64,000 nucleotides of DNA from Ferrovibrio sp. MS7 (GTDB lineage Bacteria; Pseudomonadota; Alphaproteobacteria; Ferrovibrionales; Ferrovibrionaceae). Below are positions 1-64,000 of this stretch, piece by piece (position 1 is the first letter of the stretch; every line of letters begins with the position of its first letter). The translations under genes and the position numbers were made by a program. The notes below the pieces were generated by a model. The model saw only the letters and a program-made list of their open reading frames with translations. It was not told where the DNA came from and did not search any database. Location: the NCBI RefSeq assembly GCF_038404985.1, contig NZ_JBBKBA010000002.1:434001-498000 (forward strand). Reading direction: 5' to 3'.

Positions 1-769
1 GCGGCAAGCCCTTGGCGGCGCTTTCTGCTACCGAGCCATAAAGCGTGGTGAGGAAATCGCGGGTCAGTTTCAGGCCGTCGCCAACCTGATCGCGATGCAC
101 CAGCGCATCGCCGCGCCCCGGCACCAAGGCCGCCGGATTGAATTCGGCAATTGCATCAAGGGTTTTCGGCCAGTCGGCGAAATGCGCGTCGCCGCAATAG
201 CAGGCGGAATGGTACTCGACCAGATCGCCGGAAAACATCACGCCGGCATCGGGTACCCAGGCAACGATATCGCCTGCTGTATGGCCGCGCCCGAGATGCA
301 TCAGGTCAACACGGCGGCGACCGAGATAGATGCTCATCTTGCGCGGAAAGGTCATGGTCGGCCAGGTCAGGCCGGGAATGCTCTCGGCGGATCGGAACAG
401 GCGTGGGAAGCGGCCATATTCGGAATCCCAATCCTCCTGGCCGCGCTCGACAATCAGGCCGCGCGTGGCATCCGAAGCGATCACCTGCTCGGCGCCATAG
501 GCAGACGCACCCAGCACGCGCACAGCATGGTAATGCGACAGCACCACATACTTGATCGGCTTATCGGTAACGCCACGGATATACTCGATCACGCTGGCGG
601 CCATTGTCGGCGTTGCCTGGGCATCGATCACCATCACGCTATCATCGCCGACGATGACGCCGGTATTGGGGTCGCCCTGGGCGGTGAAGGCGTAGAGTCC
701 TTCGCCAAGCTGGGTGAAGGAAACGACCTTTTCCTCCAGGTCGTTGGTCGACGCGAATCCCTTGGCCAT
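1..769 (-). CDS. MBL-fold metallo-hydrolase, 3' end beyond the window
   Basis: Read on the minus strand from ATG at 769, 256 codons are open to the window edge, so the C-terminus is missing. The protein has the metallo-beta-lactamase layout: a beta strand ending VMVIDAQ (residues 45-51), then SHYHAVR (78-84), GHTAGD (162-167) and FSGD (179-182). The canonical HxHxDH is altered: H79 and H81 are kept, but the Asp-His of the second metal site is V83-R84. The final metal His, normally in a PGHG loop, is Arg (PGRG, R219). H163 and D182 remain. One metal site may therefore persist while the other is lost. It lies 72 bp downstream of the hybrid kinase on the same strand. The substrate cannot be predicted. 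The fold is certain, the activity open. Confidence 0.85.
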   Translation of the reverse strand, partial: MAKGFASTNDLEEKVVSFTQLGEGLYAFTAQGDPNTGVIVGDDSVMVIDAQATPTMAASVIEYIRGVTDKPIKYVVLSHYHAVRVLGASAYGAEQVIASDATRGLIVERGQEDWDSEYGRFPRLFRSAESIPGLTWPTMTFPRKMSIYLGRRRVDLMHLGRGHTAGDIVAWVPDAGVMFSGDLVEYHSACYCGDAHFADWPKTLDAIAEFNPAALVPGRGDALVHRDQVGDGLKLTRDFLTTLYGSVAESAAKGLP

Positions 770-841
770 GCTGTTCCTCCCGGCGGATTTTTATTCTCTA
801 CCGGGCAGGATAACCGCAGGCAGCGGCGCGAGGAAGGCGGA

Positions 842-2866
842 TCAGCGGGCGGCGCCGGTGAGCTTCAGCTTGTCGGCCAGGGCGCCAAGCGCCTTGGCGG
901 CGGCCGGCGTGAGGTCGGCCCCCAGGCTCGGTGCCGCAGCCCGGGCCACCGCCGCCGGTCGACGGTGCAGGGCCTGATCCATGGCCTGAATCAGCAGCGG
1001 CAGGTCAATCGGCTTGGTGATGTAGCCATCCATGCCGGCGGCAAGGCAGCGTTCGCGGTCGCCCGCCAGCGCATTGGCGGTGATGGCGATGATCGGCACC
1101 GAGGCATAGGGTTCCGCCATGGCACGTATGGTGCGGCTGGCCGCCATGCCGTCCATTTCAGGCATCTGCATGTCCATCAGCACGATATCGAAACGATCCT
1201 GGCGCAGCCGTGCGCAGGCTTCCAGGCCATTGTCGGCAATCGCGACCTGATGACCAAGTTCATGCAGCATGGTTGAGAGGATCAGTTGGTTGGTCGGGTT
1301 GTCCTCCGCCACCAGGATGCGCAGGGCAGCGCCGCGCCGCGCCATCTCCACCAGCGGCTGTGTCGAAGGCTGCGCCGGCGCAGCGGCACCGGCATGGATC
1401 GGCAGGCTGAAGCGGAACACACTGCCCTGGCCCAATTCGCTCTCCACCGTGATCTCGCCTTGCATCAGCGCGGCAAGCTGGCCACAGATGGCAAGGCCCA
1501 AGCCAGTACCGCCATAGCGCCGGGTGATCGAACGGTCGCCTTGGGTGAAATGCCGGAACAGCAGCGGGCGGACTTCCGGCGCGATGCCGATGCCAGAATC
1601 GGCGACGCTGAATTGCAGCTTGCCGCTGGCGGGGTCCAGCCCGGCTTCCAGCCGCACCCAGCCGCGCTCCGTGAACTTGATGGCATTGCCCAGCAGGTTC
1701 AGCAGCACCTGGCGCAGCCGGCCAGGGTCACCCCGCAATATCGCCGGCAATTCCGGCGCCACCTTCCAGTCGAGTTGCAGGCCCTTCTCGGCGACGCGGC
1801 TCCGCAGCGATGCCGCCAGGCCTTCGACAAGGCGACGGAGATCGAAATCGACTTCCTCCAACTCGACGCGGCCGGCCTCGAGCTTGGAAAAATCCAGGAT
1901 ATCGTTCAGCAGATGCAGCAAATGCTCGGCCGAACCACGCGCGGTATCCAGCAGATCGCGGTCGCGCGGCGCCAGGGTAACGCGGTCGAGCAGGCCGATG
2001 GCACCCAGCACGCCATTCAGCGGCGTGCGGATTTCATGGCTCATCACGGCCAGGAATTCAGACTTGGCAGTGGCCTCGGCCTCGGCCCGGCTGCGTTCGG
2101 CCAGCAGCCGATGCGCCTCGGTCATGTCGGTCCAGACCGCTGTGAGCCCGCCATCGCGGGTCGGCGTCATCTCCAACTGCACCACCCGGCCGCCGCGCAT
2201 GTTGATCAGCAGCGGCTGATACGGGCCGGGATCGGCCGGCCAGGAACGCGCGGCAAGCTGGCGCAGGATGTCGCGGTCCTCGCTCGCCTCGGTCTCAGCC
2301 GAGAGATGCCGCAGATGATCGGCAAAGCCGGAATCGGGACGGAACCGGCTGATCAGGGCGGGAAAGAAACTGCTGGCGCGGTTATTGGCAAAACGGAAGC
2401 GGCCCTCCTGGTCGTAGCAGAGCAAGGCCTGCTGCAGGGTGGACAACGCCTCGATCACCGAACTTTCGGAATGCAGCACCTCGGCGGTGACATCGGCCCA
2501 GGTCTTCACCATGCCGCCATCGTCGAAGCGGTTGACCTGGGAGCGCAACCAGCGGCCATCGAGTTTCTGGAAATCCAGCGGCCCGCTCTGGGTGCGGTGG
2601 CGCATCACGGAAGTAGCGATCATGTCCTCCAACTGCTGCGGGCTGGTGGCATGGCTGTGATTGGTGGTGAAATAGTGGCGCAGATTGTCCATGTAGGGCC
2701 AGCCGGCATGGACAATGCCGATATGCTCGGGGAAAAACCGCAGATACGCTTGATTCCAAAGCTGCAACCGCTCGGCAGCGTCGATGTAGCAGGCAGCGAT
2801 GCCGTGGGTATCGAGCTGGGCAAGGACGAGGCCGATGGCCTGCGTGTCGGGCGCGGATTGCGACAT
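842..2866 (-). CDS. hybrid sensor histidine kinase/response regulator
   Basis: 674 residues with no clear transmembrane segment, so probably a cytosolic sensor. Two PAS-like regions (about 10-130 and 135-255) precede the dimerisation/phosphoacceptor domain with the H-box MSHEIRTPLNG (H277). The ATPase domain shows the N-box NLLGNAIKF (about 390-398), DSGIGI (423-428) and GGTGLGLAI (452-460). A C-terminal receiver domain (about 515-635) has the acidic pair ED (521-522), phosphoacceptor D565 in LMDMQMP and K618 in TKP. Phosphate would pass from His to the attached receiver. There is no HPt domain and no adjacent regulator gene, so the output partner is unknown. It is divergent from the MacAB-type exporter operon, but a regulatory link is only inference from position. 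Confidence 0.95.
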   Translation of the reverse strand: MSQSAPDTQAIGLVLAQLDTHGIAACYIDAAERLQLWNQAYLRFFPEHIGIVHAGWPYMDNLRHYFTTNHSHATSPQQLEDMIATSVMRHRTQSGPLDFQKLDGRWLRSQVNRFDDGGMVKTWADVTAEVLHSESSVIEALSTLQQALLCYDQEGRFRFANNRASSFFPALISRFRPDSGFADHLRHLSAETEASEDRDILRQLAARSWPADPGPYQPLLINMRGGRVVQLEMTPTRDGGLTAVWTDMTEAHRLLAERSRAEAEATAKSEFLAVMSHEIRTPLNGVLGAIGLLDRVTLAPRDRDLLDTARGSAEHLLHLLNDILDFSKLEAGRVELEEVDFDLRRLVEGLAASLRSRVAEKGLQLDWKVAPELPAILRGDPGRLRQVLLNLLGNAIKFTERGWVRLEAGLDPASGKLQFSVADSGIGIAPEVRPLLFRHFTQGDRSITRRYGGTGLGLAICGQLAALMQGEITVESELGQGSVFRFSLPIHAGAAAPAQPSTQPLVEMARRGAALRILVAEDNPTNQLILSTMLHELGHQVAIADNGLEACARLRQDRFDIVLMDMQMPEMDGMAASRTIRAMAEPYASVPIIAITANALAGDRERCLAAGMDGYITKPIDLPLLIQAMDQALHRRPAAVARAAAPSLGADLTPAAAKALGALADKLKLTGAAR

Positions 2867-3077
2867 ACCTCAGCGTAGGCGGGAGGGGTATAGGAAAGCC
2901 AATTACTTATCGCTAAGACCCGAAATGCATGAAAATGCAACTTCCGTGGCGGGGCTTGTTCTACCTGTCACTGTCATCATCTGTTACATGAAAAGCCCCG
3001 CTACAGCCGTAGGATTGGCAGCCGGACGGCGTGATAAACTATGATGCTCAACCACCTCCCCAGTAAGCTTATGTAGA

Positions 3078-4225
3078 ATGCCCATGTCTCGCACCGTCAA
3101 ATACCTCGCTACCATAGTCCTGCTGGCCGGCGTTGCCGGTGGCGGCTGGTGGTATTGGCAGGCCCGCGCCAATACGGCAGCCCCGCCCCGCACCCAGACC
3201 GTGGCGCTCGGCCTGGTGGAAGACACCGTTTCAGCGGTGGGCACCCTGCAGCCGCTGAATTATGTCGATGTCGGCACCCAGGTTTCCGGCCAGCTCCGCC
3301 AGATCCTGGTCGATTTCGGCGCCCGGGTGGAAAAAGGCCAGTTGCTCGCCCAGATCGACCCCACCGTCTATGAGGCGCGGGTCAGTGCCGACCAGGCACA
3401 ACTGCTCAATCTCAAGGCCCAGATCGCCGAGAAGAGTGTGCAGCAGAAACTGGCGCAGAAGCAGTTCGAGCGCCAGCGCCGCCTGCTTGCCGACCGCGCC
3501 ACCAGCGAGGACAGCTTCGATACCGCGGAAGCCAACCTGAAAGCGATCACGGCGCAGATCGACGCCCTGAATGCCCAGGTGCAGCAGACCGAGTCGACGC
3601 TCAAGGGCGACCTCGCCAACCTGAGCTATACCAAGATCTACGCACCGATGACCGGCACGGTGATCGACGTGACCGCGCGCCAGGGCCAGACCCTGAATGC
3701 CAATCAGCAGGCGCCGATTATCCTGCGCATCGCCGACCTGGATACGATGACAGTGCAGACCCAGGTATCGGAAGCCGATGTCTCGCGCCTGAAAATCGGC
3801 ATGCCTGCCTATTTCACCACGCTGGGCCAGCCCAACCGCCGCCGCACCGGTACGCTGCGCCAGATTCTGCCCACGCCCCAGGTGGTGAACAACGTGGTGC
3901 TTTATTCAGCCTTGTTCGACGTGCCGAATCCGGGCCAGGACCTGCTGCCGCAGATGAGCGCCCAGGTCTTCTTCATCGTCGCCCATGCCGAGAATGTGCC
4001 CGTGGTGCCGCTGGCCGCTTTGCGCCAGATGCCGGGCAGCCGCAACCGCTATACCGCCCGGGTGATGGAAAACGGCCAGCCAGTGGAGCGCAGCGTCGAG
4101 ATCGGCGCCAACAACCGGGTGATGACGGAAATCCGCTCCGGCCTTAAAGCCGGCGATGAACTGGTGCTCGACCAGCCGCGCGGCGCCAGCGCCCCCGGGG
4201 GCAGCTTCGCCAGGACACCCCGCCT

Positions 4226-4229
<4 letters not shown>
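3078..4229 (+). CDS. macA: MacA-like periplasmic adaptor of a tripartite ABC exporter
   Basis: 383 residues of the HlyD/MacA membrane-fusion family. One N-terminal membrane anchor (about residues 6-26) is followed by the first lipoyl half (VGTQVSGQL, about 66-74), a long alpha-hairpin coiled coil (about 95-175, rich in Ala, Gln and Lys), the second lipoyl half ([11 protein letters not shown]), and beta-barrel and membrane-proximal domains. It would bridge the inner-membrane ABC transporter to the outer-membrane channel. Its stop overlaps the macB start in an ATGA, and macB overlaps the NodT gene the same way, so the three are translationally coupled. Substrates of MacAB-type pumps include macrolides, peptides and lipids. 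None can be chosen here. Confidence 0.92.
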
Positions 4230-6204
<1,975 letters not shown>

Positions 6205-6208
<4 letters not shown>

Positions 6209-7635
6209 CCCAGATGACCAAGCTTTCCCGCCGCGCCCCGATGGCCGCGCTGCTTGTAGCCTCCCTTGCTCTCGCCGGCTGCGATATCGGCGACCCGTTC
6301 GTGAAACCGCAGACCGCCGCGCCTGCCGCCTGGGATGCCGGCAATGCCGGCGCCGGGCTGTGGCCCGACACCACCTGGTGGCGCGATTTCGGCAGCAGCG
6401 AACTCGATGGCCTGATGAGTGCCGCCGAAACCGGCAACCGCGACCTCGGCGCCGCCATGGCCCGTATCCGCCAGGCCGAAGCTTCTGCGAAGATTGCCGG
6501 CGCCGCCCTGCTGCCGACACTGGGAGCCGATGGCGGCGCCAGCCGCTCCTGGTCGCCGTCGTCCTCGACCTCTTCCGGCAGCACGCAGCGCGCCAGTTCG
6601 GGCCGCATCGTGCGCAATACCTTTGATACCGGGCTGACCGCCGGTTACCAGGTCGACCTGTTCGGCGGCAACCGTGCTGCCTCGGATACCGCCCTGGCGC
6701 GGCTGCAATCCAGCCGCTACGACCGCGAAACCGTGATGCTGACCCTGCATGCCGATCTCGCCGCCAGCTATTTTCAACTGCTTTCGCTGCGCGACCGTAT
6801 CCGCCTGGCGGAAGACACGCTGCAGAATGCCCAGGACGTGCTGAATGTGCTGGAGCGCCAGCGCCAGCTTGGCGCTGCCTCCGACCTGGAAGTGGCACAG
6901 CAGCGCAACAGCGTGGCGACCCAGCGCGCCACCATTCCGGTGCTGCGCCAGAGCGAGCGCGAGACCCTGACCGCGCTGGCGCTGCTGCTCGGCCGCGCAC
7001 CGCAGGGCTTCAGCGTCACGGCGCAATCGCTGGACGACCTGCGGCTGCCGGGCGTGAAGGCCGGCCTGCCTTCTACCCTGCTGGCCCGCCGCCCCGATAT
7101 CCGCAAGGCCGAAACCGACCTGCTGGCCGCCAACCGGGATATTGCCGTGGCCGAGGCGGCAAGGCTGCCAAGCCTGGCCCTCACGGCTTCCGGCGGCCTG
7201 CAAAGCACAGCCCTGCATACCCTGCTGCAGCCGCAAAGCGCGCTCTATTCGCTGGCCGCCTCGATCACCGCGCCGCTCTTCGAGGGTGGCAGGCTGGAGG
7301 GCCAGGAAGAATTGAACCGCGCCCGCTTTGCCGAACTGGCGGAAACCTATGCCAAGGCCGCCGTCACCGCTTTCGGCGATGTGGAAGACGCATTGACCGG
7401 CACCGCCAACGCGGCGCAGCGCCAGGGCTATGCCCGCGAAGCCTATGATCAGGCGCGCGAAGCCTACCGCATCGTGGAAGCGCGCTACCGCGCCGGCACC
7501 GTGCCGTTCCTGAACCTGCTGGATGCCCAGCGCACCGTGTTCCAGGCCAACGATGCCCTGGCGCAGGCGATGCTGGCCCGCTTCACCGCCCTGGTCGATC
7601 TCTACAAATCACTCGGCGGCGGCTGGAGCGAATAG
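6205..7635 (+). CDS. NodT-family outer-membrane efflux lipoprotein
   Basis: 476 residues. A signal peptide ends in the lipobox LALAGC with acylated C26. The rest is two repeats of the TolC/OEP family: an early [13 protein letters not shown] motif, then long helices. The phrase [16 protein letters not shown] (about 290-305) is typical of NodT/OprM proteins, and a second repeat ends near the C-terminus with the [13 protein letters not shown] motif. It forms the outer-membrane duct of the pump encoded by the two genes upstream and is coupled to macB through an ATGA overlap. Its stop lies one base from the end of the convergent permease gene. NodT channels occur with both RND and ABC pumps; the operon here points to the MacAB type. 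Confidence 0.93.
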
Positions 7636-7636
7636 C

Positions 7637-8395
7637 TCACCACAGCGCCTTCAGCACCAGATAAGCACCGAGCAGCAGCAGGCCGCTGAAGAACCAGCGG
7701 CGGAAGCTGGTGGCCGAGATGCGGTTGCGCAAGGCCTGGCCGATCAGCATGCCGCCCAAGGCCGGCACCAGGGCGAGCAGCGAGGAACCGGCAATGGCAG
7801 TGGCGAACAGGCCGTTGCCAAACAGCGCCAATGCCAAAGCCACCGTGGAAACCAGGAAGGACAGGCCGAGCGCCTGCACCAGATCGTCCTTCTCCAGCTT
7901 CAAGGCCTGCAGATAGGGCACGGCGGGAATGACAAAGACCCCGGTGAGGATCGTCACCACGCCGGTGGCGAAGCCGACCAACGGGCCCATCCAGGCTTCC
8001 TGTTCGGGCTTGAGCGGCCATTGCTTCGCCGCCAGTCCAAGTCCGGCATAGAGCGCCAGCGCCACACCCAGCAAGGCCGTGGCCCAGGCATAGGCACCAA
8101 GCGGAAAGAACTGCGCGCCGGCCAGGGTGCCGAGCAATACACCGAGCATCATCGGCCAGAGCCGCGCCACCAGCGCCCGCACGCTCGGCCCGGCGAGCAA
8201 CTGCCACACATTGGTGACCAGGTTAGGCACCACCAGCAAGGCCGCCGCTTCCACCGGGGCCATGATCAGGCCGAGCAGCCCGACCGAGATGGTGGGCAAG
8301 CCTAAGCCGATCACGCCTTTGACGAAACCGGCCAGCAATAGCACCAGGGCGGTGAAAATCAGCAAAGAAGGAGAATCAACGGCAAACAACGACAT
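7637..8395 (-). CDS. TauE/SafE-family sulfite/anion permease
   Basis: 252 residues from the ATG at 8395, nearly all hydrophobic, with about eight membrane helices in two halves, as in the TauE/SafE (DUF81) family. The N-terminal half carries GFVKGVIGLGLPTISVGLLG (about 22-41), the usual family signature, and the second half repeats it as FATGVVTILTGVFVIPAVPYLQ. Family members export sulfite, sulfoacetate or related anions, but many are uncharacterised. A longer reading frame continues upstream into the antisense of fumC and is not credible. The start chosen leaves a 97-bp divergent space to fumC. It is convergent with the NodT gene. Nothing nearby suggests a particular substrate. Confidence 0.85.
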   Translation of the reverse strand: MSLFAVDSPSLLIFTALVLLLAGFVKGVIGLGLPTISVGLLGLIMAPVEAAALLVVPNLVTNVWQLLAGPSVRALVARLWPMMLGVLLGTLAGAQFFPLGAYAWATALLGVALALYAGLGLAAKQWPLKPEQEAWMGPLVGFATGVVTILTGVFVIPAVPYLQALKLEKDDLVQALGLSFLVSTVALALALFGNGLFATAIAGSSLLALVPALGGMLIGQALRNRISATSFRRWFFSGLLLLGAYLVLKALW

Positions 8396-8492
8396 CGGCA
8401 ACAATTCCACGCTAGAATGGGGCGACCGGCGCAATGTAGCAGAGGACGCGGCCCGATATTTCGCTCCGCGTCGAAGCATTCGAGGATACAGC

Positions 8493-9887
8493 ATGACCGA
8501 GACCCGCCAGGAACGCGATGCCTTCGGCAGCGTCGCCGTGCCCGCCGACAAATACTGGGGCGCCCAGACCCAGCGCGCGCTGCAGCTTTTCCGCATCGGC
8601 GACGAGCAATTGCCGCCGGCCCTGGTGCATGCCATCGGGCTGCAGAAGCTGGCTGCCGCGCGCGCCAATGCCCGGCTTGGCGAATTGCCGCCCGACCTGG
8701 TGGCGCCAATCGAGCAGGCAGCGCGCGAAGTCTGGGAGGGCAAGTTCGACGCGCATTTCCCGCTGCCGGTGTGGCAGATCGGCTCCGGCACCGCCACCAA
8801 CATGAATGCCAATGAGGTAATCGCCAACCGCGCCAATGAATTGCTCGGCCAGCCGCTGGCGACCAAGAAGCCGGTGCATCCGAATGACCATGTCAATCGC
8901 GGCCAGTCGTCGAACGACACCTTCCCCACCGTGATGCACATTGTCACCGTGCTGGAACTGGTCGGGCGGCTGAAGCCCGCGCTCGCCAGCCTGCAGAGCC
9001 AGCTCAGCATCAAGGCAGCGGCCTGGGCCGATATCGTGAAAATCGCCCGCACCCATCTGCAGGATGCGACGCCGATGACCTTGGGCCAGGGTTTTGGCGC
9101 CATGGCACGGCAGATCGAACTCGGCCAGGCGCGGCTGAACGATACCCTGCCGCGGCTTTATGCCTTGGCCCAGGGCGGCACGGCGGTGGGCACCGGGCTG
9201 AATGCCAAGGCCGGCTTCGACGTGGCCTTCGCCGAGGAACTGGCGACCTTAAGCGGCCAGCCCTTCCGCGCCAACCCGGACAAGTTCGAGGGCATGGGCG
9301 CGCATGACGCCCTGGTGGAAGCCAGCGGCATGCTCAACACGCTCGCGGTCTCGCTGGCCAAGATCGCCAACGACATCCGCTTCCTCGGTTCCGGCCCGCG
9401 CGCCGGCCTGGCGGAATTGCTGCTGCCGCATGATGGCCTCACGTCATCGATCATGCCGGGCAAGCGCAACCCGACGCTGGCGGAAGCGACGCTACAGGTC
9501 TGCTATCAGGTGATGGGCAACCACGTGACTGTGACCCATGCAGCGGCGGCCGGGCATTTCGAACTCAACGTCGCCAAGCCGGTGATCGTGCACAACATCC
9601 TGCGCTCCATCGCGCTGCTGGCCGACGCGGCGAAGCTGTTCGGCGACGACATGGTGGCCGGCATCGAGCCGAATACCGCCACGCTCAGCCGCAATGTCGA
9701 GCATTCCATCATGCTCGCCACCGCGCTCAACCCGCATCTCGGCTATGACCGCGTGGCGCAGATCGTCAACAAATCCTTCGCCGAGAATATCAGCCCGAAA
9801 CAAGCCGCCATCGCGCTCGGCCTGCTCAGCGCCGAGGAATATGACCGCCTCGCCGACCCACGCAGCATGATCGGGCCGAGGCCGTAG
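8493..9887 (+). CDS. fumC: class II fumarate hydratase
   Basis: 464 residues from the ATG at 8493; the open frame extends further upstream but that part is unlike fumarases. The protein begins with the class II pattern RDAFGSVAVPADKYWGAQTQ and contains GSGTATNMNANEV, the NRGQSSND substrate loop, THLQDATPMTLGQ (catalytic-base region) and the mobile loop TSSIMPGKRNP (317-327) with the S318-S319 pair that activates the substrate. It interconverts fumarate and malate in the TCA cycle as a homotetramer without an iron-sulfur cluster. It is the last clearly core-chromosome gene before the island junction at the tRNA-Arg fragment 21 bp downstream. Confidence 0.97.
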   Translation: MTETRQERDAFGSVAVPADKYWGAQTQRALQLFRIGDEQLPPALVHAIGLQKLAAARANARLGELPPDLVAPIEQAAREVWEGKFDAHFPLPVWQIGSGTATNMNANEVIANRANELLGQPLATKKPVHPNDHVNRGQSSNDTFPTVMHIVTVLELVGRLKPALASLQSQLSIKAAAWADIVKIARTHLQDATPMTLGQGFGAMARQIELGQARLNDTLPRLYALAQGGTAVGTGLNAKAGFDVAFAEELATLSGQPFRANPDKFEGMGAHDALVEASGMLNTLAVSLAKIANDIRFLGSGPRAGLAELLLPHDGLTSSIMPGKRNPTLAEATLQVCYQVMGNHVTVTHAAAAGHFELNVAKPVIVHNILRSIALLADAAKLFGDDMVAGIEPNTATLSRNVEHSIMLATALNPHLGYDRVAQIVNKSFAENISPKQAAIALGLLSAEEYDRLADPRSMIGPRP

Positions 9888-9907
9888 ACGAATTTTTCAA
9901 GGGAAAT

Positions 9908-9952
9908 TGGCGCACCCGACAAGATTCGAACTTGTGACCTCTGCCTTCGGAG
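9908..9952 (-). other. 3' fragment of tRNA-Arg(CCG); probable attachment site and left island edge
   Basis: On the minus strand this 45-nt stretch reads as the 3' part of a tRNA-Arg: it starts inside the anticodon arm (CTCCGAAGGC, anticodon CCG), continues with the variable region, a perfect T arm (ACAAG TTCGAAT CTTGT), an acceptor strand CGGGTGC, discriminator G and CCA. Nothing upstream on that strand (the Tca...aaaagg side) resembles the D arm or 5' acceptor strand, so the gene is not functional. Such 3' duplicates form when an integrase inserts an element into a tRNA gene. The intact tRNA-Arg is predicted beyond the right edge of this window. Confidence 0.75.
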
Positions 9953-10106
9953 CGTGAAAAGGCCATTTCTATTGAGTACCATCCCGTTCTATTTTTCCCA
10001 TTTTTCCAGCAAATATTCTCTGCGAATTTCTTCCATTCACCCTTGAATTCTCTGTCTCCCTGTAGCTAGGCTGTAGCTACGAAAGCAAGAGCAAGGGTCG
10101 TAATCG

Positions 10107-11393
10107 GTGCCAAAAGCCAAGATTACAAAGCGGGTCGTCGAGGCCCTTCAGCCAGGCCAAAACCTGTTCGATACAGAGATCAAGGGCTTTGGCGCTCGAC
10201 GGCAAAAGGACGCCATCACCTACTTTGTGAAAGCCACCGTAAAGGGCCAGCAGCAATGGATAACCATTGGTCGACATGGAGCGCCATTTACACCAGAGTT
10301 GGCACGTGGAGAGGCACTCAAACTGCTGGGCAGCATTGTTCAAGGTGTCGATCCTGGCCGGCTAAAACGCGACGAGCGCATGGCCTCTTCAGTCGCAGAC
10401 CTATGTGACCAGTATTATAAGGATGCCTTAGCCGGGAATATTCTGACCCGTGGCGGCTATGCCAAAAAGCAATCCACAATCTATGTGGATCGAGGCCGGA
10501 TTGAACGTCACATTAAACCACTGCTCGGCCGAAAAAAGGTCAAGGATATTACCCGCGCCGATATTCTGCGCTTCATGAATGACATTGCCGCAGGCAAAAC
10601 CCAGAAAGTTGAGAAAACCAAGCCACGCGGCAAGTCAGTTGTAAAGGGAGGGCGGGGAACGGCCACAAGGACTGTGGGCCTGCTTGGCGGTATTTTCCAG
10701 TATGCCGTGAAGCATGGAGTTCGTGCTGATAATCCTGTGCATGGTATTGAGCGCCATCGCGATAAGATTCGAGATCGACGCTTAACCCACGAGGAATTCA
10801 TTGCACTTGGCCGAGGGCTGAAGCTTGCCGAGTTGCAAAGAGTAAATCCGCAAGGGATTGCTGTTATACAAGCACTTGCCCTGACTGGCTGCCGTAAAAG
10901 CGAGATTCATACTCTCCGCTGGCCTTTTCTCGATATTGATGGTGGTTCTGTACGCTTTCCAGACACTAAAAGCGGCAAGAGCACTCGACCCATCGGCAAG
11001 GCTGCTTTGGAGCTTTTTCAAGATCAACCAAGAGCGGCAAACACTGATGCGGTCTTTCCGGGTGAGCGCGGACGATTTTACGATGGCACCCCAAAAATCA
11101 TGGACACGGTTCGAGCAGCCGCAGGACTTACAGATAAAGATGAGGACGGATACTACAATGTGACACTCCATACTTTGCGCCATTCATTTGCGTCACTTGC
11201 CAATGAGCTTGGCTACACTGAAGCCACTATTGCTACCATGCTGGGGCATAGACTCGGCACGATCACCAGCAGATACATTCATCATTTAGATTCAGCGCTT
11301 ATTGCCGCAGCAGACAGAGTTGCAGCCCATATATCGGGATACTTGAGTTTGGGTGCATTTCTGGCCGTATCAGATACAAAGAACTGCGAGTAG
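10107..11393 (+). CDS. int: tyrosine-type site-specific integrase, P4 type
   Basis: 428 residues from a GTG at 10107. The N-terminus (about 5-90) is the DUF4102 arm-binding fold (LFDTEIKGFGARRQKDAITYF... GRHGAPFTPELAR), followed by a core-binding SAM-like domain (about 95-200) and the catalytic domain with R263 (TGCRKSEI), K288, H355-x-x-R358 (HTLRHSF), H381 (MLGHRLG) and nucleophile Y390 (SRYIHH). All active-site residues are present. It begins 155 bp from the tRNA-Arg 3' fragment and is visibly richer in A/T codons than fumC, consistent with arrival by transfer. It probably catalysed insertion of at least part of the island. The last ~15 residues are poorly conserved in character and lead into a tRNA-Gly-like sequence just after the stop. 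Confidence 0.95.
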   Translation: MPKAKITKRVVEALQPGQNLFDTEIKGFGARRQKDAITYFVKATVKGQQQWITIGRHGAPFTPELARGEALKLLGSIVQGVDPGRLKRDERMASSVADLCDQYYKDALAGNILTRGGYAKKQSTIYVDRGRIERHIKPLLGRKKVKDITRADILRFMNDIAAGKTQKVEKTKPRGKSVVKGGRGTATRTVGLLGGIFQYAVKHGVRADNPVHGIERHRDKIRDRRLTHEEFIALGRGLKLAELQRVNPQGIAVIQALALTGCRKSEIHTLRWPFLDIDGGSVRFPDTKSGKSTRPIGKAALELFQDQPRAANTDAVFPGERGRFYDGTPKIMDTVRAAAGLTDKDEDGYYNVTLHTLRHSFASLANELGYTEATIATMLGHRLGTITSRYIHHLDSALIAAADRVAAHISGYLSLGAFLAVSDTKNCE

Positions 11394-11395
11394 CC

Positions 11396-11437
11396 CCCCA
11401 AGCTTTGAAGCGGGCTTGATTACCCTCACCCGCCCCA
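11396..11437 (+). other. degenerate tRNA-Gly-like 3' fragment, possible old att site
   Basis: Immediately after the integrase stop, the sequence CCAAGCTT...CTCACCCGC..CCAA lines up by eye with the tRNA-Gly(CCC) 3' fragment at 55382-55427 on the same strand, with roughly four of five bases matching and one gap. The T-arm pairing is damaged here. It could be a decayed attachment site defining the left edge of a formerly 44-kb segment, or chance plus low complexity. Only the joint presence with the better fragment makes it worth noting. Confidence 0.4.
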
Positions 11438-11564
11438 AGGCAATCATATACTTATTGTGCTTGGGTGATTTCACTCCGGCACTCTGGCCAGCCGAGGCGG
11501 GCCAAGTGCGCCCCCCCTCAGTTCGATCGGAGTTGTTATGGATACTGGCGATCCCAGCCTAATC

Positions 11565-12968
11565 TCATGCGGTGGAAATAAAATGCCAAACAATACCCAG
11601 CAAAGCCGCACCAGCCAGAGTCTTGGCCATTCCGAGCTTGAACCAGAACAGGGCCACGATTGAGCCAAGCATCAGCACCAGGGATGGCACATCCACTGAA
11701 GCCAGTATCGGCACATCGAGCGACAGGCCAAAGTCCGACACTTTCCGTACTTCCTTGAAGATGGTGTGTAGCGCGAACCAGATGGCGAGGTTCAGCACCA
11801 CCCCAACCACCGCGGCCGTGATTGCGGAAAGAGCCGCGCCAACCATTTTGTTGCCCCGCAGCTTCTCGATGAAGGGGGCGCCGAGAAAAATCCACAGGAA
11901 GCATGGCACGAATGTGACCCAGGTGGCCAATAAGCCGCCCAGGGTGCCGGCAAGCATCGGATGCAGCATGCCGGGATCGCGATATGCCCCCATGAAGCCG
12001 ACGAATTGCAGCACCATGATCAGCGGGCCGGGCGTGGTTTCCGCCATGCCGAGGCCGTCCAGCATTTCACCCGGCCGCAGCCAGCCGAAATTCTCCACTG
12101 CCTGCTGGGCGACATAGGCCAACACCGCATAGGCACCACCGAAGGTGACCACCGCCATCTGGCTGAAGAAGATGGCTATGTTGCTATAGACATTCCCCGG
12201 GCCAAACGCGAGCAACAGCGCAACAATCGGCCCGAACCAGAGCGCGACACAGATTGCGGCGACACGGAGCGACCATCCCGGTCCCGGCCGGGCATGCGCG
12301 GGAGCCTCCTCGCCAAGCAACGAGTCCGCATCCGCCACAACGCTGCCGCCCGCGGCCTTGTGCCCGCCCCCGACCAGGAAGCTGGCTATACCGGCGCGGC
12401 CCCCTCCATATCCCAGGATCGCAGCCGTGAGGACAATCCACGGGAAGCCGATCCCAAAAACAAAGATGCCGATGAAAGCGGCTGCCGCGATGAGCACCAT
12501 GGTGGTATTTTTCAACGCCCGCTTGCCGATGCGGATCACGGCCTCAAGCACGACAGCCAGCACCGCCGCTTTGAGGCCAAAAAACAAGCCCTGAATGACA
12601 CCAACGCCACCATACCCGGCATAAATCCAACTGAGTGCCATGATGGCGACTATGCCCGGCAATACGAACAGCATACCGGCGATCAGGCCGCCCAGGGTAC
12701 GATGCATCAGCCAGCCGATATAAACAGCAAGCTGCTGCGCCTCCGGCCCCGGCAGTAGCATGCAGTAGTTCAAGGCATGCAGGAAGCGGTTCTCGCCGAT
12801 CCACTTCTTTTCCTCGACGATGATCCGATGCATCACCGCAATCTGCCCTGCCGGCCCACCGAAACTGAGGGCGGCAACCCGTGCCCAGACGCGCATGGCT
12901 TCGCCCAGGGAAACCCCGTGGCTGGACACAGCCTTATGAGGAGACGGCGCCAGCTCACGAGCGGTCAT
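11565..12968 (-). CDS. chrA: chromate efflux transporter ChrA, long form
   Basis: 467 residues with 10-12 membrane helices in two homologous CHR halves. Each half carries the family's conserved pattern: SFGGPAGQIAVMH near residue 35 with the following LPGPEAQQLA, and VTFGGAYAVLAYV with TTPGPLIMVLQF in the second half. ChrA pumps chromate out across the inner membrane, probably by proton or anion exchange. It lies 24 bp after chrB on the same strand, so the two are likely co-transcribed as chrBA. A short acidic/Gly-rich cytoplasmic linker (about 200-235) separates the halves. Bidomain length (about 400-470) is normal for Proteobacteria. Confidence 0.95.
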   Translation of the reverse strand: MTARELAPSPHKAVSSHGVSLGEAMRVWARVAALSFGGPAGQIAVMHRIIVEEKKWIGENRFLHALNYCMLLPGPEAQQLAVYIGWLMHRTLGGLIAGMLFVLPGIVAIMALSWIYAGYGGVGVIQGLFFGLKAAVLAVVLEAVIRIGKRALKNTTMVLIAAAAFIGIFVFGIGFPWIVLTAAILGYGGGRAGIASFLVGGGHKAAGGSVVADADSLLGEEAPAHARPGPGWSLRVAAICVALWFGPIVALLLAFGPGNVYSNIAIFFSQMAVVTFGGAYAVLAYVAQQAVENFGWLRPGEMLDGLGMAETTPGPLIMVLQFVGFMGAYRDPGMLHPMLAGTLGGLLATWVTFVPCFLWIFLGAPFIEKLRGNKMVGAALSAITAAVVGVVLNLAIWFALHTIFKEVRKVSDFGLSLDVPILASVDVPSLVLMLGSIVALFWFKLGMAKTLAGAALLGIVWHFISTA

Positions 12969-12992
12969 GGCAATTGGCCTTTCATCCGCCAG

Positions 12993-13979
12993 CTAGCGAC
13001 CCTGCGCACGGAAGGATTCGTACAGGCCCTCGAATATCTCGGAGCCTTTGGTGATGCGTTCCTTGTCGTCCACGATGCTGGCTGCAATGCCGCCGAGCAG
13101 GCGGGCGATGCCGGGCGTTTCATCACGGCCATATTTGCCATCCTTCAGATCAATGTCATGGACAATCTCGGCAATGGCATCCAGGGCCGCATCCCTGATG
13201 CCACAGCGGGCAATCAGCACCTCGAAGGTGCAGCGGTCGCCCTCATGGGTGAACTCGCCCTGAAACATGTCAAAGCGCAGCTCACCTTTCCGTGGCTCAT
13301 AGCCCTTGGCCGGCACGAATTTGAAACCGGCAGCGGGATCGATGAACCGGCGTATAAGCCAGGCAGAGGCAATGCGATCGACCTGCACGCCGGCACGGGT
13401 GACCCAGGTCCGCTTCGTCAATTCCCCCAGCGCAGCATTTGCAACGGCCGGCATGGCTTGGCTCTCCCCGTCCTTCACGCGCGCCTCAAGAGCGGCGAGA
13501 ATGCCCTCGGTCCCCTCGCGGCGGTCGGCGCCAAAGAAGTCGATAGCGATGATCTGCTGCATGCGCGTGCGGAAGCGCGTCACCTGGGCCTTCACATCGG
13601 CACCGACTGCAGTCGCGTCGTCCCTGGCCGCAGTCGCCGGCAGCTTGCGTATATCCGCCGCAAGCGCCTGATAATCCGCATCCCGGGCATCATTGAATTT
13701 CGCCCGCACTTCCTGGTCGCTTAGACCTTCGATGAGCCGGGCCTCGCAGATCATCGCCTCGCCGCCACTTTCCGCAATTTCGCGCAGCAGCCACGCGAAG
13801 TCTTCCTGGCTTTGCTCTCCGATTGGCAGGGCATAGACGGTCTTCTTGACCGCCACCGCGCCGATGTCCTGCAGGCGCCGCCAGATTTTGACGCGCAAAT
13901 ATGCGGGCTTTGCCGGCAATTGGTGAATGAGCAGTAGCCAGCGGTCGATTGTCGGTGCGTGAACCCTCATGACCGCCAT
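12993..13979 (-). CDS. chrB: chromate resistance/regulatory protein ChrB
   Basis: 328 residues (ATG at 13979, alternative ATG three codons in). The N-terminal part (about 10-150) has the ChrB_N features WLLLIHQLPAKPAYLRVKIW and VKKTVYALP, resembling a winged-helix regulator; the C-terminal half (about 175-320) is the ChrB_C domain: VTRAGVQVDRIASAWLIRRFID, FVPAKGYEP, FTHEGDRCTFEVL. ChrB is a chromate-responsive transcriptional regulator in Ochrobactrum and relatives. Its gene precedes chrA on the minus strand and diverges from a second gene encoding only the C-terminal domain (14059-14526). Control of the chrBA promoter by ChrB is established for the family and inferred here. Confidence 0.93.
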   Translation of the reverse strand: MAVMRVHAPTIDRWLLLIHQLPAKPAYLRVKIWRRLQDIGAVAVKKTVYALPIGEQSQEDFAWLLREIAESGGEAMICEARLIEGLSDQEVRAKFNDARDADYQALAADIRKLPATAARDDATAVGADVKAQVTRFRTRMQQIIAIDFFGADRREGTEGILAALEARVKDGESQAMPAVANAALGELTKRTWVTRAGVQVDRIASAWLIRRFIDPAAGFKFVPAKGYEPRKGELRFDMFQGEFTHEGDRCTFEVLIARCGIRDAALDAIAEIVHDIDLKDGKYGRDETPGIARLLGGIAASIVDDKERITKGSEIFEGLYESFRAQGR

Positions 13980-14058
13980 CCTAGCCGCTTCAACGAAAAA
14001 TGCAACACTTGTATCTTATAATTATCTATGTATCATATTTCATATCATACCAAAGCGA
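13980..14058. promoter_or_regulatory. divergent promoter region between chrB and the ChrB-C-domain gene
   Basis: 79 bp separate the two start codons. The middle (about 14008-14052) is strikingly A/T-rich in a GC-rich neighbourhood and contains repeated TATC/GATA-type words (TATCTTATA, TATGTATCATAT, TCATATCATA). It must contain promoters for both directions and is the likely binding site of ChrB. Exact -35/-10 boxes cannot be assigned with confidence. Confidence 0.5.
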
Positions 14059-14526
14059 ATGAGCATCGATATGAAATGGATTACCCGCGAACGCCCGAAG
14101 ATCGACCGGATCGCTTGTCCCTGGCTGATTGCCCGTTTCATCGATAGCGAGCCGGAATTCCTCTATGTGCCAAGCGGCCAGGTTCTTGAAATCGCCGGGC
14201 GCACCGGGGCCATCCCCTATGACATTCCGGGGGTTAAGTTCACCCATGCCGGAGAGAAATGCAGCTTTGATGCCTTCCTGGAGCAATACGCACTGACCGA
14301 TGGCGCGCTTCAGCAGTTGGCCAGGATTGTCCGGGGTGCCGATACGTCGCGGCTTGAATTGACACCGCAGTCGCCCGGCCTGTTGGCCATCTCACTGGGG
14401 CTCAGCGCGCTCTTCACTGATGACCATGAGATGCTGCGGCATGGCATGGTGATGTACGACGCATTGTATGCCTGGTGCAGAAGCGGGCAGGACGAAAACC
14501 ACTCATGGCCACCACGCCCCAGCTAG
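14059..14526 (+). CDS. stand-alone ChrB C-terminal-domain protein (chromate resistance)
   Basis: 155 residues from the ATG at 14059. The whole protein matches the C-terminal half of ChrB encoded next door: IDRIACPWLIARFID (about 14-28) corresponds to VDRIASAWLIRRFID, followed by FLYVPSG, VKFTHAGEKCSFDAFL (the FTHEGDRCTFE region) and a helical C-terminus with FTDDHEML and YDALYAW. The N-terminal regulatory half is missing, so it cannot be a DNA-binding regulator of the usual kind. It may carry whatever chemical or sensing function the C-domain has. It is divergent from chrB and shares the A/T-rich control region. Confidence 0.85.
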   Translation: MSIDMKWITRERPKIDRIACPWLIARFIDSEPEFLYVPSGQVLEIAGRTGAIPYDIPGVKFTHAGEKCSFDAFLEQYALTDGALQQLARIVRGADTSRLELTPQSPGLLAISLGLSALFTDDHEMLRHGMVMYDALYAWCRSGQDENHSWPPRPS

Positions 14527-14547
14527 GGCGGTTTCGTGTCATCGACA

Positions 14548-14811
14548 CTATTCCATGAAATGCTCAAGACTCTTTGGCGGCCGATAGGGCTTGGCTCCTG
14601 GTGGGCGTGCCGTGGCGCGCTGCAATGCTTTCGCGAAGCAGAGCTTGCCTTCCTGGGTATCCGGCCGAAAGCCTTTCTCGGCGCAATCCTCCCGGATTCT
14701 GGCATGGTAGCTGCGCTGCCACTCCTCGGTACTGCATCCCGAAAGCAGGAGGCTTATGCCGATCACAATGGCGTAGCCGCGCATTGGCACGATTGAGTGG
14801 CTTTTTATCAT
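14548..14811 (-). CDS. small lipoprotein closing the heavy-metal RND operon
   Basis: 87 residues. The start ATG at 14811 overlaps the stop of the preceding outer-membrane factor gene (ATGA), so translation is coupled. A signal peptide ends in the lipobox LLLSGC (C26). The mature part contains YHARIREDCAEKG (about 35-47), then RPDT and CFAKALQ (about 58-64). The same layout (LLLSGC, YHAAIRQECQAKG, PDT, CFAKGLH) occurs in the 79-residue lipoprotein at 39498-39737, which closes the other RND operon of the island with the same ATGA overlap. The function is unknown. Recurrence at the end of two RND operons suggests a pump-associated role in the periplasm or outer membrane. Confidence 0.8.
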   Translation of the reverse strand: MIKSHSIVPMRGYAIVIGISLLLSGCSTEEWQRSYHARIREDCAEKGFRPDTQEGKLCFAKALQRATARPPGAKPYRPPKSLEHFME

Positions 14812-16250
14812 TCTCGACTGCCGACAATTCTTGCCAGAAGGGGAATACCAGCCGCAGTCTCGAAAAGTGGCTGCTGCAAGGCATCCTCCAGCATTTCGAG
14901 GGCCTGGCGTTGCTGAACGCCCGCCTCATATCTTGCTAGTTCGGCAACACCGATCTCGATATCGGCCGACATCACGGTCGAGCGGTCGAGCTCTCCTAGC
15001 TGCACGCCCCGCTGCAGCTGCCGGCGCCGGCCGGTCTGGCTGGCGAGCTGGCTGCTGGCTAATTCCGCCATCCGCATTGAAGCGCGGTGATTGGTCAGCG
15101 CCGTGTCGATTGCGGCAATGATCTGGGCCTGCAATGCCGTGAAGCGGGCAGCTGCCTCCTGCCGGCGCGCGGTCATTTCCGCAATTGGGCCCTGATTCCG
15201 ATTGAAGATCGGCAGTTCGCCGCCAATCTCGAAAGAGTATTTATGATCCCCCTGATCATAGGTATAGCCGGGCCCCAAGGTCAGGTTGGAGAATTGCTTG
15301 GCGATCTCCAAACGCAAAGCTCCCTGGGCCGCTTCGTATTCGGCGAGCAATGCCAGCACATCGCTGCGGCTTTCCAAGGCAGTGCGCCGGAGATCTGGGG
15401 CCGTTATGGACGCAATCCGCACCTGCGCGGCCGGCATCTCGATCTCCACTAGGCGTGGCTCGATATTCGCCAGCGCCTTCAATGGAACGCCGATTGCCGA
15501 TGCCAACTTTGCACGGGCCTCTTCGGCCTGACGGCCGGCCTCAGCTGCCGCAAGCCGCAGCTGATTGAGATTGATCCTCTCGCGCGACACATCAAGGGAT
15601 GTCGCCTCCCCCACGATGAAGCGCCGCTCAAGAACACCGACAAACTCTTCTTGCAGGTCGGCCCGCTTGTTGACCAGATCCTGCCGTCCTTGTGCGGCCC
15701 AGAGCGCCAGCAAAGCCGAACGCACCTGCCCGCGGACTTGCCATGAAGCAGTTGTCAGGTCATGGCGTGCCGCCTCCACCATGCTCTCGGACTGGGCAAT
15801 CCTGGCATCGCGCTGGCCCGTGGCATCGACCAAGAGGCTGACGACAGCACCAATGGTCCAGGGCGATGGCGTGGATACCGTCTGGTTGAAGGATGGCAGC
15901 AAGCTGAGGAGTGGATTGGGGCGCTGCTTCGCAGTCTGCACACTGGCTTCCGCAACGGCCAGCTTGGCGCGGGACAACTCAATGTCTGGATGGAAGTACA
16001 ATGCCGCAAGGGTGAGGTTGGAGAGGTTCCAGTCCCCTGCTCTGGCGCCAGGCCTGGCTGCCTCGATGAAGCGCGCGAGGCGCTGATCATCAAGGCTGCG
16101 GGTTTCGAGTACCGCAGCGGTTTCTGCAGCTACAATCGGGCTGGCCTTGTATTCCGCGCAGCCGGCCAGTAATACGGCAGTACCTGCCACCATCCATAGC
16201 GCGGCGCTTCCGCGGCCACCCTTCCGGCTCTTATAATCGATCAGTCGCAT
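14808..16250 (-). CDS. TolC/CzcC-family outer-membrane factor of RND efflux
   Basis: 480 residues. An N-terminal signal segment carries a lipoprotein-like LLAGC near residue 30. The rest is the two-repeat OEP fold: first repeat with LTLAALYFHPDIELSRAKLA and a long coiled-coil of Ala/Gln/Arg-rich helices, second repeat with LPIFNRNQGPIAEMTARRQ (about 345-365), a typical CzcC/CusC motif, and YEAGVQQRQALEMLEDAL near the end. It would form the outer-membrane channel for the RND pump encoded upstream. It overlaps the DUF3240 gene by 1 bp and the following lipoprotein gene by 4 bp. Confidence 0.9.
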   Translation of the reverse strand: MRLIDYKSRKGGRGSAALWMVAGTAVLLAGCAEYKASPIVAAETAAVLETRSLDDQRLARFIEAARPGARAGDWNLSNLTLAALYFHPDIELSRAKLAVAEASVQTAKQRPNPLLSLLPSFNQTVSTPSPWTIGAVVSLLVDATGQRDARIAQSESMVEAARHDLTTASWQVRGQVRSALLALWAAQGRQDLVNKRADLQEEFVGVLERRFIVGEATSLDVSRERINLNQLRLAAAEAGRQAEEARAKLASAIGVPLKALANIEPRLVEIEMPAAQVRIASITAPDLRRTALESRSDVLALLAEYEAAQGALRLEIAKQFSNLTLGPGYTYDQGDHKYSFEIGGELPIFNRNQGPIAEMTARRQEAAARFTALQAQIIAAIDTALTNHRASMRMAELASSQLASQTGRRRQLQRGVQLGELDRSTVMSADIEIGVAELARYEAGVQQRQALEMLEDALQQPLFETAAGIPLLARIVGSRE

Positions 16251-16561
16251 CAGATTTCCCCTGCATCGGATATGGTATACAGCCGGTACACGACACCGCG
16301 CCCCGGCATGGCCTGCTTGATCTCATCAAGCACGGCACCGGCCTCTGCTTCTTGCACGATCACGACAATCTCCACGCCCCGCACCCGGCCATGGACCCGT
16401 TCCATGGCCGTGCGATAGGCGATGTTGGCGCCGTAGGCGTTGATATCGCGGATGGTGAAGCCGGCGCTGGCAGCAACCGGGTTCGCCAGCAGGATATCAG
16501 CCAGCTTCTCCTCGAATGCCTTCGGCACCAGAAGGGTCAGACATGCTAGTTGCGTTGTCAT
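16250..16561 (-). CDS. DUF3240 family protein (PII-like fold)
   Basis: 103 residues. The sequence matches the DUF3240 pattern: a first beta strand LACLTLLVPKAFEEKLADIL, a central loop with FTIRDINAYGANI and the tail GRGVVYRLYTISDAGEI. DUF3240 proteins have a ferredoxin-like, PII-related fold and are encoded next to CusA/CzcA-type transporters in many Proteobacteria. They are thought to act as small cytosolic partners or sensors, but no biochemical role is established. Its ATG overlaps the TGA of the RND transporter upstream and its stop touches the outer-membrane factor gene. Confidence 0.85.
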   Translation of the reverse strand: MTTQLACLTLLVPKAFEEKLADILLANPVAASAGFTIRDINAYGANIAYRTAMERVHGRVRGVEIVVIVQEAEAGAVLDEIKQAMPGRGVVYRLYTISDAGEI

Positions 16562-19500
16562 GCGATGGCCTCGCGGCTGGAAGTACCGAAACGGCGATAG
16601 AGGACAGGCAGTACCACGAGCGTCAGCAAGGTGGAGCTGACAATGCCGCCGATCACCACGATGGCCAGGGGGCGCTGCACTTCCGAGCCAGGGCCCGTTG
16701 CGAATAGCAACGGCAACAGCCCGAAGGCGGTGATACTGGCCGTGAGCAGCACGGGCCGCATTCGGCGCAAGGCGCCATCCACGACCAGAATTGCCTGGGC
16801 GACGCCTTCCTCGCGCAGCTGGTTGAAATAACTGACCAGCACCAATCCATTCAGGACCGCAATGCCAAGCAAGGCGATGAAGCCGACCGAGGCTGGAACC
16901 GACAGATACTCACCCGAAATCCAGAGGGCGAAGACGCCGCCGATCATCGCGAACGGGATGTTCACGAAGACCAGCACCGCCTGGCGCACCGACGAGAAGG
17001 TGGCGAACAGGATGATGAAGATCAGCCCAAGGGCGATCGGCACCACGATCTGAAGCCGCGCCGCGGCGCGCTGCTGGTTCTCGAATTGGCCGCCCCACTT
17101 CAGGCTATAGCCCGCCGGCAGCGGCACATCCTTTGCAACGGCCGCCTTGGCCTCTTCAACGAAGCCGACGAGATCACGGCCCTGCACATTGCTCTGCACG
17201 ATAGCCATGCGCAGTCCGCTTTCGCGGTCGATCTTCACCGAACCGTCGATCCGCTCCAGGGTGGCTACCGAGGAAAGCGGGATGGAGCGGCCGTCATCAA
17301 GGATGATGTTCAGGTTGGAGAACAGCGCGGGCGACTGCCGGATGGCTTCCGTCCCCCTCAGAATGATCGGGGTGCGGCGACCGTCCTCGAGAACGATGCC
17401 CAGGTCCTGGCCGACAATCTGCGCCCGCAGGGAGTCGGCAATGTCATCCACGCTCAAGCCATAACGCCCGGCACTCATGCGGTCGACCTTGACGCTGAGA
17501 TACTGCACGCCCTCGTTCAGCGTAGTGAAGACATCCTCGCTGCCGGATACGCCCTGCAGGCGGGTGGTGATCTGTTCTGCCAAGCGGTTCAGGGTTGGAA
17601 TATCCGGCCCGAAGATCTTCACCGCGACATCGCCGCGAACGCCGATGATCATCTCCTGCACACGCATGTCGATCGGCTGCGTGAAGCTGTAGGAGATGCC
17701 AGGCAGCTGATTGAGTGCCCGGCGCAGTTCGGACATCATCCATTCCTTGTCCTGCTGCCGCCATTCGGCCTCCGGCTTCAGGATCAGGTAGGTATCCGTC
17801 TGGTTCAGGCCCATCGGATCGAGGCCCAGTTCATCCGAACCTGCCCGCGCCACGATGCTGATGACCTCGGGAACCTCCCGCATCAGCATCTGATGGATTT
17901 TCAGATCGATGGCGGCGGTTTCCTCCAGGCTGACCGAAGGCAGCTTCTCGATACCGACAATAATGCTCCCCTCATCCATGGTCGGCATGAAGGTCTTGCC
18001 GATCTGGGTGAAAACGCCGGCGGTGGCGAGCAGAAGCGCCGCGCCGACGATCAGTACCGGACGCTCATGGTTGAGCGCCCAGCGCAAGGTGGGCAGGTAA
18101 ATCCCCGACGCCTTGCGGACCAGCCAGGGATCGGAATGGCCCTTCCGCTTCAGGATGAAGGAGGCAAGAACCGGCAGAACCGTCAGCGACAACAGCAGCG
18201 AGCTGCCGAGCGCGAAGACAATTGCCAGGGCTACCGGCACGAACAGCTTCCCTTCCAGCCCCTGCAAAGTGAGCAGCGGCAGGAAAACGATGATGATGAT
18301 CGCAATGCCGGACGCCACCGGCACCACAACCTCCTTGGTGGCCCGGAATATGGTATTCAGCAGCGGCGCATTCGCCGCGCCCCGGTCATGCTCAAGATGA
18401 GAAACCACATTCTCGACCACCACGATGGCAGCATCGATCAGCATGCCGATGGCGATGGCCAAGCCACCAAGGCTCATGAGGTTGGCCGAAAGCCCGGTCC
18501 AGCGCATCAGCAGGAAGGTCGCCAAGGCTGCCAGGGGCAGGGTAAGTGCCACGACGAAAGCGGCACGCCAGTCCCCCAGGAACAGGAGCAGGAGGATCAG
18601 CACCAGGACGATGGCCTCGAGCAGAGCTTTCGACACGGTGCCGACGGCCCGGTCGACCAAGCTGCTGCGGTCATAGAATGTCTCGATGGTCACGCCCGGG
18701 GGCAATGTTGGCTGCAGCTCCGTCAGCTTCTGCTGCACGGCATTGACAACCTCACGGGCATTGGCGCCCCGCAGGCCAAGCACCAGGCCCTGTACGGCCT
18801 CGCCTTTGCCATCTTTGGTGACGACGCCGTAGCGGGTGACGCTACCGATCTTGACGGTTGCGACATCGCCTAGCCGGACAACGCTGGAGCCATTGGACGC
18901 CACCACGATGGCACTCAGGTCATCGAGCGTCGCAATGTTGCCTTCGGCCCGGACAAGCAGGACTTCCTCGCCTTCGCTCAGCCGCCCGGCACCATCATTA
19001 CGGTTATTCGCCTCAATGGCCTTACGGAGCTTCTCCACGGAAACGCCATAGGCCGACATCGCAGCATTATTGGGAACAACCTCGAAGCTCCGGACCAGGC
19101 CGCCCAGGGCGTTCACATCGGCAACGCCAGGAAGAGTCCGCAGCGCCGGCCGGATCACCCAATCGAGCAACGTGCGGCGCTCGGTCAGCGACAGATCGCC
19201 GCCTTCGATGGTGAACATGAACATTTCGCCAAGCGGCGTGGTGATAGGCGCCAGGCCGCCGCTGATTCCGGTCGGCAAATCCTTCGATATATTGGCCAGG
19301 CGTTCCGCTACCTGATTGCGCGCCCAGTAGATATCCACTCCCTCCTCGAAATCGATGGTGACGTCGGTCAGGGCGTATTTGGTCACCGAGCGCACGATCC
19401 GCTTGTTTGGAATGCCGAGCATCTCGATTTCGATGGGCGCCGTGATGCGCGCTTCCACTTCCTCCGGCGTCATACCCGGAGCCTTCATGATCACCTTCAC

Positions 19501-19644
19501 CTGAACCGGGGATACATCCGGGTAAGCGTCGATGGGTAATTGCCGGAAGGCATAGGCGCCGCCGGCGATCAACATGATTGTCAGCAGCAGGACAAAGAGG
19601 CGCTGCGCCAGTGAATATTCTACGATCCTTCCCAGTTGGGACAT
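16558..19644 (-). CDS. heavy-metal efflux RND transporter, CusA/CzcA family
   Basis: 1028 residues, full length for the HME-RND family, with 12 membrane helices and two large periplasmic loops. The N-terminus has the LPIDAYPDVSPVQV signature (about 36-49). Helix IV carries GGLAIAIGMLIDAAIVVVEN (393-412), with D404 as the proton-relay residue. This AIG-x-x-IDAAIV form resembles CusA and the HME4/HME5 subgroups rather than the DFG-x-x-VDGAV form of CzcA seen in the second pump here (39734-42970). The metal is not fixed by the sequence. The neighbouring HupE permease, DmeR-like sensor and NreB-like exporter point to nickel/cobalt, as inference. It is coupled to the adaptor gene (start one base after its stop) and DUF3240 (ATGA overlap). 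Confidence 0.94.
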   Translation of the reverse strand: MSQLGRIVEYSLAQRLFVLLLTIMLIAGGAYAFRQLPIDAYPDVSPVQVKVIMKAPGMTPEEVEARITAPIEIEMLGIPNKRIVRSVTKYALTDVTIDFEEGVDIYWARNQVAERLANISKDLPTGISGGLAPITTPLGEMFMFTIEGGDLSLTERRTLLDWVIRPALRTLPGVADVNALGGLVRSFEVVPNNAAMSAYGVSVEKLRKAIEANNRNDGAGRLSEGEEVLLVRAEGNIATLDDLSAIVVASNGSSVVRLGDVATVKIGSVTRYGVVTKDGKGEAVQGLVLGLRGANAREVVNAVQQKLTELQPTLPPGVTIETFYDRSSLVDRAVGTVSKALLEAIVLVLILLLLFLGDWRAAFVVALTLPLAALATFLLMRWTGLSANLMSLGGLAIAIGMLIDAAIVVVENVVSHLEHDRGAANAPLLNTIFRATKEVVVPVASGIAIIIIVFLPLLTLQGLEGKLFVPVALAIVFALGSSLLLSLTVLPVLASFILKRKGHSDPWLVRKASGIYLPTLRWALNHERPVLIVGAALLLATAGVFTQIGKTFMPTMDEGSIIVGIEKLPSVSLEETAAIDLKIHQMLMREVPEVISIVARAGSDELGLDPMGLNQTDTYLILKPEAEWRQQDKEWMMSELRRALNQLPGISYSFTQPIDMRVQEMIIGVRGDVAVKIFGPDIPTLNRLAEQITTRLQGVSGSEDVFTTLNEGVQYLSVKVDRMSAGRYGLSVDDIADSLRAQIVGQDLGIVLEDGRRTPIILRGTEAIRQSPALFSNLNIILDDGRSIPLSSVATLERIDGSVKIDRESGLRMAIVQSNVQGRDLVGFVEEAKAAVAKDVPLPAGYSLKWGGQFENQQRAAARLQIVVPIALGLIFIILFATFSSVRQAVLVFVNIPFAMIGGVFALWISGEYLSVPASVGFIALLGIAVLNGLVLVSYFNQLREEGVAQAILVVDGALRRMRPVLLTASITAFGLLPLLFATGPGSEVQRPLAIVVIGGIVSSTLLTLVVLPVLYRRFGTSSREAIA

Positions 19645-20766
19645 TTACTCGCCCCCGCCGAGGCCACGCATCGCGCCCTTCAGGGCAACAAGGCCGCGAA
19701 CCGCAATCTTGTCTTCACCACTCAGTTCACCCGTGATCATGGTAATGTCGGTCGCCTCATGCTGAACCTGCACGGCGACGGGCTGGTAGCCGCCGTCGAT
19801 TTCTTTCAGCACGAACACATCGCTGCCCATGCGGACGAGCGAGGCGGGTGGCACATTCCAGTATTTAAGCTCCCGGCCCAGGGCAAATTGCACCCGCGTC
19901 TCGACAAACTGGCCAGGACGCAGCTTTGCATTCTGGTTATCAATCTCGGCCCGCACCGTGATCGCCTGGCTGGTAGCATCCACCGTGCTGCCGATGGCAG
20001 TGATCTTGCCCTTGGCATCTACGCCCGGAATGATCACCTCGGCGCCCAGTTCAACACGGCTGATCTGCACCGATGGCACCTGCACTTCAAGCCAGAGCAC
20101 GGAAAGCTGGGCAATTTTCAGCAATGCGCCGCCGGCCTCAATATTCTGACCGACCGAAGCCGCCACCTCGATAACAGCGCCCTCCATCGGCGATTGGACT
20201 GTTATGGCACCCACGGGCACCCGGCTTGCCGCGAGCGCGGCAATGGCAGAATCCGCCATGCCGCTCATCTGTAGCGCCAGCCGGCGCTCGACCGTCGTTG
20301 CTGTCGCATTCGTGAGTTCGTTGCGGGTGGCAAGTACCTGCTTTGGCGAAACCACACGGTCTTGAGACAGCGCCTGTTCACGGGCAAGCGTCTCCCTGAG
20401 GTATTGTTCCTGCGCAACAGACTGGATGTACTCCAGCTGAGTCTTCAGAAGCTCTGGGCTTGCTACCTGGGCAAGCGGCTGGCCTTGCTTCACCATCTGC
20501 TCGGGCGCCACCAGCAGGGTTTCGATGCGGCCGCCCATGACGGGCCCCACATGCCTGATCTTCTGCGGCGGGATAACGACGCGGGCAAGAAAGCCCTGGC
20601 TGGCAGCACCTGCTGTCTGTGACAGCACCGCAGTCTCGATCCCGACCAGCTTGGCCTGGTCCTTGGTGATCTTGAGCGGCTCGGCCGCGAAGGCGGCCGG
20701 ATTGCTCAGAATGCCAGCCACCACAATCACCGTGGCGCCCGACAACATTACGTTGCGATAGTTCAT
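19645..20766 (-). CDS. RND periplasmic adaptor (CzcB/CusB-like)
   Basis: 373 residues with a Sec signal peptide (cleavage probably after AAFA near residue 28). The lipoyl half-motif VVIPPQKIRHVGPVMGGRIE (about 65-84) and the partner VQSPMEGAVIEVAASVGQNI flank an alpha-hairpin (about 100-195). Beta-barrel and membrane-proximal domains follow (LRPGQFVETRVQFALG, about 290-305). It joins the RND pump to the outer-membrane channel. No Met-rich CusB metal-binding motif is seen, so a copper/silver assignment is not supported. It lies second-to-last in a minus-strand gene string from 22614 to 14548 and ends one base before the RND start. Confidence 0.9.
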   Translation of the reverse strand: MNYRNVMLSGATVIVVAGILSNPAAFAAEPLKITKDQAKLVGIETAVLSQTAGAASQGFLARVVIPPQKIRHVGPVMGGRIETLLVAPEQMVKQGQPLAQVASPELLKTQLEYIQSVAQEQYLRETLAREQALSQDRVVSPKQVLATRNELTNATATTVERRLALQMSGMADSAIAALAASRVPVGAITVQSPMEGAVIEVAASVGQNIEAGGALLKIAQLSVLWLEVQVPSVQISRVELGAEVIIPGVDAKGKITAIGSTVDATSQAITVRAEIDNQNAKLRPGQFVETRVQFALGRELKYWNVPPASLVRMGSDVFVLKEIDGGYQPVAVQVQHEATDITMITGELSGEDKIAVRGLVALKGAMRGLGGGE

Positions 20767-20786
20767 TTCTTTCTTCCCGGGTTCGG

Positions 20787-21413
20787 TCAGAGGACGCGCT
20801 TTATCGCGGCAAACTGGCCGCTTGCCTTGAGCGTCACCTTCACTTCCGCCTTGGTGCGGTTGCGCCAGAACCAGCCATGGTTGCCATCGAAGGCCGCCGT
20901 AATGGTGCTCTCGTCCTTCGCGACGCCGCGCCCCTTCTTGTAGCTGATCGATTTGCCAAGGGCGTCGCCATGGAGATCGTAGTTCACGTCATCCGTGGCG
21001 ACCCAGGTATAGGCAGCCTTGTCGCCCTGCTTCATCTCCAGCTTCACTTCCGCCCCCTGGCCAGGCTGCAAAACGATCTCCATCTCGGCGACCTTGGTTG
21101 CCGGAGCGGTCTGCGCCTGGGCGGAGCGGATGAAGAAGCTCCCCAAGCTCGAGCGGCGCTCAGGCGCCGGCGCGGCATTCTGCTGGTCGCGGCGGAGATC
21201 TTCTTCGGCCTCCTTGGCCAATTGCTGCTTGACCTCGCCCATCTCGGTGAGCCGGAGCATGCGGCCGATGCCTGTCGGATCGATGGCATACTCGGCCGGC
21301 AGGACAATCGTGATGAGGATGGCCGCGGCGGCCAGGATCGCGATGATGGTCGAGCGGATCAGCTGCTTGGTGCTGGGAAGCTCGGCGCGGGTCGGCATAT
21401 CGGTGTTGTACAT
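20787..21413 (-). CDS. transmembrane anchor protein of heavy-metal RND/HupE clusters
   Basis: 208 residues. A short cytoplasmic N-terminus is followed by one membrane helix (STIIAILAAAAILITIVLPAEY, about 21-42). A periplasmic linker (about 55-100) contains an Ala/Gln-rich stretch. The globular C-terminal part holds EIVLQPGQGAEVKLEMKQGD, a repeated Trp/Tyr core, DGNHGWFWRNR and LKASGQF. This is the 'transmembrane anchor protein' regularly found between HupE-type permeases and CzcB/CzcA genes in Alphaproteobacteria. Its role is unknown. The beta-rich domain could bind a periplasmic partner or lipid. It lies between the HupE and adaptor genes with 20-bp gaps. Confidence 0.82.
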   Translation of the reverse strand: MYNTDMPTRAELPSTKQLIRSTIIAILAAAAILITIVLPAEYAIDPTGIGRMLRLTEMGEVKQQLAKEAEEDLRRDQQNAAPAPERRSSLGSFFIRSAQAQTAPATKVAEMEIVLQPGQGAEVKLEMKQGDKAAYTWVATDDVNYDLHGDALGKSISYKKGRGVAKDESTITAAFDGNHGWFWRNRTKAEVKVTLKASGQFAAIKRVL

Positions 21414-21430
21414 GGGTGTTCCTCAATGTC

Positions 21431-22162
21431 TCAGGAGGTGAAATAGCCGGTGAGCTGAAGGCCGATCAGGACGAAGCCTGCGGTCATCATCACCACGTTT
21501 GCGGTGTAGGCATGGCGCAGGAAACTGGGCGTCCTGCGCCAGTAGCCCATGGCGATCAGAATGGCGGAGAGCGCAAGAAGCTGGCCGATCTCGACCCCGA
21601 CATTGAAGGCGAGCAGATTCGGCAGCAGGCCATCTGGCGATATGTCGTAGTCGATGATCTTCGAGGCCAGTCCGAAGCCATGGAACAGGCCGAAGATCAG
21701 CGTCACCAGCTTGGTATCGGGCTGGTAATTGAACCAGCGCTGGAAGGCACCGAGATTGTCCAGTGCTTTGTAGACGATCGAGAAGGCGATGATGGCATCG
21801 ATCAGATAGCTGTTGATGCCGAAATCGAAATAGACGCCGAGCAGCATCGTCGAGGAATGCCCCAGCGCAAAAAGGCTGACATAGATGGCGATCTGCTTCA
21901 TCCGGTAAAGGAAGAAGATGACGCCGAACAGAAACAGGATGTGGTCGTATCCCGTCACCATGTGCTTGGCGCCGAGATAGGTGAAGGGCAGCAGCAATAC
22001 GCCGCTTACCTCCTGGATATAGCCTTTATCGCCATCGGCGACGGCATGGGCGAAAGCGGTGCTGCTGACCAGAACAGCGAGAAGGGTGGCCAGAACAGGC
22101 ATGGATAGCCGGCGGCATATGAATGCCAAGCGCGGCATACCCTTGCAAAAGGGTACTTGCAT
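21431..22162 (-). CDS. HupE/UreJ-family metal permease
   Basis: 243 residues from the ATG at 22162, which has a good Shine-Dalgarno (AGAAGGT, 8 nt upstream). A signal-like segment ends AFAHA (about 36-40). Six to seven membrane helices follow. The hallmarks of HupE proteins are present: GAKHMVTGYDHILFLFGV (about 64-81) with the metal-binding HxxxxxDH pattern, FALGHSSTM and FGLFHGFGLASK. HupE/UreJ proteins move nickel or cobalt. In RND clusters they may return or export the metal. It is followed by the anchor protein and preceded by a His-rich periplasmic protein, giving a consistent nickel/cobalt picture. Confidence 0.88.
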   Translation of the reverse strand: MQVPFCKGMPRLAFICRRLSMPVLATLLAVLVSSTAFAHAVADGDKGYIQEVSGVLLLPFTYLGAKHMVTGYDHILFLFGVIFFLYRMKQIAIYVSLFALGHSSTMLLGVYFDFGINSYLIDAIIAFSIVYKALDNLGAFQRWFNYQPDTKLVTLIFGLFHGFGLASKIIDYDISPDGLLPNLLAFNVGVEIGQLLALSAILIAMGYWRRTPSFLRHAYTANVVMMTAGFVLIGLQLTGYFTS

Positions 22163-22209
22163 GGAAATAGACCTTCTTCAGGTAAAAGTGCTCGCAAAAG
22201 CGACGGCAA

Positions 22210-22614
22210 TTACGCGAAGAAGATCGGTTTCGGCGGACGGTCGAGGTTGAAGTGGGGTTTGAGGACGCCGAATGAAGGCGGGTCACCCCGCCAATCATGC
22301 CCAAACGCGAAGAACATCGACGTCGGAGCCGGCGGAATGCTGGCCGTTACATGGGAGTGATCGGCCGCATTATGGGTGTGCTTATGAGCCGGCTTCTGCG
22401 GATTCTTATCGCCGTCTTCCTCGTCATCATCATGGGAATGACCATCATGGTGATGATCGGCGCCCGCGCCAATACTGGCATGATGCGCGGAATCGGTAAT
22501 GGCCACGCTTGCATGATGTGAGAAGGCAATGCCGATCGCCGACAGGATAAGCGCAACCGTCACCGCAAATGCGATGAAGGGCCGAACTGCTCTCCTGCGC
22601 TTCCAAACCAGCAT
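22210..22614 (-). CDS. His-rich exported protein, first gene of the RND operon
   Basis: 134 residues from the ATG at 22614; an upstream TTG frame would run through the palindromic operator and is unlikely. An N-terminal signal segment (about 10-32) is followed by a region full of His and Asp: DHHHDGHSHDDDEEDGD (about 53-69), then HKHTHNAADHSH (about 77-88). The C-terminus is conserved in style (FAFGHDWRGDPPSFGVLKPHFNLDRPPKP). It probably binds divalent metal in the periplasm. No named family is recognised. It lies directly downstream of the 40-bp inverted repeat and is divergent from the CsoR-family sensor, so it is likely the first gene of the metal-induced operon. Confidence 0.72.
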   Translation of the reverse strand: MLVWKRRRAVRPFIAFAVTVALILSAIGIAFSHHASVAITDSAHHASIGAGADHHHDGHSHDDDEEDGDKNPQKPAHKHTHNAADHSHVTASIPPAPTSMFFAFGHDWRGDPPSFGVLKPHFNLDRPPKPIFFA

Positions 22615-22633
22615 GGGTGCGATCTTAACAGAG

Positions 22634-22690
22634 GGATATGACAAAGCCAATGACGATTGGTCTTGTCATATCCTCTCCAGGGGGATAGTG
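22634..22690. promoter_or_regulatory. palindromic operator region of the CsoR/RcnR-family sensor
   Basis: Bases 22634-22673 form a 40-bp inverted repeat: perfect 11-bp outer arms (GGATATGACAA / TTGTCATATCC) around inner CCAAT / ATTGG arms. Just beyond (about 22668-22690) is TATCCTCTCCAGGGGGATA, with a G-tract flanked by A/T like known DmeR/RcnR operators. The region separates the divergent His-rich gene (minus) and the sensor gene (plus, 22698), so it is the expected site of metal-dependent repression. Which of the two motifs is the repressor site is open. The long palindrome might serve another regulator or form an RNA hairpin. Confidence 0.7.
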
Positions 22691-22697
22691 TCAAGCC

Positions 22698-22979
22698 ATG
22701 AGCGAGCACACACATCTACACGCCACCCATCCTGAAATCGTCAAGCGGCTGCGCCGGGCTGAAGGCCACCTGCGCGGTGTCGTGGAGATGATCGAGGCCG
22801 GGCGAGGCTGCCTGGATGTTGCGCAACAGCTCCATGCCGTGGAGAAGGCGATCGGCCAGGCAAAGAAGACTTTGATCCAGGACCATCTTGATCATTGCCT
22901 GGAAGACGTGGTGGGCGCATTGCCGCGCAGCCAGCGCCGCACCATCGACGAATTCAAGGAAATCGCCAAATACCTCTGA
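22698..22979 (+). CDS. CsoR/RcnR-family metal-sensing repressor (DmeR-like)
   Basis: 93 residues of the all-helical DUF156 family. The N-terminus is His-rich (MSEHTHLHATHPEIV), and helix 1 has RRAEGHLRGVVEMIE. The metal-site positions are C38, H63 and C67 (GRGCLD, QDHLDHC), the same spacing as the Cys-His-Cys site of CsoR, and the adjacent H66 plus N-terminal His residues resemble nickel/cobalt sensors of the DmeR type. It would bind the divergent operator and release DNA when metal binds. The neighbourhood (His-rich protein, HupE, RND pump, NreB-like MFS) fits nickel/cobalt. Copper cannot be excluded from the fingerprint alone. Confidence 0.9.
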   Translation: MSEHTHLHATHPEIVKRLRRAEGHLRGVVEMIEAGRGCLDVAQQLHAVEKAIGQAKKTLIQDHLDHCLEDVVGALPRSQRRTIDEFKEIAKYL

Positions 22980-23006
22980 AATCAGGGGGTGGCGGGAGGC
23001 GTTGCC

Positions 23007-24392
23007 ATGCTTCAGATTCTCGCCAACAGAACTTATCGCCATCTCTTTCTGGCCCAGATCATTGCCCTGATCGGCACCGGGTTGGCGACCGTTGCGCTCG
23101 GCCTGCTCGCCTACGATCTCGCCGGCTCAGAGGCCGGCGCCGTTTTAGGCACAGCACTCGCCATCAAGATGATTGCCTATGTCGGCGTCGCACCGATTGC
23201 CACGGCCTTTGTGGAACGCCTGCCGCGGCGGTTCATGCTGGTTGCCTTGGACCTGGTGCGGGCATTTGTCGCAGTGCTGCTGCCGTTCGTGACGCAGATC
23301 TGGGAGGTCTATGTCCTGATTTTCATCCTGCAATCAGCCTCAGCAGCTTTCACCCCGACCTTCCAGGCCACGATCCCCGACATCCTGCCCGACGAGCGCG
23401 ACTATACCCGGGCTTTATCCCTCTCCCGGTTGGCCTACGACATGGAAAGCCTCGTCAGTCCCATGCTCGCTGCGGCCCTCCTGACCCTTATCAGCTTCCA
23501 TAACCTGTTTGCCGGCACGGTCGTTGGCTTCCTGGTGTCTGCGGCCCTGGTGGTGTCGGTCAGCCTGCCAAGCCCAAAGCCTATGGAGAAACGTGGCATT
23601 TATGACCGGACGACACGGGGTATCCGCATCTACCTGGCAACGCCGCGCCTGCGCGGCCTGCTGGCGCTGACCCTGGCGGTTTCCGCTGCGGGGTCGATGG
23701 TGATCGTGAATACCGTGGTGCTGGTCCAGGCGCAGTTCGGCCTCGATCAGCAGGCAACGGCGGTTGCGCTCGGCGCGTTCGGAGGTGGCTCCATGGCCGC
23801 TGCCCTGCTGCTGCCCCGCCTGCTGGACCAGATTCCGGACCGGCGCGCCATGCTCGTAGGTGCCGGCATCCTCACCGCCGGCCTAGGGCTCGGCATCGCC
23901 GTCCCCAGCTATCTGCTGCTGTTGCCGCTCTGGTTCGTCCTTGGCTTGGGCTACTCGCTGGCCCAGACGCCATCGGGCCGCCTGCTGCGCCGCTCGTCCC
24001 AGCCGGAAGACCGGCCGGCCCTCTTCGCGGCCCAATTCGCCCTATCCCATGCCTGCTGGCTGATCACCTATCCGCTGGCCGGATGGTTCGGCGCGAAGAT
24101 CGGCTTGCAAGCCACCTTCGCGGTTCTTTGCTCGTTAGGCGTCATCGCCATCCTGGCCGCCAGCAGGCTCTGGCCGAGCCGGGACCCGGAGGAGCTTGAC
24201 CATGTGCACCAGGATCTTGGCCCTGAACACCCTCATCTCGCCGGCGGCACGCATACCTCGGCCGGCTATCGCCACAGCCATACCTTCGTGATCGACAGCC
24301 ATCACCCGGAATGGCCTTATTCAACTACAAAGCCTTCAGTTGCTAATTCGATAGTCGGTAAAGCAACTTCTGGCCGCGAAAACTCTCACTAG
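23007..24392 (+). CDS. NreB-like MFS exporter with His-rich C-terminal tail
   Basis: 461 residues from the ATG at 23007, which has GGGAGG 8 bp upstream (a GTG at 22989 is possible). The sequence starts LQILANRTYRHLFLAQIIALIGTGL and has about 12 helices typical of the EntS/NreB branch of MFS, including PDILPDERDYTRALSLSRLAYD. After the last helix (about residue 400) comes a tail with many His (HVHQDLGPEHPH, HTSAGYRHSH), as in the nickel exporters NreB and NrsD. It directly follows the sensor gene by 27 bp and is probably co-transcribed. Nickel efflux is inferred from tail and context. Confidence 0.85.
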   Translation: MLQILANRTYRHLFLAQIIALIGTGLATVALGLLAYDLAGSEAGAVLGTALAIKMIAYVGVAPIATAFVERLPRRFMLVALDLVRAFVAVLLPFVTQIWEVYVLIFILQSASAAFTPTFQATIPDILPDERDYTRALSLSRLAYDMESLVSPMLAAALLTLISFHNLFAGTVVGFLVSAALVVSVSLPSPKPMEKRGIYDRTTRGIRIYLATPRLRGLLALTLAVSAAGSMVIVNTVVLVQAQFGLDQQATAVALGAFGGGSMAAALLLPRLLDQIPDRRAMLVGAGILTAGLGLGIAVPSYLLLLPLWFVLGLGYSLAQTPSGRLLRRSSQPEDRPALFAAQFALSHACWLITYPLAGWFGAKIGLQATFAVLCSLGVIAILAASRLWPSRDPEELDHVHQDLGPEHPHLAGGTHTSAGYRHSHTFVIDSHHPEWPYSTTKPSVANSIVGKATSGRENSH

Positions 24393-24439
24393 CCAACCCA
24401 AAGCCCGTTATGCTGATAAGCCAGCAGCACCCAATCATC

Positions 24440-24549
24440 TTGCCAAGTCGAAAATTAACCATTTCGGCTTATGTATTTGTTTCTATTGACATATTTCTGT
24501 GTTTTGATATACTACTTTTGCGGGTATTCACCTTCAGAAAGAGGCTAAA
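24440..24549 (+). promoter_or_regulatory. left edge and promoter of module copy A
   Basis: The conserved word TTGCCAAGTCG (24440-24450) and an AATTAACCATTT stretch open the module and recur at 57866. A near-consensus promoter follows: TTGACA (24486-24491), 16-bp spacer, TATACT (24508-24513), identical box sequences and spacing to copy B. The leader has GATATACTACTT and ends 3 bp before the recombinase with AGGCTAAA as ribosome site. The A/T-rich edge contrasts with the GC-rich genes on either side. Confidence 0.75.
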
Positions 24550-25125
24550 ATGGCAGGCAAACAAGCCAAAGTGTTAACAAGCGGCCAGCTTCGGCTGGCC
24601 TTGGGCGAGGCAGGCCGTGGCCGGCATGGCCGGCGCGACCAGGCGATGCTGCTGCTGTCGGTCAAGGCCGGCCTGCGGGCGGGCGAGATCGCCGGGCTGA
24701 CCTGGGCGATGGCCGAGACCTCGGACGGTCATCTCGGCGACCGCATCGAGCTTGAGGACCGGGTGGCCAAGATGAATAGTGGTCGGTCCATCCCGCTGCA
24801 CCCGGATTTGCGGCATGTGTTGGGCCGGCTGCGGCGGTATCGGGGCCCAAGCGGCTATGTCATCGAGTCCGAGCGCGGCGGCCCGATGCGGGCAAGCAGC
24901 GTGGTGAACTGGTTCCGGGACTTCTACGGCCGGCTCGGCTTTGCCGGCTGCTCGTCCCATTCCGGCCGGCGCACCTTCATCACCCGGGCCGCCCGGCTGG
25001 TCTTCAAGGCACGCGGGAGCTTGCGGGATGTGCAGCAACTGGCTGGGCATCGCTCCATCGAGCAGACCCAGCGCTACATCGACGGCGATGGCCATGCCAA
25101 GCGGCGGCTGGTCGCCCTGATGTGA
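24550..25125 (+). CDS. minimal tyrosine recombinase (catalytic domain only), copy A
   Basis: 191 residues. The entire protein corresponds to the catalytic domain of tyrosine recombinases: R43 in KAGLRAGEIAGL, a beta-hairpin with K74, H137-x-x-R140 in SSHSGRRTF, H167 in LAGHRSI and nucleophile Y176 in TQRYID. No N-terminal arm- or core-binding domain is present: the first helix begins at residue 10 (TSGQLRLAL). Such short recombinases are known in fimbrial switches (FimB/FimE, about 200 aa) and some mobile elements. It is the first gene of the duplicated module, under a strong promoter conserved between copies. Its DNA target is unknown. All catalytic residues are kept in both copies, so it is under selection. 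Confidence 0.92.
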   Translation: MAGKQAKVLTSGQLRLALGEAGRGRHGRRDQAMLLLSVKAGLRAGEIAGLTWAMAETSDGHLGDRIELEDRVAKMNSGRSIPLHPDLRHVLGRLRRYRGPSGYVIESERGGPMRASSVVNWFRDFYGRLGFAGCSSHSGRRTFITRAARLVFKARGSLRDVQQLAGHRSIEQTQRYIDGDGHAKRRLVALM

Positions 25126-25253
25126 GTATGGCTTGAGTAGCCCGGCCAAGTATTTCGGCTGGGATCTGTAGCGGCAGGCCGGCATGGGTTGATCCGGCAT
25201 GGTCCGAAGTCTCTGAGCAACCCGAATCCCAACTCAACAATCTGGAGTGTTTC

Positions 25254-26255
25254 ATGCGTGGACCGAACCGGTCGCCGCGGATCGCGGCCCTGTGCGTGCT
25301 GGGTAAGCGCGCCCATCGTGTAGCCATCAACAAGCCAAGAGCCAGGCTGCTGCTTGCCGCCGCCCAGGCGATTGCGGAAGATCCCGAATGGCATGGCCTG
25401 GATGCCTTGCTGTTGCCGGGCGCCTTCTTCCGCGCCTCGGCCTATCTCGGCGGCAAGAAGCACCCTGCCCGGGTCAAGCTGCTCGCCAAGGAAGGCTTCA
25501 TGCCGGCGGTGCGGGAGGCCGTGGCTATCCTGGCCGAGGCCTCACCCGGCAGCCTGGTGGTCTTCGGGGTGGATTCCGCCTCGCCCCGGCGCTGGGAGTT
25601 CGGCGATCAGCTCTGTATCGCTGTCGGAGCCGATGGCATTACCGGCTTGGCCCGTAAGATCATTCCGGCCGACCAGGACACCATCCATTGCAAGCGGGTC
25701 TATGTCCCCGCCCTGGTGGACTATGCCTCGCCGCATCGCTTCGTCATCCTGCCAAGCGGCCACAAGGCGGCGCTCTGCTCCTGCTTCGACATGTTCGGCA
25801 TCTGCGGCGATCCCGGCATGCTGAAGCAGCGCGGCTCTCCGATCCGGGATCTGTGGCTACCGAACGGTAAATGCCCCCGGGTGGAGGAGCCAGGCTTCAA
25901 GCCACTCCGGGAACAGGCATTGCGGGAGTGGCAGGCTTTGCTCGATGAGCACCACCCTACCCTGGCACTGGCCGCTATCCATGCCTTCAAGCAGCCGGGC
26001 CGTGACGGCTATTGGCAGCGGCATGGCCTGGCGGTGGCCTCGGCAGCCCTGCGGGGCGGCCTGGCGATCGGGGCGGCGCATTTTGAGGCCAAGCTGCCCA
26101 GTGCCAAGCAATCGACCCTGGCTGCCATGAACGTGCCGGCTTCCGTGGTGGCGGAGGGCCCGAAGCGCGGTCCGCACCGCGCCATGCCCCTGGCGGCCAA
26201 GACCATCCAGGCCGGCAGCCAGGCTGCCCTGCTGCGCCTCTACGGCGCCGAGTAA
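25254..26255 (+). CDS. nitrilase-fold protein lacking the catalytic glutamate, copy A
   Basis: 333 residues; no exact family recognised. Segments follow the carbon-nitrogen hydrolase (nitrilase) order: LDALLLPGAFF (49-59) where the catalytic Glu strand lies, SLVVFGVDSASPRRWEFGDQLCIAV, GLARKIIP with K135 at the lysine position, VYVPALV and KAALCSCFDMFGICGDP with C177 at the nucleophile position. The Glu of the E-K-C triad is Gly (G56) here and in copy B. Nitrilase-fold assignment is inference from this ordered match. If correct, the protein may be a ligand-binding or altered enzyme. It follows the recombinase by 128 bp and is highly basic at the N-terminus (MRGPNRSPR). C-terminal 40 residues end AALLRLYGAE, identical in copy B. 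Confidence 0.7.
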   Translation: MRGPNRSPRIAALCVLGKRAHRVAINKPRARLLLAAAQAIAEDPEWHGLDALLLPGAFFRASAYLGGKKHPARVKLLAKEGFMPAVREAVAILAEASPGSLVVFGVDSASPRRWEFGDQLCIAVGADGITGLARKIIPADQDTIHCKRVYVPALVDYASPHRFVILPSGHKAALCSCFDMFGICGDPGMLKQRGSPIRDLWLPNGKCPRVEEPGFKPLREQALREWQALLDEHHPTLALAAIHAFKQPGRDGYWQRHGLAVASAALRGGLAIGAAHFEAKLPSAKQSTLAAMNVPASVVAEGPKRGPHRAMPLAAKTIQAGSQAALLRLYGAE

Positions 26256-26350
26256 CCCCTAAGCACCAATCAGACAATCCGTCTTCCCTGCGCCCGCCCC
26301 GGCCGGCGCCACGCATCCGCTTGCCCATCGCTCAACTGAAGGAGAACACC

Positions 26351-26557
26351 ATGATCGAGCGTCCCGTCCATATCAGCCGCATCGTCGACCACGGCAGCGT
26401 CGTCTCGCTGCTGGGCCAGTATGACGACGACGGCAGCCCGGCCCGCATCACCCTGGACCATCGGCCCTTTGTTGCCTTTTGGCAGGACTGGGCCAGGGCC
26501 GGCCATCCCCAGCCGGTGCTGCACGATGCCGACGAAGCCACGCTCCGCTTCGATTGA
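26351..26557 (+). CDS. 68-residue conserved module protein, copy A
   Basis: A small protein with a clean ribosome site (AAGGAG, 7-8 bp before ATG). It begins MIERPVHISRIVDHGS and has predicted beta strands, a DDDG turn, DHRPFVAFWQDW and ends HDADEATLRF. Only 7 of 68 residues differ from the copy B protein, so it is among the most conserved parts of the module. No family is recognised. It has no signal peptide, membrane helix or cysteine. Its position between the nitrilase-fold gene and the 'ALFQG' gene is fixed in both copies, separated by 95 and 8 bp. Confidence 0.75.
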   Translation: MIERPVHISRIVDHGSVVSLLGQYDDDGSPARITLDHRPFVAFWQDWARAGHPQPVLHDADEATLRFD

Positions 26558-26565
26558 GGCCCGGC

Positions 26566-26895
26566 ATGACAACCCAATTCAGCCATCCACCCGCCCCCTC
26601 TGCCCTGGGGCGTTACATTGCCTTGTTCCAGGGCAAGCAGACCGAGCTATTCGTCCTGGCCTTCGATGGCACCAGGGCGGAAGCCGATGAACTCGGCGAC
26701 CGCCTGGACCGTGCCTGCAAGCTGGGTCTGCTGCTCACCGGTCTGGTGATCGCGCCGAACAGCCCGATCCTGGAACTCGGCGCCGAGAACATCCACCTGG
26801 CGCTGGACCAGCTCTTTAACGACTTCCCGCCCAGGGAAGCGCCCCCGGAGACAACGCCGCCCCCGCCGCCCACCAATGGGAGGGCGACGCCATGA
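26566..26895 (+). CDS. 'ALFQG' domain protein, short form (copy A)
   Basis: 109 residues from the ATG at 26566, 8 bp after the previous stop. The domain begins RYIALFQGKQTELFVLAFDGT, has a helix rich in Asp/Glu/Arg (ADELGDRLDRACKLGLLLTGL) and ends with LDQLFNDFPP followed by a Pro-rich tail. The same domain forms the C-terminal half of the 263-residue protein at 59992-60783 in copy B. Here the N-terminal domain of about 140 residues is absent. No family is recognised. Its last codons overlap the next gene (ATGA), indicating translational coupling. Confidence 0.72.
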   Translation: MTTQFSHPPAPSALGRYIALFQGKQTELFVLAFDGTRAEADELGDRLDRACKLGLLLTGLVIAPNSPILELGAENIHLALDQLFNDFPPREAPPETTPPPPPTNGRATP

Positions 26896-27134
26896 CCGTG
26901 GATGAACTGATGTTCCTGCTGGAAGGCCGCCCGGTCGAGACCGAGGTGCTGGTGCTGCTGCCCGGCAGGCCCTACCGCGTCACCCGCATCCTGGAACTGC
27001 GCTACCGCCGCGACCGCCAAAACATCGGCCACGGCCTGACCCGGCTCGTCGGCACCGTCTTCGTCATCCTGGACGACCGGACCACACCGCTCGCCGCCTA
27101 CCGGCTACGCCGCGCCCGCCGCGTCACCGGCTGA
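26892..27134 (+). CDS. 80-residue conserved module protein, copy A
   Basis: The protein starts MTVDELMFLLEGRPVETEVLVLLPGRPYRV and is basic towards its C-terminus (YRLRRARRVTG). The N-terminal helix-strand pattern 'TVD-L--LLEG-P---EVLVL' is shared with the 75-residue copy B protein (60955-61182). The start overlaps the preceding stop. It may be a small beta-rich partner of the preceding protein. No function or family can be named. Confidence 0.7.
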   Translation: MTVDELMFLLEGRPVETEVLVLLPGRPYRVTRILELRYRRDRQNIGHGLTRLVGTVFVILDDRTTPLAAYRLRRARRVTG

Positions 27135-27210
27135 CCGCCGCCCCCTGTCCTTCACCCATCGCCCACCCAGCCGGCAGCATCCCGCTTCCGGCAATGAGAG
27201 GAGTTTGCCC

Positions 27211-27552
27211 ATGTCTCAGCAACAGCTTGACCGAACCGCCTGCATCCGGGCGCTGAACGATGCCTTCCGCAAGACCGGCACCGGCGGCCGTTTCATGATC
27301 ACCGCCGGCGTCCAGGCCCTCGGGCCCATCCGCGTGGCCGTTCTGACCCGCCAAGTAATGAGCTTCAACGCCTTCAGCGCCGACAACGATCCCTACCATG
27401 AGCATGATTTCGGCAACTTCAAGGAGAGCGGCCAGACCTTCTTCTGGAAGATCGACACCTACGACAAGGCGCTCGAATACGGCTCACCCGATCCCGCCGA
27501 CCCGGCCGTCACCACCCGGGTGCTCACCCTGATGCTGGCCGAGGAATACTGA
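27211..27552 (+). CDS. DUF3768 family protein, copy A
   Basis: 113 residues from the ATG at 27211 with an AGAGGAG ribosome site. It has the typical DUF3768 profile: IRALNDAFRKTGTGGRFMITAGVQAL, FNAFSADNDPYHEHDFGNF, FFWKIDTYDKALEYGSPDPADP and the conserved end TRVLTLMLAEEY. DUF3768 proteins are encoded on alphaproteobacterial plasmids and islands near replication, antirestriction or transfer genes. Their activity is unknown. It lies three bases from the end of the convergent XRE gene, an arrangement shared with copy B. Confidence 0.88.
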   Translation: MSQQQLDRTACIRALNDAFRKTGTGGRFMITAGVQALGPIRVAVLTRQVMSFNAFSADNDPYHEHDFGNFKESGQTFFWKIDTYDKALEYGSPDPADPAVTTRVLTLMLAEEY

Positions 27553-27555
27553 CGG

Positions 27556-28011
27556 CTATTTCTGCCGGCTTGCCGCCTCGGAGATCGCCCGGGTCAGTTC
27601 CGCCACATCAGCCAAAGTGGCCTGGGTACTGCCCTGCAGCAAGGCCCGGAACTTCTCCACCAGCGCGGCTTGAGCCTTCTGCTGCGGCGTCTGCTTCGGA
27701 GTATCCACCCAGTCGAACAGGTCGGTGAAGCTGACCTTCAGCGCCTGGGCAATCTCGAACGCCGTCGACATCCGCGTCGAGGTAGCACCGCGCTCGACAT
27801 TGGAAATCGTGTCGACGCTCTTGTCGATCAGTTCGGCCAGCCCTTCCTGGCTCAGCTTGCGTTCCTTGCGCAACATCTTGATCCGGCGACCGAGTTGCTT
27901 CCGGCGCATCTTTTCTTCCGGTGTTGCCGGCGGCTCCCGGGAAGCGGGAGCGGGTTTCTTGGCTGGGCCCCGAGTACGGCCTGAGGACTGGGTCGAATGG
28001 CGTTTTTGCAT
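27556..28011 (-). CDS. XRE-family transcriptional repressor, copy A
   Basis: 151 residues. The first 33 residues are a basic, Ser/Pro-rich tail absent from copy B. The helix-turn-helix covers about 36-95: LGRRIKMLRKERKLSQEGLAELI, SVDTISNVERG, FEIAQALKVSFTDLF. The C-terminal part (about 110-151) is a helical oligomerisation region ending ELTRAISEAAS. The ATG at 28011 is one base from the 18-bp palindrome CCCGAATGTCGTTTCGGG, identical in copy B, which is the obvious candidate operator for autoregulation. It is convergent with the DUF3768 gene and divergent from the downstream hydrolase part of the module. Confidence 0.88.
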   Translation of the reverse strand: MQKRHSTQSSGRTRGPAKKPAPASREPPATPEEKMRRKQLGRRIKMLRKERKLSQEGLAELIDKSVDTISNVERGATSTRMSTAFEIAQALKVSFTDLFDWVDTPKQTPQQKAQAALVEKFRALLQGSTQATLADVAELTRAISEAASRQK

Positions 28012-28012
28012 A

Positions 28013-28030
28013 CCCGAATGTCGTTTCGGG
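28013..28030. promoter_or_regulatory. 18-bp palindromic operator at the XRE start, copy A
   Basis: CCCGAATGTCGTTTCGGG: 6-bp inverted arms CCCGAA/TTCGGG lying one base upstream of the XRE start codon. Copy B has the same 18 bases at 62020-62037 in the same place although flanking DNA has diverged. Such conservation suggests binding by the XRE protein; in mRNA it would be a small hairpin next to the start codon. Confidence 0.65.
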
Positions 28031-28059
28031 TCGCCGCCTTAACCACCGCACAGGAATAC

Positions 28060-28139
28060 GGAAATGCCGCTTGACCGCGACATAACCACGAGGATAATTA
28101 CGACTACTGGAGCGGGAGTTCCGATAAAACGGCATCTCC
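28060..28139 (+). promoter_or_regulatory. promoter bracketed by distant inverted repeats, copy A
   Basis: GGAAATGCC (28060-28068) and GGCATCTCC (28131-28139) are inverted with one mismatch; the copy B pair is perfect. Directly after the left arm is a plus-strand promoter candidate, TTGACC (28071-28076), 16-bp spacer, GATAAT (28093-28098). It would drive the membrane-protein/hydrolase genes, with the repeats as operator sites, perhaps for the XRE repressor through looping. Confidence 0.5.
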
Positions 28140-28245
28140 TGCCGAATCGTGTCCGCCGGGGAGATACAACCATCCGAACAGAACCGGGCGCCGGACCGCC
28201 GCTTTAATCCCCCATAGCCAATCCACCCGCCGAAAAGAGGCCTTC

Positions 28246-28857
28246 ATGACGAACACCGATTCCGTCACCGCTCCCGCTTTGCCCGAATGGGGCGCCATCC
28301 CGGCCTACCGCAAACTCTGGTTCGTCGGGACCATCAACGCCCTGGGCGTGGCGGTCGCCTTCTTCAACGTGCTGGCCTCGCTGGCGCTGCTGCTACCGGG
28401 GCTGGTCCTGCTTTGGATGGGGCCCGTCTATAAGCGCAAGAAAGACACAGTGGTTCTGCATCGGGTCCGGGACAAGATTGTCTTCTGCATCGTCCTGGTC
28501 ATTGTCCTTGGCTGGAATCTGATGCGGCAAGGCGCTGATGGCGAGTTCGGCCAGACCGCTTCCCTGCCGACTTGCGAGAGCCGGACAGCCCAGAGCCACC
28601 TGAAGGAAGCGGTGAAGAACTCACCCGCGGGGCGCCGGCTGAAGCTGGAGATACAGGAAATACTCTCCGCCGCCCTGACGCAGAATGCCTGGAAGTGGAA
28701 TGCCGGCGAAGCCGTCGTGAAGGACCAGAACGGCGAGTTGCTTGGCTATTTCTGCGAAGCCGAGGCGATCACCAATGCCGGGAAGCGGACCATTCTCTAC
28801 AGCATAAGCTGGACCGATAAGACCAAAGGCCACTGGTATATTGAGGCGCGGTTCTAG
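28246..28857 (+). CDS. hypothetical two-helix membrane protein
   Basis: 203 residues with a good ribosome site (AAGAGG). Two hydrophobic stretches, about residues 26-60 (probably a hairpin, VGTINALGVAVAFFNVLA plus LALLLPGLVLLWMG) and 77-94 (KIVFCIVLVIVLGWNLM), are followed by a soluble region with two Cys (C109 and C167) and YSISWTDKTKGHWYIEARF at the end. No family is recognised. It is present only in copy A of the module, between the XRE control region and the lipoprotein hydrolase, and is likely transcribed from the promoter at 28071. Confidence 0.65.
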   Translation: MTNTDSVTAPALPEWGAIPAYRKLWFVGTINALGVAVAFFNVLASLALLLPGLVLLWMGPVYKRKKDTVVLHRVRDKIVFCIVLVIVLGWNLMRQGADGEFGQTASLPTCESRTAQSHLKEAVKNSPAGRRLKLEIQEILSAALTQNAWKWNAGEAVVKDQNGELLGYFCEAEAITNAGKRTILYSISWTDKTKGHWYIEARF

Positions 28858-28911
28858 CCATATCCAGTTTTCGCCTCGCACATACCCATCCGCATACTTG
28901 GGAGAAGCAGA

Positions 28912-29754
28912 ATGGCTCAATGGAAGCATCTGGTTTCGGCATTTTGTGTATCCATCGCCCTGTTCAGCCTGGCAGGCTGCAAGACCACCGATACCCCGGC
29001 AAATACCTTGACCTATCCAACCGCCAGCTTTCCCGGCGGGAGTGAGCCGCTCGACATCAAGGCGGAAGTCTACAGGCCCGAAGGCGCCGGGCCGTTCCCG
29101 GCGGTGATCGTGATGCATGGCAGCGGCGGTCTGCGCGAGCATCACCGTATCTGGGCCCGCAAGCTCGTCTCCTGGGGTTACGTCGCCTTGGTAATCGACA
29201 GCTTCTCGCCGAGAGGCTTCCCCAATGGGATCGCAACCAACACTCCGGCCGTAATGCCGCAGAAGCGGGTATCCGATGCCATCGGGGCTGCCGAGTGGCT
29301 CAACAAGCAGCCGTATGTCGCCAAGGGAAAGCTCGCCACCATCGGTTTCTCCCACGGTGGCTGGACCACCATGAAGCTGGTCCAGGAAGACTTCCACGCC
29401 AAGGAGTACGGCATCAAGGGCTCGATTGCCTACTACCCGCTCTGCGATGTGAAAACCGAAGGCAACGTCGCCATTCCGCTGCTGATCCTGATCGGCGACA
29501 AGGACGGCTGGACGCCGGCCTATCGCTGCCAGGAGTTGGTCAACGGCCGCACGCTCAAGCGCAAGGACCTAGTCGAACTGGTGGTCTATCCGGGCGTCAC
29601 GCATTCCTTCGACGAGTACATCCCGCGCCCGGTTGACGTGCCGGGTACCGTGATCGGCGGCAAGGTCGAGATGCATCGTCTCGAAATGAATCCTGCCGCC
29701 ACAGCCGATGCCGAGAAGCGGGTGAAGGAGTTTCTTGGCAGGCTTCTGAAATAG
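28912..29754 (+). CDS. dienelactone-hydrolase-family lipoprotein
   Basis: 280 residues. The signal peptide ends in lipobox SLAGC (C23). The alpha/beta-hydrolase core has the oxyanion region VIVMHGSGGLREHH (66-79), the nucleophile elbow IGFSHGG (144-150, S147), the acid region LILIGDKDGWTP (191-202) and the catalytic His in YPGVTHSFDE (H231). Dienelactone-hydrolase relatives usually have Cys as nucleophile; Ser is common in exported homologues. The C-terminus ends EKRVKEFLGRLLK. It is probably anchored to the periplasmic face and hydrolyses an unknown ester or lactone. Two further homologues lie in the window: the pseudogene just downstream and the 62238 gene. Confidence 0.88.
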   Translation: MAQWKHLVSAFCVSIALFSLAGCKTTDTPANTLTYPTASFPGGSEPLDIKAEVYRPEGAGPFPAVIVMHGSGGLREHHRIWARKLVSWGYVALVIDSFSPRGFPNGIATNTPAVMPQKRVSDAIGAAEWLNKQPYVAKGKLATIGFSHGGWTTMKLVQEDFHAKEYGIKGSIAYYPLCDVKTEGNVAIPLLILIGDKDGWTPAYRCQELVNGRTLKRKDLVELVVYPGVTHSFDEYIPRPVDVPGTVIGGKVEMHRLEMNPAATADAEKRVKEFLGRLLK

Positions 29755-29838
29755 CCACCCTCCAGACAACCTCCCTTTCGATAATCAGGAAGGGCCAGCC
29801 TTTCGTTAAGTTTCACCACAAAATCGACAGGAGAATTC

Positions 29839-30505
29839 ATGCGTAAGATATTAAAAAAAGCCTTGTCTTATTGGTGTTCGCATTTTGCGTCTCTCTCAAT
29901 GAGACCCGCGCCTGGTCCAAGGAGAATGTGACCTACCCAAACGCGTTTATTGCGGCGCTAGGTGTTGCAGCAACAGTGTATGCAGGCATTTATAAACCCT
30001 GAGGCAATGAGCCATTCCCTGTAGTCATCGTTCTGCACGGTTGTGGCGGCACCGACTACCATCATATGGCTTGGGCAGAGCGCCTAGTGTCCTGGGGCAC
30101 TAAATATCTAGCTAGCTTGCCCTATGTGGCAAAGAACAAGATCGGCCTCGTTGGCTTTTCCCGTGGCGGTTGGACAATCATGAGAGCCGTACAGGAGAAG
30201 TATAAGCTGAAGTCATATCGCATCCGTGGCACCGTCGCCTATTACCCTTACCCCACTCCCAAGCAAGACACGAAAATAAGCGTGTGCCGCTCTTCAACCT
30301 CATTGGAGATGATGACAGCCGGACACCGGCACCTCTCTGCCGTGAATTGCAGGCAGGCGACGCCCCCAAGTCGGCAGCCCCGGCTGAAATGGGGTTCTAC
30401 CCCGGCACCTATCACAGCTTCGACCGGCCCGGGCGCATCACAGAAGCGGATGGTTGGGGTGTTGGCGACGGGGTGAAGAAGCACAAGACCGGCGGCAGCA
30501 CGTAA
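29839..30505 (+). pseudogene. decayed dienelactone-hydrolase-family gene, end of module copy A
   Basis: In pieces across frames this matches the intact protein at 62238-63077: KENVTYPN, YAGIYKP, VIVLHGCGGTDY, WAERLVSWG, YLA-LPYVAK, LVGFSRGGWT, RGTVAYYPY, PAPLCRELQAG and YHSFDRPGRIT are all recognisable. Damage visible: a frame disruption in the signal peptide, a TGA after YKP (about 30001), an internal loss of about 35 codons after LVSWG, a one-base shift near 30282, and loss of the C-terminal 30 residues. The nucleophile elbow is GFSRGG instead of GFSHGG. It is certainly non-functional as a whole. Confidence 0.85.
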
Positions 30506-30716
30506 CCTCCCTCCTGTCACACCGGCCAAGAACCCGATGTGACCCTACCCAGTCAGCATATAGTTTAAGACTGTCTGGAGATCAGCCTGACCCTGCGCCA
30601 ACGCCCCCTGGACCTGTTGGGCAACATAGTCTGGACAAAAGGTTATTCTCTTTCTATGGGATAGCTATTATTGTCATGTGGTTAGATTTTTCATTGTATT
30701 TTAAAGGAAGAAAATT

Positions 30717-31571
30717 ATGGGTGAGGCGAAAAGGCGTAAAACTCTGAATTCTTCTACTCGCCATGCCATGCTGCGCTCACTTTTTGACAAGCATAGTATC
30801 GACGCTTCAAGTCCTGGTTTTTATGATAATCCGGGCTTCATCCAACAAGAAAAGCGAAACCCACTATTTCTCGAGAACTACGCAATCTGGGTGCGAGACC
30901 AGCCATACACGGTAAGGTACATGAAGCAGGTGCGAGAGGTCCTGCCCCGTTTCTGCACTCTAATTCATAAGCATCTCTCCACGGACGCTCTTCTAGGCAA
31001 TTGTAAGCAAGTTAATCTTGCTGCAAACCGCTTCCTTGATCGGCTTGGCATTTGGAGCTACGTCGCGGGTGGTTCCCTCACAGTTTCTCTCACGAACCAT
31101 CCTGAATTAGGGCCTCGGTACCTTAGGCTTGTAGATCACCTTGACGACCCATGTGGCATAACTGGGCATTTCTGGCTAGTTATCCCTCCATTTCAGTGCG
31201 TTGACCTTACCGCACGTTTGCAACGATGGGATCACCGCCATTTCATTGAAGAGATACCCAGTACCGTCGTGATTGAGTCGGCCACACTTTTCCGGGCCCG
31301 TGAAGTAGACATTATTGGGCCCGGAGCCGGAGACAACACAATCAAAAAATTTCAAGCAGCAATCCTCGACCTCCCTCGTTTTCAAAGACAGGGGTTTTCT
31401 GCATTTCGCGCCGCTGTAGGCAATACCGAGCTAGAATATGTTCCTCAAGGTATTGTCGCTGCGAACGAGCCACTAGAAATAATTGGCAGCGGCGGAGGCT
31501 TCGAGGCCCTAAAAATATGGAATGAAACCATTGCCCCCGCATTTGGCGCAGAAAAGATTAGCCACAAATAA
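30717..31571 (+). CDS. uncharacterised protein with a transglutaminase/papain-like C-H-D order
   Basis: 284 residues, ATG preceded by AAGGAAG. It starts MGEAKRRK, a basic opening common to several uncharacterised families. In the middle, GNCKQVNLAANRFLDRLGIWSYVAGG (C96), ITGHFWLVIPP (H151) and CVDLTARLQ (D163) occur in the order and spacing of transglutaminase-like cysteine enzymes. This is inference from pattern, not a named family. The codon usage is notably A/T-richer than neighbours. No signal peptide or membrane segment. It lies alone after 211 bp of empty DNA following the hydrolase pseudogene, so it may be a later arrival. Confidence 0.6.
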   Translation: MGEAKRRKTLNSSTRHAMLRSLFDKHSIDASSPGFYDNPGFIQQEKRNPLFLENYAIWVRDQPYTVRYMKQVREVLPRFCTLIHKHLSTDALLGNCKQVNLAANRFLDRLGIWSYVAGGSLTVSLTNHPELGPRYLRLVDHLDDPCGITGHFWLVIPPFQCVDLTARLQRWDHRHFIEEIPSTVVIESATLFRAREVDIIGPGAGDNTIKKFQAAILDLPRFQRQGFSAFRAAVGNTELEYVPQGIVAANEPLEIIGSGGGFEALKIWNETIAPAFGAEKISHK

Positions 31572-31586
31572 CAATACTATTCTGGC

Positions 31587-31856
31587 ATGAAATATCTACT
31601 GGACAAAAATGTCATATTGGATTTCGGATTACAGATAGCAGATCAATTTCTTATGTTGCCAGAAATTCTTCGCTCACCCTTATTGTGGTCAACGCTACTT
31701 CAATCCCACAACCAACGCCGCAGCTCTCTCGACCTGCGGCAAATCACCAGTGGCCTACACTTCGCTGAACCGCGATGCCTTCATGACACCCCTTCGTTTC
31801 CGGTTCCTGAATCATATCTAGAATTTTCCGACTTTCTGCGGTCCAGTCTACTGTAG
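31587..31856 (+). CDS. doubtful short ORF with a PIN-like first strand
   Basis: 89 residues starting MKYLLDKNVILDFG, which resembles the opening of PIN-domain toxins (MKYLLDTNVIL), but no later PIN acidic residues are seen and the rest looks like random low-GC sequence. It starts 15 bp after the previous gene with a poor ribosome site. It may be a truncated PIN remnant or a chance ORF. From here to 31983 I see no other gene. Confidence 0.25.
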   Translation: MKYLLDKNVILDFGLQIADQFLMLPEILRSPLLWSTLLQSHNQRRSSLDLRQITSGLHFAEPRCLHDTPSFPVPESYLEFSDFLRSSLL

Positions 31857-31983
31857 GCTGGTCCGTGCATGCAGTTCACCTTCATACGAGAGATAAATCT
31901 TCTCAGCCAACAAGCTGCGCGACTTCAGTTGGTCGGAATGGCGCTTCTGCGGAAAAAGGGCAGATTGCAGGGGTAAGATTCGT

Positions 31984-32700
31984 CTAGCTACCGAGAATCT
32001 TGCCGAGCGCGGCAAGAATTACTCTGGCATGTACGAAGTGTCCTCGCTTGCTTGCATATGTAGCTCTCAGCATGATTCCCGCGAAGCGATGGTCACGCGG
32101 CTTGGAATCTCCAACCCAAAATACCGGCGTCCCGCTCAAGCCATCAAGCGTAGTGCATGCGGCTAGATCCCGAAAAGCGACCTCATGGCAATGCGCCATC
32201 GGTGACGCGCCAAGATAGTCAGCCTCAATTATTGCGGCCTGCTGATTGATCACTGCCTGTTCATAGTCGATGGCGTTTAGATCATGTGGGAAGCCCCTCA
32301 TGATAAAGCTACCAGGCATCAGTGGTTGCCAAACCAATTGTGGATGTTGAAGCGGATATGGTAGCTGCCCGCCAAACTGAGTGTCGTCGTACATAATTCG
32401 CTCAAGCGGATAGAACGCCAGGTCCCCCCAATCCGGGTCATCGACATCTGAAATCTTTATGGTGACTTGCGCATTGTGGGGAGCAAATTCATGCGCTCCC
32501 AGATGAAACTGGATGCGCACGTCGTCCGCAGTAAACCCCTTGATAACATGCTTGGCCGTGATTGCGAAGTCGCAGCCATTATACCTGCATAAGAAGCATG
32601 TGCCGCGTCCAGTGTATTCGTAGCCCTCTACAGCGTTCTCGAACATCATCTGTCGAGATGAATTGAGCATGTCGATCACACGCATTAAGTACCTCCCCAT
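31984..32700 (-). CDS. trypsin-like serine protease domain protein
   Basis: 238 residues, no signal peptide. The trypsin fold is indicated by GTCFLCRYNGCDFAITAKHVI with catalytic H51, DPDWGDLAFY with D93 and TTLDGLSGTPVFW with S189 (GLSGTP instead of GDSGGP). Residues between contain QLVWQPLMPGSFIMRGFP, typical of the strand preceding the Ser domain. It is about the length of a bare protease domain and appears cytosolic, as is common for trypsin-like proteins in defence and stress loci. It stands alone, convergent with the 30717 gene and upstream of the arsenic genes. The alternative start at 32685 would remove five residues. Target unknown. Confidence 0.78.
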   Translation of the reverse strand: MGRYLMRVIDMLNSSRQMMFENAVEGYEYTGRGTCFLCRYNGCDFAITAKHVIKGFTADDVRIQFHLGAHEFAPHNAQVTIKISDVDDPDWGDLAFYPLERIMYDDTQFGGQLPYPLQHPQLVWQPLMPGSFIMRGFPHDLNAIDYEQAVINQQAAIIEADYLGASPMAHCHEVAFRDLAACTTLDGLSGTPVFWVGDSKPRDHRFAGIMLRATYASKRGHFVHARVILAALGKILGS

Positions 32701-32858
32701 TTATAGTCCGAGTAATCACAGCTGAAAACAACACCTTACAGAGGATAAGATGCGGCTTTGGGGTGCCGCGTCCAATCCAGTCGACACTCACTTCGTTTAC
32801 TCCGAGAAACACTCACTTAGTATGAATTGCGATTTTTCTACTATTCTTTTTCGGCGAT

Positions 32859-33917
32859 TTAGAGTCGCCCATACCAAACGCGGCTGCCATTGACGATCTT
32901 AACGACCGACAGCATCACCGGCACCTCGATGAGCACGCCGACCACAGTCGCCAGCGCAGCGCCTGAATTCAAACCAAAGATACTTATCGCCGCCGCGACT
33001 GCCAGCTCGAAGAAATTGCTGGCGCCGATTAAAGCCGATGGACCGGCCACACAATGCGCCACGCCGAATTGGCGATTAAGCCAATAGGCTAGCCCGGAAT
33101 TGAAATAGACCTGGATCAGGATCGGCACGGCCAGCAGCGCGATGACCAGCGGATGCGCCACGATCTGCTCGCCCTGAAAGGCAAAGAGCAGCACAAGGGT
33201 GGCAAGCAGGGCCACGAGGGAAACCGGCCCCAGGGCCTGCTGGGCGCGCTCCAATCCACGTATACCATTGTTCGCCAATAACAGCCGGCGCCAAATCTGG
33301 GCGATGACAACCGGAATGACGATATAAAGCCCGACCGAGAGCAGCAGCGTGTCCCAGGGCACGGTGATCGCCGATATGCCGAGCAGCAAGCCGACGATGG
33401 GCGCGAAAGCCACCACCATGATGGCATCGTTCAACGCCACCTGGCTCAGCGTGAAATGCGGCTCGCCATCGACGAGGTTGCTCCACACGAATACCATGGC
33501 CGTGCATGGTGCTGCCGCCAGCAGAATCAAACCGGCGATATAGGAAGCGATCTGATCGGCGGGCAGATATGGCCGAAACAGCCAGCCGACAAAAATCCAG
33601 CCGAGCAGGGCCATGGAAAACGGCTTCACCGCCCAATTGATGAACAGCGTGACGCCGATGCCACGCCAATGCTGCCGCACCTCGCCCAGGGCGCCGAAGT
33701 CGATCTTCAATAGCATCGGGATGATCATCAACCAGATCAGTACCGCGACCGGCAAGTTGACCTTGGCGATTTCCGCCGCCGCGACGACCTGGAAGACCGC
33801 CGGAAACCAATGACCGAGCGCGATACCAGCCAAGATGCAGAGCGCGACCCAGAGAGTCAGGTATCGCTCGAAGCGATTCATCACCGGCTTGGATCGGCCG
33901 ACAGCGACATCCGACAT
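32859..33917 (-). CDS. acr3: ACR3-family arsenite efflux permease
   Basis: 352 residues, about 10 helices. Conserved ACR3 features: RYLTLWVALCILAGIALGH (18-36), VLIWLMIIPMLLKIDF (59-74), LLAAAPCTAMVFVWSNL with the essential Cys of helix 4, and GASNFFELAVAAAISIFG near the end. It exports As(III) driven by proton motive force and would handle arsenite produced by the two reductases upstream. It is the last gene of the minus-strand operon arsR - arsC - arsC - acr3, 13 bp downstream of the glutaredoxin-type reductase gene. Confidence 0.96.
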   Translation of the reverse strand: MSDVAVGRSKPVMNRFERYLTLWVALCILAGIALGHWFPAVFQVVAAAEIAKVNLPVAVLIWLMIIPMLLKIDFGALGEVRQHWRGIGVTLFINWAVKPFSMALLGWIFVGWLFRPYLPADQIASYIAGLILLAAAPCTAMVFVWSNLVDGEPHFTLSQVALNDAIMVVAFAPIVGLLLGISAITVPWDTLLLSVGLYIVIPVVIAQIWRRLLLANNGIRGLERAQQALGPVSLVALLATLVLLFAFQGEQIVAHPLVIALLAVPILIQVYFNSGLAYWLNRQFGVAHCVAGPSALIGASNFFELAVAAAISIFGLNSGAALATVVGVLIEVPVMLSVVKIVNGSRVWYGRL

Positions 33918-33929
33918 GATCTTATACCT

Positions 33930-34355
33930 TTATTGATGGACGCGATTGCCACTGGCATCGACCAGAAGCGTACCGTCCTCCTTGGCTATTGGCCCTTGCT
34001 GCGGATGGGGCAGAATATCCAAAACTGTTTCCGATGGGCGGCACAGCCTGGTGCCAAGCGGCGTAACAACAATGGGGCGATTGATCAGAATAGGTTGCGC
34101 CAGCATGAAATCGATCAATTCGTCATCGCTCCATTTGGCATCGCCCAAGCCAAGGGCAGCGAACGGTGTACCTTTCTCGCGCAGCAAGTCGCGCGGCGGA
34201 ATGCCCATCCGTGCGATCAGCGAGACTAGCGTGGGGCGATCCGGGGGCGCCTTCAAATACTCGATGATCTCCGGTTCTTCGCCGCTATTGCGGATCAGGG
34301 CCAGTACGTTGCGCGAGGTGCCGCAATCTGGATTGTGGTAGATACGGATGCTCAT
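33930..34355 (-). CDS. arsC: glutaredoxin-dependent arsenate reductase ArsC
   Basis: 141 residues. The active site motif HNPDCGTSRN (C11) is typical of the Grx-type ArsC of E. coli plasmid R773, with the conserved Arg residues in LINRPIVVTPLGTRLCRPSE (about 90-109) that bind arsenate. It reduces As(V) to As(III) using glutathione and glutaredoxin. Its start overlaps the stop of the second, phosphatase-type reductase (ATGA), so both are made together. Two mechanistically unrelated reductases in one operon allow use of either the glutathione or thioredoxin pool. Confidence 0.95.
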   Translation of the reverse strand: MSIRIYHNPDCGTSRNVLALIRNSGEEPEIIEYLKAPPDRPTLVSLIARMGIPPRDLLREKGTPFAALGLGDAKWSDDELIDFMLAQPILINRPIVVTPLGTRLCRPSETVLDILPHPQQGPIAKEDGTLLVDASGNRVHQ

Positions 34356-34876
34356 GATGCCTGCGGCAGGGAGCGGCCGATTTCGTTCAGGCGGGCCTGC
34401 AAGGTCATCTCATCCAGCGAACGGAACGGCAGGCTGGTGAAGATGCGGATGCGGTTGGTCAGCATCCGATAGGTGTCGGCAAAAGCGAGCCGCTGTTCCA
34501 CTTCGCTGCCCTCTACCGCCGCTGGGTCAGCCAATCCCCAATGCGCCGACATCGGCTGACCGGGCCAGATTGGGCAGACCTCGTTGGCCGCGTTATCGCA
34601 GACCGTGAAGACGAAATCCATGTGCGGCGCGTCGGGCTTGGCAAATTCATCCCAGGACTTCGAGCGCAAATCCTTGATGGGATGGCCGCTCTTTTCCAGC
34701 AGGTCCAGGGCGAAGGGATGCACCTGTCCCTTGGGAAAGCTGCCGGCGCTGTAGGCGCGGAAGCGGCCCTGGCCGAGTTGGTTCATGATCGCCTCGGCGA
34801 GGATGCTGCGGGCGGAATTCCCCGTGCAGAGAAACAGGACGTTAAACAGCTTTTCGGGTGCGCTGGACTGGCTCAT
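34352..34876 (-). CDS. arsC: low-molecular-weight-phosphatase-type arsenate reductase
   Basis: 174 residues from the ATG at 34876. The P-loop LFLCTGNSARS (C17-x5-R23) is that of LMW tyrosine phosphatase-like ArsC, followed by SAGSFPKGQVHPFAL, HMDFVFTVCDNAANEVCP and W-G-L-A-DPAAVEGSE; the second redox Cys would be in the CDNAANEVC region. It reduces arsenate with thioredoxin or, in related ArsC, mycothiol-like partners. It overlaps the ArsR gene by 35 bp and the Grx-type arsC by 4 bp, second in the operon. Confidence 0.93.
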   Translation of the reverse strand: MSQSSAPEKLFNVLFLCTGNSARSILAEAIMNQLGQGRFRAYSAGSFPKGQVHPFALDLLEKSGHPIKDLRSKSWDEFAKPDAPHMDFVFTVCDNAANEVCPIWPGQPMSAHWGLADPAAVEGSEVEQRLAFADTYRMLTNRIRIFTSLPFRSLDEMTLQARLNEIGRSLPQAS

Positions 34877-35207
34877 GCCGCTTTCCTTTGACAGCAGGAC
34901 GGCAAAGTTCCGGTTTGCCGCCACAACAATGATCGCTAAGGAATGCGATCACCTCATTCATGCGGTCGATGTCGATGCTGTAGATCAGCAACCGGCTATC
35001 GCGCCGCTGCCGGATCAGGCCCGCCCGATGCAGATGCGCCAGGTGAAACGACAAGGTGGCGGCCGGAACAGCCAAAGTCTCGGCAATCTCGCCGGCACAG
35101 AGACCCTCGGCACCGTATCCCACCAGCAAGCGGTAGATCGCCAGCCGGGTACCCTGCGCCAGGGAGGCGAAGGCGGCGACAGCCGATGCATCATCAATTC
35201 TTTTCAT
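34842..35207 (-). CDS. arsR: ArsR-family arsenic-responsive repressor
   Basis: 121 residues from the ATG at 35207; an ATG at 35234 would add nine residues. Winged-helix core: ASLAQGTRLAIYRLLV, LCAGEIAETLAVPAATLSFHLAHLHRAGLI, RRDSRLLIYSID. Metal ligands are not in the ELCVCDL position of classical ArsR but in a C-terminal SDHCCGGKPELC (about 93-104), as in the ArsR type with C-terminal Cys pairs. It is first in the arsR-arsC-arsC-acr3 operon and would repress it until arsenite binds. The upstream region 35208-35272 contains the promoter, sharing no obvious match to the operators at 37902 and 38320. Confidence 0.92.
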   Translation of the reverse strand: MKRIDDASAVAAFASLAQGTRLAIYRLLVGYGAEGLCAGEIAETLAVPAATLSFHLAHLHRAGLIRQRRDSRLLIYSIDIDRMNEVIAFLSDHCCGGKPELCRPAVKGKRHEPVQRTRKAV

Positions 35208-35272
35208 GATTCCAGTATTATCGAAATTATCCATGAAATCCCGTGAACCTTTTGTGACGAAGGAGGTACTCC

Positions 35273-36481
35273 TCAAGCGTCTTCTGGCACCGGTTGCGTG
35301 TTGCCGGCTTTTTCCGCCCGCAACAGCAGCATGGCGGCGAAGCCCAGCAAACAGAGGCCACTGGAAAACAACAGGACATGGCGGCCGAAATTTTCCAGCA
35401 GGATGGCAAAGACGAAAGGTGCCCCGGCCTGCCCGAACCGAGCCGGCGCAACCAACCATCCCTGGCGCCTGCCATAGCCGCTCGGGCCGAAGATGGTCAG
35501 CGGCAGAGTTCCCTTGGCAATCGTCATCACCCCATTCCCGGCGCCATGCAGCAAGGTGAAGAGATAAACAGCCGGCGCGCCGAAGATGAGCACCAGCATT
35601 GCCCCGATTGGGTGTGTGATAGAGGCCAGCCGAGCCGATAGCAGCGGATGAAACCGCTGCAATAGACTGTATTCAAGGATGCGGGCGGCAACCTGGGCTG
35701 GCCCGACCAGGGCGGCGGCGGCGATGGCTTCGGCTTTCGAGGCGCCGGCTGCTTCAAGCATGCGCGGCAGATGCGCCGCCAGGGCCGTGCTGGTGATCCA
35801 GGTAACGGCAAAAGCGAAAGCCAGCAGCACCATGGAGCGGCTGAAAATGCTCTCCGCCTTGGCGCTTAGGGCTGTCTTGGGTGCGGACACCGTTATATGA
35901 GCCCCGAGTTCGCGCGGCACCATCAGCCGGTTGAGCGGCAGTCCGATCAAGACATGCGCTCCGGCCCAGACGAAGCAGGTGGCGCGCCAACCCCATTCGG
36001 CATCGAGATAGGCGGAGATCGGCCAGCAGATGGTGCTGGCGAAGCCAGCCAGCAGGGTGATCCCGGTGATGGCGCGGCGGGCATCCTTGCCATAGATGGC
36101 GGTCAGCGTGGCGAAGGCGGCTTCATAGAGGCCGATTGCCATCCCGGCGCCTATCGCCAGCCAGGCGATGAAGAAGGTGGCGAGGCCGGACGAGGCGCCG
36201 AGCAAGGCCAAGCCGCCGGCAAAGATCAGGCTGGACAGGGCGAGCACATTGCGTCCGCCGAAACGGTCGATATAGCCGCCCACACCAGGGCCAATGAAGG
36301 CGGTAAGCACCATTGCCACCGAGAAGGCACCATAAATCCACGCCGTGGAGACGCCCAATTCCGCTGCCATCGGCGCAGCCAGGATGGCGGGAAGGTAATA
36401 GGTCGAACCCCAGCTCAGCGTCTGCGCCGTGCCGAGCGCGATAACCACCCTGGTTTGCTTCGTGGTTCGCGGATCGGACAT
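35273..36481 (-). CDS. MFS transporter of the arsenic gene cluster
   Basis: 402 residues from the ATG at 36481, with GAGGTGG 7 bp upstream; a GTG three codons earlier is possible. About 12 helices; the sequence IALGTAQTLSWGSTYYLPAILAAPMAAELG (first helix) and GPGVGGYIDRFGGRNVLALSSL (motif A region) are typical of the MFS branch frequently found beside arsR genes in Alphaproteobacteria. The second half holds GPAQVAARILEY. Its gene follows the flavoprotein gene by 10 bp on the same strand, so the two form an operon downstream of the second ArsR. It may export an organoarsenical or oxidised product made by the flavoprotein; this is inference. Confidence 0.85.
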   Translation of the reverse strand: MSDPRTTKQTRVVIALGTAQTLSWGSTYYLPAILAAPMAAELGVSTAWIYGAFSVAMVLTAFIGPGVGGYIDRFGGRNVLALSSLIFAGGLALLGASSGLATFFIAWLAIGAGMAIGLYEAAFATLTAIYGKDARRAITGITLLAGFASTICWPISAYLDAEWGWRATCFVWAGAHVLIGLPLNRLMVPRELGAHITVSAPKTALSAKAESIFSRSMVLLAFAFAVTWITSTALAAHLPRMLEAAGASKAEAIAAAALVGPAQVAARILEYSLLQRFHPLLSARLASITHPIGAMLVLIFGAPAVYLFTLLHGAGNGVMTIAKGTLPLTIFGPSGYGRRQGWLVAPARFGQAGAPFVFAILLENFGRHVLLFSSGLCLLGFAAMLLLRAEKAGNTQPVPEDA

Positions 36482-36491
36482 TGCCGCCACC

Positions 36492-37889
36492 TCAACCGCA
36501 GCCCGAAGCCGCTTTTACTCTTATCCTCGGCTTGGCAGGGCCGCAGCACCCACCCGACACAGCTTCCACTGGCGCCGCGCAGTTCTCCGCGCCCTCGACC
36601 GGCAAATTGCTGCTGCATACACCGGTTTCCGGTAGGTCGAGCTGCACATCGTCGGCAGCGGTAAAGTCACCCGCCAATGCGGCGGCGATGGAGCGCACCT
36701 GTTCATAGCCTGTGGCGAGCAGGAAGGTGGGGGCACGGCCATAGCTCTTGATGCCGGCGATGTAGAAGCCGGGATCGGGCTGCGTGAGTTCGCGATGTCC
36801 ATGCGGACGAACCGTACCACACGAATGCACGTTCGGATCGATCAGCGGCGCCAGGGCCCTGGGGCTTTCGGTGGCTGGGTCGAGGTCGAGGCGGATTTCA
36901 CGCAGCATCTCCAGGTCAGGCCGTTGCCCAGCGGCGACCACGATGCGGTCCACCGTCACGTCGACCCTTGATCCTTGCTGGCTGCCTAGCGTCACCGTTA
37001 GGGCCGAGGCATCCCGGCGTATCGCGGTAATACCGGCGCCAAGATGCAGATCGAGATCGCCCGCCTGGGTCATTGCCTCCAGGCTGCGGCCCAACGCGCC
37101 GCGCTCCGCCAGCTTGTCATTCTCGCCGCCGCCGAACAGCCGCGCCAAGCTATTGCCGCGCACCGCCCACAGAATCTCCGTGCCCAGCCCCTGCTGTGCC
37201 AGGCGCCCAAGATCCAGCAGCACATTGGCAGCAGAATGCCCCGCGCCAACCACCAACGTCCGTGCGCTGGCATAGGCGGCATGATCCGCTCCAAGCACAT
37301 CGGGAATGCCGTAAGCGATCCGATCCGAAATATCGGCCTCGCCCGGAACAGCCAGGCCATGGGCGCCCATCGGATTGGGCCGGCTCCAGGTGCCGCTGCA
37401 ATCGATCACGGCACGGGCCAGATCCTGCCGCTCGCCGCCATCGCCCTTGCGCATCACCAGCACGAAAGGCGCAGCCTCGCGGCCCGGGGTTTTCATCTTG
37501 TCGTATCCGAGCCGGCTCACGGCGGCAATCCGCGCATCGGTCTCAATGGCAGGTTTGAACTGGGGCAGTTCGGCTAGGGGCTGCACGTAGTCGGCAACCA
37601 GTTCCGCCCCCGTGGGGTGGCGATTGGCCGGCGGTGCCCGCCATCCTGCCTGTTCCAGCAGCGTGCAGGCGGCCTTGTCGATGTTGTAGGACCAGGGCGA
37701 GAAGAGCCGCACATGGCCCCAGGAGCGGATATGGCTCGCCACCTCGGCACCAGCCTCATAGACACGCACCGGCAGGCCGCGGGCGATCAGATGCGCCGCC
37801 GCCGCCAGTCCGACCGGCCCCGCACCGATCACGGCAACAGGCAGGCTCGCCGGATCGAGACGGTTCTCCATCGTGGTGAAGGCATTCAT
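36492..37889 (-). CDS. FAD/NAD(P)-dependent monooxygenase-like flavoprotein of the ars cluster (ArsO-like)
   Basis: 465 residues from the ATG at 37889. FAD-binding VIGAGPVGLAAAAHL (20-34, GxGxxG at 22-27), followed by VYEAG. A second Rossmann motif TLVVGAGHSAANVLLDLG binds NADPH. IVVAAGQRPDLEML and PGFYIAGIKSYGRAPTFLLATGYEQVR complete the flavin fold. The Cys-rich tail (VSGGCCGPAKP, ending SGCG) recalls As(III)-binding thiol clusters and the CCGG tail of the operon's other ArsR. Related genes (arsO and the 'ArsR-MFS-flavoprotein' set) occur in many arsenic islands. The substrate is unproven. The operator-like element at 37902-37923 lies 13 bp upstream of its start. Confidence 0.85.
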   Translation of the reverse strand: MNAFTTMENRLDPASLPVAVIGAGPVGLAAAAHLIARGLPVRVYEAGAEVASHIRSWGHVRLFSPWSYNIDKAACTLLEQAGWRAPPANRHPTGAELVADYVQPLAELPQFKPAIETDARIAAVSRLGYDKMKTPGREAAPFVLVMRKGDGGERQDLARAVIDCSGTWSRPNPMGAHGLAVPGEADISDRIAYGIPDVLGADHAAYASARTLVVGAGHSAANVLLDLGRLAQQGLGTEILWAVRGNSLARLFGGGENDKLAERGALGRSLEAMTQAGDLDLHLGAGITAIRRDASALTVTLGSQQGSRVDVTVDRIVVAAGQRPDLEMLREIRLDLDPATESPRALAPLIDPNVHSCGTVRPHGHRELTQPDPGFYIAGIKSYGRAPTFLLATGYEQVRSIAAALAGDFTAADDVQLDLPETGVCSSNLPVEGAENCAAPVEAVSGGCCGPAKPRIRVKAASGCG

Positions 37890-37901
37890 CAGAATTCCTT
37901 T

Positions 37902-37923
37902 CGTTATTCGCCGAAATACGAAT
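37902..37923 (-). promoter_or_regulatory. ArsR operator candidate upstream of the flavoprotein gene
   Basis: Read on the minus strand, 22 bp start ATTCGTATTTCGGCG and end AATAACG. They match the 22 bp at 38320-38341 (plus strand) at 19 positions by my count. The element contains two CGAA/TTCG half sites. It lies between the arsR at 37939 and the flavoprotein start, placing a repressor site in front of the flavoprotein-MFS pair. Confidence 0.65.
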
Positions 37924-37938
37924 AATGAGGTAAATTTT

Positions 37939-38238
37939 TTAGAGATCGCCCAGTAGATGCTGCAAACGGCGCAGCTTCTCCAGATCGACGCAGTAGCAAG
38001 GGCGCTGATCGTCAATCTGGCCCTTCACCAGGCCGGCTTCCTTGAGGATCGTCAGGTGCTGCGAGGCGGTGGATGCCGCCACCGGCAGCAGGTCGGCCAG
38101 CTTGCCGAAATAGCAGGCCCCGATGCGCAGCAGGTTGCGCAGGATCAGAATCCGCACCGGATGGCCGATGGCCTTGGCCAGCAGCGCGAGTTCCTCGTCC
38201 TCAGAGCGCAGCGGCTCGGCCAGATCGGCAGGCGTCAT
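37939..38238 (-). CDS. arsR: ArsR-family repressor, second arsenic regulator
   Basis: 99 residues. Winged helix with LLAKAIGHPVRILILRNLL, ACYFGKLADLLPVAASTASQHLTILKEAGLVKG and a short C-terminus DLEKLRRLQHLLGDL. Possible thiolate ligands are C42 in ACYFGKL and C76 in PCYCVD, unlike the C-terminal CC of the other ArsR. It is followed at 49 bp by the flavoprotein gene on the same strand. A 22-bp operator copy stands on each side of the gene, at 37902 and 38320, so the autoregulatory circuit and the flavoprotein-MFS pair may be controlled together. Confidence 0.92.
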   Translation of the reverse strand: MTPADLAEPLRSEDEELALLAKAIGHPVRILILRNLLRIGACYFGKLADLLPVAASTASQHLTILKEAGLVKGQIDDQRPCYCVDLEKLRRLQHLLGDL

Positions 38239-38319
38239 CGCTGGCGCGCAGCAGGATTGACCCTAGACCGCCGCGCCTTTCTTCTCCTTCGGTTTGACCT
38301 GCTGTACCACAGCCACCTC

Positions 38320-38341
38320 ATTCGTCATTCGACGAATAACG
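38320..38341 (+). promoter_or_regulatory. ArsR operator candidate upstream of the second arsR
   Basis: 22 bp starting ATTCGTCATTCGACG and ending AATAACG, an imperfect inverted repeat (ATTCGTC / GACGAAT), 82 bp upstream of the arsR start at 38238. It recurs, in inverted orientation, at 37902-37923. Perfect 7-bp arms make it the best ArsR site in the window. Confidence 0.68.
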
Positions 38342-38554
38342 TAGCGCATCGGGCGCAAATGTAAAGCCAAATTCTCGCAGGAACATTTTGCGTTTATGGT
38401 CGCCAGCCGGAGCGAAGGCGATGTCCCAGCCGCGCTCCGTGATCGGTGTGTGGCACCATACCTAGTTGCGGCTCTTCGGGTTTACCAATGCGGAGTCGGT
38501 GCATACTGCCAACCGGCCACCGCCCGAGAATGGCTGGGGCCAACATGCTTGCTG

Positions 38555-38896
38555 GCACTGAGCGTCGGCGAGCGTGTGCTAGTGCGCCAGCGGCCCGGTA
38601 CCACCTCCGGCGTCATCTTCGCCACCCTGGAGAATGAGACCGGTGTCGGCAACATCGCCATCTGGTCCATGGCGTTCCAGGGCCACCGCCGCGCGGGACT
38701 CGGCGCGCTGCTGCTCAGCGTCACCGGCAAGGTGCAGCGCAAGGGCCTGATTATCCACCTAGTCGCCGGGCGTCTGGAAGATTGCAGCGCCCTGCTGGCC
38801 GGACTGGAAGATGTGGGCGGCGATACCGTGCCCGAGGCTCGCAAACCGCTGCGCGAAGTCAGCATCTCTTTGCCGCCAAGCCGGGATTTCAGATGA
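38555..38896 (+). pseudogene. dnaE2: remnant of the 3' end of dnaE2 (error-prone DNA polymerase), left copy
   Basis: The frame ending at the TGA of 38896 contains ERVLVRQRPGTTSGVIFATLENETGVGNIAIW, VTGKVQRKGLIIHLVAGRLED and LREVSISLPPSRDFR, which is the C-terminal OB-fold of DnaE2. The N-terminal 90% of the gene is absent; upstream sequence shows no homology I recognise. DnaE2 acts with ImuA/ImuB in damage mutagenesis; none of these is nearby. The last 93 bases recur at 51418-51510. No indel separates the two, 82 of 93 match by my count. Confidence 0.88.
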
Positions 38897-39037
38897 CCCG
38901 TCGATGAGCGAAATCCCGACACTTAGTGGAAAGCATGATAATTATACTATCAATCACAGTCATTATAAAATGTGCAATACCGCTTCTGAGGCAAGCGCGC
39001 TGACCGAACAGACGCGTAGAAGGTCCACAAATGCATT

Positions 39038-39490
39038 TTAGTTAGTCGGCTCGAATTTCCCGACTGTGACTTGGATTCGCTTCTCGCGGCCGTCGGCGAA
39101 ATCGAGGCATGCCTCCAGGCTGCTGCCGGTGGCAAGAGGGCGCCGCAGCCGCAACAGTCGAACGCGTGCTGCTTCTTCCAGGTCCAGGACCTGACCGGGC
39201 GGTATGGCCATGGAGCCAATCGGCACGAAGCGGCCAGCTGCCACTTTTACCTCGATCTGGCTTGCCTCGGCCGCATCGGAATGCAGGCGGATGAACTGGC
39301 GCACCGAAGCACCATTATTCTCGATGGCAAGCCGCACCAGCGTTTCCCCGCCCAAACCGGCCGGCTCGGCATAGGCGTGCTGGATCACCACAGTGCCAAT
39401 CTCGTCCTGATGTGCCCGAGCCAGATCTGCGTACAGTGCGGCTATGGTAAGGGCAGCCAAACCGATAGAATACTTCGTCAGAATACGCAT
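39038..39490 (-). CDS. PCu(A)C-like periplasmic protein without copper ligands
   Basis: 150 residues with a signal peptide (cleavage after ARAHQ region, about residue 25). The fold follows the PCu(A)C copper-chaperone family: IGTVVIQHAYAEPAGLGGETLVRLAIENNGASVRQFIRLHSDAAEA, VAAGRFVPIGSMAIPPGQVLDL and ATGSSLEACLDFADG. The copper-binding H-(n)-M...H-x-M set is not present: the positions of the Met ligands are Ile/Val/Arg. It is the last gene after the small lipoprotein of the CzcCBA operon (7-bp gap), so it is likely part of the same transcript and may bind another ligand or partner. Confidence 0.72.
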   Translation of the reverse strand: MRILTKYSIGLAALTIAALYADLARAHQDEIGTVVIQHAYAEPAGLGGETLVRLAIENNGASVRQFIRLHSDAAEASQIEVKVAAGRFVPIGSMAIPPGQVLDLEEAARVRLLRLRRPLATGSSLEACLDFADGREKRIQVTVGKFEPTN

Positions 39491-39497
39491 CGCACGA

Positions 39498-39737
39498 CTA
39501 CTCCATATCATGGCGCCAATCATGGCCCTTGAAACGGGCATTGATGCCCGGAGCGAACGAGTGATCCTCATGCAGCCCCTTGGCGAAACATTCCTGGAAG
39601 GTGGGGGTATCGGGGAGCAATCCTTTTGCCTGGCATTCCTGTCGGATCGCCGCATGATACTGCTCCTGTGACCAACCACAGCCACTCAGCAACAAGGCTA
39701 AGGCTATTATAGCAAAGCAACCTATCCGCATGGTCAT
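39498..39737 (-). CDS. small lipoprotein closing the CzcCBA operon
   Basis: 79 residues. ATG at 39737 overlaps the CzcA stop (ATGA). Lipobox LLLSGC (C20), then EQYHAAIRQECQAKGLLPDT and CFAKGLHED. It is homologous to the lipoprotein at 14548-14811, sharing the lipobox, YHA-IR--C--KG, PDT and CFAK-L. The two Cys of the mature part (C32 and C47 approximately) may form a disulfide. Function unknown; its conservation at the end of two separate RND operons, with the same translational coupling, is the main clue. Confidence 0.8.
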   Translation of the reverse strand: MTMRIGCFAIIALALLLSGCGWSQEQYHAAIRQECQAKGLLPDTPTFQECFAKGLHEDHSFAPGINARFKGHDWRHDME

Positions 39738-42700
39738 TCTCCTGCCGTAGCATGTCGCTGGTGCGTAACGATCAGGTCGAGTTCGTCGTCACTGGTCTGC
39801 CGCCCGGTGCCGAAACGGGCATAGAGCGCCGGCAGCACCAGCAGAGTCAGTAGCGTCGAGCTGATCAGGCCACCGATCACCACCGTGGCAATGGGCTTTT
39901 GCACCTCGGCACCGGTGCCGAGTGCAATCGCCATTGGCACGAACCCGAGCGAGGCAACCAGCGCGGTGATCAGCACCGGTCGCAGGCGGGCAACCGCACC
40001 GTCGATCACGGCAGCGACTCTATCCACCCCTTCCGCCATTTCCTGCTGGATGCGGCTGACCATCACCAAGCCGTTCAGCACGGCGATGCCCGATAGCGCA
40101 ATGAATCCGACAATCGCCGAAACCGAAATCGGCATACCGCGCAAGGTCAACGCCAGAATGCCACCGACCAGGGCAAAGGGGATGCCGCTATAGACGATCA
40201 GGGCATCGCGCACGCTGCCCAGCGCCATGAACAGGAGGAAAAAGATGGCAGCAAAACAGAGCGGCACGACGACAAGCAGGCGGTTCTTGGCCGCGATGAG
40301 GTTCTCATACTGGCCGCCCCAGGCAATCCAGTAGCCCGGCGGCAGTGTCACCCGGGCGGAAATCTGCGCCTGGGCATCACGCACCATAGAACCGATATCG
40401 CGGCCCCGGACGTTGGCCTGCACCACGATCCGGCGCTTGCCATTCTCTCGGCTGATCTGGTTCGGCCCCTCATCGATTTCGATATCGGCAAGCTGGCGCA
40501 GCGGGATGGTGGCCAGGCGGCCATTGCCGGGCAGCGGCACCGGCAGATTATGCAGCACCTCCAGATCGCTGCGCACCGTATCGGCGAGACGCACCACGAT
40601 ATCGAAACGTTTGTCGCCTTCGTAGAGCGCTCCGGCCTCATGACCGCCTATCGCCGTAGCGATGACCTGTTGCACCTGCGCCACGCTGAGGCCGCGCCGG
40701 GCAATCTCGCGCTTCTTCAGCCTGATATTGAGATAAGGCAACCCCGCCGCCTGCTCCACCTTGACATCGCTGGCCCCATCGACACCGCGCAGAACAGCCG
40801 CCACGGCATTGGCGGTTTCAAGCAACGTATCGAAATCGTCCCCATAGACTTTCACCGCGACATCGGAGCGCACGCCGGCGATCAGTTCATTGAAGCGCAT
40901 CTGAATCGGCTGCGTGAATTCGTAATTGTTCCCTGGCACGCGGCCCACGGCCTGCTCGATCTCGCGGATCAGCTGCACCTTAGTCTTGTCTGGATCAGGC
41001 CATTCCTGTTGTGGCTTGAGGATGATGAAAGTGTCCGACACGTTCGGCGGCATTGGATCAGAAGCCACCTCGGCGGTCCCGGTCTTGGAAAAAACCGTAG
41101 CCACTTCCGGGAACCGGGCCACTGTTTTCTCCACCTGGTTCTGCATCGCCGCCGACTGGTTCAGCGAGGTACTAGGAATACGCATGGCGTGCATGGCGAT
41201 ATCCTTTTCATCCAGGGTCGGGATGAATTCCTGGCCAAGCTGCGTCAGCAGCAGGAGGGAACCAAAGAACATTGCCGCCGCCACGGCAGCTATACGACCC
41301 GGAATGCCGACGACACGGTTCAGCAGCGCGCCGTAGCGGTCTTGCGCCGCCACCATGAAGCGGCTTTCCTTCTCCTTCACCGGGCCCGTGACAAACAGGG
41401 CAATCATCGCCGGCACGAAGGTAAGCGACAGCACGAAGGCACAAGCCAGGGCAATGATGACGGTCAGCGCCATCGGCTCGAACATCTTGCCTTCCACGCC
41501 GGTGAAACTCAGCATCGGCACATAAACGATGATGATGATCGCCTGGCCGAAGACCGACGGCTGTATCATCTCCTTGGACGCGACCATTACCTCCGTCAGA
41601 CGCTCCCGGCGGGTCAGCGCCCGGCGCAGTTCATGCTGCTTGTCGGCCAGATGGCGCAGGCAGTTCTCGGTGATGATGACGGCGCCATCGACAATGAGGC
41701 CGAAATCCAGGGCGCCCAGGCTCATCAGGTTCGCGCTGATGCGTCCCTGCAGCATGCCGGTCGCGGTCATCAGCATGGTGATGGGTATGACCAGGGCGGT
41801 GATGATAGCGGCCCGTATATTGCCGAGAAACAGGAACAGCACCACGATCACCAGCAGGGCGCCCTCAGCCAAGTTCTTTTCCACGGTCGCCACCGTGGCA
41901 TCCACCAGCTTGGTCCGGTTCAATACCGCCGCCGCCTCCACCCCCGGCGGTAGCGACCGATTCACTTCCGCCAATTTGACATGCACCGCATCCGCCACCG
42001 TGCGGCTGTTGCCGCCGATCAACATAAGAGCGGTACCGACCACCACTTCCTCCCCGGCGGAACTGGCGGCACCGCTGCGCAACTCATGGCCAAGATCGAT
42101 GGTGGCAACGTCATGGACATAGACCGGAACGCCGTCGCGGGTGGCGACGACCACGTTGCCGATATCCTCGACGCTTTCCAGGCGGCCATAGGCGCGAACA
42201 ACCAGGCCCTCGCCATTCTGTTCCAGGAAGCCGGCGCCGATGGCGCTGTTATTGCGTTGAATCGAATCCGACAGGTCGTTCAGCGTCAGGCCAAAGGCGA
42301 GCAGCCGGTCGAGCTTCGGTTGCACATGATATTCTTTAACATAGCCGCCAATGGAATCGATGCCGGCGACACCGGTGACATTGCGCAATTGTGGCCGCAC
42401 CAGCCAATCCTGCACGGTGCGCAGATAGGTGGCACGCTTCACCTCGGTATCCAGCTTTTCTCCTTCGGCAGTGATATAGCTGCCATCGGCCTGCCAGCCC
42501 GTTTCGCTGCCGACGGTGCCTTTCTCTGCCTTGAAACGCACCAGCCACATATAGACTTCGCCAAGGCCCGTGGAGATCGGCCCCAACCGTGGTTCGATAC
42601 CTTCAGGCAGCAATTCACGCGCTTCGGCCAGCCGCTCGGCGACCTGCTGGCGGGCGAAATAGATATTCGTCTTGTCGCTGAAGATAGCCGTGACCTGGGA

Positions 42701-42970
42701 GAATCCATTGCGCGACAGCGAACGTGTCGATTCCAGTCCCGGTATGCCGGCCAGCGAGTTCTCCAGCGGGTAGGTTACCTGCTTCTCGATCTCCATCGGC
42801 GATAGGGACGGCGCCACGGCATTGATCTGCACCTGGTTGTTGGTGATATCGGGCACCGCGTCTATCGGCAGTTTCAGCAGTGATTGCACGCCGAGAATGC
42901 AGATGCCGAGCGTGACGATCAGCACGACAAGGCGCTGCTGGATCGATAGGCGGAGGATTTGCTCAATCAT
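39734..42970 (-). CDS. czcA: CzcA-type heavy-metal RND transporter
   Basis: 1078 residues, 12 helices. The N-terminus has LKLPIDAVPDITNNQVQINA (32-51). Helix IV carries GALDFGLIVDGAVIITEN (419-436) with D422 and D428, the divalent-metal (Co/Zn/Cd) subgroup motif of CzcA/CnrA/NccA, unlike the IDAAIV type of the first pump at 16558. The periplasmic loops are full length. The C-terminal 20 residues include TSDDELDLIVTHQRHA. Zinc, cadmium and cobalt are the likely ions, supported by the P-ATPase and MerR neighbours. It lies 23 bp after the adaptor gene and overlaps the small lipoprotein gene. Confidence 0.96.
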   Translation of the reverse strand: MIEQILRLSIQQRLVVLIVTLGICILGVQSLLKLPIDAVPDITNNQVQINAVAPSLSPMEIEKQVTYPLENSLAGIPGLESTRSLSRNGFSQVTAIFSDKTNIYFARQQVAERLAEARELLPEGIEPRLGPISTGLGEVYMWLVRFKAEKGTVGSETGWQADGSYITAEGEKLDTEVKRATYLRTVQDWLVRPQLRNVTGVAGIDSIGGYVKEYHVQPKLDRLLAFGLTLNDLSDSIQRNNSAIGAGFLEQNGEGLVVRAYGRLESVEDIGNVVVATRDGVPVYVHDVATIDLGHELRSGAASSAGEEVVVGTALMLIGGNSRTVADAVHVKLAEVNRSLPPGVEAAAVLNRTKLVDATVATVEKNLAEGALLVIVVLFLFLGNIRAAIITALVIPITMLMTATGMLQGRISANLMSLGALDFGLIVDGAVIITENCLRHLADKQHELRRALTRRERLTEVMVASKEMIQPSVFGQAIIIIVYVPMLSFTGVEGKMFEPMALTVIIALACAFVLSLTFVPAMIALFVTGPVKEKESRFMVAAQDRYGALLNRVVGIPGRIAAVAAAMFFGSLLLLTQLGQEFIPTLDEKDIAMHAMRIPSTSLNQSAAMQNQVEKTVARFPEVATVFSKTGTAEVASDPMPPNVSDTFIILKPQQEWPDPDKTKVQLIREIEQAVGRVPGNNYEFTQPIQMRFNELIAGVRSDVAVKVYGDDFDTLLETANAVAAVLRGVDGASDVKVEQAAGLPYLNIRLKKREIARRGLSVAQVQQVIATAIGGHEAGALYEGDKRFDIVVRLADTVRSDLEVLHNLPVPLPGNGRLATIPLRQLADIEIDEGPNQISRENGKRRIVVQANVRGRDIGSMVRDAQAQISARVTLPPGYWIAWGGQYENLIAAKNRLLVVVPLCFAAIFFLLFMALGSVRDALIVYSGIPFALVGGILALTLRGMPISVSAIVGFIALSGIAVLNGLVMVSRIQQEMAEGVDRVAAVIDGAVARLRPVLITALVASLGFVPMAIALGTGAEVQKPIATVVIGGLISSTLLTLLVLPALYARFGTGRQTSDDELDLIVTHQRHATAGE

Positions 42971-42993
42971 GATCGGATGCTTTCCCGTAGGCC

Positions 42994-44214
42994 TCAGTGC
43001 GAATGCTCGGCTTCAGCCTTTTCAAGCTGAGCCTTGAGCACAAAGGAGTTCATCACCGCCACTTCCTCGCCGGCCTCCACGCCAAAACGGATCTCGGTTT
43101 GATTGCCATCGCTGCGTCCGAGGACAACATCACGTTTCTCAAAACCATCCGGAGTGCGAACAAACACCACCGACTCCTTCTTCAAGCGTTGAATCGCGGC
43201 CTTCGGCACCAGGACGGCGGCCCGCTCAATGGCGCTTTTCACCGTTACCGAGGCGAAATCGCCAAGGCGCCAGTTGCCTGTTTCATTGCTGATCTGCACC
43301 ACGATCTTGGCCAGGCGGGTTTCGCGATCGACCACCGGACTGACGAAAACCACCTTGCCCTCGGCCTTGATCGGCCCATCAGCCGCAACCAGGTCCCCCT
43401 CGCGTATGGCAGCGAGGTCGGCCGGCGCCACCGCAGCCTCGATCCAGAGTTTTGAAAGGTCTGCAACGGTGAAGAGTTCAGTCTCGCTGGGAACCGAGGC
43501 ACCCAGTACGCCGCGGCGCTCCACCACCCTGCCGGCAATCGGGCTGCGGATTTCCAATACCTGCAAACCGGAATTGCTGCCATTCAGCCGCGACAGATCG
43601 CTGCCATTAAAACCGAAAGCGGCAAGCTTCTGGCGCGCAAGATCGATCCGGATGCGGGCCTCCTCGACCGTGGCGCGCGCTTGCAGATAATCCTGTTCCG
43701 AGCTGATCTTTTTTTCCCAGAGATTGCGTTCCCGTTCAAAGGTGGTGCGCGCCAGAGCTTCGCTGCGTTGAGCCGCCAGGAATTCACCTTTGGCTTCGGC
43801 AATCTCGCGGCTTTCCAAAACCGCCAGCAATTCCCCCTTGGCCACGGCATCGCCGAGCCGCTTACGCAGATCAACAATGACACCGGAGGACTTGGCAGCC
43901 ACAGCCGCAACCTGATCCGGGTTCGCCACCACATTGCCGGGGAAAGTGGTGGTCCGCACCAACTCCCCTTCCCGCGCCGGGCTGAGGCTGATGCCCGACT
44001 GCGTCACCTGATCATCGCTGAGTTTCAGCGGATTCTCCTCTGCTTCACTGCCATGGCCGCGATTCCCGCCGCCATGACCATGGCCATCTTCGGCACCATG
44101 GCTGGCTGGGCCATCGCTATGCAGGAACGGCAGTTTTTCCGGCGCCGCCACGAACAGCGTGCCGCCGATACCGACAATCAATCCCGCCGCAAGGGCGATA
44201 AGGCTGTTACGCAT
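42994..44214 (-). CDS. czcB: CzcB-type periplasmic adaptor
   Basis: 406 residues. N-terminal membrane/signal segment (about 4-25), then a His/Gly-rich stretch (HGAEDGHGHGGGNRGHGSEAEE, about 40-60), a probable metal-binding feature of CzcB proteins. Lipoyl halves (AAVAAKSSGVIVDLRKRLGD and EIRSPIAGRVVERRGVLG), an alpha-hairpin (about 130-200), and a barrel with FVSPVVDRETRLAKIVVQISN follow. The C-terminal end is AQLEKAEAEHSH. It links CzcA to the CzcC channel. It lies between czcC (13-bp gap) and czcA (23-bp gap) on the minus strand. Confidence 0.94.
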   Translation of the reverse strand: MRNSLIALAAGLIVGIGGTLFVAAPEKLPFLHSDGPASHGAEDGHGHGGGNRGHGSEAEENPLKLSDDQVTQSGISLSPAREGELVRTTTFPGNVVANPDQVAAVAAKSSGVIVDLRKRLGDAVAKGELLAVLESREIAEAKGEFLAAQRSEALARTTFERERNLWEKKISSEQDYLQARATVEEARIRIDLARQKLAAFGFNGSDLSRLNGSNSGLQVLEIRSPIAGRVVERRGVLGASVPSETELFTVADLSKLWIEAAVAPADLAAIREGDLVAADGPIKAEGKVVFVSPVVDRETRLAKIVVQISNETGNWRLGDFASVTVKSAIERAAVLVPKAAIQRLKKESVVFVRTPDGFEKRDVVLGRSDGNQTEIRFGVEAGEEVAVMNSFVLKAQLEKAEAEHSH

Positions 44215-44227
44215 GGGGATCTCCAGA

Positions 44228-45526
44228 TCAATAAGTGCGGCCGGCGAGACGCATCAACTCGATGCGTGCCAGGTGATAGTCGCGCAGGGCGGTGGCATGT
44301 TGCGCTTTGACATCGAATTGCGTGCGCTGGGCATCGAGCAGATCGAGAAAGCCGAATTTGCCGGCAGCATAGCCCTCGGCTGCAGCGGCATAGGTCTCGT
44401 CCGCAGCCGGGATGATCGTCCGGCTCAGCACCTCCACTTCGCGGTGCGCCGCCTGCAGCGACTGCCGCGCTTTCGCCAGGCTGGCCAGCAGATTGAGGCG
44501 CAATGCATCCGCCTCGGCTTCCGCGCGGACCAGTTCCTGGCGCGCACGCTGGATACCGCCCCGATTGCTGTCGAACACCGGAATCGGGATCGAAATACCA
44601 ACCATGAAGGCGTTGCTGTCATCCTCGTTGTAGCGGCGAATCCCGGCGCGCAGGGTCGGATCTGGCACGGCGGCGGACTGCTCCTTGGCAATAGCTGTCC
44701 TTGCCTGGGCTATGGCGGCACCGGCACGGCTGAAATCCGGGTTGGCGCGCAGGCTTTCCTCATCGGGCCCCACATTGGGAAGGGCACCACTGCGCTCAAA
44801 CCAGCCGCCGTCATTGGCCAGGTCGATCCGAGTAACACCAAGGCTGCCGGCTAGCGTTGCTAGTACGGCAGCATATTCGCGCTCCGCTTTCTGGGTCGCC
44901 ACCTCGGCGGCGGCTTGCGCGATTTCGCTCTTGCGCGCTTGGAACGGCGGCTCGCGGCCATTCTGCACCCGCTCGCGCACGGCACCGGCAAGGGCTTGCG
45001 CATTCTTCAGCCGATCACCTTCAAGCGCCACGACACGGGCGGCATACAGCGCCGACACATAGCCACGGGCGATCTCCTCGCGCAGAGCCAGTTGATCGAC
45101 ATCGCGTTCGTGTCCCGCCAGAGCGAGGCCGGCATCGGCGAAACCGATCCGCGCTTCCCGCTTGCCACCCATTTCGATGGTCTGGGAGATGCCGGCGGCG
45201 ACCTCGATATTGCGGCTGCCGCGATAGGATTTGCTGCCGGCAAAATTGTCGGCATCGACGAACAGTTCCGGATTGGGCCGGGCTTCCGCCTGCAGGCGGT
45301 CGCCGCCGGCAGCTTCCCGCCGCGCCTCGGCAACACGCAGCCGCGGCGAATTTGCCTCGCCGATACGGAGGGCTTCTTCAAGACTGCCGATCCGGGCCAC
45401 TGCACCAGAAGCCGGCGTGATCTGCACAGGAATGGTCTGCACAGGGGTAATCTGCACAGGGGTTTGCGCGGCCAAAGGCTTGACCAGGCCCGCCATTACG
45501 GCGAGCGCAAGCAGGGGGAGACGCAT
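44228..45526 (-). CDS. czcC: CzcC-type outer-membrane factor
   Basis: 432 residues with a signal peptide (MRLPLLALAVMAGLVKPLAAQ). An early repeat of VQITPVQTIPVQIT (about 23-36) is a small tandem oddity of this N-terminus. The two OEP repeats follow: EEALRIGEANSPRLRVAEARREAA, SIPIPVFDSNRGGIQRARQEL (the CzcC signature, about 315-335), GKFGFLDLLDAQRTQFD near the C-terminus. It forms the outer-membrane duct for CzcBA. First gene of the CzcCBA set, 68 bp downstream of the small Cys/His protein. Confidence 0.94.
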   Translation of the reverse strand: MRLPLLALAVMAGLVKPLAAQTPVQITPVQTIPVQITPASGAVARIGSLEEALRIGEANSPRLRVAEARREAAGGDRLQAEARPNPELFVDADNFAGSKSYRGSRNIEVAAGISQTIEMGGKREARIGFADAGLALAGHERDVDQLALREEIARGYVSALYAARVVALEGDRLKNAQALAGAVRERVQNGREPPFQARKSEIAQAAAEVATQKAEREYAAVLATLAGSLGVTRIDLANDGGWFERSGALPNVGPDEESLRANPDFSRAGAAIAQARTAIAKEQSAAVPDPTLRAGIRRYNEDDSNAFMVGISIPIPVFDSNRGGIQRARQELVRAEAEADALRLNLLASLAKARQSLQAAHREVEVLSRTIIPAADETYAAAAEGYAAGKFGFLDLLDAQRTQFDVKAQHATALRDYHLARIELMRLAGRTY

Positions 45527-45594
45527 GTTCTGTTCCCTTGAACGAAATACGAATGGCCGGCACCAATGGCGCCGGAGCGTTCAGGCTCAGGGAA

Positions 45595-45978
45595 TCAGGC
45601 TTTGGGGGGTTCGAGCAGGCCGAAAATCAGCCCAAGATCGATGCCGGCATCGCGCAGCGGCAGCAGGCACTCGGCCGACGGGAGGTCAGCGATCAGGACT
45701 TTCAGCTGTGCCGGCATGGCGCGGCCATGCTGGTCGCAATGCACGGCGCAGTCCTGCATCTGCTTGGCGGGTGCAGGCGTCTCGTCACCCGCGGCGGCTT
45801 CCAACGGCGCTGTATCGGACGCTGCCGAATAGGCCAGGGCTGCCGGCTCCACAGCATTGGCACTGGCATATTCCGCATGCCAGGAACCGAACAGGGCAGA
45901 GAACAGGAGCGCAGACACGGCGAGCAGGGCGGCGAGAAGCCGTCCGTTCCGTCGATATGCTGCGATTGCCTGGGTCAT
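45595..45978 (-). CDS. small exported Cys/His protein upstream of czcCBA
   Basis: 127 residues with a signal or anchor segment (RLLAALLAVSALLFSALFG, about 13-31). The mature part has a cluster MQDCAVHCDQHG (about 73-84) and the C-terminal PSAECLLPLRDAGIDLGLIFG. Such proteins occur upstream of czc operons in Proteobacteria and some belong to the DUF2946-type group, but I cannot name the family with certainty. Metal binding through the C-x3-C-x2-H cluster is plausible. It lies 36 bp after the next periplasmic gene and 68 bp before czcC. Confidence 0.65.
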   Translation of the reverse strand: MTQAIAAYRRNGRLLAALLAVSALLFSALFGSWHAEYASANAVEPAALAYSAASDTAPLEAAAGDETPAPAKQMQDCAVHCDQHGRAMPAQLKVLIADLPSAECLLPLRDAGIDLGLIFGLLEPPKA

Positions 45979-46014
45979 GCTCTGTGCTACTGCTTTCTTA
46001 CACTAATACTAGGG

Positions 46015-46386
46015 CTACTTAGCGGTAAGACTATACTGCGCCTTACCGATTTCCTTGCCGCCCTCGCTGAGGGTGGCCATGGCGCGGACCGCACCCGAAA
46101 GCGGCGCACCGGCCTTGCCGGCCAGCTTGTCGCCTTGCGGCTTCAGTTCCACGCTGCTCTCCGCGTTGTTGACGAAGAGCTTGACCGACGCCGCCATGCC
46201 GCCCGTGGGCTGTAATGGCTTATGATCCTTGATGACATAGAGCTGCACATCGCTGCCCTTGACCACCAATTCGCCTTCATAGGCACCGATCTTCTTCACC
46301 TGGCCACCGTATTTCGCCTCATCGGCATGAGCCGATGCCGCGAAAGCCAGCGTGGCAGCGGCGATGATCGCTAGTAACGCTTTCAT
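46015..46386 (-). CDS. periplasmic protein of the czc cluster
   Basis: 123 residues with a clear Sec signal peptide (MKALLAIIAAATLAFAASAHA, cleavage about 21/22). The mature part is beta-rich: YGGQVKKIGAYEGELVVKGSDVQLYVIKDHKPLQPTGG and GKAGAPLSGAVRAMATLSEGGKEIGKAQYSL. No Cys and few His, so direct metal binding is not obvious. It resembles small periplasmic proteins near czc operons in Alphaproteobacteria; no function is known. It is likely the first gene of the minus-strand czc transcript, with 113 bp to the transglutaminase gene. Confidence 0.65.
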   Translation of the reverse strand: MKALLAIIAAATLAFAASAHADEAKYGGQVKKIGAYEGELVVKGSDVQLYVIKDHKPLQPTGGMAASVKLFVNNAESSVELKPQGDKLAGKAGAPLSGAVRAMATLSEGGKEIGKAQYSLTAK

Positions 46387-46499
46387 TCATCCTCCATATG
46401 GTAGGCATTGCGTGTGGAAATTGCCAAAGCTGACACAGGCTTGCAAGCCTATGCCCTGCGGCGCTTTGCCACCGTAATACTGTAGCGCATCGTCCTGCC

Positions 46500-47234
46500 T
46501 CAAATTACGGCATTCCGGATACGGGCGACGTTGCTGTTCATGAGATGCCGCACGAAATGAACGTAAAGCCAGCGACGCCAACCCGTCACATTGGTGCCGA
46601 CCTCGGCATAAAACGCGTCCGGCGTGTCATAGAGTCCGAAGTCGCGGTTGATGCCGTCGCGCTGGATATAGGTGTCACCCCCTGTCCATTCGACCTCTGG
46701 CATACAGAGATTCGCCGTTGCCGCACCATAGCCGCAGAAGTTCCGGCTGCTGTCCTTGAACCGGTGCTGCAACTGCCGAAGGTATGGCCTGTCGAGGATC
46801 AGGCCTTCGAGATTGATCCACCGGCCATTCAGCCAGACCTCCACCCAACTATGCAGGATGTCATTGGGTGCCAGGTGATAGAAAATTCCGGTCACCGCGC
46901 CGCGCTGCAATGCCTTGTGAATCGTGAAGCCATGAAAACGGCAGGGGATGCCCACCGCCCGCAGGAGTGCCATGAACAAGGTCGCTTTGGTATTGCACTG
47001 GCCATAGCCGTCGCTCAGGATTTGCGACGCTGGCAGGGCGTCGTCGCTGTTATAGCCAAATAGAATCTCATCGCGCACGAAGGTATAGATTCCGGCTGCC
47101 GCTGCCTCCGGCGGCAGGCCCCGCCAAGACTGACGGTCGATTAGCGCCTGGATTGTCGTGGCGCTGAAATCCAGCAAGCGCGTTTCCGCCAGCAGGCCGC
47201 TTTTTGCCTGTGCAGCTTCGCCCATCATACCCAT
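46500..47234 (-). CDS. transglutaminase-like superfamily protein
   Basis: 244 residues from the ATG at 47234; in-frame ATGs lie two and three codons later. Catalytic order: ASQILSDGYGQCNTKATLFMALLRAVGIPCRF with C80, NDILHSWVEVWLNGRWINLEGLILD with H128 and E142/D148. The family includes peptidases and acyltransferases in Proteobacteria. No signal peptide. It is divergent from the MerR gene with 93 bp between; the shared space contains CTACAGTCTACAATAGTTATAGC on the plus strand, which may be a MerR-type site, so the gene may be metal-regulated. A role in thiol or peptide metabolism cannot be predicted. Confidence 0.8.
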   Translation of the reverse strand: MGMMGEAAQAKSGLLAETRLLDFSATTIQALIDRQSWRGLPPEAAAAGIYTFVRDEILFGYNSDDALPASQILSDGYGQCNTKATLFMALLRAVGIPCRFHGFTIHKALQRGAVTGIFYHLAPNDILHSWVEVWLNGRWINLEGLILDRPYLRQLQHRFKDSSRNFCGYGAATANLCMPEVEWTGGDTYIQRDGINRDFGLYDTPDAFYAEVGTNVTGWRRWLYVHFVRHLMNSNVARIRNAVI

Positions 47235-47327
47235 CGCGTTCTTCCACTTGTGATTCGGGGTTGCTGGCGATAACCTACAGTCTACAATAGTTATAGCTTC
47301 AAGCGGATTTTTTGGAGGGCCGGTAAT

Positions 47328-47789
47328 ATGGAAATGGCGATTGGCAAACTGGCGGAACAAAGCGGTTGTTCGGTGCAGATCGTGCGCCACTATGAGCAGG
47401 CTGGCCTGCTGCCCTCACCACCCCGCACCGGCGGCAACCAGCGCCGCTATGGCCAGGCGCATCTGCAGCGGCTGCAATTCATCCGCCATGCCCGCGACCT
47501 CGGCTTCTCCCTCGATGACATCCGCGAGCTGGTCACGCTGACCGACCGGCCCGACCAATCTTGCGCAGCCGTCGACAGGGTGGCGCAAAAGCATCTCGAG
47601 GACGTGGAGCGCCGCCTCAAGCAGCTGGAGGGTATGCGGGCGGAATTGCGGCGGATGGTGCGTGCCTGCGGGCGTGGCCGTATCGCCGATTGCCGCATCA
47701 TCGAAACCCTGGCGGATTTTTCCCACCAGCATTGCCAATTTCACGAGCACGGCACCACGCCGGCGGCATCGCGGCGCAGAAAACTGTAG
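47328..47789 (+). CDS. MerR-family metal regulator (CadR/PbrR/ZntR-like)
   Basis: 153 residues, GGAGGG ribosome site. Winged helix: AIGKLAEQSGCSVQIVRHYEQAGLLPSPPRTGGNQRRY (4-41), then LQFIRHARDLGFSLDDIREL. Dimer helix about 80-118. Metal ligands: C78 (DQSCAAV), C113 (RACGRG) and C121 (ADCRII), plus a C-terminal HQHCQFHEHG (about 133-142). This Cys set matches the CadR/PbrR branch (Cd, Pb, Zn). It would activate the P-ATPase gene 128 bp downstream through the MerR-type promoter at 47831 and perhaps the divergent transglutaminase gene. Confidence 0.93.
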   Translation: MEMAIGKLAEQSGCSVQIVRHYEQAGLLPSPPRTGGNQRRYGQAHLQRLQFIRHARDLGFSLDDIRELVTLTDRPDQSCAAVDRVAQKHLEDVERRLKQLEGMRAELRRMVRACGRGRIADCRIIETLADFSHQHCQFHEHGTTPAASRRRKL

Positions 47790-47830
47790 CGGCGCGGGGA
47801 AAACCGCCAATGGGAAGCCGGACCGGACCC

Positions 47831-47861
47831 TTGAACCTCCAACGGTTATAGGTATTAGGCT
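47831..47861 (+). promoter_or_regulatory. MerR-type promoter of the P-ATPase operon
   Basis: TTGAAC (47831-47836) and a weak -10 TAGGCT (47856-47861) are separated by 19 bp, the over-long spacer typical of MerR-activated promoters. A dyad ACCT(47835-47838)...AGGT(47850-47853) is centred between the boxes. The ATPase start lies 56 bp after the -10. Confidence 0.55.
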
Positions 47862-47917
47862 GGGAGAAGCGCGGAAGGAATTCCCTTCCGCATTCATCCA
47901 TTGGGCAGGATAAGCAC

Positions 47918-50131
47918 ATGGCTTCCCTGAACTCCGAGCCGACCAGCCAAGGCGACTCTTACGAATGGTCCATTTCCGGCATGGATTGCGGTTCATGCAC
48001 GGCAAAGATTCGGGATGCCCTGCGGCGGCTGCCGGGCGTCAGCGATATTGAAATCGGCCTGATGTCCGAGCGGCTGCGCCTGCGGCTGGATGCCGGCGCT
48101 TCCACGCCGGACACCATAGAGAAAACCGTGCGCGCCCTGGGCTTTGGCATTGTCGCGCAACAGAAAAGCCAGGTCGAACCGCCGGAACAGCGCGAGCCGG
48201 TTCAGCGGCCACACCACGACCACCAGCATCAGCACGGCGATCCGCAGGATCATGGCCAGTCCTGGTACAACACCGGCAAAGGCAGGCTTGCGCTCATCAC
48301 CGGCCTGCTTCTTGCCGCCGCCTGGGCTATCGGCCATCTGGGATCGGCGCAACTCGGCAACTGGGCTTTCATTGTCGCTTGCCTGATCGGCCTGGTGCCC
48401 GTGGCACGCCGCGCCTTTGCCGCCCTGCGCCTGGGGCAGCCCTTCACAATCGAAAGCCTGATGACCATTGCCGCCATCGGCGCGATTGCCATCAATGCGG
48501 CCGAAGAGGCAGCCCTTGTCGTCTTTCTCTTCGCGGTCGGCGAAGTGCTGGAAGGTGTGGCTGCCGGCAAGGCCCGCGACAGTATCCGCGCTCTGGCCAG
48601 CCTGGTGCCCAAAACGGCCCTGCTGCTGACAGCTGGCGAGCCACGGGAAGTGCCGGCGGAACAGCTTGCCGTGGGTCAGGTGGTGCTGGTGCGGCCTGGC
48701 GACCGGATCCCGGCCGATGGCGAGATCATCACCGGCACCTCGGGCATCGATGAAAGCCCGGTAACCGGCGAAAGCCTGCCCAAAACCCGTGGCCCCGGCG
48801 AGGCGGTATTTGCCGGCTCGATCAATACCGAGGCCGTGCTGCATCTGCGGGTCACCAAGGCCGCTGCGGACAACACGATTGCCCGCATCATCCGCCTGGT
48901 GGAGGAAGCCGAGGAAGCCCGGGCACCGACCGAGCGTTTCATCGACCGTTTCAGCCGCTGGTACATGCCCGCCATCGTATTGCTGGCCGCCTGCGTCGCG
49001 CTGCTGCCGCCACTGGCGCTTGCCCAGCCCTGGGATATCTGGATTTACCGCGGCCTCGCGCTGCTGCTGATCGGTTGCCCCTGTGCCCTGGTCATATCGG
49101 TGCCCGCGTCGATTGCTTCGGCACTATCAGCCGGTGCACGGCGTGGCCTGCTGATGAAAGGCGGCGCAGTGATGGAAGCGGCAGCCGGCATCACGCATGT
49201 CGCCTTTGATAAAACCGGCACGCTGACCCATGGCCGCCCGGAAGTCACCGATGTCGTCGATCTCGGCACAGCCGGCGAAGGAAAAATCCTGGCGGTGGCC
49301 GCAGCGGTGGAAGCAGGCTCAAGCCATCCGCTTGCCCAGGCGGTCCTGAAACGGGCGGCGAAGGCCGGCGTCTCGCCGATATCCGGCAGCGCCGCCAGAA
49401 TACTGCCCGGCAGAGGCGTGGCGGCCACCGTCGATGGCAAGGAAGCCTGGGTTGCCAGTCCGCGGCATGCGGCTGAAGCGGGCATCCTGAACGAGCAGGG
49501 CTTGCGCCGTGCCGCCGATCTGGAGCAGGAAGGCAAGACCGTGGCGGTGGTATTCCAGGCCGATGGCATCCTCGGCCTGATCGCCATGCGAGACGAATTG
49601 CGCGCCGATGCGGCGGATGCGATGCGGCAATTGCGGGCCATGGGCCTGGGCGCCGTGATCCTGACCGGCGACAACCCGCGCACGGCGGCGGCCATTGCCG
49701 GGATTCTGGGCATGGATTACCGCGCCGAAATGCTGCCGGAACAGAAGCTCGAAGCCATCCGCGACCTCAGCCGCAGCGGCAGCGTGATGATGATCGGCGA
49801 TGGCATCAACGATGCCCCGGCGTTGAAGCAGGCGGCCGTGGGCGTCGCCATGGGCTCCGGCACGGATGTCGCCCTGGAAACCGCCGATGCTGCGGTATTG
49901 CGCGACCGCGTGACGGATATACCGGCCAAAATCCGGCTCGCCCGTGCCGCCATGGCAAACATCCGGCAGAATATCGCCTTGGCCCTCGGGCTGAAGGCGG
50001 TTTTCCTGGTCACTTCGGTGGTCGGCCTCACCGGATTGTGGATCGCCATCCTGGCCGATACCGGCGCAACGGTACTGGTCACCCTGAATGCCTTGCGCCT
50101 GCTGCGTTTCGATCCCGAGCGGGAGGCATGA
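47918..50131 (+). CDS. zntA: Zn/Cd/Pb-translocating P1B-type ATPase (ZntA/CadA family)
   Basis: 737 residues. N-terminal HMA domain with GMDCGSC (21-27), then a His-rich linker (PHHDHQHQHGDPQDHG, about 89-105) that may bind zinc. Membrane helices follow; CPCAL (387-391) in the sixth helix, actuator loop with TGESLP, phosphorylation site DKTGTLT (D431-T437), TGDNPRTA and MIGDGINDAPAL. The CPC plus HMA and the Cys/His patterns place it with Zn/Cd/Pb exporters of P1B-2 type. It pumps divalent ions from the cytosol to the periplasm, where CzcCBA would carry them out. It is followed at one base by dsbB. Confidence 0.95.
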   Translation: MASLNSEPTSQGDSYEWSISGMDCGSCTAKIRDALRRLPGVSDIEIGLMSERLRLRLDAGASTPDTIEKTVRALGFGIVAQQKSQVEPPEQREPVQRPHHDHQHQHGDPQDHGQSWYNTGKGRLALITGLLLAAAWAIGHLGSAQLGNWAFIVACLIGLVPVARRAFAALRLGQPFTIESLMTIAAIGAIAINAAEEAALVVFLFAVGEVLEGVAAGKARDSIRALASLVPKTALLLTAGEPREVPAEQLAVGQVVLVRPGDRIPADGEIITGTSGIDESPVTGESLPKTRGPGEAVFAGSINTEAVLHLRVTKAAADNTIARIIRLVEEAEEARAPTERFIDRFSRWYMPAIVLLAACVALLPPLALAQPWDIWIYRGLALLLIGCPCALVISVPASIASALSAGARRGLLMKGGAVMEAAAGITHVAFDKTGTLTHGRPEVTDVVDLGTAGEGKILAVAAAVEAGSSHPLAQAVLKRAAKAGVSPISGSAARILPGRGVAATVDGKEAWVASPRHAAEAGILNEQGLRRAADLEQEGKTVAVVFQADGILGLIAMRDELRADAADAMRQLRAMGLGAVILTGDNPRTAAAIAGILGMDYRAEMLPEQKLEAIRDLSRSGSVMMIGDGINDAPALKQAAVGVAMGSGTDVALETADAAVLRDRVTDIPAKIRLARAAMANIRQNIALALGLKAVFLVTSVVGLTGLWIAILADTGATVLVTLNALRLLRFDPEREA

Positions 50132-50132
50132 G

Positions 50133-50582
50133 GTGACGGCATCTCCCGATCAGCCCGGCACACCGCTGCCGGTATTGGCCGAATCCGCCTTGATGGCGGC
50201 ATTCGTCATTGCCCTTGCTGCCTCCCTGGGGGCGCTGTTCATCGGCGAAATCATGGGCCAGATGCCCTGCACACTCTGCTGGTATCAGCGTATCGCCATG
50301 TTTCCACTGGTGCCGATCCTCGGCATCGCCCTGTGGCGGGCTGATTTGACGGGCGCGATCTATGCGGCTCCCCTGGCGCTTGCCGGCTTTCTTCTGGCCG
50401 CCTGGCATTCCGGCCTCTATGCCGGAATGCTGCCCCAAAGGATCGTGCCCTGCAGCGCAGACGGCCCTTCCTGCATCGACAACGCTCAAATCATTCTCGG
50501 CCTGCCCATCCCGTACCTATCGCTCGGTGCCTTTGCCGCCATCATCAGTTGCTTCTGCATCGCATGGAGAACCCGTTCATGA
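50133..50582 (+). CDS. dsbB: DsbB-like disulfide oxidoreductase
   Basis: 149 residues from GTG at 50133, one base after the ATPase stop. Four helices. First Cys pair C46-x-x-C49 (QMPCTLCWYQRIAMFP) near the quinone site, second pair C107/C114 (IVPCSADGPSC). The short, four-helix form with CTLCWYQR is typical of proteobacterial DsbB/DsbI. It oxidises the neighbouring DsbA-like protein and passes electrons to quinone. The stop overlaps the DsbA start. Placing it in a metal-resistance operon suggests a periplasmic thiol repair function under metal stress. Confidence 0.92.
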   Translation: MTASPDQPGTPLPVLAESALMAAFVIALAASLGALFIGEIMGQMPCTLCWYQRIAMFPLVPILGIALWRADLTGAIYAAPLALAGFLLAAWHSGLYAGMLPQRIVPCSADGPSCIDNAQIILGLPIPYLSLGAFAAIISCFCIAWRTRS

Positions 50583-51241
50583 AACGCCGCAGCCTCATCC
50601 TGGGTGTCTCGGCCCTGGGCGCCGCCGCCTTTGCCTCCGGCGCTTTTTATTGGGACCAGCGCCGCAAACAGGAAGCGGCGCTCAAGGCTGCGGCCACACC
50701 GCCGGCGGAAGAATCCATGCTGATTCGGGCCCATTCCCCCATCATCGGCCCACGGAATGCGCCGGTCACATTGGTGGAATTCTTCGATCCCTCCTGCGAA
50801 GCCTGCCGCGCCTATCATCCCTATCTTAAAGCCTTACATAGCGAATTCCCGACCCAGTTCCGTGTCGTCATACGCTATACGCCGTTTCACAAGGGCTCCG
50901 ATGAAGCCGTGCGCATCCTTGAGACCGCACGCATGCAGGGCAAGTTCGAGGCCGTGCTCGATGCCCTGCTCGCCCAGCAACCGCACTGGGCCATGCATGG
51001 CGCACCGGCATTGGATGTGGCCTGGGAGGTGGCAGGGACGGCAGGACTGGATCTGGAACGCGCCAAGGCCGATCGGCTGCATCCAGACATTACCGCGCTC
51101 CTGAACCAGGATACCGCCGATGTCCGGGCGGCGCAGGTCCGTTTCACCCCGACCTTCTTCATGAACGGCGAACGGCTTGAAGTGGCAGGGCCGCGCGATC
51201 TTACCGACCGGGTCAGGGTGGCGGTGCGGCAAAGCCGCTGA
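50579..51241 (+). CDS. DsbA-family thiol:disulfide protein
   Basis: 220 residues from the ATG at 50579 (overlapping the dsbB stop). A Tat/Sec-like N-terminus MKRRSLILGVSALGAAAFASG anchors or exports it. The thioredoxin-fold active site is EFFDPSCEACRAYHP (C73-x-x-C76) with a helical insert and RFTPTFFMNGE (cis-Pro loop). It belongs to the DsbA/DsbG-like branch with CEAC centre. Partner of the DsbB above. It is the last gene of the ATPase-dsbB-dsbA operon; the dnaE2 remnant follows 155 bp later. Confidence 0.92.
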   Translation: MKRRSLILGVSALGAAAFASGAFYWDQRRKQEAALKAAATPPAEESMLIRAHSPIIGPRNAPVTLVEFFDPSCEACRAYHPYLKALHSEFPTQFRVVIRYTPFHKGSDEAVRILETARMQGKFEAVLDALLAQQPHWAMHGAPALDVAWEVAGTAGLDLERAKADRLHPDITALLNQDTADVRAAQVRFTPTFFMNGERLEVAGPRDLTDRVRVAVRQSR

Positions 51242-51396
51242 CCTTCAAAAACTATAGTGACACGATAAGCCAAACGCATTGTTTGGTCTTTTCACGCCGC
51301 TGGGCGCTGTCATAGCCAATCATGAATGCCTGCCAAGTCCAAAACCTGCAGAGAAGTGCGGCACCTCCGATCAAACATTACACGGCATCTACCTAG

Positions 51397-51510
51397 CGCC
51401 CCGCACTGCTCACCCGACTGGAAGATGTTGGCGACGATATCGTACCCGAGGATCGCAAACCGCTGCGCGAGGTCAGCATCCATCTGCCGCCAGGCCGGGA
51501 TTTCAAATGA
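51397..51510 (+). pseudogene. dnaE2: remnant of the 3' end of dnaE2, right copy
   Basis: The frame ending at TGA 51508-51510 reads LEDVGDDIVPEDRKPLREVS and IHLPPGRDFK, the extreme C-terminus of DnaE2. From 51418 to the stop it matches the left remnant (38804-38896) without indels, in the same orientation. Only about 35 codons remain. The rest of 51242-51625 holds no gene that I can recognise. Confidence 0.85.
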
Positions 51511-51625
51511 TCCGGTGATGACCAAAACTCGGTACCCATAGGAAGCTTAATTTTTCTACTAAGAGCAAATCCGTATGGCACGCTGGTCTGCACCTACGCC
51601 ATAGGTGACTTCTGCCTTATACCCC

Positions 51626-52618
51626 CTACCAGTGGGCGCGGGCAGCACGATCCTCAAATCGCTTCACAATCTCCTTACCGTCATTGATCCCAAACATCAT
51701 TTCAGGCCACCAGACGGTGCCGAACTCTTTCCAGATTTCATACATCAGTCGGTAGGATGGGCTGCTGGCTTGGTGATTTCGGGTGCCATCGGCAAACCAG
51801 TAGACGCTGTAGACCCGATACGGATGCTTGATGCAGTAATCGACTGCGCCGCGGCGATCATAGATATCCTTCCGAACAACGCTGGGTGCTGAGAAAAGGC
51901 CCGGAGGAAGTACCTTGTTCGCCGCACGCTTCTGCCGCTCGGTCTCAACTCCCCAGGCGACTCCCTCAACGTGGAAAGCCACGATCGGACGATAAGGCGT
52001 CCTCGTGTCGCGTTGATTTCGGTAGACTGCGAACTCTATCGAGAACACGCCATGGCGCCCGCCCATGATTTCTCGCACGGCCGCCTTCATGGCCTCCTTG
52101 TCGAAGAACCACTGCCCGACCGATGTATGCCAATCGGCGGTCAATATTGTCACCTTCTGGGCATTCTTCTCGCCCGCCAGCACCGGCGCGAGAAGATCGT
52201 CCAGGATGGGCCGCATCAGCAACGGCGCGGCTGGGTTCACATAGCATCCATCACCGGCCCGATGGATATCAAGCGCCGGCCGGCCAAGGCTCCAAGGGCC
52301 CCGCTTCAGATTGAGTTCCAGAGCGCGCTCCAGCCTTTGGATTGTGTTCCGAGCATCCCTCAATGCCAGAACCGGATTGTGATAGGAACGGCCCTTTCCG
52401 GGGTAGAGTTGATAATCCTCATTAACATGATGCTCTTCCGGCCCAACATCGTCCTCAATATCAGAGTGGTCGGAGATATCACTTATTTCCAAATCATCTG
52501 ATGAATCATCCGGCGGGCAATCAAAACTATTGTCGCGGGGCAGCAAACCATCCCCTCTTAGACTCCAGCCCGGCTCTCGAGGGTTATAACGTTTGTGCAA
52601 TCGAAAGTTCCTGCTCAT
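51626..52618 (-). CDS. putative HUH-type replication-initiator relative
   Basis: 330 residues from the ATG at 52618. Acidic, Ser/Asp-rich N-terminus (about 35-68). In the second half three segments follow the order of HUH Rep proteins: KVTILTADW (155-163) as motif I, IVAFHVEGVAWG (212-223) as motif II but with Glu at the second His (H216-V-E218), and VDYCIKHPYRVYS (259-271) with Y261 and K264 as motif III. The call is inference from this ordered match. With the second His lost, nicking activity may be impaired or the metal site changed. It lies upstream of nothing but the dnaE2 remnant and follows an AlpA-type gene on the same strand, a pairing common in small integrative elements. Confidence 0.55.
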   Translation of the reverse strand: MSRNFRLHKRYNPREPGWSLRGDGLLPRDNSFDCPPDDSSDDLEISDISDHSDIEDDVGPEEHHVNEDYQLYPGKGRSYHNPVLALRDARNTIQRLERALELNLKRGPWSLGRPALDIHRAGDGCYVNPAAPLLMRPILDDLLAPVLAGEKNAQKVTILTADWHTSVGQWFFDKEAMKAAVREIMGGRHGVFSIEFAVYRNQRDTRTPYRPIVAFHVEGVAWGVETERQKRAANKVLPPGLFSAPSVVRKDIYDRRGAVDYCIKHPYRVYSVYWFADGTRNHQASSPSYRLMYEIWKEFGTVWWPEMMFGINDGKEIVKRFEDRAARAHW

Positions 52619-52739
52619 GCTCTCAATTAGCAATTCTGCCGATAAAGTTTACGCAACATGGTGCGCACACAAGCATCTGACAGAATCGCCCCTCCTTTCT
52701 GAAAAAGTGCATTCGGCGCTTCGCGCGCATAAGCGCTTG

Positions 52740-53018
52740 CTAGATTCCATTCGGATCGCGGAGGAAATCCGCTTCATATGACAGAATCTCCTCGCGCCGA
52801 TAGCGGACGATTCCATTCCGAAATTTAATGTACTTCGGACCCTCGCCCATGGAGCGCCAGTTCTGGAGGGTTTTGACTGAAACGCCCCACCATTCTGAAA
52901 GAGTCTTCTCGTCGAAGCGGGCAGGTAGACCAGTTCCATTTGTGGGTGGAACCGCACGGCCCGGATTGTGCGAATCATCCACTTTCAAAACGGAATGAAT
53001 TGATGATTTCGTCGTCAT
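52740..53018 (-). CDS. AlpA-type helix-turn-helix protein (excisionase-like)
   Basis: 92 residues. After a 35-residue lead, the core is a winged helix of the AlpA/MerR-excisionase type: LPARFDEKTLSEWWGVSVKTLQNWRSMGEGPKYIKFRNGIVRYRREEILSYEA (about 33-85, here described in pieces: EKTLSEWWGVS, TLQNWRSMGEGP, VRYRREEIL). Such proteins are excisionases or activators of integrase genes in prophages and islands. It is followed at 121 bp by the Rep-like gene on the same strand. No integrase gene is directly next to it. Confidence 0.82.
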   Translation of the reverse strand: MTTKSSIHSVLKVDDSHNPGRAVPPTNGTGLPARFDEKTLSEWWGVSVKTLQNWRSMGEGPKYIKFRNGIVRYRREEILSYEADFLRDPNGI

Positions 53019-53156
53019 GCCGACACCTATCTGTTGATGACGACATCCCTTTACAAATACGAAAAGTCGCTACTTCTTGAGCCAAATCTTCCCATTATTT
53101 TTCATATTGAAAAATATTCCTGAGCGAATTATTCTGCCAAATCTTCACATTGAAAG

Positions 53157-53849
53157 ATGCGCCAAATGGCTGAAAAAGAATCCTATAAAGAAATTTCCGA
53201 AATGAAAAACCGGATTGAAAAAATCCTTGCCGGACAGACCGACCACTTCGATTGGAGATGGGTGCCGCGGGAAGCCCATGGACGCCGCGGCAGCATGGAA
53301 TACAAGAAGCGGGCCCTGGTGATGGCGCTCGATTTTCTCAATCGTGCTGACAAGGACAAACAATTACGCTCCGCCCTTGATAAGAAGACGCGGGGTGCCG
53401 AATATGCCGTTCGGGAGAACGCGGTTCCGCAGGTCAGCATCATCCGGCTATTATTTCCGGCGCAATCGGGCCCGACTGAATATCGGCTCGGCTGTGCTCT
53501 GAATTTTTCCCGAGACAAGAAATTTGCACCGAAACAATTCTACGCGGACATGGAAAAGCGAGGTGGATATACCGGGTATGTCGACGCCCTCAAGGGGAGT
53601 AAAAAATCCGAAGCGAAGAGCGCCAAGGCCCTCAAGGCGGCCAGCGAGATCAAGCAGGCTCTTCAAAAAGGAGGCGCCGAACAAACGAGTGAAGGTTCCG
53701 GCTTGCACATCGGGCGGGGCAAATGGCTGGTCGCTCTTGGACGCCGGAAGAAATCAAACGGCTTAATTGAATATTACAGCTTCCGGGCCATAAGCGATGC
53801 CTCTCTCCTGAAGCTGGTCAAGCTCTTCCCGGAACTGAAGGCAGACTAA
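53157..53849 (+). CDS. hypothetical protein, cytosolic
   Basis: 230 residues, divergent from the AlpA-type gene. Basic and rich in Lys/Ala; contains YKKRALVMALDFLNRAD, KKTRGAEYAVRENAVPQVSI, a Lys-rich helix (SKKSEAKSAKALKAASEIKQALQKGG, about 142-167) and GRGKWLVALGRRKKSNGLIEYYSFRAIS. No signal peptide, membrane segment or known family. Moderate GC and codon use like the rest of this accessory stretch. Its stop overlaps by 4 bp the end of the convergent RES toxin gene. Confidence 0.6.
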   Translation: MRQMAEKESYKEISEMKNRIEKILAGQTDHFDWRWVPREAHGRRGSMEYKKRALVMALDFLNRADKDKQLRSALDKKTRGAEYAVRENAVPQVSIIRLLFPAQSGPTEYRLGCALNFSRDKKFAPKQFYADMEKRGGYTGYVDALKGSKKSEAKSAKALKAASEIKQALQKGGAEQTSEGSGLHIGRGKWLVALGRRKKSNGLIEYYSFRAISDASLLKLVKLFPELKAD

Positions 53850-54478
53850 TCGGAAAGCAGTTTGTGATATCGCTTCAGGGTCGACCACAGCCAATCGGTC
53901 TCGAAGGCAGCCGGGGGTGCAGTCGGTGCGATTTCAATTCGCCTGCTGAATACGGCGATGCAGCGATGGGCCGGATTGTGGCGCGAGACATAGAGTATGC
54001 CGTCCGGCTTGGCGGGATGGGCATGCAAGGCCGCCGCCCAGGCGCGGGAAATCGCATAGGGTCCGGTGTTCACGCCGTTATCCGTGCCCAGCGCATTCAG
54101 GCCCGACCCGGCGAAATCCACCAGCCGCATATCTGAAGCTGCTTGAAGGATGGACCAGCGGCGCGACGCCACTTCCGACATGGCGACCATGCGTAATTGC
54201 GGATTACGCAGCAGGGTTTCGACAAAGGCGATTTCGAGATTGGTTCCGACATAGAGCGTGCCGAAACGGCCATCGGGGTCATCGAATCGCTGCGATGGCG
54301 GCTTGCGCGGGCCGTAATAGATCGGGTCGCGGTTCGCCGGATGAACCCGATAAAGCGGCGTGGCGGCCGGCCACGGCACCAGGGGCAATTCCCGCTTGGC
54401 AAGATCGGCCGGCGGCCCCGGGGGCAAACGCGGGCCTGAATGGCCACCGCCGGCCGATTTGCCTTTACTGACCGCCAT
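53846..54478 (-). CDS. RES-domain toxin of a RES/Xre toxin-antitoxin pair
   Basis: 210 residues. RES fold: TPLYRVHPANRDPIYYG with R44, GTLYVGTNLEIAFVETLLR with E87, DGILYVSRHNPAHRC with S165. RES toxins of the MbcT/ParT type degrade or modify NAD+ or ADP-ribosylate enzymes. The N-terminal 35 residues are Gly/Pro-rich. It lies downstream of the antitoxin gene on the same strand with a 14-bp overlap, the usual order (antitoxin first) for RES/Xre operons. All three name-giving residues are present, so it is likely active. Confidence 0.9.
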   Translation of the reverse strand: MAVSKGKSAGGGHSGPRLPPGPPADLAKRELPLVPWPAATPLYRVHPANRDPIYYGPRKPPSQRFDDPDGRFGTLYVGTNLEIAFVETLLRNPQLRMVAMSEVASRRWSILQAASDMRLVDFAGSGLNALGTDNGVNTGPYAISRAWAAALHAHPAKPDGILYVSRHNPAHRCIAVFSRRIEIAPTAPPAAFETDWLWSTLKRYHKLLSD

Positions 54479-55154
54479 GCCCTGCCGCCAAGTCCATCAC
54501 CTCGGCGACCTGGCCGGCCTGCAATGCCTGCAACGGGCTTAGGCCCAGCAAGGCATCGTCCGCCGTAAGCAGCCATTCCAGGCGCATCCAGCCATCCTGG
54601 ATCGGCAGTGCTTTCAAGACCTGCTGCAAACCGGGGACAAGGCCGCGACTGGTGAACTGGCAGGATGGATAGCGCAGGTCGCTGCCGGCCGGGAGGGCGA
54701 TCAGCTTGCCGGCCTTGCGCTGCTTGTCGACGCCCTGCCGGCTGATCCCCAGCAGCTCGGCAACCTCGCCGACCCCGATGCTGCCGCCGGCCCTGGCCAG
54801 CAGCTCGGTCTTGTACTGCGCCCCCTCTGCGAGCAGCCGCGCCGCCGGGTCCAGTTCCTCCACCGCCGGCAGGGCGGCAGCGGCAGAGGCCAGCACGGCC
54901 AGGCCGCCGGCATCGGTCGGTGCCTGCAGGGCGCTATCGACCAGGCGGGGATTGTCCTCGATCACCCGGCCGAAGGCGCGCAGGGTGCGCATGAGCAGGG
55001 CGGCCCCGGGGCCGGCCGATTTCGGGATGGCGATATCGTCGCCGCCGACGCGCAGGCGCCAGAAGGCCGGATCGCTGCCGGCGGCTTTCCGCGAGGGCGT
55101 CTGCCGAGGGGATTGACGCGCGTCTGTCCTTGCCGCCACCATCATGACCTCCAT
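54465..55154 (-). CDS. Xre/MbcA/ParS-like antitoxin
   Basis: 229 residues from ATG at 55154; ATGs at 55145 and 55142 lie closer to a GGAGGT ribosome site and may be the real start. A helix-turn-helix (IGVGEVAELLGISRQGVDKQRKAGKLIAL, described in pieces: EVAELLGISR, DKQRKAGKL, about 127-155) is followed by the C-terminal toxin-binding domain (WLLTADDALLGLSPLQALQAGQ, about 190-211; the DALLGL...ALQAG pattern is the MbcA/ParS hallmark). It neutralises the RES toxin and probably represses its own promoter. Confidence 0.85.
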   Translation of the reverse strand: MEVMMVAARTDARQSPRQTPSRKAAGSDPAFWRLRVGGDDIAIPKSAGPGAALLMRTLRAFGRVIEDNPRLVDSALQAPTDAGGLAVLASAAAALPAVEELDPAARLLAEGAQYKTELLARAGGSIGVGEVAELLGISRQGVDKQRKAGKLIALPAGSDLRYPSCQFTSRGLVPGLQQVLKALPIQDGWMRLEWLLTADDALLGLSPLQALQAGQVAEVMDLAAGHGGQ

Positions 55155-55164
55155 GGATGAACTG

Positions 55165-55206
55165 GTTTACCTTATACCATTATTCGTGTTTATTTACATG
55201 GTAAAC
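55165..55206. promoter_or_regulatory. inverted repeat in the antitoxin promoter region
   Basis: GTTTACC (55165-55171) and GGTAAAC (55200-55206) are perfect 7-bp inverted arms around 28 bp of A/T-rich sequence, 11 bp upstream of the antitoxin start. Placement fits an autoregulatory operator bound by the HTH antitoxin. Confidence 0.55.
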
Positions 55207-55241
55207 TGTGAGCAAAATTCATCGGTTTTCCCTCTCCATTT

Positions 55242-55261
55242 TTTGGGACAAATTTGGGACA
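55242..55261 (+). repeat. TTTGGGACA direct repeat (possible recombinase arm sites)
   Basis: Two perfect 9-bp copies of TTTGGGACA start 11 bp apart (55242 and 55253). They lie about 120 bp left of the tRNA-Gly 3' fragment, inside 55155-55631, a 477-bp stretch without a gene. One-turn spacing and the adjacent tRNA fragment suggest integrase arm sites. Confidence 0.4.
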
Positions 55262-55381
55262 GTGAGGGCCGGAAAACGAGGGGAAAAGCGGGGAATCGCG
55301 GGAAGCTAATTCCCCACCTAATATATTGATATAAAAAGAATATTAGAGATTTTTCAAGAGGTTGCAAAACCCGCTTCGAGC

Positions 55382-55427
55382 GCTTCCCAAGCTTACGACG
55401 GGGGTTCGATTCCCCTCACCCGCTCCA
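55382..55427 (+). other. 3' fragment of tRNA-Gly(CCC); probable att site
   Basis: The sequence runs from the anticodon loop (GCTTCCCAAGCTT, anticodon CCC) through a T arm (GGGGG TTCGATT CCCCT), acceptor strand CACCCGC, T, and CCA (55425-55427). The 5' half (D arm, acceptor strand GCGGGTG) is absent upstream, so it is not a functional gene. It marks the right end of an element inserted into a tRNA-Gly gene, with the intact gene expected elsewhere. A weak relative stands at 11396-11437. Confidence 0.72.
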
Positions 55428-55631
55428 AAGAAATCAAATGCTTATCCGCCCTTCAGAGCCTCGACAGCTCGCTGTACGGAAAAAATACGAAAAAATCAGT
55501 GCTGAATTTCCCCGGACGCGTATGGACGTTCGGCTTGGATTCACCAGCCCTACAGCGCCCCACATCCTGATAGGATTCTCCCTCATCACTGCCCGACACT
55601 CGCTCGTCTAAGCTTGATTTGGAGCGTCGAT

Positions 55632-56375
55632 ATGCGAATTGCGCTCGTAAACGGACATCGCAGCGAAGCCGCTCCTGGCCTGGCCGGCATCTGCCAGGTC
55701 TGTCAATCGCCGACGATTCCCAAGTGCGGGAACCTCCGCGCTTGGCACTGGGCTCATCAGGGCAAGCGTGTTTGCGATCCTTGGTGGGAAGAGACCGAAT
55801 GGCATATTGCCTGGAAGAATCGGTTTCCATCTGATTGGCAAGAAATTCTCCATACTGGGCCAAATAGTGAAATTCATATTGCCGATGTGAAGACGCCGAC
55901 CAATTACGTTCTAGAGTTTCAGCACTCCCCGATTTCAGAACTCGAACGACAGTCACGCGAGGCTTTCTATGGGTCTATGGTCTGGGTCGTCGATGGCCTA
56001 CGCCGCATACGAGACCGGAAGAGTTTCACCAAGACCATTCATGTAAAAAATCGTAAACCGCTAGTCTATTCTGGCTTTGAGGACGAGTGCGCTTTGCTGC
56101 GTGACTGGTTGGGCCGCCCTGTAGATGTCGTTTTCGATTTTGGCGAGTGCAAAGAGGATATAGCGACATTCGGCAGGCCGGTTTTGTGGCAACTACACCC
56201 GGATCCGCAGCGCCAAGTACTCCTAACGCCGATTTACACCGATGCATTCATCGAGATGCTGCACAAAGGCGGAGCTTTACAGCGACTATTCTACAAGCCC
56301 GCACCTCCTCCAGCAGTACGCATTCCGCTTCCGCCGCTTCTTGAGCACCCGCGCCGTCGCTTTCGGAGGTTCTAG
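55632..56375 (+). CDS. CoiA-like nuclease
   Basis: 247 residues from the ATG at 55632 with GGAG 7 bp upstream. The N-terminus has a putative zinc ribbon (C21-x-x-C24, C32, H39/H42 in IPKCGNLRAWHWAH), then a PD-(D/E)XK-like nuclease core: EETEWHIAWK (E54, H58, K62), EIHIADV with D85, and VLEFQHSPIS with E95-x-Q97. The VVDG and W-rich region that follows is typical of the competence protein CoiA family. CoiA acts in natural transformation; in islands such nucleases are also common in defence. It lies just right of the tRNA-Gly fragment. The C-terminal 30 residues are Pro/Arg-rich. Confidence 0.8.
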   Translation: MRIALVNGHRSEAAPGLAGICQVCQSPTIPKCGNLRAWHWAHQGKRVCDPWWEETEWHIAWKNRFPSDWQEILHTGPNSEIHIADVKTPTNYVLEFQHSPISELERQSREAFYGSMVWVVDGLRRIRDRKSFTKTIHVKNRKPLVYSGFEDECALLRDWLGRPVDVVFDFGECKEDIATFGRPVLWQLHPDPQRQVLLTPIYTDAFIEMLHKGGALQRLFYKPAPPPAVRIPLPPLLEHPRRRFRRF

Positions 56376-56570
56376 TGACATCAATCTCCACTCCCGCGTC
56401 AGCGGCTTCTCTCTTATCGTGGATGTATATATTGCACTTCGCAGCGAAGCAGGCGGCCCAGCCGCTCCTTTTTTCCATTTTCTTCCACTTTTCTATCCTC
56501 TTCTCCTTCTGCATCAGTCGTTAGGTTGGGGCTCCCGGCCGACATGGCGGCCCTGAAGAAGGAACTGAAA

Positions 56571-56735
56571 ATGGCAGATGGAAAAGGTGGTAGTGGGGGA
56601 AATGGCAAGGGCGGTGGCGGACCGAGCCAATCGGATCTGGACAACCGTTCCGATCAACTGAACCCCAACAACGACGCCTATCATCAATCTCGGGGCTTGC
56701 CGGAACGCCCTGAAGATTGGGACGAAGAAGACTGA
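56571..56735 (+). CDS. small Gly-rich protein of a widespread family
   Basis: 54 residues from the ATG at 56571 (GGAACTGAAA upstream). It begins MADGKGGSGGNGKGGGG and continues PSQSDLDNRSDQLNPNNDAYHQSRG, a pattern that recurs in many bacterial small proteins, and ends in an acidic tail DWDEED. Function unknown. It lies 195 bp after the CoiA-like gene. Confidence 0.65.
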   Translation: MADGKGGSGGNGKGGGGPSQSDLDNRSDQLNPNNDAYHQSRGLPERPEDWDEED

Positions 56736-56759
56736 TTTATCAGGCGGCGCAATGGCAGA

Positions 56760-57770
56760 TCAAAGCCCTAGCGCCGCCTTTTCCTTGAGTGCCCTAGCGT
56801 ACATCGCCGGATAATCAGAGAACACCGAAACCGGATCGAACCCTTCGAGCTGTTCTTGCTGAATTTTTTCACTGACGGAAAGCAGCCAATCCAATAGTCG
56901 CACTAGCGCGATCGCGATATAGACACCCTTAGCTTGTATCTGGTTCTGTTCCCCGACCACTCCAATTGTTGAGGCAATAATGTGGGGTACTCTGCTCCAC
57001 GCTGGATACTCGCCATTGTACCACCACGTCTTAAATAGTGATCTCAGGGTGTCTAAATCTTCCCCAGCTGTCCGAGGCGCTAGAAGAAAATCCGATAGGG
57101 CGCGGACTGACTTAATTTTCTTATCGGCCTTCACCACCTCCAAAAAGCATCTCATAGGCCTCAGTATTTTCCCGTTTTCCCGGCGAGGCATGAGCGGGCC
57201 TAAGTTTGGCGAAGCCTTTCCCACGAAATAATCCGCATCAAAAAAAGCCAACAGGTACAGTGTCGATGAAATCATTATCGGCAGTGCGGTTCGGATAAAC
57301 TGCTCTTTGGTCGAATAGCAATCTATTCGCTCGACGATATGCCGAAGGTTCGGAAAGTCGCTCACGCCCCAGTGTAAGATATGATCAACCGCTGCCTTGA
57401 ATTGACCTCTTGCGAACTCTCTCCTCGCCAAGTTCGCTAGCTGCTCAAGCCGGATGGCTTCGCCCCCAAAAAGCTTCATCTCCGGCCCACCTGCAGCAAC
57501 CACGCCAGCGTTCCAGCTTACTATTGAGGTTTCCCAAGGCGGCCCATCGGGGATGGATTTTGCCACCTCCAAAATATCGAACTCTGAACTGGGTACGCCG
57601 AAGCCCTCCGACAGCCGGCGCATAAAAAGGTCGAAAGTTTTTGCTTGAGGCCGCTTAGTTCTGCCGCGAACGAGATCACGAAACACGCGCTTCTCCGTCG
57701 GCGTTTTACCCAGCATCTGCGGATACCCGAGAATTCTCTGAATATGATCAGGAGTAAGTGCGAAGACCAA
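56760..57770 (-). CDS. hypothetical 336-residue protein
   Basis: The likely start is TTG at 57770, with AGGTGG 4 bp upstream; no in-frame ATG with a better site precedes it. The protein begins with LTPDHIQRILGYPQ and has TLYLLAFFDADYFVGKAS (a possible membrane-associated or hydrophobic helix near 170-187), AVDHILHWGVSDFPNLRH and VYIAIALVRLLDWLL near the C-terminus, with helices throughout. It is not similar to any family I recognise. A/T-richer than neighbours and convergent with the small Gly-rich gene. It lies directly left of module copy B (95 bp). Confidence 0.65.
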   Translation of the reverse strand: MVFALTPDHIQRILGYPQMLGKTPTEKRVFRDLVRGRTKRPQAKTFDLFMRRLSEGFGVPSSEFDILEVAKSIPDGPPWETSIVSWNAGVVAAGGPEMKLFGGEAIRLEQLANLARREFARGQFKAAVDHILHWGVSDFPNLRHIVERIDCYSTKEQFIRTALPIMISSTLYLLAFFDADYFVGKASPNLGPLMPRRENGKILRPMRCFLEVVKADKKIKSVRALSDFLLAPRTAGEDLDTLRSLFKTWWYNGEYPAWSRVPHIIASTIGVVGEQNQIQAKGVYIAIALVRLLDWLLSVSEKIQQEQLEGFDPVSVFSDYPAMYARALKEKAALGL

Positions 57771-57865
57771 AAAGCCACCTTTGAAAATCTAATGCTGCTG
57801 CCGATAGCATCCTTGGCAGGGGTCAATTTGGCTATTCATTTTCCTCTGAATTCGCGCCGGGATTT

Positions 57866-57975
57866 TTGCCAAGTCGATAATTAACCATTTACGCCTATCT
57901 ATTTGATTATATTGACAAATTAGTCTGACCTGATATACTACTTATGCGGGTGTTTTAAGTGAAAACGAGGCTAAA
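57866..57975 (+). promoter_or_regulatory. left edge and promoter of module copy B
   Basis: TTGCCAAGTCG (57866-57876), an AATTAACCATTT stretch, then TTGACA (57912-57917), 16-bp spacer and TATACT (57934-57939), matching copy A in boxes and spacing; the ribosome site AGGCTAAA precedes the recombinase. Sequence between these fixed points has diverged, so the preserved parts are likely functional. Confidence 0.75.
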
Positions 57976-58551
57976 ATGGCAGGCAAACAAGCCAAAATCT
58001 TAACAAGCGGCCAGTTACGGCTGGCCATGGCCGAAGCAGGCCGCAGCCGGCATGGCCGGCGCGATCAAGCAATGCTGCTGCTATCAGTCAAAGCCGGCCT
58101 ACGCGCCGGCGAGATTGCCGGCCTGACCTGGCCGATGGTCGAGACTTCAGATGGTCATCTTGGCGATCGAATCGAGCTGCGAGACGGGATCGCCAAAATG
58201 GGCAGTGGGCGCATGATCCCGCTGCACCCCGATTTGCGGCAGGTTCTGATGCGGCTGCGACGGCACCGTGGCCCGAGCGGGTATGTCATTGAGTCCGAGC
58301 GCGGCGGACCGCTGAGGGCCAGCAGCGTCGTGAACTGGTTCAAAGCATTCTACGGTGAACTCGGCTTCGCTGGTTGCTCGTCCCATTCGGGGCGGCGGAC
58401 CTTCATCACTCGGGCTGCCCGGCTGGTCCATAGGGTTCGAGGCAGCTTGCGGGATGTGCAGCAGTTAGCTGGGCATCGCTCAATCGAGCAGACCCAGCGG
58501 TATATCGATGGCGACAGCCACGCCAAGCGCCGCCTGGTGGCCTTGGTCTGA
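57976..58551 (+). CDS. minimal tyrosine recombinase (catalytic domain only), copy B
   Basis: 191 residues, same length as copy A with about 24 differences by my count. Catalytic set unchanged: R43 (KAGLRAGEI), K74, H137-x-x-R140 (SSHSGRR), H167 (LAGHRSI), Y176 (TQRYID). Differences cluster in exposed segments (e.g. residues 69-76, 123-128, 152-154), which may reflect altered DNA or partner contacts. Drives no visible array or invertible segment. Followed by the nitrilase-fold gene after 126 bp. Confidence 0.92.
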   Translation: MAGKQAKILTSGQLRLAMAEAGRSRHGRRDQAMLLLSVKAGLRAGEIAGLTWPMVETSDGHLGDRIELRDGIAKMGSGRMIPLHPDLRQVLMRLRRHRGPSGYVIESERGGPLRASSVVNWFKAFYGELGFAGCSSHSGRRTFITRAARLVHRVRGSLRDVQQLAGHRSIEQTQRYIDGDSHAKRRLVALV

Positions 58552-58677
58552 TCAGTCATACGCGTAAATGGCCGGAGGGTTCTGGCCAGGGTTAGTAACG
58601 GCAAGCCGGGACGAGCTGATCCGGTGTGAAGCCGCAGTTCCAATCAGCTCCCTCAATCGAAAATCTGGAGTGATGTC

Positions 58678-59679
58678 ATGCGTGGACCAATTCGGTCGCC
58701 GCGGATAGCGGCCCTATGCGTGCTGGGTAAGCGCGCCCATAGAGTATTCGTCAACAAGCCTAGGAGCGAACTGCTGATCGCAGCCGCAACTGCCATCGCG
58801 GAGGACACCGCATGGCAAAACCTGGATGCCATGCTGTTGCCCGGTGCCTATTTCCGACTCTCCGCCTATATCGGAGACAAGAAACACCCTACCCGGATCA
58901 GGCTGCTCGCCAAGGAGGCCTTCATGCCTGCCGTGAGGCGGGCGGCGGCGAGCCTGGCTGATACCTCACCAGGTAGCCTTTTGGTCTTCGGAGCCGACTC
59001 AGCTTCGCCCCGACGCTGGGAGTTCGGCGATCAGTTTTGCATAGGTGTTAGGTCGGATGGAATCGCCGGTCTCGCCCGGAAAGTCATTCCGTCCAATCCC
59101 GACACCATCCACTGCATGCGGGTCTATGTCCCCGCCCAATCGGACTATTCCTCGCCCCATCGTTTCGTGACCCTGCCGAGCGGCCATAAGGCAGTGCTCA
59201 ATTCCTGTTTCGATATGTTCGGGATCTGCGGCGATCCTGCCATGCTGGGAAAGCGCGGATCGCCGATCCGGGATTTATGGCTCCCGAATGGCAAATGCCC
59301 AAGGGTCGAGGAATCCGGTTTCAAGTCGCTCCGCGAACAGGCGCTCCAGGATTGGCAGGCCCTGCTCGATGAGCATCGTCCTACCCTCGCTCTCGCTGCC
59401 ATCCATGCTTTCAAGCTGCCGGGGCGCGATGGCTATTGGCAGCGGCACGGGCTGGCGGTGGCGTCTGCTGCCCTGCAAGGCGGCCTAGCTGTCGGAGCAG
59501 CGCATTTTGAAGAGAAGCTGCCCCAAGCGAACCAATCGCCCCTGGCTGCCATGAATGTGCCCCGTGAGGCTTTGGCAGAGGGACCGAAACGAGGTCCGTA
59601 TCGGTTACAGCCGCTCGCCGCCAAAACAATTCAGGTCGGAAATCAAACCGCCCTGCTGCGCCTCTACGGCGCCGAGTAA
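58678..59679 (+). CDS. nitrilase-fold protein lacking the catalytic glutamate, copy B
   Basis: 333 residues, the same length as copy A, co-linear throughout. LDAMLLPGAYF (Gly at 56 instead of Glu), GLARKVIP (K135), VLNSCFDMFGICGDP (C177). Surface-type substitutions are spread along the chain, but the PGA, ARK and SCFDMFGICGDP segments are unchanged. The conserved absence of Glu in two diverged copies argues that the change predates duplication and is tolerated or useful. The end AALLRLYGAE is identical. Fold assignment is inference, as for copy A. Confidence 0.7.
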   Translation: MRGPIRSPRIAALCVLGKRAHRVFVNKPRSELLIAAATAIAEDTAWQNLDAMLLPGAYFRLSAYIGDKKHPTRIRLLAKEAFMPAVRRAAASLADTSPGSLLVFGADSASPRRWEFGDQFCIGVRSDGIAGLARKVIPSNPDTIHCMRVYVPAQSDYSSPHRFVTLPSGHKAVLNSCFDMFGICGDPAMLGKRGSPIRDLWLPNGKCPRVEESGFKSLREQALQDWQALLDEHRPTLALAAIHAFKLPGRDGYWQRHGLAVASAALQGGLAVGAAHFEEKLPQANQSPLAAMNVPREALAEGPKRGPYRLQPLAAKTIQVGNQTALLRLYGAE

Positions 59680-59777
59680 ACCTCTCTAGTCCACCTTAAA
59701 ACCCGGAAGTCACCGCGCCCGCCTCGGCTGGCGCCTGCGCTCTCTTATTGCCCATCGCAATCCTAGAAGGAGATCAC

Positions 59778-59984
59778 ATGATCGAACGTCCTGTTCATAT
59801 CCGCCGCATCGTCGACCACGGCAGCGTCGTATCGCTGCTGGGCCAATATGACGATGACGGAACTCCAGCCCGCATCACCGTGGATCACCGCCCATTTGTC
59901 CGGTTCTGGCAGGACTGGGCTTCGGCAGGGCATCCGCAGCCAGTGATGCATGATGCCGACGAAGCCACCCTGCGGTTCGAGTGA
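59778..59984 (+). CDS. 68-residue conserved module protein, copy B
   Basis: ATG at 59778 with AGAAGGAG upstream. Starts MIERPVHIRRIVDHGS, contains DDDG, DHRPFVRFWQDW and ends HDADEATLRFE. Seven substitutions against copy A and no length change. Located 7 bp before the larger 'ALFQG' gene. No family recognised. Confidence 0.75.
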   Translation: MIERPVHIRRIVDHGSVVSLLGQYDDDGTPARITVDHRPFVRFWQDWASAGHPQPVMHDADEATLRFE

Positions 59985-59991
59985 GGACATC

Positions 59992-60783
59992 ATGAGCATC
60001 GGAAGCAACGTCGAACCGCCGGCCCAGGTCATCAAGGCCATTTTGAGCGTTAAGAACAGGGGGCAATCCTTCCATATTCGGATCGAGCCGGAGGGCGATC
60101 CAAGAAATTTCGCGCTCATCTGCTATCGGGCCCGTCTCTATGCCTGGTCGCTGCCGCAGTTCGAGGCTGGGGACTGGGCCGCGGCCTTCCTAGCAGCTGC
60201 CAAGCCGCAACGGGCAGATGACGACGTAAAGGGCGGTGCTAATTTTGCGCTCTGCAGCCATTGGTGGGACCAGGGTCAGCTCGATTTTCGCTATGAGGTC
60301 TCAGCATTAGAAGCCGAGCTGGTCATCAAGGTCTGGCGTAGAGACCTTTCGGCTCCGGCATACCGGCTCTCACTCGCCTTCGCTGGAACACTCGAAGAAT
60401 TCGCTGCTTTCACAGGACTTGAACCACCAACTCCGGTCCAGCGGCGCTACCTGGCGCTTTTCCAGGGTCCAGAGACCGAGCTGTTCATTCTGGCCTTCGA
60501 TGGCACCGCTGAAGAAGCCGACGAACTGGACAATCGCCTGGAACGGGCGCGGCGATTGAATCTACTGGTCACGGGTTTGGTGATCTCAGCATTAGGCCCG
60601 TTTTTTGACCTCGGTGCCGAGAGCATCCATCTCACCCTGGATCAGCTTTTCAACCGCTTCCCGCCTCGGAGGCCATTTCCAGATCACGCGCCTGAGGTGC
60701 CCACCGGCCCACCATCTCTTTCAACGCTCCCTCCAAGCCCGCTGACACCACCGGCTGGCAGTGCAAAGGACGGTGCGCCATGA
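59992..60783 (+). CDS. 'ALFQG' domain protein, long form with extra N-terminal domain (copy B)
   Basis: 263 residues from the ATG at 59992. Residues about 1-140 form a domain absent from copy A (QSFHIRIEPEGDPRNFALICYRARLYAW, FALCSHWWDQGQLDF, YRLSLAFAGTLEEFAAFTGL, given here as landmarks). Residues about 150-225 match the copy A protein: RYLALFQGPETELFILAFDGT, ADELDNRLERARRLNLLVTGL, LDQLFNRFPP, with a longer Pro-rich tail. Either copy A lost the first domain or copy B gained it. Both halves are cytosolic in character. The function is unknown. The stop overlaps the next start (ATGA). Confidence 0.7.
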   Translation: MSIGSNVEPPAQVIKAILSVKNRGQSFHIRIEPEGDPRNFALICYRARLYAWSLPQFEAGDWAAAFLAAAKPQRADDDVKGGANFALCSHWWDQGQLDFRYEVSALEAELVIKVWRRDLSAPAYRLSLAFAGTLEEFAAFTGLEPPTPVQRRYLALFQGPETELFILAFDGTAEEADELDNRLERARRLNLLVTGLVISALGPFFDLGAESIHLTLDQLFNRFPPRRPFPDHAPEVPTGPPSLSTLPPSPLTPPAGSAKDGAP

Positions 60784-60968
60784 ATTCATCTCGTAAAGGC
60801 ATGGTCACCCTCGCCGAAGCCGCGCAGGTGGTGCTCGACCGCTGGAGCCGCGGTGACCTGGCCGCGGCGGTCCGAGAGCTGGATTCGGCGCTCCGGCAAT
60901 ATCGTCAGGGCCAGGACTCCGACCAACAAGCACAGGATCAAGAGCGAGGCCATCATGACCGTGGATGA
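60780..60968 (+). CDS. 62-residue small protein, copy B only
   Basis: Starts at ATG 60780, overlapping the previous stop, and runs MVTLAEAAQVVLDRWSRGDLAAAVRELDSALRQYRQG, an amphipathic helical segment, with a hydrophilic end. The next gene starts 14 bp before its stop. No counterpart is present in copy A. Coupling at both ends supports translation, but it could also be a leader-like small ORF. Confidence 0.55.
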   Translation: MNSSRKGMVTLAEAAQVVLDRWSRGDLAAAVRELDSALRQYRQGQDSDQQAQDQERGHHDRG

Positions 60969-61182
60969 CCTCGCTGAACTCCTGGAGGGCGTGCCGCTCA
61001 GCGCCGAAGTTCTGGTGCTGGCGCCGGACGGCCGCAATATCGCTTACCGGATTATCAGTGTTCGGGTCTCCAATCCTCGCGCCCAGCGTCACCGACCAAC
61101 CTGCCTCTACCTGGTGCTGGAGACGAAGGGCCAACCCGTCTCCCGACTGCGGCTGCTCCGCCGCCGTCCGTTTCGTCCGTAG
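60955..61182 (+). CDS. 75-residue conserved module protein, copy B
   Basis: ATG at 60955. MTVDDLAELLEGVPLSAEVLVLAPDGRNIAYRI matches the start of the copy A protein (26892) in pattern, while the C-terminus is shortened and basic (RLRLLRRRPFRP). Same position between the 'ALFQG' gene and DUF3768. No family recognised. Confidence 0.7.
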   Translation: MTVDDLAELLEGVPLSAEVLVLAPDGRNIAYRIISVRVSNPRAQRHRPTCLYLVLETKGQPVSRLRLLRRRPFRP

Positions 61183-61264
61183 TCGCGCTTAATCCACCTT
61201 TAACGCTAATCCATCCGCGCCGCCTGGGCCAACCACCCGGCCGCGCCACAGGAGACTCTTGCCC

Positions 61265-61627
61265 ATGTCTAACACACCGACCGATCGCGAAGATTCGGCT
61301 GAACAGTCCCAGCGCATCGCCAAGCTCAATGACGGCTTCCGCACGAGTGGCGGCGTCGGAGGGCGCTTCATGATAACCGCCGGTGTCCAGGCGCTCGGCC
61401 CCATTCATGTGGCCGAGCTAAGTCGCTTGGTGATCCGGTTCGACGCCTTCACCGAGGACAACGATCCCTATGGCGAACATGACTTCGGGGGCATCGAATA
61501 CGGTGGCCAAAAGTTCTTCTGGAAAATCGATGCCTACGACAAGTCGCTGGAGTTTGGCTCGCCAGATCCTACCGATCCGGCTGTCACGACCCGAGTGCTG
61601 ACCCTCATGTTGGCGCAGGAATACTGA
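61265..61627 (+). CDS. DUF3768 family protein, copy B
   Basis: 120 residues from the ATG at 61265 (AGGAGA upstream). IAKLNDGFRTSGGVGGRFMITAGVQALG, FDAFTEDNDPYGEHDFGGI, FFWKIDAYDKSLEFGSPDPTDP and TRVLTLMLAQEY show all DUF3768 landmarks. A seven-residue acidic insert near the N-terminus distinguishes it from copy A. It ends 7 bp before the convergent XRE gene. Confidence 0.88.
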   Translation: MSNTPTDREDSAEQSQRIAKLNDGFRTSGGVGGRFMITAGVQALGPIHVAELSRLVIRFDAFTEDNDPYGEHDFGGIEYGGQKFFWKIDAYDKSLEFGSPDPTDPAVTTRVLTLMLAQEY

Positions 61628-61634
61628 GCCGGGT

Positions 61635-62018
61635 TCAGCGTCTGGTCGCGGCTTCGGAAATCGCCCGCGTCAACTCGGCAATATCCGCCACTGTGACCTC
61701 GGCGTTTCCATCCAACAGGATGCGGAATTTCTCGACAAGTTCGGCCCGGGCCTTCTGTTGGGCTGTTTGCTTCGGCATATCCGCCCAATCGAAAAGGTCG
61801 ATAAAGCCGACCTTCAGCGCCTCGGCAATCTCGAACACCGTTGACAGCCGTGTCGAGGAAAACCCGCGCTCGATATTCGACACGGTATCAACGCTCTTAC
61901 CGATTATTTCGGCCAGGTCTTCCTGACTGAGCTTTCGCTCCTTGCGGAGCGCCTTGATCCGGCGGCCCAATGCCTTTTGGCGAGCCTCGGCCGGTGTCGA
62001 TTTACTGCGTTTGTCCAT
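61635..62018 (-). CDS. XRE-family transcriptional repressor, copy B
   Basis: 127 residues, 24 shorter than copy A at the N-terminus. HTH: LGRRIKALRKERKLSQEDLAEII, SVDTVSNIERG, FEIAEALKVGFIDLF; helical C-terminus ending ELTRAISEAATRR. ATG at 62018, one base from the same 18-bp palindrome as in copy A. The recognition-helix region SVDT(V/I)SN(I/V)ERG is nearly unchanged between copies, fitting the identical operator. Cross-regulation of the two modules is therefore likely. Confidence 0.88.
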   Translation of the reverse strand: MDKRSKSTPAEARQKALGRRIKALRKERKLSQEDLAEIIGKSVDTVSNIERGFSSTRLSTVFEIAEALKVGFIDLFDWADMPKQTAQQKARAELVEKFRILLDGNAEVTVADIAELTRAISEAATRR

Positions 62019-62019
62019 G

Positions 62020-62146
62020 CCCGAATGTCGTTTCGGGCTGCCCCCTTAACCACCGAGGAAAACTACGGAAATGCCACTTGACCGGAGATATACTCCGAGG
62101 ATAATTGCGACAAATTGGTCGAGAAACGTCACAATCCGGCATTTCC
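62020..62146. promoter_or_regulatory. XRE operator and looped inverted repeat, copy B
   Basis: CCCGAATGTCGTTTCGGG (62020-62037) is identical to copy A. Further right GGAAATGCC (62067-62075) and GGCATTTCC (62138-62146) are perfect inverted repeats 62 bp apart, with a TTGACC...GATAAT promoter candidate (62079-62084 and 62099-62104 approximately) directly after the left arm, pointing to the hydrolase. The arrangement is conserved with copy A, the sequence between is not. Confidence 0.6.
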
Positions 62147-62237
62147 CTCCGAATCGAGGCCCGCCGGAGACACAAGCATCTCTACATAACTCTGCGTCGC
62201 GTTTCTATTTCATCTCTTGCATCATGGAGAAACATTC

Positions 62238-63077
62238 ATGCGACAGTTCGTAATGTTTATATTTGCAATGATCGTCACTGCTTTCTCAGGCATCAGCTAC
62301 TCCCACGCCCAATCCAAGGAAAATGTCACTTACCCAAATGTAGTGATTCCAGGACTAGGTGGGGCTGTTACCGTGTACGCGGGCATCTATAAGCCTCGCG
62401 GGAACGGCCCTTTCCCAGCCGTCATTGTCCTGCATGGCTGCGGCGGCACCGATTATAATCACAAGGCTTGGGCCGAGCGTTTGGTGTCATGGGGTTATGT
62501 GGCACTTGTCCCTGATAGCTTTATGTCTCGCGGGCACAAGAGCATCTGTACTCAGACTACTGTTGTAACGCCGGAAATGCGGGTTTCCGATATCATGGGC
62601 AGCACTGAGTACCTTGCCGGCCTGCCATATGTGGCAAAGGACAAGATTGGCCTGGTCGGATTTTCACATGGCGGCTGGACTGTCATGAAGGCCGTACAGG
62701 AAAGATATCAATTAAAGTCTTTCGGCATCCGAGGGGCTGTCGCCTACTACCCTTACTGCAATCCAAAGCAGGATTCGAAAATCAGCATCCCACTCCTTAT
62801 CCTCATTGGAGAGGATGACAGCTGGACTCCGGCGCCTCTCTGCCGCGAACTGCAGGCAAACGACAATCTAAAGTCAGCAGCCCCTACTGAAATGGTTTTC
62901 TACCCCAACACGTATCACAGCTTCGACCGGCCTGAGCGCATCACTGAAGTGGATGGCTGGAGCGTTGGGGGTGGTGTGAAAAAGCACAAGATTGGTGGCA
63001 ATCCAGTAGCGGCAGAAGATTCATTCAAAAGAAGCAAGGCATTTTTTGAGCGGGTATTCTCTGCCGCTAATAATTGA
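62238..63077 (+). CDS. dienelactone-hydrolase-family exported protein, copy B
   Basis: 279 residues from the ATG at 62238 (GGAGAAA upstream). A signal peptide ends SHAQS (about 22-26). Alpha/beta hydrolase core: VIVLHGCGGTDYNHK (62-76), nucleophile elbow GFSHGGW (141-147, S143), ILIGEDDSWTP (188-198) for the acid, YHSFDRPERI for the catalytic His. Two free Cys in the HGCGG and SICTQ loops. It is the intact counterpart of the pseudogene at 29839-30505 and a distant homologue of the lipoprotein at 28912. It is likely under control of the XRE region just upstream. Substrate unknown. Confidence 0.88.
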   Translation: MRQFVMFIFAMIVTAFSGISYSHAQSKENVTYPNVVIPGLGGAVTVYAGIYKPRGNGPFPAVIVLHGCGGTDYNHKAWAERLVSWGYVALVPDSFMSRGHKSICTQTTVVTPEMRVSDIMGSTEYLAGLPYVAKDKIGLVGFSHGGWTVMKAVQERYQLKSFGIRGAVAYYPYCNPKQDSKISIPLLILIGEDDSWTPAPLCRELQANDNLKSAAPTEMVFYPNTYHSFDRPERITEVDGWSVGGGVKKHKIGGNPVAAEDSFKRSKAFFERVFSAANN

Positions 63078-63243
63078 GGCTAGCCCATCCAATCGAGCAT
63101 CCGACGTTAAAAACAGCCACTTAGTAGAAATGATGTAAAATGCACTCAAGCATATGATTGGAAGATTTACCCATCTTCCCTGAGAAGATACCGTGAAATT
63201 ACCATAAATTTTGAGATTATCCGCAGGCCCATGCCCGGACACA

Positions 63244-63601
63244 TCAATGCTGATGCGAATGGCCGGCATGCGCTTGGGCCAGGGGGCCAAAGGAATGGGC
63301 TTCCGTGGCCTGCTCGCAGAGGTTTGCCTCGATCTGCACTGTCACGTGATCGGTAATAGCCGAATATCCGCTGCCGATCGGCCGGGCGTCGGCCGATACG
63401 GATTGCTACCAGCGAGATGGCAAGAGCTGCCGAGTCGGTGAACATATGCGTAGCGTCGGAAATGAGCGCCAGACTGTTGGTCAGAATGCCGCCGACAACT
63501 TTAGCTATCAGGAAAGTTGTGGTGAGGCCTAGGGCCCACCAGATCGGTCGCTCGCTCTGGCCTTCGATTTTGACGCGATTATGGTCATGTCCCACACCCA
63601 T
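63244..63601 (-). pseudogene. cation diffusion facilitator (CzcD-like) with internal deletion
   Basis: On the minus strand the first 84 codons read as the N-terminus of a CDF exporter: SERPIWWALGLTTTFLIAKVVGG, ISDATHMFTDSAALAISLVAI (metal-binding H and D of helix II) and RRPADRQRIFGYYR. The next bases, in another frame, read DHVTVQIEANLCEQATEAH and end HAGHSHQH, the C-terminus of the same family. About 200 central codons are missing, with a frameshift at the junction near 63350. It cannot make a working transporter. Confidence 0.8.
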
Positions 63602-63694
63602 ATTGTCCTCACAAGGTTAGTGGCCATGCCGGTGACGAATATCCGGGTAATGTTGCAAGCATTGCTTCGTAAGCGCGTTTGAGTTTCATCCTGT

Positions 63695-64000
63695 CTATAT
63701 ATTTGACGATCGCAACCTATCTAAAATCTGCTCCATCTGGTCGATCTCCCCCTGTTGGCCCTTGATGATCTGCCGGCACAAATCGGCTAGTTCGGCATCG
63801 GTGATGTTGGCCTCACGGCACATCAGGATGGCGCCCGAATGATGCGGAATCATGGAGCGCACGAATTCGGCATTCCCGACGGCTGCCTGTGTGCGCATGC
63901 CGACATAGCTGCCAATGAACACGAGTGCAGCCACGGCAACGATCGTCCAGTTCAGACGCTGTATGGGGAACATCGAGCGCATGGCGACAAGCATGACGAG
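63695..64000 (-). CDS. DUF305 protein, 5' end beyond the window
   Basis: The minus-strand frame is open to the window edge, with LNWTIVAVAALVFIGSYVGM as a membrane helix and VGNAEFVRSMIPHHSGAILMCREANITDAEL, the DUF305 hallmark M-IPHHSGAI (about residues 47-56 of the visible part), plus ADLCRQIIKGQQGEIDQME. DUF305 proteins are membrane-anchored, often near copper or other metal resistance genes. An ATG at 63994 exists, but the family usually has further helices before this one, so the real start is likely outside. It is next to the CDF remnant on the same strand. Confidence 0.85.
   Translation of the reverse strand, partial: LVMLVAMRSMFPIQRLNWTIVAVAALVFIGSYVGMRTQAAVGNAEFVRSMIPHHSGAILMCREANITDAELADLCRQIIKGQQGEIDQMEQILDRLRSSNI

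Follow-up and report, generated by a model that had tools for sequence, protein, structure and literature searches.

Why the 3' end of dnaE2 occurs twice in the same orientation, on either side of a block of metal-resistance genes, is the question raised by the window (the whole 64,000-nucleotide stretch of Ferrovibrio sp. MS7 DNA that was analysed). The original prediction described a 93-base direct repeat (38804-38896 and 51418-51510) and took dnaE2 3' ends to be an insertion target or a recombination seam. We found the repeat as described, with 82/93 bases identical, no indel and both copies on the same strand, and we found that the ungapped match extends further, to 106/126 identical bases (84%, blastn E about 1e-34), for which chance is ruled out by far. 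The repeat continues for 17 nt past the stop (12/17 identical) and then ends abruptly; beyond its end, the two downstream sequences show no match, and the longest exact run within it is only 18 nt. The repeat copies and the dnaE2 pieces are as follows.

38788..38913, plus strand, left copy of the direct repeat at full extent, ending 17 nt after the stop
51402..51527, plus strand, right copy of the direct repeat at full extent (blastn, ungapped)
38546..38896, plus strand, left dnaE2 relic, the last ~113-116 codons with the stop (NF004225 and comparison with the DnaE2 of G008)
51402..51510, plus strand, right dnaE2 relic, the last ~35 codons with the stop, 77% at the amino acid level to the left relic
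30494..30619, plus strand, third dnaE2 relic, covering residues ~884-936 and containing in-frame stops (E 1.3e-6; 65% at the amino acid level)

On sequence similarity, both repeat copies are genuine dnaE2 3' ends. The left copy matches NF004225 (error-prone DNA polymerase) at profile positions 960-1047 (E 4.5e-20), and the left relic has 57% identity with residues 966-1079 of the DnaE2 of G008, a genome of the same genus. Both copies end in RDF[RK]-stop, and the intact genes compared end in R[DNE]F[HR]-stop. That the copies are unrelated OB-fold genes, which the original prediction had named as the finding that would undo it, is ruled out by the NF004225 match and by the DnaE2 tail common to both. 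The third piece (30494-30619), on the same strand as the other two, had been overlooked; it adjoins the end of a truncated copy of a dienelactone-hydrolase-like gene.

The genome lacks an intact dnaE2. What is left of the polymerase is incomplete, namely residues ~884-936 and ~955-1079, and the DnaE2 profile score is 68 bits vs the family cut-off of 939. Within the island described below, no dnaE2 piece before residue ~884 was found, and tblastn (E 0.01) found no pieces of imuA or imuB; the ImuA and ImuB queries were frames adjoining dnaE2 in G003, G004, G007 and G008, with their identity assigned by reading. Reports of imuABC cassettes on mobile DNA include one near the left end of ICEPni2 (PMC7466150), others on large plasmids, symbiotic ones among them (PMC4151985), and one carried by a 126-kb Dinoroseobacter shibae plasmid (PMC9426580). 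The window tails come from the same family, but only pieces of the dnaE2 end are present here and there is no working cassette.

The 12.6 kb between the tails were annotated with Pfam/NCBIfam.

38914..51401, metal block
39038-39685, minus strand, PCuAC-domain gene
39734-42970, minus strand, czcA
42994-44214, minus strand, czcB
44228-45526, minus strand, czcC
46500-47390, minus strand, transglutaminase-like gene
47328-47786, plus strand, MerR regulator
47918-50131, plus strand, zntA-type P-ATPase
50088-50582, plus strand, dsbB
50549-51241, plus strand, dsbA-like gene

These matches bear out the predicted content (czcCBA, merR, zntA and dsbBA); the czc names are those of the original prediction, and the families matched are ACR_tran, HlyD and OEP. 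The block also encodes a PCuAC-domain protein and a transglutaminase-like protein. A panel of five integrase proteins found no integrase in the block. None of the matches listed from 385 genomes of the class covers the whole block, and it was not found in plasmid records, where at most 18% lies in one place (megablast); as far as tested, the block is thus rejected as a conserved mobile unit, with no plasmid or listed genome matching it whole. Parts of it do recur among the matches listed: several genomes have merR adjoining zntA-type pieces, and G220:C65 has pieces of zntA, dsbB and dsbA in a row. The terminal inverted repeats of a composite transposon did not appear in the flank comparisons: besides the tail, the only inverted matches between 38300-39300 and 51000-51900 are of 9-10 nt (blastn-short), and no 12-mer inverted repeat with at most 1 mismatch lies within either flank (38890-39040, 51240-51640). 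The metal block would be cargo between two scars rather than an element that targets dnaE2.

All dnaE2 pieces and the metal block lie inside an 85-kb tRNA-Arg(CCG) island carried on a 1.04-Mb contig, and this island is a mosaic of horizontally acquired DNA. Its parts inside the window, beyond those given above, are as follows.

9904..9952, plus strand, tRNA-Arg(CCG) island, left att repeat (its partner, 95008-95056, lies beyond the window)
10104..11393, plus strand, tyrosine integrase that has an Arm-DNA-binding domain and lies immediately inside the left att (PF13356, PF22022, PF00589)
24440..30497, plus strand, repeat module M1: short tyrosine recombinase (24508-25122), genes of no known function, truncated hydrolase
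30620..38545, segment between the third and left relics: SBF transporter (Acr3-type by reading), ArsC, low-molecular-weight phosphatase type, MFS, FAD oxidoreductase
57866..63080, plus strand, repeat module M2, paralogous to M1 (73-78% in its pieces)

The att repeat matches at 48/49 nt and contains the 3' end of tRNA-Arg. In G005, a genome of the same species, the flanks of the island place are about 98% identical and enclose about 2 kb of different sequence. The island shares with known tRNA-targeted islands an att containing a tRNA 3' end, an adjoining tyrosine integrase and a near-empty site in a relative; it differs from them in its mosaic interior, with two diverged czc clusters and two paralogous modules, and in a second, foreign att scrap from tRNA-Gly. 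The five-integrase panel matched the island at 10104, 24508 and 57934 only. Beyond the window, at about 81-91 kb, lies the second czc cluster, and no dnaE2 piece flanks it.

The foreign scrap lies 3.9 kb downstream of the right dnaE2 tail.

55384..55427, plus strand, 3' end of tRNA-Gly(CCC), 44 nt, att relic, identical to the intact tRNA-Gly of the genome at C2:778912

It occurs once in the 204 kb examined, and no such core lies beside the left tail. On contig C118 of G008, we found the same tRNA-Gly core 1.5 kb after an intact dnaE2, with an integrase between the two; the order and orientation from dnaE2 to the core are the same as in the window. G008 has two imu cassettes, which show 91% identity as far as the dnaE2 stop and are unrelated thereafter (the match ends at 4048, the stop at 4054). 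A convergent integrase (Pfam) follows each of its intact dnaE2 genes, at 72 nt and 1.9 kb from the stop. On its contig C39, two other ORFs lie between dnaE2 and the integrase, and no tRNA-Gly core or att site was seen on that contig. The C118 element is not seen whole because this draft contig ends inside the cassette. We weighed a recombination breakpoint within the tails of both G008 genes (75/108 identical) and set it aside; identity drops across a short variable stretch close to the end, then rises again in part. The stretch of the window from the right tail to the tRNA-Gly core gave no integrase with the five-integrase panel and no other recognisable G008-like sequence with tblastx, in a comparison with relatives that was too noisy beyond dnaE2 and the tRNA core.

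A survey of other genomes gave little reason to regard dnaE2 3' ends as a target. Metal proteins of the block or of the ars type were found beside other dnaE2 genes at 0/107 loci within the flank examined, a count that left out 43 loci (3-kb loci or best identity <40%) and includes a few copies of the same place. Like the plasmid result, this gives no support to the expectation that metal loci are joined to dnaE2 stops elsewhere. The original prediction is supported for seams, in that the tails lie at seams of a mosaic island, and is not supported for a target; the tails look like debris of earlier mobile elements, not a working insertion site. Nor are dnaE2 3' ends supported as general island ends: an integrase lies within 3 kb downstream at 2/92 loci and upstream at 0/69, and terminal placement of imu rests on one genome because both downstream cases are G008. 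The panel found no integrase near the two intact dnaE2 genes of G007.

The layout of a longer gene piece, an insert and then, on the same strand, a short displaced 3' end, with homology ending just past the stop, would also fit DNA that carried its own dnaE2 tail and inserted into the 3' end of a resident dnaE2, displacing the resident tail 12.6 kb downstream, whether through site-specific integration or through illegitimate recombination assisted by homology. Protein-gene 3' ends that serve as att sites and leave a displaced gene tail are a known class. The window differs from that class in having neither a recombinase in the insert by the panel nor a near-identical core, the longest exact run being so short, and in that the whole unit was not found in plasmids or among the matches listed from the 385 genomes. 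A second dnaE2 tail was found at 2/156 loci; the check for metal proteins covered 107 loci. On the contig L131 of a Rhodovibrio MAG, a dnaE2 3' end that is normal in other respects is followed by a 1.0-kb insert in a comparable arrangement (1443-1496 vs 2478-2531, 81%, E about 1e-10), and the post-stop sequences do not match each other. The other case (G200, L285) arose by tandem duplication, in which the adjacent histidine-kinase gene was copied too; such a duplication of tail and downstream gene is rejected for the window because the sequences after its two stops do not match. We consider insertion into dnaE2 unlikely.

A single crossover between two imu-bearing replicons or elements, with two complete dnaE2 genes bracketing the import and later losing their 5' parts, would be in keeping with G007 and G008, which each have two intact dnaE2 genes, and with the window tails (93/108 identical) being at least as alike as the G008 pair. 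Against it, the island lacks both the earlier part of dnaE2 and imuA/imuB, and the third piece at 30494 is not explained by a crossover alone, making this account quite improbable. As for the left open frame (38396-38896) being a working stand-alone OB-fold gene rather than a relic, it runs for 116 codons without a stop, and DnaE2-type OB open frames of about 130-165 aa occur at four other loci (57-72% alike). The C-terminal DnaE2 tail retained by the window copy is missing from these proteins, the frame has no Pfam match, its upstream part has no similarity to dnaE2, and the differences between the window copies are spread evenly over codon positions (5/5/5 in 36 codons compared); we give this reading hardly any weight.

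Instead, the direct repeats would be what decay has left, in the 85-kb mosaic island, of the 3' ends of two dnaE2 (imuC) genes related to each other, and the tails are probably debris from two or more imu cassettes that lay at the ends of integrative elements and eroded as these elements stacked. Within the genus, as G008:C118 shows, imu cassettes can lie near the end of an integrative element with the dnaE2 stop facing the integrase and att. Stacking and erosion of such elements in the lineage of the window may have left behind att scraps and tails of dnaE2. The right tail, together with the tRNA-Gly(CCC) core, could be the relic of one tRNA-Gly element's end, and the left tail, together with the piece at 30494-30619, could represent another cassette. 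Rather more doubtful is the genus-wide form of this idea, by which imu cassettes are the outermost module of tRNA-targeted elements, with the stop codon toward the integrase and att site, tails are their footprints wherever these elements stacked or decayed, and the window is a fossil record of at least two mutator elements. If tails are footprints, they would allow a count of how often mobile mutagenesis cassettes arrived and were lost in the past, also in genomes now free of them, and one could test whether mutator genes travel with metal-resistance islands and vanish afterwards; if not, they are ordinary gene debris in a mosaic island.

To set the second tails against other genes, we compared 1254 ORFs of at least 250 aa from the 156 loci, which remained of 168 with dnaE2 after 2 were dropped (for lacking a 3' end or for low identity) and 10 more (identical tails or too near the start). 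Tail-only direct copies were found for 2/147 dnaE2 genes and 1/1107 other ORFs (Fisher p 0.038, or 0.014 without L292); the enrichment is weak because one of the two dnaE2 cases is the tandem duplication. L292, the sole other case, has two copies and is apparently a gene family with repeated tails. Self-matches at L138, L150, L152, L178, L179, L286 and L307 (20-70 nt, E 1e-3 to 6e-5) were left out as second tails, as was L183 (22-nt repeats at a contig end and one weak match). A cross-locus control gave five weak matches (E 1e-3 to 2e-5) and, in addition, two long ones (L161 to L168, L197 to L204); the long ones look like dnaE2 itself, so the stop was misplaced in a few loci.

Fragments of dnaE2 also occur elsewhere in the family. 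With a full-length query against 18 family genomes, we found internal fragments at 5 places in 4 genomes (two in G000, one each in G009, G011 and G012); a scan of genome contigs with the window remnant alone as the query gave no match. All 5 places lie beyond residue 831 of 1071, in the last quarter of the gene, a cut picked after seeing the data and with fragments from one genome not independent. The G009 and G012 fragments end short of the stop. Module M2 is 91.6% identical to a module of G011, and the same G011 contig also has a dnaE2 relic. The G012 fragment, whose dnaE2 origin is less sure because it is only 38% identical, lies between two tRNA-Gly cores of one contig.

The original prediction held that the final 93 bases of dnaE2, the error-prone DNA polymerase gene (imuC) of imuA-imuB-dnaE2 (imu) cassettes, stand as direct repeats on either side of the czc/zntA/dsbBA genes (metal block, 38914-51401). 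We found the repeat as described, with 82/93 bases identical between 38804-38896 and 51418-51510, and ungapped extension lengthens it to 38788-38913 and 51402-51527 (106/126 identical, blastn E ~1e-34). The repeat begins within dnaE2, crosses the stop, and stops 17 nt past the stop codon. The dnaE2 origin of both copies was confirmed as well, by an NF004225 match on the left and by dnaE2 codons on the right. Over the 36 codons compared, the 15 differences between the tails are spread 5/5/5 over the codon positions, which, small as the number is, would be the expectation without selection. The earlier observation was correct and careful, and what it describes are gene remnants inside a mosaic metal island. 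The features of this island are as follows.

Start 10104, integrase with Arm-DNA-binding and Phage_integrase domains
24440-30497 and 57866-63080, paralogous repeat modules M1 and M2
Repeat copy 38788-38913, at the end of the left tail, which keeps 113-116 terminal dnaE2 codons (NF004225, profile 960-1047, E 4.5e-20)
Repeat copy 51402-51527, right tail, same strand as the left, ~35 codons of dnaE2

A 49-nt direct repeat (48/49) occurs at 9904-9952 and 95008-95056, the second copy lying at the 3' end of tRNA-Arg(ccg). Sequence of the same-species genome G005 aligns to the left flank, with 98% identity, as far as 9916, and to the right flank starting at 95005. The attachment-site (att) repeat, the integrase and the G005 flanks thus place the dnaE2 tails within a tRNA-Arg island of 85 kb; the contig that carries it measures 1.04 Mb and the whole genome 4.58 Mb. 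M1 and M2 each carry a short tyrosine recombinase (205-aa frame), and Pfam gives no match for two of their genes. At about 81-91 kb the island contains a second czc cluster, in inverted orientation, whose czcCBA (G000:C2:517800-524302, ~83.8-90.3 kb in window coordinates) has ~72% DNA identity to the window's czcCBA. This cluster has its own PCuAC-like and transglutaminase-like genes and is without any dnaE2 piece; dsbBA was not found in the stretch tested. G005 lacks the island: its left flank and tRNA-Arg are separated by ~2 kb of different sequence (G005:C3, about 739927-741917), and something else may therefore occupy, or once have occupied, this site.

Using the full-length DnaE2 of the congener G008 as query, we found a third dnaE2 piece on the same strand at 30494-30619 (residues ~884-936, with in-frame stops). 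It abuts the end of repeat D7; this repeat is a truncated dienelactone-hydrolase-like gene, of which an intact copy lies at 62190-63077. Hence, the ars-type segment 30620-38545 lies between this piece and the left tail, and the czc/zntA block between the left and right tails. Intact dnaE2 is absent from the window's genome: its sole long NF004225 match falls below the cut-off and is a ~32%-identical gene present in 10/10 genomes of the genus (split into two adjoining pieces in G006), which we read as dnaE1.

We surveyed 18 genomes of the family, ten of them in the genus, with a full-length dnaE2 query, leaving out contig-end fragments (G001, G017) and dnaE1-type pieces (~31-36% identity). Among the ten, dnaE2 is intact in G007 and G008, and internal fragments occur in the window's genome (two places), G009, G011 (one place, three pieces) and G012 (weaker, 38% identity); in G005, G006, G010 and G013 the dnaE1-type gene alone was found. 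The window's right tail falls under detection in this survey and is known from other comparisons. All fragments lie past residue 831 of 1071 (5/5, p ~6e-4 if evenly placed, 0.224^5, with the cut set post hoc and pieces of one genome non-independent), and those of G009 and G012 end before the stop. The origin of the detected relics at the dnaE2 end is a modest new point. A module 91.6% like M2 lies some 5-6 kb from the relic in G011. The nearest intact dnaE2 among the family genomes examined has only ~60% protein identity.

Positions 55384-55427 of the window match the 3' end (core) of tRNA-Gly(ccc) base for base. We searched the ten genomes of the genus for this pattern (<=3 mismatches) and found 14 places in 8/10 genomes: each of the eight has one intact tRNA-Gly gene, and the other six places are core-only copies (one in the window, two in G007, one in G008, two in G012). 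Thus, tRNA-Gly(CCC) is a used, repeated island integration site in the genus. Two spaced TACG-type repeats behind the window's core resemble, by eye, those behind the G008 C18 and G007 C35 cores. One G012 contig carries three cores (at 11056, 92464 and 106807), and the weak dnaE2 relic of G012 lies between the first two.

In G008, a convergent integrase gene of 463 aa lies 72 nt beyond the stop of one intact dnaE2 (C118), and a tRNA-Gly core comes next. Downstream of the second intact dnaE2 (C39), two other ORFs precede a convergent integrase at a distance of 1.9 kb; no core was found on that contig. The two cassettes are 91% identical to the dnaE2 stop and unrelated past it, an edge at the dnaE2 end similar to that in the window. 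A modest new point is that imu cassettes can, in this genus, adjoin an integrase and att site.

Together, the tRNA-Gly scrap and the G008 arrangement suggest that a single eroded element once included both the right tail and the tRNA-Gly core; stacking and erosion of elements would have left the dnaE2 tails behind, with the metal block as probable cargo. Because the same codons occur in the left and right tails, they must come from no fewer than two dnaE2 genes or from one end that was duplicated. An insertion that entered a dnaE2 3' end and displaced the resident tail seems unlikely, and we give still less credence to a single crossover of two elements that each bore an imu cassette. No imuA or imuB pieces were found in the island at E 0.01, and a complete imu cassette is missing from it.

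The recurrence of such joints bears on the insertion-target reading of dnaE2 3' ends. We searched 107 dnaE2 loci with the block and ars proteins (E 1e-10; downstream sequence with a median of 9.8 kb and no less than 5 kb in 83 loci) and found them in 0/107. With 60 loci added and duplicates removed (156 in total), a convincing second same-strand dnaE2 tail was found in two, compared with 1/1107 for tail copies of the other genes that these loci contain. In L131 (a Rhodovibrio MAG, 1443-2531), a 54-nt second tail (81%) follows the dnaE2 3' end 1.0 kb on. In L285 (G200:C30), the second tail (72 nt, 83%) is 1.9 kb away and a neighbouring histidine-kinase gene is also duplicated, so this is a tandem duplication. 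Such joints are therefore nearly, not entirely, absent from other genomes: tail duplications exist, but in the loci tested for metal genes none is accompanied by them. The insertion-target part of the original prediction was not established.

That imuABC cassettes occur on mobile DNA is already known from published work: they lie close to the left end of ICEPni2 (PMC7466150) and are carried by symbiotic and other plasmids (PMC4151985) and by a Dinoroseobacter plasmid (PMC9426580). A limited search of the open literature found no report of dnaE2 tails as seams.

Several minor observations concern the compared loci. The second tail of L131 adjoins a GTGTCTGACACC motif. Among the matches listed, another genome of the class has zntA, dsbB and dsbA pieces in one row (G220:C65:12825-16605), so the zntA-dsbB-dsbA part of the block recurs. 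A Burkholderia glumae plasmid (L070, NZ_CP100185.1) has a dnaE2 C-terminal match at 12001-12345, partly under a 'hypothetical protein' gene, and the same kind of match occurs in many B. glumae plasmid records among the matches listed. Stand-alone DnaE2-type OB-region frames of 130-164 aa, without the DnaE2 C-terminal tail, occur at L102:9464-9958, L170:9809-10291, L178:2737-3213 and L179:9878-10270 (57-72% mutual identity; hosts include two Rhodobacteraceae and one Albidovulum). By eye, this frame adjoins a 2Fe-2S ferredoxin-like frame in 3/4 loci.
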